From an uncultured Hyphomicrobiales bacterium (GTDB lineage Bacteria; Pseudomonadota; Alphaproteobacteria; Rhizobiales; Devosiaceae): a DNA stretch of 34,642 nucleotides. How positions within the stretch are numbered: the stretch's first letter is position 1; each line of letters opens with the position of its first letter. The notes beneath the pieces are model-generated. The model ran no database searches, had not been told where the DNA came from, and saw nothing but the letters and a program-made list of their open reading frames with translations. The position numbers and the translations under genes are program-made. Location: NCBI GenBank assembly GCA_903828145.1, contig CAIKKY010000025.1, forward strand, positions 1 through 34,642. Reading direction: 5' to 3'. Positions 1 through 34,642 of this stretch are shown here, piece after piece.

Positions 1-324
1 GATCCGGTTTGTGTCCGGGTCGAGCTTCACCCGGCGCCCGGACGCCCAGCGGTAGGCCTTGTCATGTTCGTTGACGTGCACGAACATGATGTCGCGGCCC
101 ACCTCAAAGGCGATCGCGCGGTATCCTTGGTCGAGGCGCAGAGATTTTATCGAGCTGTCCTTCGCCCCCTCGACCGTCTCGAGGTTCAGACCGTTCCCGG
201 ACGGTTCGGACATGTAGCGGGTCATCATGTCCATGAACTTGATCGCCACACGGTCGGGCAGCTTGCGCAGGCTCTTCATGCAGCCGATGTCATAGGAGAC
301 GCGCTTGGTTATTGTGTCCGTCAT
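1..324 (-). CDS. UvrD/Rep-like helicase with RelE-like N-terminus (partial, start only)
   Basis: Only the first 108 residues are in the window; the frame is open to base 1. The start is ATG at 324, preceded by a perfect AGGAGG seven bases upstream, and it overlaps the stop of the upstream helicase gene as ATGA (321-324), implying translational coupling. The visible part resembles the RelE/ParE-like domain found at the N-terminus of some UvrD-family helicases: a short basic helix region with KLPDRVAIKF (21-30), then SLRLDQGYRAIAF (61-73) and VNEHDKAYRWA (84-94). By analogy the missing remainder would be an SF1 helicase, and it would be the fifth member of the defence operon. It could instead be a free-standing RelE-fold protein; the helicase itself is not visible. 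Confidence 0.7.
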   Translation of the reverse strand, partial: MTDTITKRVSYDIGCMKSLRKLPDRVAIKFMDMMTRYMSEPSGNGLNLETVEGAKDSSIKSLRLDQGYRAIAFEVGRDIMFVHVNEHDKAYRWASGRRVKLDPDTNRI

Positions 325-3300
325 GTCCGTGCCTCCTGAAGGGCCGTGATGATTCTTGAGACCGTCTCCGCGATCTGATCAGTTTCCGGGTCAAAGTGGA
401 TCAGGGCCCAGCCCACACCCTCAAAGGATGTCTCGACTACCGCGACGCGTGGGTTCGACCATCCGAATTCCATCGCGCCCACCACGCGTCCGCCCGCGAC
501 AAGGTCGTCCCCAAAGTGATCAGGCCCGGTCGTCTCGGCCGCGATCAACGCATCGATCAGCGGGTGGAACATCTCGTCACAAAGCGCGCGCGCCTCTGCC
601 CACGCTGCCGCACCCGGCTCAACTTCTGACTGGGCGCCCCGCTCAGACATATCCGGCGGCGCCAGCGTGTCGAGCCCGTCTGCTTCTACATGGAGCCCGC
701 GCCCGCCCTGAAACAGGTTCACAATCCGCCAGAGGCCGCGCCACGCTTCGGTGTAAAGGGTCTTCGCGGATGGAACCTCGCCCGGATCCGGAAGGACCGC
801 ACGCAGGACAAGCCGGATGTCCTGGTCCGATTGGGCCCATTCGGCCGGCGAGATCTTGTCACAGGCCAGATAAAGGTCGAGTGCCCCAACCCCGACATGT
901 TCCGATGCTTCCGGCTTGGCGAGGAAGAGCCGCCCGGCCTCGGAGAGGGCCTGTTGCCGGGGGAGCTGATCGAGCAGTCGCCCCCCCTTCACGAGGCCCC
1001 GGATGAGGACGGACCGGATCGCCGCATCCCCGTCTGTGTCGCCGTCGAGAAGGCGCCTCATCGCATTAAGCGTGCTGATCGTTTGAAGTGCCCGGACCGC
1101 CTCCGCATGTGGCGCGAGCAGGTGGTGCGCCAGCGCTCTCCCCAGCGGCCCGGTCATCTGCGTCCCGAGGGCGGTCTCAGAGAGCGGGTTCAGGTAGCCG
1201 CTGTCCTCCGGGTCTAGGTCTCGCCAGGACATGGTCCAGACCCGCACCTGCCCAGACCGTATCATCAGCATCCGGTCAAGGAGGTCCTGCGCCACAGTGC
1301 GTGCGTGATATTCGATCCCATCCATCTCGATTACGACTGGTAGCCCACCGCCCCGGCTGACAGGCGTGAGCAGGAAGTCGACTCTCTTGCGGGGAAGGCC
1401 CGGAAAACGGGCGTCGATCTGCACCTGCGGCTCGATCGTCCAGAGGCGCGGCGCGTCCACCCGGCCAGCACGGAGCACGAAGCCGCGACGTCCCCCGGGA
1501 AGGACCTGCGGCGTCAGGGTCCCATCTCCGTAAATGGTGGACAGAGCCCCTAGGAGCCTTTTTTCGAGCGCGCTTTCTACCAGGCCCCCCCGGATCGACT
1601 CGTCGATCCCGGTCTCGGTCCGGGTCAGACTGTCCCACTTTTGGAGGATCGCCTCCATCATCTGCAGCGCCCGGTCGCGGTCCGGCTCCCCTGGTCCGAA
1701 CTGTGACCGGTAAGGCTTTACGCAACGGAAGCAGCCGTTACGGTCCGGCTCCTGGTTGCAGGGGCAGTCTCGGAGCGCCTCCGCCGCGCGGCTGATCACC
1801 GCGCGCATCGTGTCCGGGTGCTCTGCGATCTGACGCAGGTAGCCTGAACCGCCTGGAACGGAGTCATAGAGGTAAAGACTGCGTATAGTGGCCATCCCGT
1901 TAAGCTGCGCCTGGAAAATAGTGGACCGGATGTGGTCAACTTTCCCCGCAAAATGACGCCGCATCCCGAGGTTGATCGCCGCAACAAAGCTCTTGAGGTC
2001 ATCGTCGTCCGCGTCGCCGACCACGGGGATCACAATCCGGATCGCCTCTGTGTCGAACTTGCGCATCAGGAACACGCCAGTCTCCCAAAGGTCTCGGGGC
2101 AGCGCCTTGTCCCGCATCACGAGACAACTTGGCGGGTGCGTACCGCGATCGTCCTCGCCGCGTGCTGATTTTTGAAGGGACCCACAGTGTCGGCAGATCT
2201 GGAACGGCTGGGCCGGCCGGCGCTCGCCCGCGATCCTAGGGCCCGGGAGAGTGGATTTCGGGCCGAAGTTGAAGTCCCGGAATGTGCACTGGGGCAGGAA
2301 CTCAAACCCAAATGGGGCGCCGTTATCCCGGCTTGTGAACCAAGAGCTGGCGATGTCCTCCGGCCCATGGAAGGGCATTAGCACCCGGTCGAACTGGCGC
2401 TGGTCCCGCTGATCTCCGTCCCGGATGGCGGCCTTTTCCTCGCTGCCCACCGAGATGACGGACTTCAATTGTACCACGTCATGCTCGGAGCCGCTGTCCG
2501 ACCACATCTCGTCGCCGCATTTCGGGCAGGTGCGGCTCTCCGCGCCCTCGATCCGATGCGCGACATGGGAACAAGCCGGGCAGAAGGTCCAGGCGGTCAG
2601 GTCCTCCTTGCCGATCTCGATCCGGTCAATCTGCACCTGGCGCCCGTTCGCATAAAAGAACTGCCCCGGTGCAAACTCCGAAAGGGCGGAGCTGGCCGGG
2701 CGCGAATATTCCTTGTGCAGGAGCCCATCCTCGTCGCGCGCGACGGCGCTGTCGTTACGCCGCGACAGGATCGAGGTCAGCTTCACCCCCTCTTCCGGGA
2801 AGGCGTAATTCGGCAAGATCCCTTTGTCTGTGAGGAACTTGATCACCGGCACTTCGTCGATCCCGCTCCGGATCAGCCGGTTGATCTCTGTCCGGTCCCG
2901 GCTAAGATCCTGCTCGCGACGCTGATACTCTTCATCTGTCAGCTCGACGCGGTGCTTTTGGAGCCGCTTTAGCTCCTTAGTCGCCTCTTCCCGCTTTTCC
3001 GCGAGCCGGGCTCGCTCCGTAGCGGCCGCGTCGAAGGCTTCCCCAACGCGCCACCCGATCGATTTCGGGTCCGTCCCGGTTAGGTAGGACCGGATGCGAT
3101 CTGCCAGATCCGTCCGATCACGAACCTCCTGTGGCAGGCCGGAAAGGAAACGGTCCGCTAGCTCCTGTCCTGAACCTCGGACCAGCTCAAGCCATTCATT
3201 CGGGAACCCCTCGGTCGAGTCCGAAGTTCGGCGTTTGAGGACGTCACGGACCTTCCCGTAATCCCCGCTCTCGGTTGTCTGGGACACGTAGACGTCGAGA

Positions 3301-6300
3301 GTGAACGCGGTCACCTGGCGAAGAAGTACCTCCTCGGCCGCGAGGAACACGCCAGGCGGGCGGACCTGGCCCGCCAGCATCGGGGTCGGGTTCTCCCAAA
3401 ACTGAAGGTCGTGCGCGCGCGCGTTCGCCAGCACCATGTTCAGCGCGTTCCCGTCACGCCGTCCACTCCGCCCCATTCGCTGGACGTAGTTCGCCTCCTC
3501 TGGCGGAACCGAACTCAGGAGCAGTGTAGAGAGATCTCCGATGTCGATCCCCATCTCAAGGGTCGGTGTGGCCGAGATCAGGTTCGGGGCCCAGCGGGTC
3601 TCCCCCTTGATGAAACCGGTCTCGACCCGCAGCCGCTCATCCGTATCGAGGATACCGGTATGCTCTCGGGCAACCACCCTATGGTTGCGGTCCGAGCTTA
3701 GGGATCGGCGCAGGGCGGGTCGGTCAGTCTGCTCCGTGGAGGCGAGGTACCCGTCGCAGCCGATCCGAGTACAGGAGGATCCGACGAGTACCTCCGCGCT
3801 ATATGCGAGCCCGGTTTCGCGCCGGCCGCACCGGTCGCAGGTGAGCCCGATGGTGGCAGTGGATACCGTGACCCGCTCCGGCACCACAAGCCAGGCGTGC
3901 CGCTGCTGCCCCTCCGGCCCGTCTACGCGTCGGACGATGTCGTCAGCCTCAAGCCGCCGAAGCAGGATAGGGTATATCGTGTCCGGGTCAGTCCCATAGC
4001 GCAAATTGGATGGACCAATCGTCCGGAAAAGCCAGTCTCGATACCAGCTCCCGGTTCCGGTCCGGGTAATCCGTTCGAACCCGGTCGGGGGTTGGCTAAG
4101 GGTTACCGGGATCGGGGCAAGGCCCCGGCGACCGTCCGGGCTCGGCAGGGAGCCACTCTTACCGACGCACTGGATAGCCGCCGCGTACCAGTTCAGCCCG
4201 TAGTTTGCCTTTCCGGTCGCGATTGCGCTCTCAATATAAGGGTGCGCCACGGACCCCTGTCGGCGCATCCGCTGGGTCACCCCGGCAAGCAGCCGGGTCA
4301 ACAGTGTCGGGGAGAACTCAGGCGCGCCCGGCAACTCGTTGCGCAGTTCACTCGACAGCCGGTCCGCGGAGAGACCAAGCAGGTCCGTCGGGACATCTGC
4401 CGCCGCCATCCCGCTCAGTTCGAGCGTGTGGTTAAAATGCGCCCGGTAGCTCAGATCAACGAAGTACTCCCAGCCAAGCCGGATCCGGATATGGTCGAGA
4501 AAGACCGGGTCCGTGATAGTGATCCCGTTTTCGATCAGGTCCTGGTAGCGGCGCCGCCAGGTCAGTTCCTTCGGAATGAAGAGAGCTGTGAACTCGTCGG
4601 GGCCCATGTCGGCCAGCTGTGCGCGAGGGAGGTCATCGATCACCTCGTGCAGGCTCATCGCGCCGCTCTCTGCGCTGCGCAGGGCCCCGTAGAGAGCCTT
4701 TTGGTAGACTGAAAGGGCGTTCCGGGTCTCGGCGACCGATGCCCGGTGGGCTGCGTCCTGAACAGAGTCCGAGAACATCAGGAAGCGCGGTTTTGCCTCC
4801 GGCCGTTCCTCGTTCTGTTCCGAAGTAAAAAGCGTCCCGGTAATGCCGCTCGTCAATCGTGCCGCTCGCATCCCGAACAGGAGGAGCCCGCGCGCCTGTC
4901 CACAGGCAGGGCAAGTCCGATCGATACGGCCGTTTGCGTCCGTCGGGTTGTAAATCCAGACCGGCGAAGCCGGGCCTGGCTCGAGATGGTCATGATCTGC
5001 CGGGGTGAACTCGACCGTCTCCGCGTTGAGCACCCCCTTCACGATCTGGCCCCCGGCGCCGCTCGCCTGGACCATGCGGTCGATAGACTCGTGATAGATG
5101 AGCCGGATCCGGTCTGCCCCGTTTTCGTCGAAGAACTCCCGATAAAGCTGCTCGAGGTCCGCATAGAGCGACTTGGACCGGGCATCCTGCCGTCCGAGAT
5201 GTGCCGTCGCTCCGCAGCGGTTGCAGTTCACGACGGGCAAGGTCCCGCGAAGCATATTCCGGTCCAGGTCTAGCGCGTGGAACAGGTCCATCTTCGAGCG
5301 GACGCGGCCAACCTCAAACCGCGGCAGGGTCGTAACCATCCGGGACATCTCCCGGATCCAAAGCTGAAGCCGCACGTTAAAAAGCGGCCTGGGGTTATTG
5401 ACCGCTCCGGATCTGGCCCACGCAACCAAGGCGACGACCAGTTCGGCCAGCGCGCTTTTATCCGTCTCCGGCCAGTCCCGAAGGGCCCGAACCTGTCCGA
5501 GTCCGGCCGCGATAACCTCTAACGAGGCAGGCCCCTTAAGGTCTGCGATGATCTTCAGGGTCCGCTGGCACAAATGGTGCTGGACCAGCCGGTGCCCGAG
5601 TGCGATCCGCCATTCTGGTTCCGCCGGGTCACCCTCGTCGAGGAAGGCGAGGTCCGGAGCAGTTCGATCAGTAAACAAGCAAGCGGCCAGCCGCCGCGCA
5701 GCCCCTGGCTGGTCCATCTCACCGGCCTCGCGCAATGCCGCGTGAATCTCGGTGGGGTCTGGCCGGTCCAGGTATTCCGGGTCGTTGAACACCTCGTTAG
5801 GGGTCTTGCGGGTCTCCCGAACAACAGCGTTCTCGTCGAACGGCTCACCGAAAATCGTCTCTGCGTAGCGCCTCAGTTCTATCGCTGCTTCCTCGCCAGA
5901 GCCGAGCGTAGCCGAGGAGCCGACGCAGATCAGGTGTCCTTCCGGGGTATTCAGCCGGTATTTCAGGCGGCGCAGCAGGAGGGCAAGGTCCGCTCCTTGC
6001 GCGCCATCGAAAGTATGCATCTCATCGACCACTAGGAACCGGAGCGTCTCTGGGTCGTTCTGCGCCCACAGGGTTTTGTCGCGCCCGCGCAGCAGCAGGT
6101 AGTCGAGCATCTTGTAGTTGGTGAGAAGGATGTCGGGCGGGTTCCTCCGCATCGTCTCGCGATGGGTGATGACGCTATCCGCCGTCACCTCATATGTTGC
6201 GTTCTTTGGCTCGGCGTCGGCGTAGATACCCGCGCGCAGACCGCTCAAAGATGGAATCGTAGAAATAGCTGCTGCGATCCGGCGCGCCTGATCGGTTGCC

Positions 6301-6719
6301 AGTGCGTTCATCGGGTAGATCAGGATCGCCTTGATCCCGGGCTTGCCCTTGTTCCGTCGACAGTGGTCGAGGATCGGCCAGAGGTAGGATTCCGTCTTGC
6401 CTGACCCTGTCCCGGTCGCGACCAGCGTCGATCTCGTCGCTGCACCGGTCAATCGGGCGAAGGCGTCCGTCTGGTGCTGGTAGGGCGCAAATCTCAGCGG
6501 CACCTCAGGGAAGGGCTGCGCCCAAGTACCCTCCTTGGCACTATCGATCTGCCGGAACGGCATGTCGACCGAAATCCACGGTCCCTTGATGAAGTTCCCG
6601 GGCTCAGCGATGAACCGGTCCACCATCCCCTCGAAGGCGGGGCTGGTCGTGTTCAGCGTCGTATGGACCAGTTCGCGCAGGCTGTCCTGCACATGCCGGG
6701 CGAGGAGGATCGGGTTCAT
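321..6719 (-). CDS. Giant DEAD-like helicase with DUF1998 region and Vsr/DUF559-like nuclease domain (DrmA/DrmB-like)
   Basis: A 2132-residue protein. An SF2 helicase core is visible: Walker A ATGTGSGKTES (101-111), DEMH box (232-235), SSATLG (268-273), the FSDSVQDAA motif that opens the second RecA lobe (649-657), and a motif VI region QRMGRSGRRDG near 1080. Cysteine pairs suggest zinc ribbons at 499/502 with 603/606, near 960-985 and near 1380-1405. The CPC...CFRC cluster (1652-1666) is typical of DUF1998/MrfA-type helicases. After it, VDFLL (D1781), VVIEMDG (E1798, D1800), H1805 and DLLDR (1812-1816) resemble the PD-(D/E)XK core of Vsr/DUF559 nucleases. About 320 further C-terminal residues are unrecognised. 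The start is ATG 6719, one base after the methyltransferase stop. In DISARM, DrmA (helicase) and DrmB (DUF1998) are separate; here both roles seem to be in one chain. A Druantia DruE-like assignment is the main alternative. The likely role is DNA translocation or unwinding in phage defence. Confidence 0.85.
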   Translation of the reverse strand: MNPILLARHVQDSLRELVHTTLNTTSPAFEGMVDRFIAEPGNFIKGPWISVDMPFRQIDSAKEGTWAQPFPEVPLRFAPYQHQTDAFARLTGAATRSTLVATGTGSGKTESYLWPILDHCRRNKGKPGIKAILIYPMNALATDQARRIAAAISTIPSLSGLRAGIYADAEPKNATYEVTADSVITHRETMRRNPPDILLTNYKMLDYLLLRGRDKTLWAQNDPETLRFLVVDEMHTFDGAQGADLALLLRRLKYRLNTPEGHLICVGSSATLGSGEEAAIELRRYAETIFGEPFDENAVVRETRKTPNEVFNDPEYLDRPDPTEIHAALREAGEMDQPGAARRLAACLFTDRTAPDLAFLDEGDPAEPEWRIALGHRLVQHHLCQRTLKIIADLKGPASLEVIAAGLGQVRALRDWPETDKSALAELVVALVAWARSGAVNNPRPLFNVRLQLWIREMSRMVTTLPRFEVGRVRSKMDLFHALDLDRNMLRGTLPVVNCNRCGATAHLGRQDARSKSLYADLEQLYREFFDENGADRIRLIYHESIDRMVQASGAGGQIVKGVLNAETVEFTPADHDHLEPGPASPVWIYNPTDANGRIDRTCPACGQARGLLLFGMRAARLTSGITGTLFTSEQNEERPEAKPRFLMFSDSVQDAAHRASVAETRNALSVYQKALYGALRSAESGAMSLHEVIDDLPRAQLADMGPDEFTALFIPKELTWRRRYQDLIENGITITDPVFLDHIRIRLGWEYFVDLSYRAHFNHTLELSGMAAADVPTDLLGLSADRLSSELRNELPGAPEFSPTLLTRLLAGVTQRMRRQGSVAHPYIESAIATGKANYGLNWYAAAIQCVGKSGSLPSPDGRRGLAPIPVTLSQPPTGFERITRTGTGSWYRDWLFRTIGPSNLRYGTDPDTIYPILLRRLEADDIVRRVDGPEGQQRHAWLVVPERVTVSTATIGLTCDRCGRRETGLAYSAEVLVGSSCTRIGCDGYLASTEQTDRPALRRSLSSDRNHRVVAREHTGILDTDERLRVETGFIKGETRWAPNLISATPTLEMGIDIGDLSTLLLSSVPPEEANYVQRMGRSGRRDGNALNMVLANARAHDLQFWENPTPMLAGQVRPPGVFLAAEEVLLRQVTAFTLDVYVSQTTESGDYGKVRDVLKRRTSDSTEGFPNEWLELVRGSGQELADRFLSGLPQEVRDRTDLADRIRSYLTGTDPKSIGWRVGEAFDAAATERARLAEKREEATKELKRLQKHRVELTDEEYQRREQDLSRDRTEINRLIRSGIDEVPVIKFLTDKGILPNYAFPEEGVKLTSILSRRNDSAVARDEDGLLHKEYSRPASSALSEFAPGQFFYANGRQVQIDRIEIGKEDLTAWTFCPACSHVAHRIEGAESRTCPKCGDEMWSDSGSEHDVVQLKSVISVGSEEKAAIRDGDQRDQRQFDRVLMPFHGPEDIASSWFTSRDNGAPFGFEFLPQCTFRDFNFGPKSTLPGPRIAGERRPAQPFQICRHCGSLQKSARGEDDRGTHPPSCLVMRDKALPRDLWETGVFLMRKFDTEAIRIVIPVVGDADDDDLKSFVAAINLGMRRHFAGKVDHIRSTIFQAQLNGMATIRSLYLYDSVPGGSGYLRQIAEHPDTMRAVISRAAEALRDCPCNQEPDRNGCFRCVKPYRSQFGPGEPDRDRALQMMEAILQKWDSLTRTETGIDESIRGGLVESALEKRLLGALSTIYGDGTLTPQVLPGGRRGFVLRAGRVDAPRLWTIEPQVQIDARFPGLPRKRVDFLLTPVSRGGGLPVVIEMDGIEYHARTVAQDLLDRMLMIRSGQVRVWTMSWRDLDPEDSGYLNPLSETALGTQMTGPLGRALAHHLLAPHAEAVRALQTISTLNAMRRLLDGDTDGDAAIRSVLIRGLVKGGRLLDQLPRQQALSEAGRLFLAKPEASEHVGVGALDLYLACDKISPAEWAQSDQDIRLVLRAVLPDPGEVPSAKTLYTEAWRGLWRIVNLFQGGRGLHVEADGLDTLAPPDMSERGAQSEVEPGAAAWAEARALCDEMFHPLIDALIAAETTGPDHFGDDLVAGGRVVGAMEFGWSNPRVAVVETSFEGVGWALIHFDPETDQIAETVSRIITALQEART

Positions 6720-6720
6720 C

Positions 6721-9700
6721 TCACGCGGCCTCTTCGGATTTCAGCCGCTCAAAATGGGCCCAGGCGCGTTGGTAGTCTTCGATCCGGTCGCACTGGGTGA
6801 AGGGGCCGGTGAAGTGGCGGGTGACGGTTCGGGGGCCACCGGGCATCGTGTCGTCGATCGCGGTGCAGGTCAGTTCAAAGGGGTTGTCGGCGAGGATCTT
6901 CTCCCATGCGGCGCGGCCGGGGCTTTTGCCGCGGTCGTCGAGCCAGCCGACGCCGGGCAGGCCCTTGGAGCAGGTCCAGACGATCCGGCCGTTCTGGTCG
7001 AACCACGTCCCCTCCTCATATTGCTGAAGGATCGGGAAATAGATCCGATAAATCTCGATCAGCTGGTCAAGGCTCAAGCCGAGCGCCTGCGCAACCAGCA
7101 CGTCGATCTCGACCAGCGCTATGCGGCGGGCGAACTCGGTGCGAATACCGGCAGTTCTGTCCCAAGTGGTCGAGCCTTCTACGGGACCGTCGAGGCGGAG
7201 GCGGGAGTCGGTGGAAGACCAAGGAAGAACCTCAAGCGTGGGGGCGTGGCGGTTCCAAAGGTCGGCGTAAGCCGATGTCAGGCAGGCAAGGCGGAGAGAG
7301 CGATGCAGCGCCGTAGGCGCGACCTCCGTCCAAGGCAGAGCGCTGACGTCCCGGTCGTGCAAGTTTGTTTTCCCGCTTGCCTTGATTAAGTAGTCATACG
7401 TAATTGAGGTAAGCAGTGTTGCAGCGTTCAGCATCAGACGATCATCATTAAACGCCAGACTGTCCACGCTATTCACATGCGCTACGCCTCGTGGAATTAC
7501 GGCGCCGATCAGACTCCGCTCTCCATTGAGGGCAACCATTTTCCTTACTGCAAAGCGGAAAGAATCCGCATGACCCTTTGTTGGGTCCCAACGGCAGCGC
7601 GCCATCCGGCTTCCGTATTCACCAAGGTCTAGCGCTGGGGCATAATTGGTTCGAGGCAAGTAATCGTCTGGTGCGTTGGGCAGGTCGATCACGTTGTAAT
7701 CAGCATTCGTCCGCGAAACCGCTTTCGGTGACTTATAGAGTGGGTTTCCGACGTGAAAAAGAGGTCCCTGAAGGATCATCTGACTAGCGGGACGAAAGGC
7801 TGTTTCGCGTCGGATATTCCCATTGCGTTGATCTGTCGTCTCATTCCAATCATGGCCCATCTGCCAGAGCGGCACCTGGATCGTCCGCGCTCCCGCCGCC
7901 GTCGTAACTGTGCGCTCCAGTTTCGGGATCGCAGCATCAAGTTTAGGGAAGCGCGCCATCTGACGAAACACGTTGAGGGTCCGAGCCGAATACGGCTGAA
8001 TAAACCGGGCCTCATCAACAGGAACCGTTTCTTCTTCGGAAAGCGTATGAATCACCCCGAGAGCGTTATGGTCAATCCGCATCACACGATCACGATGACC
8101 GCGGGTATCCCAGTTTCCTTCGGAATTTTTGATGCTGGGGACTGGGCCAATACCGTCCTGATCAGCGTAGGAGTCGTCGATCTGTGCAGCACAGAAAGCG
8201 TAAGTGAATTTTTCAAAATCAGGCGCGCTCGCTTCACCACGATAGATGTTCAAGCTGAACCTGACATTGTGGTCAACCTCCATGAAGTTCCGAGATTTCA
8301 TTCGATTGATGAACTCAAAGTGCTTCGCGATGCGCGCGTACCAGTGCCGCCGGAACGCCCCCGACTTCGGATCGCCCAGATGCCCGTCCTGATGGATCAG
8401 CGCCGCATAACCCTGCGGCGCGACCAGCCGGAACGACAGGTCGATGAAACAGCGATAGAGATTGTTTGATCCGCCCCCGGCGAAAGGGTTCATCACGTCG
8501 GACGAGGTCACCTCCATCGCCCCCCGGGTCGACACGAAGTCCTGAAGAAAGGCATCAACTGCTGGGACCAGCCGCCCCTCACGCCGTACTGGCAGCGCCT
8601 TCGGCAGTGCTTCAGGTATAACCTGCCGAGCGTCTGATGCCGACAGACCTGAATAGAGCGGGTCAATATCCGCCAGCACCAGCCCCTCGTTCCACCCCGG
8701 CCTCGCCCAGGGCGGGTTTCCGACGATCACGTCAAACCCACCCCGCGCCTTCATCACGTCGGCGAAGATCAGGTCGAAATGCACGAAGCGCTCACGCTCG
8801 GCCACCTCGACAGCCGTCTTCAACCAGTCGAAATTCTCAATCAGCGCCTCTACGTTCGTTTCCCGGAACAGTCCGTCCTGCCGCTTGGCAGCGGCCTTAA
8901 ACAGGTCGCGCGCGGGCGCCTCGGGTTCCAGCAGGTCGAGGAAGTCCGGGGCCGGATCGGCGAACTCCGCCACGCTGGGGGCGGCCAGCGATCCGTCGGC
9001 GGTGAACCCGCCCTCAAGGATCATGGCCATCCCCTGAAGAAACTCCGCCCGGCCGGGCAGCAGATCCGCCTTGTCCAGCGGCCAGAGCCAGAGCGCGCAC
9101 CACGCGTCCATCGCGGTTTTCAGCCGCTTGTAGGGGAGCGTGTTGGTCGCGTGATCCTCCCCGACAAGACGCGCCTTCAAACGGGCCTTTTCGTGGAAGT
9201 CCATCTGCTTGTTGCCCGGCATGACCTTGTCAGGCCAGAGCGTGATCTCGTCATTCGCGGCGGCGCGCGTCTTGGCGAGATCCTCAGCGACCTGATCAAA
9301 GAGCGCCCCTGCGACGCGGCTGAGCTTCTGGACCAGCTTGATTTCATGGGGTTCGAGCTTTTTGAAGAAGCCGTCCTTGCGCCATGCCTTGATCTTTTCC
9401 TGGGCTAATTTCGCGAAGGGGGCGATCGACTTGTCTTTATCGAAGTTCGCCATGTCCTTGGCGGGCAGGAGCCACTGCCAGACGTGCCCATTCGGCAGAC
9501 GTTTGCGCCAGCCGATCTCATCGGGTTTATCGTTGAACCACAGATCGCCTGGCGCCTTGACGCTGAGAAGCGACGGGGCATAGGCAGCCCGGCGCGCCCC
9601 GATCAGGGAGTTGCCGGCGTGAAGCTGGTCTCCGAACCAGGGCGAGAACTCGCTGCCGTGCAGGCTGTTCAACCAGAGCGAAATCGCCCCGAGTTCGACA

Positions 9701-11643
9701 GCGATGGGGTTCAGGTCGACTCCGAAGCAATTCCGGTCGGCGATATAGGCCCGGACCCGCTGCTTCTCGAGGACGATGTCCTCCTGCGGGATTGTCCGGC
9801 CCATCTCCTTCTGCTTGCGCTCCAGATAAAGGTCGGCAAGCTGGTTCGCGGTTTCGACAAGGAACGCGGCGGAGCCCATCGCGGGTTCGAGGATTTTCAG
9901 ATCAAGTAGATCGTCAGCAGTCAGGTCCCGGCAACGCTCCATCAGCGCGTGCTTGACCAGCAACCGCGCGAGTGGCTCAGGTGTGTAATAAGAGGCAGAC
10001 TTTTCCCGGTCCCGGCCCGCGAGCCGGTAGATGAAGGTGCCCTTTTCATAGACGAGCGCCTCAGGCCCGTTGAAGACGACCTCGTCCGGGGAGAACTCGT
10101 TGATCCGACTGCGTGGGACGAACCAGCTCGGAGCCAGCTTGTCCACTTTGTCACGGCGGAACGCATCGTCCTGTTCGGCCTGATCTTCGCCGAACAGTTC
10201 CTCCTCTACGTCCTCGTCCGGCTCCAGCGTTTCCGCCTCTTCCCCGTCCTCGGCCCCGTCGTTGGACCGGCCCTTGCGGGGCTTCAGCTCGATCAGGTCC
10301 GTCTTGGCGACGACCCCGGTGAAAGAGATCAGGGTCTCATATACCGCGCCCAGTTGGCCGATCCCGAGCTTGGCGTAGGAGATCCGACCTGTGCCCTTGC
10401 CGGTGGACCGGAGTGACAGCAGCCGGATCACCTGCTGAACCGCGTCGTTGCGCAACCGCAGCCCGTTCAGGAGCGGCGTGCTTTCTGGGTCGAGCAGGGA
10501 CACCTTGACGGCCGGAAAGCGAAGACCAGTACCCCACTCTTTGTCAACGAGGTCGAGGCCGGTATAAAGAAGGTCAAGGGTCCGCTGGAGGCTTTCCCAG
10601 AGGAAGGTTCCCTCTCGGTCGGCCAAGGTTCGGAGCGGAACGGATTCCAGCTCGCGCAGCGCTTCGAGCGAATACCCGGTTGCGTAGATCGGGTTGCGCA
10701 TGTCCAGAAGGTTCAGGCGCGGGTTCGCCTCCGCATAGAACAGAAACAGGAGCCGGTACATGTAGCGTAGGCACTCGCGCGACAGGTCCGGCCCATCGAT
10801 CCAGACCCCCTTGTCTTTCCCGCCGGTGATGTCGAGTACCTCCTGACCGAGAAGCTCGATTGCGTCGCGGACGGTCCGCTTCAGTGAGGTGGTGACCGCG
10901 TTGGCGTTCCGCTGCGCCTCCTCCTCGAGCCGGTCGGACAGCGGCGCCCCCTGGTCCGGGACGCGCGCTTCACGGGAGATCAGGCACGCCATGACTGTCA
11001 GCGTATCCCGGTCCGCCCGGGTGAAGATCTCCTGGAGATCGAAACGAAGGACGGACCGGGCCGGCCATTTCCGCTTGTCGATCAGCACGATCTGCGACAG
11101 GCCAAGGACCAGCACGTGACGTGGCCCGTCGGGCAGCTCGAACACTCCCTCGCCGAGGACGGATTCGATGGTCCGGTCGAGCAGTGCCGCCTCGCGCAGG
11201 TCCGACGGGAACTGGTCCTCAGTGAAGCAAACGCCGAGCGGGTCGGCCGCCTCGTCCTCCTGTGTCGGGATCGGTGCTTCGATAACCCAGAGCGCATCAC
11301 GACCGCTCGCGTCCGCGGCGCGGGACACGAGCGGGATCACCGGCGCTCCGTCGAGAGCAGTATAGGCCCCCTCGCGCCGCCAGGTGTAGCCGAGGGCTGT
11401 CAGTACATCGTGATGCGCGTCCCGGACCAGCTCTGCGCGCCGGGACCGATCCGAACTATTGCGGACCTGGCGAAGGGCCTCGACAGTCAGTCCGGCGACG
11501 CGGGCAAGCCGCTCGACCGGATGGGCAGCCCGGTCCAGTCCGGACCAGCGCGAGGTGATGTCCTGAAGCTCTTCCTTCAGCACGTCCGACAGTGTCCCGG
11601 ACGGGAAGAACTCAGCCTCGTTTTCGATCCCGATTAGGTCCAT
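6721..11643 (-). CDS. Adenine-specific DNA methyltransferase, DrmMI/PglX/Eco57I-like
   Basis: A 1640-residue protein expected to methylate adenine N6 at a specific site, marking host DNA in the defence system. SAM-binding and catalytic motifs are clear: SYYTPEPLARLLVKHAL (551-567), motif I ILEPAMGSAAFL (584-595), GVDLNPIAVELGAISLWL (641-658) and the gamma-class catalytic GNPPWARP (975-982). About 300 residues are inserted between the first motifs and NPPW, as in PglX and DrmMI. Residues 464-493 form an acidic, probably disordered linker. The N-terminal 300 residues may be a decayed nuclease-like fold; ALWVIEAP (117-124) has an E but no following K, so cleavage activity is doubtful. The start ATG 11643 lies four bases after the SNF2 gene stop. 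DNA coding for about residues 1100-1420 is distinctly AT-richer, which fits an exchanged target-recognition region. Confidence 0.9.
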   Translation of the reverse strand: MDLIGIENEAEFFPSGTLSDVLKEELQDITSRWSGLDRAAHPVERLARVAGLTVEALRQVRNSSDRSRRAELVRDAHHDVLTALGYTWRREGAYTALDGAPVIPLVSRAADASGRDALWVIEAPIPTQEDEAADPLGVCFTEDQFPSDLREAALLDRTIESVLGEGVFELPDGPRHVLVLGLSQIVLIDKRKWPARSVLRFDLQEIFTRADRDTLTVMACLISREARVPDQGAPLSDRLEEEAQRNANAVTTSLKRTVRDAIELLGQEVLDITGGKDKGVWIDGPDLSRECLRYMYRLLFLFYAEANPRLNLLDMRNPIYATGYSLEALRELESVPLRTLADREGTFLWESLQRTLDLLYTGLDLVDKEWGTGLRFPAVKVSLLDPESTPLLNGLRLRNDAVQQVIRLLSLRSTGKGTGRISYAKLGIGQLGAVYETLISFTGVVAKTDLIELKPRKGRSNDGAEDGEEAETLEPDEDVEEELFGEDQAEQDDAFRRDKVDKLAPSWFVPRSRINEFSPDEVVFNGPEALVYEKGTFIYRLAGRDREKSASYYTPEPLARLLVKHALMERCRDLTADDLLDLKILEPAMGSAAFLVETANQLADLYLERKQKEMGRTIPQEDIVLEKQRVRAYIADRNCFGVDLNPIAVELGAISLWLNSLHGSEFSPWFGDQLHAGNSLIGARRAAYAPSLLSVKAPGDLWFNDKPDEIGWRKRLPNGHVWQWLLPAKDMANFDKDKSIAPFAKLAQEKIKAWRKDGFFKKLEPHEIKLVQKLSRVAGALFDQVAEDLAKTRAAANDEITLWPDKVMPGNKQMDFHEKARLKARLVGEDHATNTLPYKRLKTAMDAWCALWLWPLDKADLLPGRAEFLQGMAMILEGGFTADGSLAAPSVAEFADPAPDFLDLLEPEAPARDLFKAAAKRQDGLFRETNVEALIENFDWLKTAVEVAERERFVHFDLIFADVMKARGGFDVIVGNPPWARPGWNEGLVLADIDPLYSGLSASDARQVIPEALPKALPVRREGRLVPAVDAFLQDFVSTRGAMEVTSSDVMNPFAGGGSNNLYRCFIDLSFRLVAPQGYAALIHQDGHLGDPKSGAFRRHWYARIAKHFEFINRMKSRNFMEVDHNVRFSLNIYRGEASAPDFEKFTYAFCAAQIDDSYADQDGIGPVPSIKNSEGNWDTRGHRDRVMRIDHNALGVIHTLSEEETVPVDEARFIQPYSARTLNVFRQMARFPKLDAAIPKLERTVTTAAGARTIQVPLWQMGHDWNETTDQRNGNIRRETAFRPASQMILQGPLFHVGNPLYKSPKAVSRTNADYNVIDLPNAPDDYLPRTNYAPALDLGEYGSRMARCRWDPTKGHADSFRFAVRKMVALNGERSLIGAVIPRGVAHVNSVDSLAFNDDRLMLNAATLLTSITYDYLIKASGKTNLHDRDVSALPWTEVAPTALHRSLRLACLTSAYADLWNRHAPTLEVLPWSSTDSRLRLDGPVEGSTTWDRTAGIRTEFARRIALVEIDVLVAQALGLSLDQLIEIYRIYFPILQQYEEGTWFDQNGRIVWTCSKGLPGVGWLDDRGKSPGRAAWEKILADNPFELTCTAIDDTMPGGPRTVTRHFTGPFTQCDRIEDYQRAWAHFERLKSEEAA

Positions 11644-11647
11644 CCGG

Positions 11648-14596
11648 TCACCCTACAAATACGGCTTTGACGTCCACGTGCGGGTTCGGGTCGGCCACCA
11701 TGTGGCGGGTCCGCTCAAACCATTCCGTCCAGTCGTGGAACAGCTTATCGATCTCCTGTTCCCGCTTGCGGCGGATGGTCAGGCGTCTCTTTTCTGCCGG
11801 GCTCAGCCCCTCATCGCCCCCGGGCAGATCGCCCAGATCAAGCGTGAGTTGTGCCCGGAACCGCGTCTCAAGGGCGGACAGCCGGTCGAGGACCGCGTCC
11901 AGGTCCCTCTGGATATCCGCCTCCCGCGCCTTTCGTAGCGCGACGAGATGCGTCTGGAACCGGTCTACTGCGACCGGGATCGCCGCCTGCGCCGCTGAGA
12001 GGTCCTCAACCGGGCGGCTTGGGGTGTCTCCAGCGATCCGAGTCCGCTCCAGAAACGCGCCGACCTCCTCGATCCGGATTGTCCCGTCCAGCGACCGGAT
12101 CACCGTTGCCCACCGGTCCACCAAAGGAGCCCCGTTTGCGTTCGGGATCGCCCCATGCAGGATGACTGCAATTTCACCCGGAGGTAGACGCCCCATGAGC
12201 GACGCTACAGGGGCCGTATGTTCCGGGAAGAAGGTGCTGGCCCGGTCCGCAAACCAGTCGAGGATCGGGTGACAGTCCCAGAGGAACTGCACAGTTGGCC
12301 AGGCCCGCTCCTGCGCCTTCGCGTCACTGATCGCCTGGTTGATCACACTAGCTTGGTCAGTGAGCTCGATACGCCCCCCTGGGCCCACCGCCTCCTCCGG
12401 CATGAACCGCCCGTCCACCGCGCCCTCGCTCGCGTAGCCGAACCCGTCCCGGGCCCGCATATCGGCAGGAATGGCGAGTTGAATCAGACGGTCGGTTTCC
12501 TGAATTCTCGGCAGCTCCGTGAAGGCCTTTTCTTCCGGCCGAGACAACCGCTCGATCATCGCGCGGGCATAGGTGAATGTATCCCTATAGAGGCGGGGCG
12601 GGCCCTGATCCGTGGGGGGCGCCGCCTCGGCCGGTGCTGGGGCTGCATAATCTCCGAAGAGGGCCGCGAACTCATCGTTGACCGAAATATGGGTGAACGC
12701 CTCCGCGGCACGCGTGTCCATCTGGCGCTCGAACGCCTCACCGCCGATACCGGTGGCCACAGCCTCCGCTACGACCGCCTCCTCCCCGTCCGCGTCCCCT
12801 GCGCCTAGGAACACAGCCGGGTCCCCGACCCCTGCCTGCGCCGCCTCGTCCTTGGCAACAAGCTTCTCAAGAACCCACATCTGACGCACCTTGGGGTGCG
12901 TGCTTTCGCCTACGAAGTAGCTAATCTGCGGCGGTCGGTCCTGACCATATCGATCAATCCGCCCGTTGCGCTGCTGGAAACGCAAAAGCGACCAAGGGAG
13001 GTCGAAATGGATCAGGCGATGGCACTGGAAGTGCAGGTTGAGCCCCTCGGACGCCATGTCCGAAGCGATCAGGATCCGGATAGGGGAGCGCTCCTGGCCA
13101 AACGCCTCGATCACTTCTTGGGTCTGAACGTCTGCCTCGACACTGCCCCCGTCCACCCGCGCCACTTGGTCCGGTGAAAGATTCAGATCCTCACGCAGTC
13201 GATCGGCGAGCCAAGAGACGGTCGCGATCCGCTCTGAGAAGATGACCAATCGGTCCCGGGCCGCCCTCCCGGTCCATTTGAGCTCGCGCAATAGGCGCAG
13301 AAGCTCCTGGTACTTGCTGAACGCGCCTGTGTCGATCGCGGCCACGTCGTCGGCGAGCGCCCGCAGCCGGTCCCTATCCGCTTCCGTCCCGCGGGCGGTC
13401 CCTTTTTCGATTCCCCGGATCCGTCGTGAGAGCGTCTCGAAACAAGCGGCCGGGCTAGAGAAGATCGCCTTGGCGATCGTGGTCCGGAATAGGTCGATTG
13501 CGCGCCCCTTGGTCTGCTCCTCATCGAGATCGAGGTGCAGGTCTGCGATCGCCTGATAGGCTACCTCTTCCTGCGGACTGAGCGGGAAGCGGCGCGGGAA
13601 AAGTTGCCGCTTTGGAACAGCCCGGCCGATGTCCGCAACCACCTCCGGCGAAGACCGAAAGCGTCGGATAACAAGATCCTCAATGTCAGACCTTTGAAGG
13701 CGGGTCGGGTCCGGTACGCGGGTCGGGTCCAGCATGCGGATGAGGCTCGCGAAGCTCTCTTGCGACCCGTCATGCGGGGTCGCGGTCAGCAGCAACAGGG
13801 AGTCAGTCCGGCGCGACAGAAGCTGAGCCAACTCGGCCCGCTGCGAATTCGACCCTGCTGCTGACTTTCGTTCGGCTGCGTTATGCGCCTCGTCGATGAT
13901 AATCAAATCCCAGTAGGAATGCTTCAGAGCATCCCGGATCTGGGTATCCCGCTTTAGTGTGTCGATTGAGACGATGGACCGATCGAACTGATCGAACACA
14001 TTGTAATGGGCCGGGATCCGGTTCCGCATCCGCCGGATAGCGGCGCTGTCGAGCCGGGAGAGGGGGATCGAAAACCGGGTCCAGAACTCCTTCTGGAACT
14101 GGGTCAGCATTGCACGGGTCGTGACCACTAGGATCCGATCCGCCCGACCCCGCAGGGCAAGCTCAGAGGTGATCAGGCCGGCCTCAAGAGTTTTTCCGAG
14201 ACCGACGTCGTCCGCGATTAGTAGCCGCACCCGGTCCTGGACCAGCGCCCGCTCCACCGGCAAGTGCTGGAAGGTCAGATCGTCGATCGCGGCCCGGCCG
14301 AGCGTGAGGGGGCGGCGCGACGTAGTCGGTGTGGCCCGGAACGCGGCCGCTAGGTGTAGCTTCGTGTCGATCAGTCCGGACGACGTGTCCGGGACGAGCC
14401 GGACTGCGGCGGGGTCCAGAACGCGCGGGCCCTTTTCGAGTTCCCAAACGAAGCGTGCCTCCTTGTCTCGCACGATACCGGACAAGCCGCGGCAATGGAT
14501 CTCCCTGAAACCATGCTTGAGGGTCGAGGTGCCGAGCACCTTCCAAGTGGCGGAACGCAGGCTTATGACGGAGCCAGGTTGAGGTACAGCACTCAC
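11648..14596 (-). CDS. drmD: SNF2-family helicase, DrmD-like
   Basis: A 982-residue SF2/SNF2 ATPase. Walker A DDVGLGKTLEAG lies at 129-140, IIIDEAH at 232-238, TATPHDG at 271-277, and the second lobe ends in QQRNGRIDRYGQ (541-552). An N-terminal domain of about 100 residues precedes the motor, and the last 400 residues lack a recognisable enzyme motif. The arrangement matches DrmD, the SNF2 component of class 1 DISARM, and its position directly before a DrmMI-like methyltransferase supports that. The start is GTG at 14596, overlapping the regulator stop as GTGA (14593-14596), so translation is probably coupled. It presumably moves on DNA to help recognise or process unmethylated invading DNA. 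BrxHII-type SNF2 proteins of type 3 BREX are the closest alternative, but no PglZ, BrxC or BrxA is present here. Confidence 0.85.
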   Translation of the reverse strand: MSAVPQPGSVISLRSATWKVLGTSTLKHGFREIHCRGLSGIVRDKEARFVWELEKGPRVLDPAAVRLVPDTSSGLIDTKLHLAAAFRATPTTSRRPLTLGRAAIDDLTFQHLPVERALVQDRVRLLIADDVGLGKTLEAGLITSELALRGRADRILVVTTRAMLTQFQKEFWTRFSIPLSRLDSAAIRRMRNRIPAHYNVFDQFDRSIVSIDTLKRDTQIRDALKHSYWDLIIIDEAHNAAERKSAAGSNSQRAELAQLLSRRTDSLLLLTATPHDGSQESFASLIRMLDPTRVPDPTRLQRSDIEDLVIRRFRSSPEVVADIGRAVPKRQLFPRRFPLSPQEEVAYQAIADLHLDLDEEQTKGRAIDLFRTTIAKAIFSSPAACFETLSRRIRGIEKGTARGTEADRDRLRALADDVAAIDTGAFSKYQELLRLLRELKWTGRAARDRLVIFSERIATVSWLADRLREDLNLSPDQVARVDGGSVEADVQTQEVIEAFGQERSPIRILIASDMASEGLNLHFQCHRLIHFDLPWSLLRFQQRNGRIDRYGQDRPPQISYFVGESTHPKVRQMWVLEKLVAKDEAAQAGVGDPAVFLGAGDADGEEAVVAEAVATGIGGEAFERQMDTRAAEAFTHISVNDEFAALFGDYAAPAPAEAAPPTDQGPPRLYRDTFTYARAMIERLSRPEEKAFTELPRIQETDRLIQLAIPADMRARDGFGYASEGAVDGRFMPEEAVGPGGRIELTDQASVINQAISDAKAQERAWPTVQFLWDCHPILDWFADRASTFFPEHTAPVASLMGRLPPGEIAVILHGAIPNANGAPLVDRWATVIRSLDGTIRIEEVGAFLERTRIAGDTPSRPVEDLSAAQAAIPVAVDRFQTHLVALRKAREADIQRDLDAVLDRLSALETRFRAQLTLDLGDLPGGDEGLSPAEKRRLTIRRKREQEIDKLFHDWTEWFERTRHMVADPNPHVDVKAVFVG

Positions 14597-15450
14597 CCAA
14601 GAACTCCTGAAACCGCATCCCGATTCAGCAGCGCGATTTGCTGATCCTGGGGGCGCCGCGCGCTGGGATCGGTGTCCAGACCCACTCGCTTTAGTGCGTA
14701 ATAAAGCGGCGCTTTCCGGACCGGGATCTTGGCCTTCCCGCTACGCATTCCGTAGTCGAGAGCGATGACGTTCTGCTGCGTGTCGGATAGTTCCGGGTGA
14801 GGCACGATTTCCAGGGTCACATGCTCGTTCCATGCGGCATCCGCCCCAGCCTGCGCTTCGTTCGGCTTCGTGCCGCGGGTCTCGACGATCCGTGAGAGCA
14901 GGAAGTCCTTGAAGCTTTGATCGGTGAGGCAGAAGGCTCGCGTGTGCCAGCGGAACCCGTCGAACCCGATCGCGTGTGGCGCGATCCACCGCCAGCGAGG
15001 CTCCGGCCGGGAGAGCGACTGGTACTTGACCTCGATAGCCTCAGATCGCCGGATCGCTGCCGTCACCGAGCGCAGCGTCGTGGCATTCATGCCGCGCACC
15101 GGCGTGGGCGCAGCGTCGTAAGTCGGAAACTCGCTGATCCAGGCATCCGACCGATCAAGGATACCTTCGGCAACGGAGCGGAGTTGGGAGAGGTAGCGGC
15201 TGGCATCAGGTTTCAGAAACAGCGGGTCGAACTCGGCGGCCCTGGCATAGGTGCGAGCGCTCTTGTCGTAGACCATGTTGCCAGGCGCCATTTCGCTATA
15301 GCGGTTCAGGTCGGTTGATGCTTGGTTCATCGAGACTCCAAAGGCTTCGACCAGATCTCCTCGATTCAACTGGCCCTCCCAGAACAACCGGAACTCGATG
15401 AACTCGAGCCGACGCTCTACGCCCCATCGCAGGCGTCGCTTTTCGCTCAC
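14593..15450 (-). CDS. WYL-domain transcriptional regulator, BrxR/CapW-like
   Basis: A 285-residue protein when started at the GTG at 15450, which has a GAGGAG sequence about six bases upstream and gives the family-typical opening (KRRLRWGVERRLEFIEFRLF). The frame stays open to an ATG at 15696, but those 82 extra residues look like translated intergenic DNA. A winged helix-turn-helix lies at about 10-60, a WYL domain at about 125-195 (VKYQSLSRP, WIAPHAIGFDGFRWHTRAF), and a C-terminal WCX-like region at 205-285. The family (BrxR, CapW) comprises dimeric repressors of BREX, CBASS and other defence operons that respond to infection-derived ligands. As first gene of the operon, coupled to drmD by a GTGA overlap, it probably represses its own transcript; the ligand is unknown. 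Confidence 0.88.
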   Translation of the reverse strand: MSEKRRLRWGVERRLEFIEFRLFWEGQLNRGDLVEAFGVSMNQASTDLNRYSEMAPGNMVYDKSARTYARAAEFDPLFLKPDASRYLSQLRSVAEGILDRSDAWISEFPTYDAAPTPVRGMNATTLRSVTAAIRRSEAIEVKYQSLSRPEPRWRWIAPHAIGFDGFRWHTRAFCLTDQSFKDFLLSRIVETRGTKPNEAQAGADAAWNEHVTLEIVPHPELSDTQQNVIALDYGMRSGKAKIPVRKAPLYYALKRVGLDTDPSARRPQDQQIALLNRDAVSGVLG

Positions 15451-15705
15451 CCGTTTCTCCTCTTCGCCGCCACTGGGAAGCGGTGACTGGGTAACTGGAA
15501 CCGCACAGTTTATTGTCGTAACCTGCACGCTAAGCGCATAGGCTCTCCTGCACAAGAGGATGGCGTTGACCAACTCGCGCGTCATGGCCTTGCACGGTTT
15601 GGCTATGCTTGGCTGCTCGGGATATTGGACTTTGGCCGCTAGATGGTAATTGCCCTGAGCTTTCTTCGTTCCTGTTAATTGAGTGACCAAACGCACGCGC
15701 AGCTC

Positions 15706-15725
15706 AAGCTAAAGCATGTTAGCTT
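15706..15725. promoter_or_regulatory. Perfect 7-bp inverted repeat, candidate regulator operator
   Basis: AAGCTAA and TTAGCTT form a perfect inverted repeat with a six-base spacer. It lies in the divergent intergenic region, 27 bases upstream of the -35 of the plus-strand small gene and about 255 bases from the regulator start. Dimeric WYL regulators of the BrxR/CapW group bind palindromes near their own promoters, so this is a candidate operator, but the distance from the regulator start is large and binding is inferred. Confidence 0.35.
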
Positions 15726-15751
15726 ATTTATGCTTCAAACAGGCTGCCTCG

Positions 15752-15779
15752 TTAGCCTTCTCGCCCTAAATGCTATACT
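15752..15779 (+). promoter_or_regulatory. Candidate promoter for the 65-residue gene
   Basis: TTAGCC (15752-15757) and TATACT (15774-15779) are separated by 16 bases. The -10 element ends only nine bases before the ATG at 15789, so the transcript would be leaderless or nearly so. No ribosome binding site is seen in the AT-rich stretch before that ATG, which agrees with leaderless translation. Confidence 0.4.
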
Positions 15780-15788
15780 ATTTTATTT

Positions 15789-15986
15789 ATGCACGGATTG
15801 GGTCGTCGCATCGCAAAATTGGAGCTTGACGTCCCGGCAAAGGCTTTTCCGGGAACGGCTGTCGCCATTTCGGACCTCGACCCCGAGGTGGCCCAAATTT
15901 TCCTTGCCCATAACCGCGACGTCACCACCATGACCGTAGATGAGCTCGACGCGCTCGAAGCAGAGCTTCTGAGGTTCACCGAATGA
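15789..15986 (+). CDS. Small hypothetical protein
   Basis: A 65-residue protein I do not recognise. It begins with a basic stretch (GLGRRIAKLE, 3-12) and ends with an acidic leucine-containing helix (VDELDALEAELLRF). Its stop overlaps the start of the following DUF5681 gene as ATGA (15983-15986), which strongly suggests that both are real and co-translated. The pair lies between the defence operon and the tRNA-Arg gene, in DNA with an AT-rich leader. Similar short proteins beside DUF5681 genes occur in alphaproteobacterial accessory regions as far as I recall, but no function can be assigned. Confidence 0.55.
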   Translation: MHGLGRRIAKLELDVPAKAFPGTAVAISDLDPEVAQIFLAHNRDVTTMTVDELDALEAELLRFTE

Positions 15987-16396
15987 ACGGACGAACTACG
16001 GCAGGACGCTTTTCGGCCGGGAACTCTGGTCGGCCTGCGGGTGCGCGCAATAAGGCCACCATGGCTGCGCTCGAACTCATGGACGGCGAAGCCGAGGCGC
16101 TGAGCCGGAAAGCGGTCGACTTAGCCTTAGCTGGCGATACGGTGGCACTGCGGCTATGCCTTGAGCGAGTAGCGCCGCCGCGCAAAGATGCGCCAGTTTC
16201 GTTCGCCCTGCCCGCTATGACGTCGGCTACTGACGCGGCGATTGCGGCGGGCGCCATCCTACAGGCTGTTTCTTCGGGCGACCTGACACCTTCAGAAGCC
16301 GCGCAGGTGATGGGACTTGTGGACAGCTATCGGCGCACGCTGGAGGTTACCGAACTCGAAGCTCGGGTGGCCGCGTTGGAGAACACCGCGATCTGA
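15983..16396 (+). CDS. DUF5681-domain protein
   Basis: A 137-residue protein whose N-terminus has the DUF5681 signature: GRFSAGNSGRPAGARNKAT at residues 8-26, a glycine/arginine-rich motif followed by helical sequence. The rest is helix-rich, with AALENTAI at the C-terminus preceded by a likely coiled segment (residues 110-135). DUF5681 proteins are common in alphaproteobacterial mobile and prophage-like regions and have no established biochemical role that I know of; a DNA-packaging or DNA-binding role is sometimes suspected. It is translationally coupled to the 65-residue gene upstream and ends about 90 bases before the 3' end of the tRNA-Arg gene. Confidence 0.75.
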   Translation: MNGRTTAGRFSAGNSGRPAGARNKATMAALELMDGEAEALSRKAVDLALAGDTVALRLCLERVAPPRKDAPVSFALPAMTSATDAAIAAGAILQAVSSGDLTPSEAAQVMGLVDSYRRTLEVTELEARVAALENTAI

Positions 16397-16410
16397 CGAT
16401 TGCGCGGCGC

Positions 16411-16460
16411 TGCTTCCCATATGCTTCCCAATTCCTAAGCCAAGAGGAGGCTGGGAAGCA
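16411..16460. repeat. TGCTTCCCA direct and inverted repeats beside the tRNA 3' end
   Basis: TGCTTCCCA occurs at 16411-16419 and 16422-16430, and its exact complement TGGGAAGCA at 16452-16460. The second and third copies could form a nine-base-pair stem with a 21-base loop, but no T-run follows, so a terminator is unlikely. The cluster lies between the DUF5681 gene and the 3' end of the tRNA, where integrase arm-type sites would be expected in an island end. That role is inferred. Confidence 0.5.
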
Positions 16461-16487
16461 GTTTCCTGCATAAGTCATTGAAAAATA

Positions 16488-16564
16488 TGGCGCGCCCGAA
16501 GAGATTCGAACTCCTGACCCCCAGATTCGTAGTCTGGTGCTCTATCCAGCTGAGCTACGGGCGC
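16488..16564 (-). tRNA. tRNA-Arg (anticodon ACG)
   Basis: Read on the minus strand, the 77 bases fold as a standard tRNA. The acceptor arm is GCGCCCG paired with CGGGCGC, followed by discriminator G and an encoded CCA. The D-arm contains AGCTCAGCTGGATAGAGC, the anticodon stem is CCAGA/TCTGG around loop CTACGAA, and the T-arm contains GTTCGAATC. The loop gives anticodon ACG, which reads CGU, CGC and CGA arginine codons after conversion of the wobble A to inosine. Its 3' end faces the accessory DNA and is a likely integration site. Confidence 0.97.
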
Positions 16565-16667
16565 ATCGCGCCGGGCGTGGCCCGGCAATGGCGCGTCACA
16601 TACATGGGGGCGCAGACCATTGCAAGTCTTCTCAGCCGCAATCGCGGCCAAGTCTGCGCCAGATGGC

Positions 16668-18110
16668 TCACGCGACCTTGAGGGCGCGCGGCAGGGTTAG
16701 CTCGAAACACGTGCCCTCGCTGGCATCGGTCAGCACCAGCGTTGCCCCATGGGCTTCGGCCAGCTCGCGCGCAATCACGAGCCCAAGCCCGGTCCCGCCC
16801 GAGCGGCCTGATCCTTCGAAGGGTTCGAACAGGTGTTCGCGGGCCCGCGGCGGCAGACCGGGGCCGTTGTCGAGCACATCGATCACCAGCGACGCCGGGG
16901 TTTCGCGCAGCGTGACTTCCACCCGGGGCGTGGTCGGGGAATCGGCCATCTGCTCGAGCGCCTCCCGTGCGTTTTTCAACAGATTGGCGAAAAGCCGGGT
17001 GAACTGGCCCGGATCGATCGACACCTTGAGCCCCTGTGGCAAACGGTTGCGCCATTCGATGCGCGGATGTCCGGCAATGGCGGCATCGCCAGCGGCATCA
17101 TCGAGAAGGCTCTTGAGATCGACGGTTTCGAGGGTGGGCGGCAGGGTGTTCTGCCGACCGTAATCCAGCACCTGCTGGGCAAAGCCCACCGCGCGACCAA
17201 TGGATTGGACGAGGCGCGGCGCCAGCCGCTGCACCGCGGGGTCTTCGATATTGGCAACCTGATCGCTCAGCAATTGCGCCGACGTGAGTGTGTTGCGCAG
17301 GTCGTGGTTGATCTTGGCCACCGCCAGACCGAGATCGGCAAGGTGCCGCCGCTGGCGCAGCAGGGTGTAGATATCGGTTTCCATGGCGCGCAGTTCGCGG
17401 TGCATCAGCCCGATTTCATCGCGGCGGCGACTGGCCGATATAATGAGCGTGCCGTTTTCGGGCGCCGCCCGAAAGCCGACCAGGTTGCCGGTAAGCCGCC
17501 GGATCGGCGCGATCAAAAGCCGCGACACAATGACGTAAAGCGTTGCTGAGGTGGCGATGGCGAGGACAAACAGCAAGAAGAAAAACCGCAGCGCAAAGGC
17601 ACCAAGCTCAGCTTTCAGCGGCGCTTCGGGCATCAGCACTTCAATCGAGGCGCCGGGCGACTCGGCGTCTGTCCCCATGATGCGCAGCACGCGGCCCTCG
17701 GGCGCAAACAGCGTATCAAGGGTCCCGGCGATTTCGGTGAAGGTGTTGGCGTGATCCATGTCGATGGTCAGCGCGACATGCGGCAGATCGGCCCCGGCAT
17801 GGGCAATGAGCTGGCTCTGGCCTTCGCTGCGGTAGGCGATGGCGAGCGCACCCGCCGCATTGAGCAGGCGGTCCGTAAGGCTCTGCGGCACGGTCATGGC
17901 GTCGGGTGCGGCGTCCAAGACGCGCGCGGCGACGATGCCGACGCGCTGATGATCGGCCAGCCACCCCAACCGGAAATTGGCCGCCGATGGCATGAACACC
18001 AGCAGTTCAACGACAAGGATAACGGCCAGAATAGCCGTGATGATCCGGAACGACAGGCCATTCAACAGGCCAGGCATGCTGGCTGTGGTCTTTTCGGTGA
18101 TTTGGGTCAT
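16668..18110 (-). CDS. Membrane sensor histidine kinase
   Basis: A 480-residue two-component sensor kinase. Two membrane segments (about 22-40 and 172-198) bracket a periplasmic sensing domain of roughly 130 residues. A HAMP-like linker follows. The dimerisation helix carries KINHDLRNTL with phosphoacceptor H269. The ATP-binding domain has an N box (NLLKNAREAL, 376-385), DNGPGLP (414-420) and GGTGLGLVIA (438-447). No response regulator gene is adjacent, so its partner is encoded elsewhere. It starts 20 bases after the flavoprotein gene in the same direction, so the two are probably co-transcribed. The stimulus is unknown; co-transcription with a redox-type flavoprotein makes a redox or envelope signal possible, but this is a guess. 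Confidence 0.92.
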   Translation of the reverse strand: MTQITEKTTASMPGLLNGLSFRIITAILAVILVVELLVFMPSAANFRLGWLADHQRVGIVAARVLDAAPDAMTVPQSLTDRLLNAAGALAIAYRSEGQSQLIAHAGADLPHVALTIDMDHANTFTEIAGTLDTLFAPEGRVLRIMGTDAESPGASIEVLMPEAPLKAELGAFALRFFFLLFVLAIATSATLYVIVSRLLIAPIRRLTGNLVGFRAAPENGTLIISASRRRDEIGLMHRELRAMETDIYTLLRQRRHLADLGLAVAKINHDLRNTLTSAQLLSDQVANIEDPAVQRLAPRLVQSIGRAVGFAQQVLDYGRQNTLPPTLETVDLKSLLDDAAGDAAIAGHPRIEWRNRLPQGLKVSIDPGQFTRLFANLLKNAREALEQMADSPTTPRVEVTLRETPASLVIDVLDNGPGLPPRAREHLFEPFEGSGRSGGTGLGLVIARELAEAHGATLVLTDASEGTCFELTLPRALKVA

Positions 18111-18130
18111 GAGCGATACCTAAATAAGGC

Positions 18131-19600
18131 TTAAGCGTTGCGCTGACCAGACTTGTCCATAACCCTGCGTATTTGACGGCGGAGGGCGACCCATCGCTCG
18201 AGGATCGGGCGGACCCTTGCATCGAGACGTCGATGCACCAGGCCCTGCACCAGCGCGGCGTGCGTGCCATAGGGCAGCGCCAGGTGGCCCAGATCGGCAA
18301 GCCGCATGGATTTGCTGATCGCCAGCGCAAAAAGCGCAATCAATTCACCGGCCTCGGGCCCAACCACGGCCGCCCCGAGGATATGCTCATCGGGGGTAAT
18401 CAGCACCCGCAGCTGGCCATCGGCCCGAAGACCCGCGCGGGCCCGGTCGTTCTCGCCATAGCCGATGCGGATGACCTCATAGCCGCGCCGGCCTTTCATG
18501 CGCCTGAGGTCGGTTTCCGAGAGCCCCACTTCGGCCAGTGCCGGATCGGTGCGCATCAGGCGGGGCACGGCCGCCAGATCGGGCCGGGCAGCAACGCCGA
18601 ACAGGATCCTGTCGGCGAGAAACGCCGCTTCCGTGACCGCAGCAGCCACAGTGCCCACCTGGTCCGTGGCAGCGACCGCGTAGATACGCCCGTTGGTGGT
18701 GCGGCCCGCTGCTGTCAGCCGCAGCCGCGATGGGTCGGCCTTCAGCCGCTGCACACCGGCCAGTTCGAGGCCCAGACCATCGAGCCGGGGCCGCCGCTCG
18801 GTGACGAGCAGCAGGTGAGAAATATCGAGAAGATCATCGCCCTCGGCATGGCGCACCCGCGCCCCGATGCCCATCGAGCGGGCCTTGAGTTCGACAAGGG
18901 CAGTGGCCGGGCGGAGCCGCACCCCTTCGCGCTCGAGCCGGGCGAGAATGGGGGCCATCAGATCGGCATCGGCTTGCGGCAGGAGCCGCGGGGCGGGGTC
19001 CACCAGCGTCACCTCGGCGCCCAGCCTGCGGTAGGCCTGCGCCAGTTCGAGCGAGCGCGGCGTGGCCCCGGCGATCAACAGATGGGTGAGCTTGCGGGTA
19101 TTGTCGAGAATGGTATCGAGCGTGAAATAGGGGACATCGTTGAGCCCCTCGAGCGGCGGCACCACCGATTCCGTGCCGGTGGCGATCAGGGTGGCGGCGG
19201 GGCGGATATGGGTTTCACCGACGAGCAGCGTGCGCTTGTCGATGAAGCGGGCCTCGCCTTTCAGTGTGGTGACGCCCAGCGCGTTGAGACGGGGCTCGGC
19301 AAGCTGCGGCGCCGTGGCGGCGATCAGGGCATCGACCCGGCCATGCACCTTGCGCCACACGGGGCGCGGCGACTCGGTTTCAATGCCGAAGGACCCGGCT
19401 TCGCGCACAGACTCGGCGCGGTTTGCCGCCTCGATCAGGCCCAGCGCGGGTACAGCGCCCAGCGTCAGCGTATCGCCGCCAAAGCGGTGTCGTTCGATCA
19501 GCACCACACGGGCACCCAACCGGACCGCCCGCTCGGCCGCTGCAATGCCGCCTGCCCCTGCTCCGATGATGCAGAGATCAGGATATAACCAATCCGCCAA
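18131..19600 (-). CDS. FAD-dependent pyridine nucleotide oxidoreductase, cysteine-less disulfide-reductase homologue
   Basis: About 489 residues from a TTG start at 19600, which has AGAGG six bases upstream and places the FAD-binding motif at the N-terminus (LCIIGAGAGGIAAAERA, about 9-25). The in-frame ATG at 19702 would add 34 unlikely residues. The overall layout matches dihydrolipoamide dehydrogenase/mercuric reductase-type flavoproteins. The active-site segment, however, reads GGDTLTLGAVPALG (41-54): the redox cysteines of the family consensus GGTCxNxGCxPSK are T44 and A49. The C-terminal His-Glu pair is also missing (LPYGTHAALV in its place). The NAD-binding glycine motif is degenerate (IAGATPRS). 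It therefore cannot use the usual disulfide chemistry; it may be an FAD-dependent dehydrogenase or a non-catalytic protein. The histidine kinase gene follows after 20 bases. Confidence 0.85.
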   Translation of the reverse strand: MADWLYPDLCIIGAGAGGIAAAERAVRLGARVVLIERHRFGGDTLTLGAVPALGLIEAANRAESVREAGSFGIETESPRPVWRKVHGRVDALIAATAPQLAEPRLNALGVTTLKGEARFIDKRTLLVGETHIRPAATLIATGTESVVPPLEGLNDVPYFTLDTILDNTRKLTHLLIAGATPRSLELAQAYRRLGAEVTLVDPAPRLLPQADADLMAPILARLEREGVRLRPATALVELKARSMGIGARVRHAEGDDLLDISHLLLVTERRPRLDGLGLELAGVQRLKADPSRLRLTAAGRTTNGRIYAVAATDQVGTVAAAVTEAAFLADRILFGVAARPDLAAVPRLMRTDPALAEVGLSETDLRRMKGRRGYEVIRIGYGENDRARAGLRADGQLRVLITPDEHILGAAVVGPEAGELIALFALAISKSMRLADLGHLALPYGTHAALVQGLVHRRLDARVRPILERWVALRRQIRRVMDKSGQRNA

Positions 19601-19717
19601 GTTTGCCTCTTTCAGGGTGCCTTGCCCTTTTTGGGTAGTTTGCCCGCACCGGGGGTTCTCAACAAGCCCCGGCGCCGATAGGGTCGCGTCAGATGTCCCC
19701 ACCCCCGACGTGGCGCG

Positions 19718-19746
19718 TTGACTTGCCGGGCGGGATTGCCTATAAG
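19718..19746 (+). promoter_or_regulatory. Strong sigma70-type promoter for rpmH-rnpA-yidC
   Basis: TTGACT (19718-19723) and TATAAG (19741-19746) with an ideal 17-base spacer. It lies about 100 bases upstream of the rpmH start, giving a 5' leader of roughly 95 bases. It is the best promoter-like sequence in the window, fitting a highly expressed ribosomal protein gene. Confidence 0.75.
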
Positions 19747-19848
19747 CCCGCCAAACTTGCTGCTTGGGTCCTTGGTATCAGGGGCGGAGCGGCGCGCACC
19801 TGCGAAATCTTAGAGTTAGGGAACCGCGCTCGGGCGTGGTGTTACACC

Positions 19849-19983
19849 GTGAAACGTACTTTCCAGCCGAGCACGCTTGTTCGCACCCGCCGCCATGGCT
19901 TCCGGGCCCGTATGGCCACGAAGAATGGTCGCAAGATCCTCAGCCGCCGCCGTGCGGTGGGCCGCAAGCGCCTCAGCGCTTAA
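19849..19983 (+). CDS. rpmH: 50S ribosomal protein L34
   Basis: The 44-residue product is a complete and typical L34: [20 protein letters not shown] followed by [20 protein letters not shown]. It is a very basic protein of the large ribosomal subunit that contacts 23S rRNA. The start is GTG at 19849, which gives exactly the family length; no ATG is available at that point. It is the first gene of the classic rpmH-rnpA-yidC cluster and is preceded by a strong promoter. Confidence 0.98.
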
Positions 19984-20025
19984 GCCGGATGGCGCCCTTT
20001 TCACCAACCGCCTCTGCGGGAGGTC

Positions 20026-20370
20026 ATGGTGCGGCGCCTCAAAAAACGTGCTGAATTCATGAGGGTCGCCCGGGGCATACGCGTCGGGCGCTCTTACTTT
20101 TCGTTACAGGCGACCGCCGTAGCTGCGGCCGACGAGCCGGGCCTCGGCTTTACGGTGACCAAGCAGATGGGCAATTCGCCCGAGCGAAATCGCATCCGCC
20201 GACGGCTGAAAGCGGCATCGCTGGCTTGCGCTGTGGGCTTTAAGCCCCAACATGACTACGTGCTTGTCGGGCGCCGCGACGCGCTCTACGTGCCCTTCGA
20301 CAAACTGGTCGGCGAACTTGCCGGCGCCCTTTCCAAGATCAATTCCCGGATGCCAACCGATGCAGTCTGA
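20026..20370 (+). CDS. rnpA: Ribonuclease P protein component
   Basis: A 114-residue basic protein, the protein subunit of RNase P, which with the rnpB RNA removes 5' leaders from tRNA precursors. The family signature is the RNR motif (RNRIRRRLKAA, 54-64), preceded by GFTVTKQMGN (41-50) in place of the usual GxxVSKKxGxAV segment. The GGAGG before the ATG at 20026 is only two bases away, so the adjacent in-frame GTG at 20029 may be the true start. Its last 11 bases overlap the start of yidC, indicating coupled translation. The position after rpmH is the standard bacterial arrangement. Confidence 0.96.
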   Translation: MVRRLKKRAEFMRVARGIRVGRSYFSLQATAVAAADEPGLGFTVTKQMGNSPERNRIRRRLKAASLACAVGFKPQHDYVLVGRRDALYVPFDKLVGELAGALSKINSRMPTDAV

Positions 20371-22216
20371 TAACAACCGCAACATGATCATCGCGATCGT
20401 GCTGAGTATCGTGGTGCTGTTTGGCTGGCAGTTTCTTGTTGCCGGTCCACAACTGGAAAAAGCGCAGCAGGATGCGGCGCTGCGCGCACAGCAGACGGCC
20501 GCAACCTCGGCCGATACAACCGCTGCTGCCATAGCAACCCCGGGCGCTGCGGGCACAACGGCGGCTCCGGCCGTGGCCGGTGGCGTTGCCACTTATGCCA
20601 CGCGGGCCGATGCGCTGGCCGCCTCGCCGCGTGTCGCCATCGACAGCCCGGCGCTCAAGGGCTCGATCAATCTCAAGGGCGCCCGGATCGATGATCTGGA
20701 GCTGAAGGAATATAAAGAGACCGTCGACGCCAACTCGCCGATCATCACGCTGTTGACGCCGTCGGGCGCGACGGGCGGGTACTATATCGAGCGCGGCTAT
20801 GTGACGGCCACCGGCACGCTGGATGGCATGCCCGGCGCCGATGCGCTGTGGACGCTCGAAGGCGGTGCGACGACGCTGACCAAGGATGCACCGGTCACCC
20901 TCAGCTGGACCAATGGCCAGGGTCTCACGTTCAAGCGCGTCTACACGGTGGACGATCATTACCTGTTTACCGTCACCGATACGGTGTCGAACACCGGGAC
21001 CGGTGATGTCGCGCTCGTGCCCTATTCGCGCATTGTGCGCGAAGGCACGCCCGTGGTGCATAATTTCTTCGTGCAGCACGAAGGGCCGCTCGGGGTGTTC
21101 GGGCCGAACAACCTCGTGTCGAAGAAATATTCCGATGTCATCAATGACAAGGTGATCAATACCCCGAGCCCGACGGGCGGCTGGGTTGGCTTTGGCGATA
21201 AATACTGGGCGACGGCCGTCATTGCCGCGCCGGGCACGCCGATCAACTCGCGGATCTCGCACCAGGTGCAGGGCTCGCTCGATGTCTACCAGACCAGCCT
21301 TGCCGACAGCACGCCGCTTCTCGTGCCGGCTGGCGGCTCGGCGGACCTCAAATCCTATGTGTTCGCGGGCGCCAAGCAGACCCGTGTCATCGATGGCTAT
21401 GACAAGACCTATGGCTTTGACCGGCTCGAACTGCTGATCGACTGGGGCTGGCTGCACTTCATCACCCGCCCGATGTTCGAACTGATCCAGTTCCTCTATG
21501 GCGTATTGGGCAATTTCGGCCTCGCCATCCTCGCGGTGACCGTCATCGTGAAGGGCCTGTTCTTCCCGCTGGCCAACCGCTCCTATGCCTCCATGGCGGC
21601 GATGCGGCGCGTGCAGCCTGAAATGAAATCCATCCAGGAGCGTTTCAAGGACGATCGCGCGCAGCAGCAGCAGGCGATGATGGAGCTGTACAAGAAAGAA
21701 AAGATCAACCCGCTCTCGGGGTGCTGGCCCGTCCTGATCCAGGTGCCGGTGTTCTTTGCGCTCTACACCGTGATCTTCATCTCGCTGGAAATGCGGCATG
21801 CGCCGTTCTTCGGCTGGATCGTTGATCTGGCGGCGCCTGATCCGACGAATGTGTTCACGCTGTTCGGGCTCATTCCCTGGGACCCCACGGCGCTGCCGTT
21901 CTTCGGTGGCTTCCTGCACCTTGGCGTCTGGCCCTTGCTGATGGGCGTCACCATGTGGGTACAGATGCGGCTCAATCCGCCGCCGCCGGATCCGACGCAG
22001 GCCGCAATCTTCAACTGGATGCCGGTGATCTTCACCTTCATGCTGGGCACCTTCCCGGCGGGGCTCGTGATCTACTGGGCGTGGAACAACCTGCTGTCGA
22101 TTACGCAGCAATGGTTCATCATGACCCGGCACGGGGCGACGGTGGACCTGTTCGGCAACATCGCCGCGAGCTTCCGGCGCAAGCCGGTGGAAAAGCCGGC
22201 AGACGGCAAGAACTGA
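20360..22216 (+). CDS. yidC: Membrane protein insertase YidC
   Basis: A 618-residue inner-membrane insertase and chaperone that places proteins in the cytoplasmic membrane alone or with SecYEG. The start is ATG 20360, which gives the usual opening (QSDNNRNMI) followed by the first membrane segment (about 9-26). An Ala/Thr-rich linker and a large periplasmic domain cover roughly 50-360. The conserved C-terminal insertase domain with the remaining membrane segments begins near 385 ([20 protein letters not shown], then [16 protein letters not shown]). A basic tail ([13 protein letters not shown]) ends the protein. The length and N-terminal periplasmic domain are those of Gram-negative YidC. It overlaps rnpA by 11 bases. 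Confidence 0.97.
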
Positions 22217-22221
22217 TGCAG

Positions 22222-22249
22222 GAGGGCGCCTCGGGCGCCCTTCTCGTTT
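22222..22249 (+). terminator. Possible intrinsic terminator after yidC
   Basis: AGGGCGCC (22223-22230) and GGCGCCCT (22234-22241) form a perfect eight-base-pair stem with a three-base loop, followed by the T-rich but interrupted TCTCGTTT. It lies six bases after the yidC stop. The imperfect U-tract suggests partial termination with read-through into engB. Confidence 0.5.
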
Positions 22250-22268
22250 CAGCGAAGTGGAAAAGACC

Positions 22269-22913
22269 ATGACTGAGGGCAAATTCAGTGCCGACCAGAT
22301 CGAAGCCGGGCGGCTGCTGTTTGCCCGGCCTTTCGAGTTCATCAAGGGCTGCGTGCGTATTGCCGACCTGCCGCCGACGGATCGGCTGGAAATTGCATTT
22401 GCCGGACGGTCGAATGTCGGCAAGTCCTCGCTCATCAACGCGCTGACCGGCACCACGGGCCTCGCCCGCACGTCGAACACCCCGGGCCGCACGCAGGAAC
22501 TGAATATTTTCGAGAGCCAGTCGGCCCCGCTGCGCATTGTCGACATGCCGGGCTATGGCTATGCCAAGGCTCCCGAAGACAAGGTGAAGCAGTGGACGCG
22601 GCTCGTTCACGCCTACCTTGTGGGCCGCCCCAACCTGCGGCGGGTCTATGTGCTGATCGATGGCCGCCATGGCCCGAACGGCAATGACCTGAGCGTGATG
22701 AACGAACTCGATCGCGCCGCCGTGAGCTATCAGGTGGTGTTGACCAAGGCCGATAAGCCGCTGCGGGCCGAGCTTGAGCAATCAGTGGCAAAGACGCGCG
22801 CCGCCATCGCCAAGCGTCCGGCCGCGCACCCGGAACTCGTGGTGACCTCCAGCGAGACCAAATCAGGCATGGACCTGCTGCGGGCCGAAATCCGCGTACT
22901 GCTCGACCAATAA
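22269..22913 (+). CDS. yihA: Ribosome biogenesis GTP-binding protein EngB/YihA
   Basis: A 214-residue TRAFAC-class GTPase needed for assembly of the large ribosomal subunit. The G1 P-loop is GRSNVGKSS (46-54), G3 is [10 protein letters not shown] (92-101) and G4 is TKAD (159-162), with a late [11 protein letters not shown] region corresponding to G5. I chose ATG 22269; an in-frame GTG at 22257 adds four residues and cannot be excluded because neither start has a strong Shine-Dalgarno sequence. It follows yidC with a hairpin between, as in many alphaproteobacteria. Its stop is immediately followed by a terminator shared with the convergent msrB gene. Confidence 0.95.
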
Positions 22914-22935
22914 AACGCCGCCCGGAGGCGGCGTT
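22914..22935 (-). terminator. Intrinsic terminator between engB and msrB
   Basis: AACGCCGCC (22914-22922) pairs with GGCGGCGTT (22927-22935) around loop CGGA. Read on the minus strand the stem is followed by TTTTATT, so it ends msrB transcripts; on the plus strand only two T residues follow, so it is weaker for engB. The two genes converge on it. Confidence 0.8.
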
Positions 22936-22952
22936 ACCGGCGTTAACCGGGT

Positions 22953-23432
22953 TCAGGCCGGCGTAAAGCCGAGGGCCACGCCGTTGATGCAGTACCGCAA
23001 GCCGGTTGGCTGAGGACCATCGTCAAACACATGGCCCAGATGCCCGCCGCAGCGGCTGCAATGGACTTCCTTGCGTTCATAGCCGAGATCAAAATCCGAC
23101 GATTCGCCCACGGCGCCGGTGAGCGGGGCATAAAAGCTCGGCCAGCCCGTACCGGATTCGAACTTGGTTTCCGCCGCAAACAGCGGCAGGGCGCAGCCCG
23201 CGCAATCGAATGTCCCCGCCCGGTGCTCCTCCAGCAGGGCCGAAGTCCAGGGGCGCTCGGTCGCCTGCTCGCGCAGCACCGCGTAGGCGAGCGGCGAAAG
23301 GCGCTTTCGCCATTCGACCTCGGTGAACTCAACGGTCCATGCGCCAGCCCGGACCGCAAGGGGCAGGACGGCGGTGCCAAAGGCGAGCTGGGCCAGCAGC
23401 ATTTTCAACAAGGATCGGCGCGAGGGGTGCAT
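22953..23432 (-). CDS. msrB: Peptide-methionine (R)-S-oxide reductase MsrB, Tat-exported
   Basis: A 159-residue enzyme that reduces methionine-R-sulfoxide in oxidised proteins. The start is ATG 23432 with AGGAGG eight bases upstream; longer frames (to 23534) lack this. The first 30 residues are a twin-arginine signal: SRRSLLK (4-10) followed by a hydrophobic stretch ending near LAVRAGA. The catalytic domain has two zinc CxxC pairs (C77/C80 and C125/C128), GTGWPSF (94-100) and catalytic C148 in RYCING. It is therefore predicted to act in the periplasm, unlike typical cytosolic MsrB. The resolving cysteine position carries other residues (G94-T-G-W follows FES), so recycling may use another reductant. 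It is monocistronic, convergent with engB and divergent from argB. Confidence 0.92.
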   Translation of the reverse strand: MHPSRRSLLKMLLAQLAFGTAVLPLAVRAGAWTVEFTEVEWRKRLSPLAYAVLREQATERPWTSALLEEHRAGTFDCAGCALPLFAAETKFESGTGWPSFYAPLTGAVGESSDFDLGYERKEVHCSRCGGHLGHVFDDGPQPTGLRYCINGVALGFTPA

Positions 23433-23639
23433 GGTGGACCTCCTGTAAGAACGCAGTCTAGCGCGGCGCTGAACGCCAGGTGCATCAAAGCGGCGTGTAC
23501 TCCAAGTACGGCATTCACCCCCTTTCGGGATCACTGCCGCTAATTCGACGCTATTTGTTGGTGAAGCGACGCGCCCTTAGCGCTTCCGTCTTTCGCAGAA
23601 TGCGCTATAGGACGAGAAAATCGGAGTGTTTAGCGCGCC

Positions 23640-24530
23640 ATGGCCGACATCGAGAGCTTTTCCCGCGACGCCGCCGTTCTGAGCCAAGCCCTGCCCTATA
23701 TGCAGCGGTACGAAGGCAAGACCGTTGTCGTCAAATACGGCGGCCATGCGATGGGCGACATCGCGCTCGGCCGCGCCTTTGCGCGCGACATCGCGCTGTT
23801 GAAGCAATCGAAGGTCAACCCGATCGTCGTCCATGGCGGCGGGCCGCAGATTGCGAACATGCTGAAAAAACTCGGCATCGAAAGCCGGTTTGAAGGCGGT
23901 TTGCGCGTCACCGACCAGCGCACCATGGAAGTGGTGGAAATGGTGCTGGCGGGCTCGATCAACAAGGAAATCGTGGCCCTCATCAATGCCGAGGGCGAAT
24001 GGGCCATTGGGCTGTGCGGCAAAGACGGCAACATGGTCTTTGCCAAAAAGGCGCACAAAATGGTGCGCGACCCCGGCTCGAGTGAGGATCGCGAACTGGA
24101 TCTCGGCTTTGTCGGCGAACCGGTGGAAGTCGACCGCACCCTGCTCGATCTGCTCGCCCGATCAGAAATGATTCCGGTCATTGCGCCGGTGGCGCCGGGC
24201 CGCGACGGGCATACCTATAATATCAATGCCGATATCTTCGCAGGCGCCATCGCCGGATCGCTCGGGGCCAAGCGCCTGCTGTTCCTGACCGATGTCGATG
24301 GCGTGCTCGATGCGGACAAGAAACTCATCCCAGAACTCAGCATGCGCGAAGCGCGTCAGATGATCGCCGATGGCATCATCACCGGCGGCATGATCCCCAA
24401 GGTGGAAACCTGCCTCGAAGCGCTCGAAAGCGGCGTGGAAGGCGTGGTGATCCTCAATGGCAAGACCCCGCATGTGGTGCTGGTGGAACTCTTCACCGAG
24501 CATGGCGCGGGTACGCTGATTGTGCGCTGA
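23640..24530 (+). CDS. argB: Acetylglutamate kinase
   Basis: A 296-residue amino-acid kinase that phosphorylates N-acetylglutamate, the second step of arginine synthesis. Visible motifs include [10 protein letters not shown] (29-38), VVHGGGPQI (63-71), [17 protein letters not shown] in the substrate region, and [14 protein letters not shown] with FLTDVDGVL in the C-terminal ATP-binding half. The length is normal for the family. ATG 23640 is preceded by GGAG about 12 bases upstream, which is somewhat far. In many Hyphomicrobiales argB follows engB; here msrB, on the opposite strand, lies between them. A strong terminator follows. Confidence 0.97.
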
Positions 24531-24553
24531 GGGCTTTGCCCCTTCGTAACGAA

Positions 24554-24585
24554 AAGGGCCGCCTTTGGGGCGGCCCTTGGTTTTT
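24554..24585. terminator. Bidirectional intrinsic terminator between argB and the MFS gene
   Basis: AAGGGCCGCC (24554-24563) and GGCGGCCCTT (24569-24578) form a perfect ten-base-pair stem with a five-base loop, followed by GG and TTTTT (24581-24585) on the plus strand. On the minus strand the stem is followed by a TTTT run as well. It ends both argB and the convergent transporter gene. Confidence 0.9.
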
Positions 24586-24590
24586 CTGCC

Positions 24591-26075
24591 TTATGCTTCA
24601 ACAGGCGGCGGCGGCGCCGCATAGGCCTGGGGCTTGGGCGTCTTGAGGAACAGCGTCAACACGGCCACGGCGGTGAAAACGACCACCTGATAGGTGAGCG
24701 CCGGACCAGCGGCCGCGGCGAACGCCCGAGCCGGAGACGCGCCCGAGGCAAAGCCAGCCGAAAGATCGGTGAAGAAGATTTCACCGACGAGCGCCACGCC
24801 AATGGCCCCGCCAATCTGCTGGAACGCCTGCAGCGCGCCCGAGCCCGAGCCCGCATCGCGGTGCGGCACAGACGCGAGCACGGTCTGGAACAGACCCGAG
24901 AAGCCCATGCCCAGACCGCAACCGGCGATGAACAGCGGCGGCAGCAGCACGAACTGATTGAGCGTTTCGCCCAGGTCGCGGATGACGAGATCGAGCCAGA
25001 GCACGCCCACGGCGAGCAGCACGGCACCCAGCGTCCAGCGTTCCTTGAGGTAGCGCTGACCCAGCCGACCAATGAAGATCGAGACGATCATGACGCCCAC
25101 CGAGAAGGGCGTGTTGGTGAGCCCCGATTCGAGCGCGGTGTAGCCGAAACCCGCCTGCAGCATCAGCGAAATGACGAAGAACAGCGCCGGCACGCCGGAG
25201 GCGAACAGGGTGGCCGTGATGAGGCCGAGGAGATAGCCCCGGTTGGTCATCAGGCCGTAGTTCAGCAGTTCCGGGCCCTTGCGGCGGTCCTGATGGCGCT
25301 CCCAGATGACAAAGGCCATGGCGAGGATGACCGACAGGCCGATGAGCGCCCAACACCACAGCGGCCAACCTTCGGTATGGCCTTCGATGAGCGGGAAGAC
25401 GAGCGCCAGCGTAGCCGCGCCAAACAGTCCGATGCCGACGAAATCATTGCGCAGGCCCGGGTGGCCCGGAGTGCGGGCAATCAGGAACCAGCCGGCAACC
25501 AAGGCCAGCAGGCCGACCGGGATGTTGACGAGGAAAATCGGCCGCCAGTCGAGGCCCCAGAGGTTGGCCCCGATCAGCAGGCCGCCCACGATCGGACCCG
25601 CGACAGCGGCGAGACCATTGGCGAGACCAAACAGCGCGAAGGCCTGGCCCTTTTCTTCGGGCGGGAACGTGACCTGAACAATGGCCAGCACCTGCGGGGT
25701 CATCATGGCCCCGGCGAGGCCCTGGAACGCGCGGGCGGCAATCAGCCAGTCAATCGAGGGCGCAAGGCCGCAAAGCGCGGAGGCGAGCGTGAACAGCCCG
25801 ACCCCGAGGAGGAACATGCGCGAGCGGCCGATCACGTCGCCGAGGCGCCCGAAGGGCAGGAGCCCGAGCGCGAAAGCAAGCACATAGGTGGCAATGACCC
25901 ACTCGATATCGGAGGACCTGGCCCCCAGCTGCTGCTGCATGCCGGGCAGCGCCACGTTCACCACCGTCACGTCAATGAGGTTCATGAAGCTGGCGAGAAG
26001 CAGAACGGCGAGCGCAATCCACCGGCGGGGATCGGCATCAGCCTTGCTTTGAGGAACGTGAAACTGCTGGCTCAT
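24591..26075 (-). CDS. MFS multidrug efflux transporter, DHA2 (EmrB/QacA) family
   Basis: A 494-residue inner-membrane proton antiporter. The start is ATG 26075 with AGGA seven bases upstream; an in-frame TTG at 26096 is less likely. Fourteen hydrophobic segments are suggested by the length and pattern. DHA2 hallmarks are the first-helix motif LIDVTVVNVALP (33-44), motif A FGRLGDVIGRSRMF after the second helix, and a motif C-like LAAVAGPIVGGLL in the fifth helix. The C-terminus ends in a proline-rich tail (AAPPPPVEA). Members export drugs, dyes or detergents; the substrate here cannot be told. No membrane-fusion partner (EmrA) or regulator lies beside it, so it may work alone. Confidence 0.92.
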   Translation of the reverse strand: MSQQFHVPQSKADADPRRWIALAVLLLASFMNLIDVTVVNVALPGMQQQLGARSSDIEWVIATYVLAFALGLLPFGRLGDVIGRSRMFLLGVGLFTLASALCGLAPSIDWLIAARAFQGLAGAMMTPQVLAIVQVTFPPEEKGQAFALFGLANGLAAVAGPIVGGLLIGANLWGLDWRPIFLVNIPVGLLALVAGWFLIARTPGHPGLRNDFVGIGLFGAATLALVFPLIEGHTEGWPLWCWALIGLSVILAMAFVIWERHQDRRKGPELLNYGLMTNRGYLLGLITATLFASGVPALFFVISLMLQAGFGYTALESGLTNTPFSVGVMIVSIFIGRLGQRYLKERWTLGAVLLAVGVLWLDLVIRDLGETLNQFVLLPPLFIAGCGLGMGFSGLFQTVLASVPHRDAGSGSGALQAFQQIGGAIGVALVGEIFFTDLSAGFASGASPARAFAAAAGPALTYQVVVFTAVAVLTLFLKTPKPQAYAAPPPPVEA

Positions 26076-26237
26076 AAGGAGTCCTGAAACGGGCAATGAA
26101 AGGGGTGATTAGCCTAGTGGCTACGGATGGGCCGTATTTTAAACCAGCGCGAGCGAAAACGCATCCGCCCCATGCTGGTAATGCTGTCCCTTAGCGCAAA
26201 CAAGCGGGCGGGCGTCTCTGCCCCCCGGTATTCGGTG

Positions 26238-26267
26238 TCGACGGGGCCATGCCGTGCGCGGTAGACT
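26238..26267 (+). promoter_or_regulatory. Candidate promoter for the pyrimidine nucleotidase, leaderless
   Basis: TCGACG (26238-26243) and TAGACT (26262-26267) are 18 bases apart. The -10 ends six bases before the ATG at 26274, and no Shine-Dalgarno sequence is present, which together suggest a leaderless transcript. The -35 match is weak. Confidence 0.35.
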
Positions 26268-26273
26268 GCGCCC

Positions 26274-26960
26274 ATGAACAAATCGCTAAGCCATGTCCGA
26301 GACTGGGTGTTTGACCTCGATAACACGCTCTATCCGCGCGAATGCAACCTCTGGGCACAGATCGACCTGAAGATTTCGGACTATATGGTGGGGCTCACCA
26401 GCCTGCCCTATGCCGAAGCCCGCAGGCTGCAGAAAGACTATTACCGCGACCACGGCACGACGCTGAACGGGCTGATGAAGCTGCATTCGGTTGATCCCGA
26501 TCACTTCCTCACGAGCGTTCACGATATTGATTACAGCCCGGTCGCCGCGCATCCCGAGCTGATTGACGCCATCCGCGCCCTGCCGGGGCGGAAGTTCATT
26601 CTGACCAATGGCGATGTCGGCCATGCCCGCGCCGTGCTGCACCGGTTGGGCGACGCGGAATGCCTGTTCGAGGATATCTTCGATATCCGCGCCATGCAGT
26701 TTCAGCCCAAGCCGCTGAAAGTGGCCTATGAGATGTTTTTTACAACTCATGGCATCGATGCCCGGCAAGCCGCCATGTTCGATGACCTTGAGAAAAACCT
26801 GCTGGTGCCGCACGAGACGGGCATGGTCACCGTGCAGGTCGTCGCGGGCGAAGATTTTGCCCACGATCAGGTCGATTCCTGGGAGCTGGAACAGCGCGGC
26901 GGCGATCACGTGCACCACGTGACGGCCGATCTCTCCGGTTTCCTCAAAGACCTGCCGTAA
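26274..26960 (+). CDS. Pyrimidine 5'-nucleotidase, HAD superfamily
   Basis: A 228-residue HAD phosphatase of the Sdt1-like pyrimidine 5'-nucleotidase family, which dephosphorylates UMP/CMP-type nucleotides. Motif I is FDLDNTLYP (13-21) with nucleophile D14 and acid/base D16. Motif II is ILTNGD (109-114), motif III lysine is near K146 in QPKPLK, and motif IV is MFDDLEKNL (168-176) with the metal-binding aspartates. A helical cap lies between motifs I and II. The ATG has no ribosome binding site, consistent with a leaderless message. The gene converges with the LOG-family gene with only nine bases between stops. The exact substrate is inferred from family. Confidence 0.88.
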   Translation: MNKSLSHVRDWVFDLDNTLYPRECNLWAQIDLKISDYMVGLTSLPYAEARRLQKDYYRDHGTTLNGLMKLHSVDPDHFLTSVHDIDYSPVAAHPELIDAIRALPGRKFILTNGDVGHARAVLHRLGDAECLFEDIFDIRAMQFQPKPLKVAYEMFFTTHGIDARQAAMFDDLEKNLLVPHETGMVTVQVVAGEDFAHDQVDSWELEQRGGDHVHHVTADLSGFLKDLP

Positions 26961-26969
26961 CCGCTAGCG

Positions 26970-27827
26970 CTAAATGCTGCCGGTATCGTGGACCGGGGGC
27001 AAGTGGTAATGGGCGCGGATCACGTCCCAGCCCTCTTCGGCCGTATCAACCACGGTGAACAGCTCCGGGTCTTCGGGCGAAATTGTGCCCGCTTCGGCCA
27101 GCGCGTCGAAGTTGATGATCTTTTTCCAGAAGTCGCCGCCAAACAGCAACAGCGGAATGCGCTCCATGCGGCCGGTCTGGATCAGGGTGAGGGTTTCGAA
27201 AAACTCGTCGAGCGTGCCAAAACCGCCCGGGAAAATCGCCACGGCCCGCGCGCGCATCAGAAAGTGAATCTTGCGCGTTGCGAAATAGTGGAAATTGAAG
27301 CTCAGGCTCGGCGTTACATAGCTGTTGGGCGATTGCTCGTGCGGCAGCACGACGTTGAGCCCCACGCTCGGCGCGCCCACATCGGCGGCACCGCGATTGC
27401 CGGCTTCCATCACTCCCGGACCGCCGCCCGTGACCACGACATAATCGCGAAAATCGAGGCTTTTCGATGTGAGTGAGGCAAAGCGGGCAAAGCGCCGCGC
27501 TTCCTCGTAATAGCGCGAGGCGGCTTCGAGATTGGCTTTCTGCAGCGGGGTACGCGCCGCCCAGGCCGGTTTACCGGGCTCAGGAATGCGCGCGCCGCCG
27601 AACAGAACGACCGTCGAGTTGATGCCGTTTTCGCGCAGGTGGAATTCAGGCTTCAGATATTCGAGCTGCAGGCGGATGCCCCGCGTATCGTCAGAAGTGA
27701 GAAAATCATCGTCGGCAAAGGCGAGCCGGTAGGACGAGGATGCCGTCTGCGGCGTATCGGGCACATGTCTTGCAACATCCACGTCTTCAAGCGAGGTTCT
27801 CAAGGGCGTGTGGCGGCGTCTCGCCAT
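26970..27827 (-). CDS. LOG-family (TIGR00730) nucleotide phosphoribohydrolase-like protein
   Basis: A 285-residue Rossmann-fold protein, often misnamed lysine decarboxylase. The two family motifs are GGGPGVMEAGNRGA (134-147) and PGGFGTLDEFFE (200-211), which bind the nucleotide and carry the catalytic glutamate and arginine; such enzymes release the base from nucleoside monophosphates such as AMP. ATG 27827 has GGAG eight bases upstream and replaces a longer frame that begins at 27887. The N-terminal 60 residues extend beyond the smallest LOG proteins. It is divergent from dapD. Whether its product here is a cytokinin-like base or a salvage product is not known. Confidence 0.88.
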   Translation of the reverse strand: MARRRHTPLRTSLEDVDVARHVPDTPQTASSSYRLAFADDDFLTSDDTRGIRLQLEYLKPEFHLRENGINSTVVLFGGARIPEPGKPAWAARTPLQKANLEAASRYYEEARRFARFASLTSKSLDFRDYVVVTGGGPGVMEAGNRGAADVGAPSVGLNVVLPHEQSPNSYVTPSLSFNFHYFATRKIHFLMRARAVAIFPGGFGTLDEFFETLTLIQTGRMERIPLLLFGGDFWKKIINFDALAEAGTISPEDPELFTVVDTAEEGWDVIRAHYHLPPVHDTGSI

Positions 27828-27880
27828 GGCGGCAACTCCAATCGGGGGCTGAACTCTACCGCGCGCGCGGTTAAGGATCG

Positions 27881-27908
27881 TTGACACAGGGGGACGGGCG
27901 GATAATGT
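27881..27908 (+). promoter_or_regulatory. Promoter for dapD-dapE
   Basis: A perfect TTGACA (27881-27886) is followed after 16 bases by TAATGT (27903-27908). The dapD start lies 27 bases downstream, with GGGGAG as ribosome binding site. Confidence 0.7.
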
Positions 27909-27935
27909 CCCGCCCGATCAACGGGGAGACAGCTC

Positions 27936-28778
27936 ATGGCATTTGACGATCTGGCGCGCGAGATCGATGCCGCCTTCGAGAAGCGGGCAGACATCAGTTT
28001 TTCGACCAAAGGCGCGGTCCGCGACGCGGTCGATACGGCGCTGAACCTGCTCGACAGCGGCAAGGCTCGGGTGGCCGAAAAGGGCGCATCGGGCTGGGTT
28101 GTCAACCAATGGCTCAAAAAAGCGGTGCTCCTGAGCTTTCGGCTCAACGACAACCAGTTGATTGCGGGCGCGCCGGGTGGTGCGTCGTGGTGGGACAAGG
28201 TGCCCTCGAAGTTCGACGGCTGGGACGAAAGCACCTATCGCGCCGCCGGGTTCCGTTCGGTGCCGGGCGCCGTGGTGCGGCGGTCGGCGTTTATCGCGAA
28301 AAACGTGGTGCTGATGCCGAGTTTCGTCAACCTCGGCGCCTATGTTGATGAAGGCACCATGGTTGATACCTGGGTGACCATCGGCAGTTGCGCGCAGATT
28401 GGCAAAAACGTGCATGTGTCGGGCGGCGTCGGTATTGGCGGCGTGCTCGAGCCGCTGCAGGCCGGGCCGGTGATCATTGAAGACAACTGCTTCATCGGCG
28501 CGCGCTCCGAAGTGGTCGAAGGCGTGGTCGTGGGCGAAGGCTCAGTGATCTCGATGGGCGTGTTCATCGGCGCCTCGACCAAGATCGTCGATCGCGCCAC
28601 GGGCGAAGTGCATGTGGGCAAGGTGCCGCCCTATTCGGTGGTGGTCTCGGGCAGCCTGCCCGGCAAGCCGCTGCCCAATGGCGAGCCGGGGCCGAACCTC
28701 TATTGTGCGGTCATCGTCAAGCGCGTGGACGAACAGACGCGCTCGAAGACCTCGATCAACGACCTGCTGCGCGATTGA
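27936..28778 (+). CDS. dapD: 2,3,4,5-tetrahydropyridine-2,6-dicarboxylate N-succinyltransferase
   Basis: A 280-residue acyltransferase of the succinylase route to lysine and meso-diaminopimelate; it transfers succinyl from succinyl-CoA to tetrahydrodipicolinate. An N-terminal helical domain (1-110) is followed by a left-handed beta-helix of hexapeptide repeats (about 115-250). The family signature [16 protein letters not shown] is at 131-146 and [20 protein letters not shown] follows at 151-170. The start ATG 27936 has GGGGAG seven bases upstream. dapE follows after 17 bases, so the pair forms a pathway operon driven by the promoter at 27881. Confidence 0.97.
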
Positions 28779-28795
28779 ACGCCCGAGGGCCCGCC

Positions 28796-29953
28796 GTGAA
28801 CGACCGTATCGATCCTGCCGGGCTTTTGGCCGATCTCATCCGCTGTCCCTCGGTCACGCCCGAGACGGCGGGGGTGCTGGACATCATCGAGCAGGCCCTG
28901 CGGCCTCTCGGCTTCGATATTACGCGCCTGCGGTTTGAGGGCGACGGGTCCTATCCCGTCGACAATCTGTTTGCCACGCGGCGGCGCGCGGGCCGGCACC
29001 TGCTGTTCAACGGGCATACCGATGTGGTGCCGCCCGGCGATGCGGCGCTCTGGACCCATCCGCCCTTTTCGGCCCATGTCGAAAACGGGCTGATTTTTGG
29101 GCGCGGCGCGGCCGATATGAAAAGCGGCGTCGCGGCCTTCATCGCGGCCGCAGCGCGGGCTGTCGCCTCAGGCGCAGCCGATCAGGGCACGCTCTCCATC
29201 GCCATCACGAACGATGAGGAAGCGGACTCGATCAACGGCACGGAAAAGCTGATGGCCTGGGCCCATGCACAGGGCCACCGCTTCGATTTTGCCATTGTGG
29301 GCGAACCAAGCGCCACGACACGCGTCGGCGACAGTATCAAGCTGGGGCGGCGCGGCTCGTTCAACGGGCAGATCAGCCTTGCCGGTGTGCAGGGCCATGT
29401 GGCCTATCCCGATCGGGCGAAAAACCCCCTGCCCGCCGCTGCCGCGCTGATGACTGCGCTCTCAGGCCCGCTCGATCAGGGCACCGCGTTTTTCCCGGCT
29501 TCCAACCTCGAATTCACCTCGGCGGATGTCGGCAACACGACGACCAATGTCATTCCGGCGCAGGTGCTGTTGCGGTTCAACGTGCGCTATAATGATGGCT
29601 TTTCGCCCGAAAGCCTCAAGGCCGACCTCGAGCGCCGCATGGCGCTGGTTGACCTTCAGGGCTGCACCGCCCGGCTCAGTGTTGTCGGGCGCCCGTCGCG
29701 ATCCTTCGTGTCACCGCTCGGCGGCGGGGTCGAACGCCTCATTGCAACGATCACGGCAGAGACCGGATCGGCGCCTGAACTCTCAACCGCCGGGGGCACG
29801 TCGGACGCGCGCTTCATTGCGCCTTTTTGCCCGGTGGTGGAGTTCGGCCTCCCCGGCTCCACGCTCCATCAGGCCAATGAGCATGTGCGGCTCGTTGATG
29901 TTGAGGCCCTTTGCGCACTCTATGCCCGGTTCATTGGCGATTATTTCGGCTGA
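28796..29953 (+). CDS. dapE: Succinyl-diaminopimelate desuccinylase
   Basis: A 385-residue M20-family metallohydrolase that removes succinate from N-succinyl-LL-diaminopimelate. I chose the GTG at 28796, with AGGG seven bases upstream, because it gives the typical start just ahead of LLADLIRCPSVTPETAG; a longer frame beginning at 28703 would overlap dapD. Metal-site residues are visible: FNGHTDVVPPGD (H74, D76), GAADMKSG (D107), NDEEAD (E141, E142) and the C-terminal STLHQANEHV (H358, H363). It follows dapD directly, two steps later in the same pathway, with the aminotransferase step encoded elsewhere. Confidence 0.96.
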   Translation: MNDRIDPAGLLADLIRCPSVTPETAGVLDIIEQALRPLGFDITRLRFEGDGSYPVDNLFATRRRAGRHLLFNGHTDVVPPGDAALWTHPPFSAHVENGLIFGRGAADMKSGVAAFIAAAARAVASGAADQGTLSIAITNDEEADSINGTEKLMAWAHAQGHRFDFAIVGEPSATTRVGDSIKLGRRGSFNGQISLAGVQGHVAYPDRAKNPLPAAAALMTALSGPLDQGTAFFPASNLEFTSADVGNTTTNVIPAQVLLRFNVRYNDGFSPESLKADLERRMALVDLQGCTARLSVVGRPSRSFVSPLGGGVERLIATITAETGSAPELSTAGGTSDARFIAPFCPVVEFGLPGSTLHQANEHVRLVDVEALCALYARFIGDYFG

Positions 29954-30021
29954 ACCGCTAAGGCTTGTGCTTCAGGGCCCGGGCCTCTACATGCACCAGT
30001 CAAGCGTCAAAGGATTGTGAC

Positions 30022-30573
30022 TTGGCCGAAACCCGCCGCCCGTTCATCGCTGAATTCCGCTCCGCGATGCGGGGCATTGTTGCGCTGCTCGGTGGCGACC
30101 GCGCCGCGCCGCGCTATTTCGATTTCTCCCCCGCCGGGGTCGCGGGCAGCTTCGTGCCCGTCCTGGTCGTCGCTGTGCTCGAAATGATCGAGCAGATGGC
30201 CATCGGCATGGCCGCACCCGGCGATATCACCCGCAGCGCCGTGCAGACGGGCATCATTTACGCCGTTTTCATCGGCTCAACGGCGCTCCTCCTCCTGGCC
30301 ATCGGCCGACGCGATGCGTTCCGGCCGTTCCTTGTCACCTATAACTGGGTGAACGCGGCGCTGACGATGGTGATCGGGCTGTTGATGATGGCCGGATTCA
30401 TGGTGGCCATGGCGCTCGCCTTTGTGGGCACGCTGGTGATGATCATCAACATCGGGCGGCTGATCATGACCCTGAAGCCCGGGCAGGTCGCCATGCTACT
30501 GATTACGCAGGTGATTGGCGGGGCAGTTTCGCTGCTGATTATTTCGTCGCTTTACGCGGTGCCGCTGTCGTAA
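30022..30573 (+). CDS. Hypothetical integral membrane protein
   Basis: A 183-residue protein I do not recognise by name. A TTG at 30022 with AAAGGA seven bases upstream is the best start; an in-frame ATG at 29965 gives an N-terminus with no family character. After a basic cytoplasmic stretch (about 1-35) there are four or five hydrophobic segments: VPVLVVAVLEMIEQMAIGM, a segment with GIIYAVFIGSTALLLLAIG, LTMVIGLLMMAGFMVAMALA with LVMIINIGRLIM, and a last one near the C-terminus. It is about 70 bases after dapE in the same direction and may be co-transcribed with it. Its last 22 bases overlap the convergent truA gene. Confidence 0.75.
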   Translation: MAETRRPFIAEFRSAMRGIVALLGGDRAAPRYFDFSPAGVAGSFVPVLVVAVLEMIEQMAIGMAAPGDITRSAVQTGIIYAVFIGSTALLLLAIGRRDAFRPFLVTYNWVNAALTMVIGLLMMAGFMVAMALAFVGTLVMIINIGRLIMTLKPGQVAMLLITQVIGGAVSLLIISSLYAVPLS

Positions 30574-31304
30574 TCGACGGCCATGAAATAGAGCCCATCG
30601 GGCGGGGCCAGCGGCCCGCAGCGCGCGCGGTCCTGTGCATCGAGCGCAGCCCGGAAATCCTCGGGGCTCCAGCGCCCCTCGCCCACGAGCTTCAGTGACC
30701 CCACCATCGAGCGCACCTGCGAATGCAGGAAGCTCCGCGCTTTGGCCCCAATGCGGATCAGCTCGCCGTCGCGCGTGACGGTAAACTCATCAAGCGTGCG
30801 CAGCGGCGACCTGGCCTGACATTCAGCGGCGCGGAACGTAGTGAAATCGTGGAAGCCAAGAATGCGCCCGGCAGCATCGGCCATGGCTGCACTATCGAGC
30901 GGCTTGGGCACATGCCAGACCTTGCCCGCCTCAAGGGCCGGGCGCCCGCGCCGGTTGAGGATCAGATAGTCATAGCGCCGCGCCGTGGCCGAAAACCGGG
31001 CCTCGAATGTATCGGGTACCGCCTCAACCGCCACAATGGCGACCGGGTGCGGCTTGGTGTGGAAGTTCAGGGCCTGCCCAATCCTGAACGGATCGCGCGC
31101 CTGCACCAGGTCAAAGCTCACCACCTGGCCGCGCGCATGCACCCCGGCATCGGTTCGACCAGCGGCCTGAATCACCACCTTTTCGCCGGAAAAGCGTTCA
31201 ATGGCCTCTTCAACCACCTGCTGCACCGAAAGCTGGTTGGCCTGCCGTTGCCAGCCGCAAAACGGCCGCCCGTCATATTCGATAACCAGCCGGTAGCGCG
31301 CCAT
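30552..31304 (-). CDS. truA: tRNA pseudouridine(38-40) synthase
   Basis: A 250-residue enzyme that converts uridines 38-40 in the tRNA anticodon arm to pseudouridine. The catalytic aspartate is D52 in AAGRTDAGVHARGQ (47-60), and the N-terminal IEYDGRPFCGWQRQ (8-21) is a family hallmark. The start ATG shares one base with the fmt stop (TGATG at 31306-31302), so it is translated by re-initiation after fmt. It is the last gene of def-fmt-truA. Its 3' end overlaps the convergent membrane protein gene by 22 bases. Confidence 0.97.
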   Translation of the reverse strand: MARYRLVIEYDGRPFCGWQRQANQLSVQQVVEEAIERFSGEKVVIQAAGRTDAGVHARGQVVSFDLVQARDPFRIGQALNFHTKPHPVAIVAVEAVPDTFEARFSATARRYDYLILNRRGRPALEAGKVWHVPKPLDSAAMADAAGRILGFHDFTTFRAAECQARSPLRTLDEFTVTRDGELIRIGAKARSFLHSQVRSMVGSLKLVGEGRWSPEDFRAALDAQDRARCGPLAPPDGLYFMAVDYDSGTA

Positions 31305-32224
31305 CAGCTCACGCGGGGCGGCAAGGCGCCCGCGCCGCGCAGGAAGGTCGCGGCATCCATGACTCCCTTGCCCTCGCGCTGCACTTCGGTGATGCGCACG
31401 GCGCCATCGGCACAGCCCAGGGTGAGGTTGGACCCAAGCGCGCCGGGCGCAAGCGTGTCCGCAGCGCGCTGGGCGCGCAACGCCTTGACGCGCGTCGGCT
31501 GCCCGTTGAGCACCAGCTCGAACCAGGCGCCGGGAAAGGGCGAGAGCCCGCGGATGCGGTTATGCACCTCGGCGGCCGGGCGGGTGAAATCAAGCCGCGC
31601 CTCGGCCTTGGTGATCTTTTCGGCGTAAGTGACGCCGGTTTCGGCCTGCGGGGTAAAGGTCAACGAACCGCGCTCGAGCGCCGCCAGGGCGCGCACCATC
31701 AGGTCGGCACCCACCAGCATCATGCGGTCATGCAATTCGCCGGCCGTCAGATCGGGTTCAATCGGCATCTCGTCAACCAGCCCGATGGGGCCGGTATCAA
31801 GGCCTTCTTCCATCTGCATCACCATCACCCCGGTGCGCGTATCGCCCGCAAGTACCGCCCGCTGGATCGGGGCGGCCCCGCGCCAGCGCGGCAGCAGCGA
31901 GCCATGCAGATTGAGGCAGCCGAGCGCGGGCAGCGCGAGAATGGCAGGCGGCAGGATCAGCCCATAGGCGACCACCACGGCCACATCGGCTCCATGGGCG
32001 GCAAAGCGCGGCGCGGCCTCCTCATCGCGCAGGGTGCGGGGAGTGAACACCGGAATGCCGAAGCCTTCGGCGGCGAGGTGCACCGGCGATTTGCGCTCGG
32101 CCTGTCCGCGGCCTGCCGGCTTCGGCGCGCGCGTATAGACGGCGACCACCTCGTGCCCGGCCCCGATGATTTCAGTCAGGGTCGGCACCGCAAAATCGGG
32201 TGTGCCCATGAAAATGATCTTCAT
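31304..32224 (-). CDS. fmt: Methionyl-tRNA formyltransferase
   Basis: A 306-residue enzyme that formylates initiator Met-tRNA using 10-formyltetrahydrofolate. ATG 32224 is chosen because GGGGAG lies seven bases upstream; an in-frame GTG at 32239 would add five residues. The N-terminal Rossmann domain begins [12 protein letters not shown]. Catalytic residues are N105, H107 ([17 protein letters not shown]) and D143 ([10 protein letters not shown]). The C-terminal domain of about 100 residues binds tRNA. It follows def by 25 bases and is fused translationally to truA. The def-fmt pairing is nearly universal in bacteria. Confidence 0.97.
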
Positions 32225-32249
32225 TCGGGCACTCCCCACAGGCGGCGGA

Positions 32250-32762
32250 TCAGGTGGCGCGACGCGCCTGCTTCTGGAACTTCTTGAGCACGCGGTCGCG
32301 CTTCAGCCGCGAGAGGTAATCAATATAGAGCACGCCATCGAGGTGATCGAGTTCATGCTGGATACAGATCGCCAGCCGGTCTTCGGCGTGGCGCTCGACC
32401 ACTTCGCCAGTAAGATCGGTATAGCGCACCGTGACTTCCGCCGGCCGCTCGACCTCGTAATAGAGTTCGGGGATCGAGAGGCAGCCTTCCTCGGTCGTCA
32501 CTGTATCGTCGGAATAGGCCAGAATTTCGGGGTTGATCATCACGATCGGATCGCGGGCCGCCCCATCGGGGGCGAGATCCATGACGACGATCCGGTGCAG
32601 CTCGCCGATCTGCGGTGCGGCAAGGCCGATCCCCGGCGCGTCATACATGGTGTCGAGCATATCCTGCGCCAGCGCCTTGATGGCATCGTCGATCTTTTCA
32701 ATCGGCTCGGCAATGGCGCGCAGGCGCTCGTCGGGCAGGGTGAGGATGGGGCGCTTGGCCAT
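32250..32762 (-). CDS. def: Peptide deformylase
   Basis: A 170-residue metalloenzyme that removes the formyl group from new protein chains. The three family motifs are present: [10 protein letters not shown] (44-53), EGCLSIP with metal ligand C94, and QHELDHLDG (135-143) with metal ligands H136 and H140 and catalytic E137. The length is typical of type 1 deformylases. It is the first gene of def-fmt-truA, with a promoter at 32794-32823, and is divergent from rmuC. A lysine/arginine-rich tail (KKFQKQARR) ends the protein. Confidence 0.97.
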
Positions 32763-32793
32763 GAAGAGAGAGTCCTTTTGCGGGCGTGCGCGC

Positions 32794-32823
32794 TGAATAT
32801 GGTATTTCGCGCCAAAGGGTCAA
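32794..32823 (-). promoter_or_regulatory. Promoter for def-fmt-truA
   Basis: On the minus strand TTGACC (32823-32818) is followed after 18 bases by TATTCA (32799-32794). A transcript would start about 25 bases before the def ATG (32762). Confidence 0.6.
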
Positions 32824-32893
32824 CAGACAGCGCGAACAAAAGGGCAACCGAATCGGGTAGTGTCGGCCCTGTACGTGAGCCAATGGAGAGGTC

Positions 32894-34000
32894 ATGAGTT
32901 CCGAACCCCTGCTTTTGGGCGCTGTGGCGCTTGTCGGGCTCCTGCTCGTTATTGCCATCGGGCTCATTGCCCGCCAATCGCGCGAAGCCGCCGAGGTCCG
33001 GGCGCGCAGCGCCGAGGCCGAGCGTTACATGGCCGATCTCGTCCGCACCCAATCGGAAATGACCGGGCGCATGCAGACCATGGCCGAAATCTTCGGCTCG
33101 CGCACATCCGATCTCGCGCGGCTCGTGAACGACCGGCTCGACAGCCAGGGCCAGCGGCTCGGCCAGGCCATGCAGGACAGTTCGAAAATGACCACCGACA
33201 GCCTCAGCAAGCTGCAGGAGCGGCTGGCGGTGATCGACAGGGCGCAGAGCAATATCACCCAGCTTTCGCAGGATGTGGTGTCGCTGCAGGCAATCCTCGC
33301 CAACAAGCAGACGCGCGGCGCCTTTGGGCAGGGCCGGATGGAATCGATCATCGCCGATGGGCTAGCGCCGAACGCCTTCCAGTTTCAGGCGACGCTGAGC
33401 AATGGCCGGCGGCCCGATGCGCTGGTGTTCATGCCCAATGGCGCCCCGGCGCTGGTGATCGACGCCAAATTCCCGCTCGAAAGCTGGCAGCGGCTGGGCG
33501 TGGCCGAAACCACGGAGGACGCCCGCGCCGCCTCGACCAGCTTCCGCTCGGATATGGCGATCCACGTCAAAACCATTGCTGAAAACTACCTGATCCCCGG
33601 CGAAACCGCCGACACCGCCTTCCTCTTCGTGCCGTCGGAATCCATCTTTGCCGATCTGCATGAACGGTTTGAGGACGTGGTGCAGAAAGGGCTGAAATCA
33701 CGCGTCGTGATTGTCTCGCCCGCCATTTTAATGCTCTCGATTCAAGTGGTGCAGGCGCTGTTGCGCGATGTGCGCATGCGCGAGGAAGCGCACAAAATTC
33801 AGAAGGAAGTGCGCGAGCTTCTGGCCGATATGACGCGGCTTGATGAGCGTGTGCACAAGCTGCAGACGCATTTCACGCAAGCCAGCAACGACATTGGCGA
33901 CATCATGACTTCATCGGGCAAAGTCACCCGCCGCGGCGAACGCATTGCCTCCATGGAGTTCGACGACACCCCACCCCCCGCGCAACTGGCGGGGGAGTAA
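32894..34000 (+). CDS. rmuC: DNA recombination protein RmuC
   Basis: A 368-residue protein of the RmuC family, which limits DNA inversions and rearrangements in E. coli and has a PD-(D/E)XK nuclease-like core. An N-terminal membrane anchor (about 7-26) is followed by a long coiled coil (27-140), then RGAFGQGRME (141-150). The putative catalytic core has P174-D175 and D190-x-K192 in VIDAKFPLESW. A C-terminal helical region includes KEVRELLADMTRLDERV. The ATG at 32894 has GGAGAGG closely upstream. It is divergent from def, as is common in Hyphomicrobiales. The biochemical activity is not well established for the family. Confidence 0.94.
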   Translation: MSSEPLLLGAVALVGLLLVIAIGLIARQSREAAEVRARSAEAERYMADLVRTQSEMTGRMQTMAEIFGSRTSDLARLVNDRLDSQGQRLGQAMQDSSKMTTDSLSKLQERLAVIDRAQSNITQLSQDVVSLQAILANKQTRGAFGQGRMESIIADGLAPNAFQFQATLSNGRRPDALVFMPNGAPALVIDAKFPLESWQRLGVAETTEDARAASTSFRSDMAIHVKTIAENYLIPGETADTAFLFVPSESIFADLHERFEDVVQKGLKSRVVIVSPAILMLSIQVVQALLRDVRMREEAHKIQKEVRELLADMTRLDERVHKLQTHFTQASNDIGDIMTSSGKVTRRGERIASMEFDDTPPPAQLAGE

Positions 34001-34053
34001 GAGGAAGGGAGAGGGGGGCAATTTGCCGTACTGGCCGCGAACAGGCCAAGACG

Positions 34054-34082
34054 TTGCAGAGATACGCTTTAACGCTTATATT
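34054..34082 (+). promoter_or_regulatory. Candidate promoter for the DUF3800 gene
   Basis: TTGCAG (34054-34059) and TATATT (34077-34082) are separated by 17 bases. The TTG start of the DUF3800 gene is 50 bases downstream, with GGAG just before it. Confidence 0.5.
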
Positions 34083-34132
34083 CAGACGGTGGGCCACACA
34101 CGTGGACTAGCAGTCGCTGTCTGGAGTTTGAG

Positions 34133-34504
34133 TTGTCAGCCTTTTCTGACTTCGTGGTCTTCGCTGATGAAAGTGGTGACCACGGAATGGCATCCATCGA
34201 TGCAGACTACCCCGTGTTCGTACTTGTGTTCTGCCTTATGCGGAAGGCCGTATACACATCCCGTTTCATACCGGAACTCCATGGGCTGAAGTTCCGTTTT
34301 TGGGGACATGACTCCGTTGTGCTCCACGAACATGATATCCGGATGGAGACCGGCCCGTTTGGTGTTCTCCGCTCAGATCGGGCACTCCGACATGACTTCT
34401 ACGATGCCCTGAATGAGTTGCTTGTTTCTACAGAAGCGGAATTCATTGTCGCGTTGGTCGACAAACCGAAGCACCGATCTAGATACCCAGACCCTTGGAA
34501 CTGA
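34133..34504 (+). pseudogene. DUF3800 protein gene truncated by an IS3-family insertion
   Basis: The frame encodes 123 residues from a TTG at 34133 with GGAG about seven bases upstream. The N-terminal motif VVFADESGDHG (8-18) is the DUF3800 signature (usually [F/Y]xDESGD), part of an RNase H-like fold found in mobile and defence-linked genes. Complete DUF3800 proteins are usually around 220-300 residues, so the C-terminal half is missing. The frame breaks exactly at the IS end: the TGA stop (34502-34504) is the first three bases of the element's terminal repeat. The rest of the gene may lie beyond the element outside the window. The molecular function of the family is unknown. Confidence 0.8.
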
Positions 34505-34642
34505 ACCGCACCGGGAGTTCCGGAGGCTGTTTGGTTTAAGTTATGCGGCCATGGGCGGTTGTTCCAGTGCCGCGTAGAAGTTTGCCTCGGCTTCCGCTGG
34601 CGGGATGTTGCCGATGGGTTCGAGTAATCGCCGGTGATTGAA
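34502..34642 (-). mobile_element. IS3-family insertion sequence, one end (partial)
   Basis: The sequence from 34502 begins TGAACCGCACCGGGAGTTCC, resembling the terminal inverted repeat of IS3-family elements, which start with TG and often read TGAACCGCCCCGGG. A transposase reading frame on the minus strand ends 39 bases inside this terminus, as is usual for the 3' end of an IS3-family element. The rest lies beyond the right edge, so the length, target duplication and other end cannot be seen. Confidence 0.85.
34541..34642 (-). CDS. IS3-family transposase OrfB, C-terminus (partial)
   Basis: The last 33 residues and stop codon (TAA, 34543-34541) of a transposase running in from the right edge. 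The reading FNHRRLLEPIGNIPPAEAEA followed by NFYAALEQPPMAA is the typical C-terminus of DDE (rve) integrase-type IS3 transposases. The catalytic DDE residues lie outside the window. Confidence 0.9.
   Translation of the reverse strand, partial: FNHRRLLEPIGNIPPAEAEANFYAALEQPPMAA

Follow-up and report, generated by a model that had tools for sequence, protein, structure and literature searches.

A type II ARMADA operon

The window, a 34,642 nt stretch of DNA from an uncultured member of the Hyphomicrobiales, very probably carries an ARMADA type II operon (armA-armB-armC-armD), situated on an island at a tRNA-Arg gene and lying behind a gene for a CapW/BrxR-like WYL protein. ARMADA type II has already been described as an experimentally tested anti-phage system (Bell et al., 2025 preprint; PMC12458937), and the operon is not a new form of DISARM. 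What is established for it is the gene content, the gene order, the homology to the tested system, the catalytic residues and the borders of the island.

All five genes lie on the minus strand in a single tight operon. The WYL regulator (286 aa; 14593..15453) is followed by ArmA, a SNF2/RapA (BrxHII-like) helicase of 982 aa (11648..14596); ArmB, a PglX-like adenine methyltransferase of 1640 aa (6721..11643); ArmC, a YprA-like helicase of 2132 aa with a fused MZB/DUF1998 domain (321..6719); and the first 108 aa of ArmD, the putative RelE-like region of a UvrD helicase (1..324), where the end of the contig truncates the gene. The WYL and armA genes overlap by 4 bases, as do armC and armD, whilst gaps of 4 bases and 1 base separate armA from armB and armB from armC respectively; these coordinates and junctions bear out the initial annotation of five genes with overlaps or gaps of at most four bases. 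The gene identities proposed there also agree with the Pfam domains, which are WYL in the regulator, SNF2 and Helicase_C in ArmA, Eco57I and N6_Mtase in ArmB, and DEAD, Helicase_C and MZB (MrfA Zn-binding, formerly DUF1998) in ArmC. The longest WYL ORF begins at 15696, but annotated relatives point to a GTG at 15453 as the likelier start, close to the 15450 of the initial annotation.

In the published description (PMC12458937), type II systems encode, in strict order, a SNF2 protein, a PglX-like protein, a YprA-like protein with fused DUF1998 and a C-terminal nuclease, and a RelE-UvrD protein. Here ArmA, ArmB and ArmC are likewise followed on one strand by a UvrD helicase, with ArmD split over two contigs and approximately 0.7 kb of its homologue missing. 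As regards the YprA proteins of type I, BRIGADE, TALON and Dpd systems, the presence of ArmD argues for type II. The initial annotation named assignment of all genes to a described system as grounds for refuting its DISARM variant; four of the five genes can be so assigned, the exception being the WYL regulator, on which the main text of that paper is silent. The E. coli type II loci of strains NCTC 12900 and ATCC 8739 have in common with the window the gene order, the domains and a place within an integrase-bearing island inserted in a tRNA gene. However, the window proteins are only 32-42% identical to those of E. coli and have a CapW-like WYL gene in front; the target is tRNA-Arg rather than tRNA-Phe or tRNA-Leu; the flanking repeats are 48 bp rather than 16-20 nt; and the island carries a Prim-Pol/DUF3987 gene, with no HUH endonuclease detected by Pfam among the ten ORFs of contig C8 of the same genome.

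Aligned with the ATCC 8739 locus, ArmA is 38.6% identical, ArmB 40.5%, ArmC 33.9% and the two ArmD fragments 31.8% and 42.2%, and the best PADLOC models of ArmA, ArmB and ArmC are identical to those of their ATCC 8739 counterparts. The residues mutated in E. coli ARMADA were ArmA K136 and D236, ArmB G605 and N971, ArmC K110 and D234, and ArmD K266 and D454, with only partial loss of protection on mutation of ArmB G605 and ArmD D454 (PMC12458937). Seven of these eight are present in the window system, using the NCTC 12900 numbering as applied to ATCC 8739, the sequence of which fits the printed motifs. They include K135 and D235 of ArmA, G590 and N976 (NPPW) of ArmB, and K108 and D232 of ArmC, corresponding to the E. 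coli pairs in the order given; the eighth, ArmD K266, falls in the assembly gap. Two models named after PLD proteins also match ArmA, apparently through their helicase parts.

Relationship to DISARM and Druantia

The operon had originally been read as a variant of DISARM class 1, in which DrmA and DrmB were fused and the PLD nuclease lost, together with a suspicion that it might be one of a set of DISARM-related arrays. The suspicion was right. ARMADA and DISARM class 1 have two genes in common, encoding a SNF2 (DrmD-like) helicase and a DrmMI/PglX-like methyltransferase (PMC12458937); furthermore, the best-scoring match of ArmA is DrmD (NCBIfam, 356 bits), and ArmB matches the PADLOC DrmMI model at 199 bits. 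However, ArmA falls short of the 610 bits at which NCBIfam sets its DrmD cut-off, ArmB matches type IIG models more strongly (629 bits), and the giant protein is DruE-like rather than DrmA-like, its PADLOC scores being 331 bits for DruE, the best model, and 45 bits for DrmA; the ArmC that was used in experiments, from E. coli ATCC 8739, also finds its best model there, at 348 bits. In place of separate DrmA and DrmB genes there is a single chain, Pfam finds no PLD domain in the four full proteins or the ArmD fragment, a UvrD protein with a putative RelE-like N terminus is added, and the gene order is that of the tested ARMADA II. The results contradict the reading as a DISARM variant, which is very improbable.

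The same PADLOC matches could suggest a system like Druantia type III, composed of DruE plus extra genes, since both have a large YprA-family helicase and the best model of ArmC is DruE3. However, on the model that gives ArmC 331 bits, a true DruE reaches 2039. In a tree of 28 rows, with ArmC and DruE-like proteins as references and built by a quick method, its long branches being flagged, the window ArmC groups with 23 other ArmC proteins, apart from four DruE-like proteins across the longest branch. No DruH was present among the best 25 of up to 34 PADLOC families for each operon protein, and the nuclease of Druantia type III is PLD-like, as against the Vsr type in ARMADA type II (PMC12458937). 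Given these scores and the tree, a Druantia-like system is even less credible than a DISARM variant, and assignment to ARMADA type II is retained.

The C terminus of ArmC

The initial annotation saw no nuclease in the operon. This holds for a PLD domain; however, the C terminus of ArmC carries a conserved Vsr-like motif (residues 1779-1834; 1218..1385, minus strand), in which D1781, D1800, G1801 and H1805 are invariant in 48 aligned rows, and the nuclease thought absent is probably this region. HHalign comparison with a Vsr profile, built from nine of 12 Vsr loci, gave weak matches: a stretch cut around the motif scored P = 0.00065 (probability 27%) and the complete C-terminal region P = 0.0019 (probability 14%), against P = 0.074 for a control stretch. 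A search of PDB sequences with the ArmC C terminus returned no nuclease, the matches being to armadillo-repeat proteins that were almost all designed ones.

The armD gene at the contig end

The 108-residue ArmD fragment matches no Pfam family on its own at an E value of 0.01. It is nevertheless 88% identical to residues 1-108 of an annotated UvrD-helicase protein encoded on a Martelella plasmid, which upholds the 'probable UvrD helicase' of the initial annotation. When PDB sequences were searched with an intact homologue of ArmD, the structures matched were those of UvrD, PcrA, Rep and HelD. For the N terminus the top PDB match was weak (1wmi, listed as hypothetical protein PHS013, an archaeal RelE; E = 0.12). 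Following the locus past base 1, armD continues after a gap on contig C8, where residues 346-721 are 89% identical to the Martelella homologue.

Residues 109-345 of the homologue, which include the Walker A lysine, are nowhere in the assembly, and as the contig ends within armD, the gene may be broken in this genome. An extension of this is that the island has decayed and its ARMADA II genes are non-functional, which we consider unlikely: the remaining operon genes have open reading frames and good conservation, both ArmD fragments retain their 88-89% identity to the intact homologue without stops, and a simple gap of about 0.7 kb in the assembly fits the data just as well.

The integrative island

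The ARMADA operon sits on an integrative island of approximately 26 kb in a tRNA-Arg (ACG) gene (16488..16564, minus strand), the integration target. The island is bounded by 48 bp att-like repeats of the 3' part of this tRNA gene, one in the window (16487..16534, minus strand) and others at positions 3-50 of contig C8 and 92-139 of contig C6, these two contigs having an exact overlap of 141 bases. It carries a tyrosine integrase as well as the primase-like Prim-Pol/DUF3987 gene, and a DUF5681 ORF (15983..16396, plus strand) lies close to its tRNA-side end; from around 16668 onward the genes look chromosomal. ArmB was found in one of the 136 Devosiaceae genomes searched, that of the window itself, and the nearest relatives of the operon are on plasmids, some of which are typed as conjugative.

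The WYL regulator

The WYL gene encodes a protein that is CapW/BrxR-like along its full length and is placed directly before the defence operon. Besides its Pfam WYL match (1.8e-10), it matches CapW (7tb6, 2e-63) and BrxR (7t8k, 2.6e-44) among PDB sequences, the CapW match of 217.7 bits spanning residues 5-281 of 286. The CapW/BrxR proteins of CBASS, BREX and other immune operons have the same position before the defence genes; the window protein differs in that it would control an ARMADA operon, with ssDNA sensing being a prediction. PMC13373217 describes CapW/BrxR as a repressor until ssDNA is bound. Because the resemblance extends over the whole protein, repression of the armA operon is likely to be relieved by single-stranded DNA through the WYL protein, judging by analogy, making this gene the operon's own probable damage-sensing switch.

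Alternatively, the WYL protein could be an activator, or serve the mobility of the island, rather than repress the operon. PMC10693628 reports a WYL activator, and the protein is only 68-70% identical to its counterparts in relatives L003-L006 and L024, the ArmA proteins of which are 88-92% identical; the WYL gene is therefore either faster-evolving or exchanged. However, the WYL stop codon overlaps the armA start, and the search of PDB sequences gave five matches, each to CapW, BrxR or an unnamed WYL protein, with CapW the best. Such an alternative role is unlikely, and that of a repressor is preferred.

A palindrome, GCGCATAGTTNNAATGCGC, precedes the WYL genes in seven related loci, and has no copy in the window. 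Two inverted repeats are found in 15440-15990 of the window, at 15832-15854 and 15706-15725, and no match to a sigma-70-like promoter was detected within 15400-16700.

Variation among related loci

The best 80 of 281 relatives were used, with six plasmid loci added and L039 left out as a copy of L007; the 72 loci with both the genes and the upstream stretch in view were treated as informative and form the denominators. The ARMADA gene order recurs in several bacterial groups, comprising alpha-, beta- and gammaproteobacteria, Desulfobacterota-type groups, cyanobacteria and Clostridia. A CapW-like WYL gene precedes armA in 15 of the 72, as counted with a profile grown from window-like proteins that misses at least one; among 62 neighbouring ORFs, a Pfam scan picked out eight WYL proteins, seven of them already known. 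One further match, in L085, was left out of the linked count, being 4.3 kb away on the opposite strand. The WYL gene is an optional part, because the other 57 informative loci lack this WYL family before armA; its gain and loss along a single FastTree of ArmB amounts to at least nine changes of state. No paper linking a CapW-type WYL protein to ARMADA was found in the literature searched, and the main text of PMC12458937 has no WYL regulator.

The junction between armB and armC is a recurrent cargo slot in these relatives. It is filled in 39 of the 72 loci, where the cargo often consists of other defence genes, and the same tree gives a minimum count of 13 changes of state. When 20 cargo proteins were scanned one at a time, four had no match to any PADLOC model. 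In some alphaproteobacterial loci the slot contains an ImmA/IrrE-like protein, which may act as a second regulator or as a toxin module. In the window, the slot is empty (a single base, 6720, minus strand). About evenly balanced, in our judgement, is the broader proposal that ARMADA II is an open chassis, with further systems such as Zorya II and Gabija inserted repeatedly at armB/armC so that they share the operon, and with one branch under a CapW-type repressor relieved by ssDNA; the window would then represent the empty-slot, CapW-controlled form. The literature searched yielded no papers on such nested defence systems, and the main text of PMC12458937 does not use 'nested', 'inserted between' or 'Gabija', with 'embedded' applied to other things.

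Proposed function and significance

Going by its family, the WYL protein would hold transcription of the operon low until ssDNA from phage replication or DNA damage lifted the repression. ArmB would methylate host DNA or mark target sites, the translocases ArmA, ArmC and ArmD would process DNA recognised as foreign, and ArmC would cut it through the Vsr-like C terminus. The outcome would be direct, non-abortive protection, as reported for the E. coli system (PMC12458937).

These results assign the operon to a defence family that was described only recently and is active in experiments, and tie that family to a type of regulator reported to link defence with DNA damage. Should the cargo slot in the relatives prove real, ARMADA II operons would be a place in which to seek unknown defence genes.

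An ARMADA type II operon

The five minus-strand genes that the initial annotation described as a tight array were confirmed on rechecking of the ORFs and junctions: the stop codon of the WYL gene (14593-15453) overlaps the start of armA (14596-11648; SNF2 helicase) by four bases, four bases separate armA from armB (11643-6721; PglX-like methyltransferase), one base separates armB from armC (6719-321; YprA-like helicase), and armC overlaps armD (324-1; UvrD helicase) by four bases. In operon order, the Pfam domains are WYL; SNF2 and Helicase_C; Eco57I and N6_Mtase; and DEAD, Helicase_C and MZB. The genome comprises 2.95 Mb in 32 contigs; the first base of contig C25 is also the first of the window, which leaves the last gene, armD, cut. 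The reading of this array as a DISARM variant was not borne out, as the gene set and order are those of ARMADA type II (Bell et al. 2025); the mention of 'DISARM-related arrays' fits this described set rather than a variant of DISARM. According to that paper, the E. coli NCTC 12900 system protects against 13 of 80 phages, requires all four genes, and acts directly, with no sign of abortive infection (PMC12458937). The operon is real and adds one more locus to a recently described kind, a DISARM variant being excluded; specific to this locus, on top of the known ARMADA type II set, are a CapW-like regulator and an island at a tRNA-Arg gene.

Bell et al. used ATCC 8739 as their second E. coli strain (PMC12458937); pairwise alignment with its ARMADA locus gave identities of 38.6% over 940 residues for ArmA, 40.5% over 1527 for ArmB and 33.9% over 2006 for ArmC, with 31.8% over 107 residues and 42.2% over 372 for the N- and C-terminal fragments of ArmD. 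The residues mutated in the paper, numbered as in NCTC 12900 in a scheme that fits the ATCC 8739 motifs, align with K135 and D235 of the window ArmA, G590 and N976 of ArmB, and K108 and D232 of ArmC; in ArmD, one corresponds to D126 of the C-terminal fragment, and K266 falls in the assembly gap. The best PADLOC models are common to both loci (DrmD for ArmA, type IIG for ArmB and DruE3 for ArmC), hence such mixed matches are how ARMADA looks in the 2023 library.

In a quick tree of 28 YprA proteins, with long branches flagged and none of the rows labelled as type I, BRIGADE, TALON or Dpd, the 2132 aa window ArmC groups with ArmC (24 in all), apart from four DruE-like proteins, one of them a partial row and one (L076) checked with PADLOC. 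Against solved structures, the ArmC profile matched YprA (6znp) at 2.4e-29, ranked below two larger helicases. Towards the C terminus, the putative Vsr nuclease residues D1781, D1800-G1801 and H1805 are invariant across 48 aligned rows, and HHalign found this motif stretch colinear with nine Vsr proteins (P 0.00065, probability 27%). With the C-terminal region as a whole, the values were P 0.0019 and 14%, against P 0.074 for a control stretch. A PDB sequence search with the same region had no nuclease among its matches. These comparisons support, but do not prove, a Vsr-type nuclease at the ArmC C terminus.

The integrative island

The armD gene continues on contig C8 of the same genome, which encodes residues 346-721 of the Martelella homologue at 89% identity; residues 109-345, in the same numbering, are absent from the whole assembly. 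Upstream of the operon lies a tRNA-Arg(ACG) gene (16488-16564), the 48-base 3' part of which is repeated exactly at C8:3-50 and C6:92-139; the ends of these contigs have 141 identical bases in common, and therefore overlap there. Adjoining the repeat on C8 is a tyrosine integrase gene (187-1407), followed by one for a Prim-Pol/DUF3987 protein (2396-4810); an NAD-binding protein and a Sel1-repeat protein are also encoded. The far end of the island has a Prim-Pol/DUF3987 replication gene, whereas the ARMADA paper names the HUH type (PMC12458937). If the gap is taken to be as long as the stretch of the armD homologue that is missing, the window part (around 16.5 kb), the 8.6 kb of C8 and the gap add up to an island of some 26 kb. 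The gene content beyond 16668 (dapD-like, formyltransferase, SelR and RmuC) has a chromosomal appearance. This part also contains a 735 aa minus-strand ORF (20339-22546) with no Pfam match at 0.001, overlain by a long ORF on the opposite strand (20252-22216), so that either strand may be the coding one.

Nineteen relatives' loci around the tRNA-adjacent gene were compared. Two of these, L108 and L110, include no sequence past the tRNA, and the remaining 17 extend past it by 0.8 kb or more. The first part of the island, the DUF5681 end, was recognised in one of the 17 (L101, 77% over 621 bases), and the other 16 had no match to the initial 2.5 kb of the island. L101 belongs to a genome of the same genus, G013, in which the same tRNA-Arg is followed by this match to the tRNA-side end of the window's island and ArmB was not found; an element of one family with different cargo may be present there. 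Among 136 genomes of the family searched, ArmB was found only in the window's own. The closest ArmC homologues (85-88%) are plasmid-borne, in Martelella, Haematobacter (two plasmids) and Gemmobacter; the Martelella plasmid and one from Haematobacter were typed as conjugative.

A CapW/BrxR-like regulator

The WYL protein matches CapW (7tb6) at 2e-63, with residues 5-281 of 286 aligned, and BrxR (7t8k) at 2.6e-44. Of 72 informative ARMADA II loci, 15 (the window among them) have a WYL gene of this type directly ahead of armA, with at least nine changes of state on the ArmB tree; these 15 loci are mostly alphaproteobacterial, the exceptions being L061 (Magnetococcales), L078 (Vogesella) and L091 (Bowmanella). 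In seven of the 15, the palindrome GCGCATAGTTNNAATGCGC is found around 44 bases ahead of the WYL start; it is absent from the window, and a relaxed version of it turned up at a single other place (L040) among the loci and window compared at that stage. The window WYL protein is 68-70% identical to those of L003-L006 and L024, the ArmA proteins of which are 88-92% identical to the window's ArmA, so the regulator is either faster evolving or has been exchanged. On a Microvirga plasmid (L007:16765-18281), two genes come after the ARMADA II operon, one hypothetical and the other encoding an ImmA/IrrE metallopeptidase; together they are reminiscent of the CapH/CapP regulators.

CapW and BrxR are reported to repress an adjacent immune operon until ssDNA is bound, and damage-responsive regulators are named for BREX, Pycsar, CBASS and DISARM operons (PMC13373217); finding a CapW-like gene beside an operon related to DISARM thus has some precedent. 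A literature search on ARMADA, phage defence and WYL returned only the ARMADA preprint, where WYL occurs in one reference title (PMC12458937). Gene content and order, conserved catalytic residues, island borders and regulator family are established here; on a model built from homology, the WYL protein would repress the operon, ssDNA would trigger its expression, ArmB would mark host DNA and the ArmC C terminus may cleave.

An apparent cargo slot between armB and armC in relatives

Junctions were measured, where both genes were visible, in 85 loci (80 best relatives and six plasmid loci, minus the duplicate L039). Gaps of at least 300 bases separate armA from armB in 4/80 loci, armB from armC in 39/72 and armC from armD in 0/53, counts drawn from non-independent loci reaching just 10 kb from armB, such that very long inserts are uncounted. 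The armB/armC gaps are mostly packed with co-oriented ORFs, exceptions including L044, L050 and L055, and the ArmB tree implies a minimum of 13 changes between a filled and an empty slot.

PADLOC scans of the cargo (20 proteins singly and 60 as a set, partly the same proteins) matched known defence models in 14 of the 39 filled loci, those to helicase and AAA models being broad. They include GajA and GajB of Gabija (L045:14737-18862), ZorA2-ZorB2-ZorE2 of Zorya II (L064:19654-23049), PifA (L075:14962-17232), TmtA (L091:15028-19944) and MkoA (L056:16579-20088), along with AbiLi (L051), GajA (L086), PDC-S68 (L065), HEC-05 (L083), HEC-06 (L066) and a helicase model (L054); the set scan added three further members each of ZorA2, ZorB2 and ZorE2, assigned by clusters to L067, L076 and L094. 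Four of the 20 singly scanned proteins had no PADLOC model at limits of 1e-5 or 1e-10. Two large slot proteins, of 844 aa (L064:15128-17662) and 1121 aa (L054:19134-22499), had no match at 1e-10 and are candidates for unknown defence genes. A 282 aa ORF recurs in the slot of seven alphaproteobacterial loci (L005, L004, L019, L023, L024, L028 and L031); the one copy scanned (L005:13126-13974) matched ImmA/IrrE (M78) at 21.5 bits, just under the Pfam cut-off of 22, and a CapW-like gene is present in all five of these loci with the upstream stretch visible.

The ARMADA paper terms the type II gene order strict, and the slot was not found described in the preprint's main text by the terms searched (PMC12458937). 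The window's own slot is empty; the cargo slot of its relatives is the most unusual side observation.
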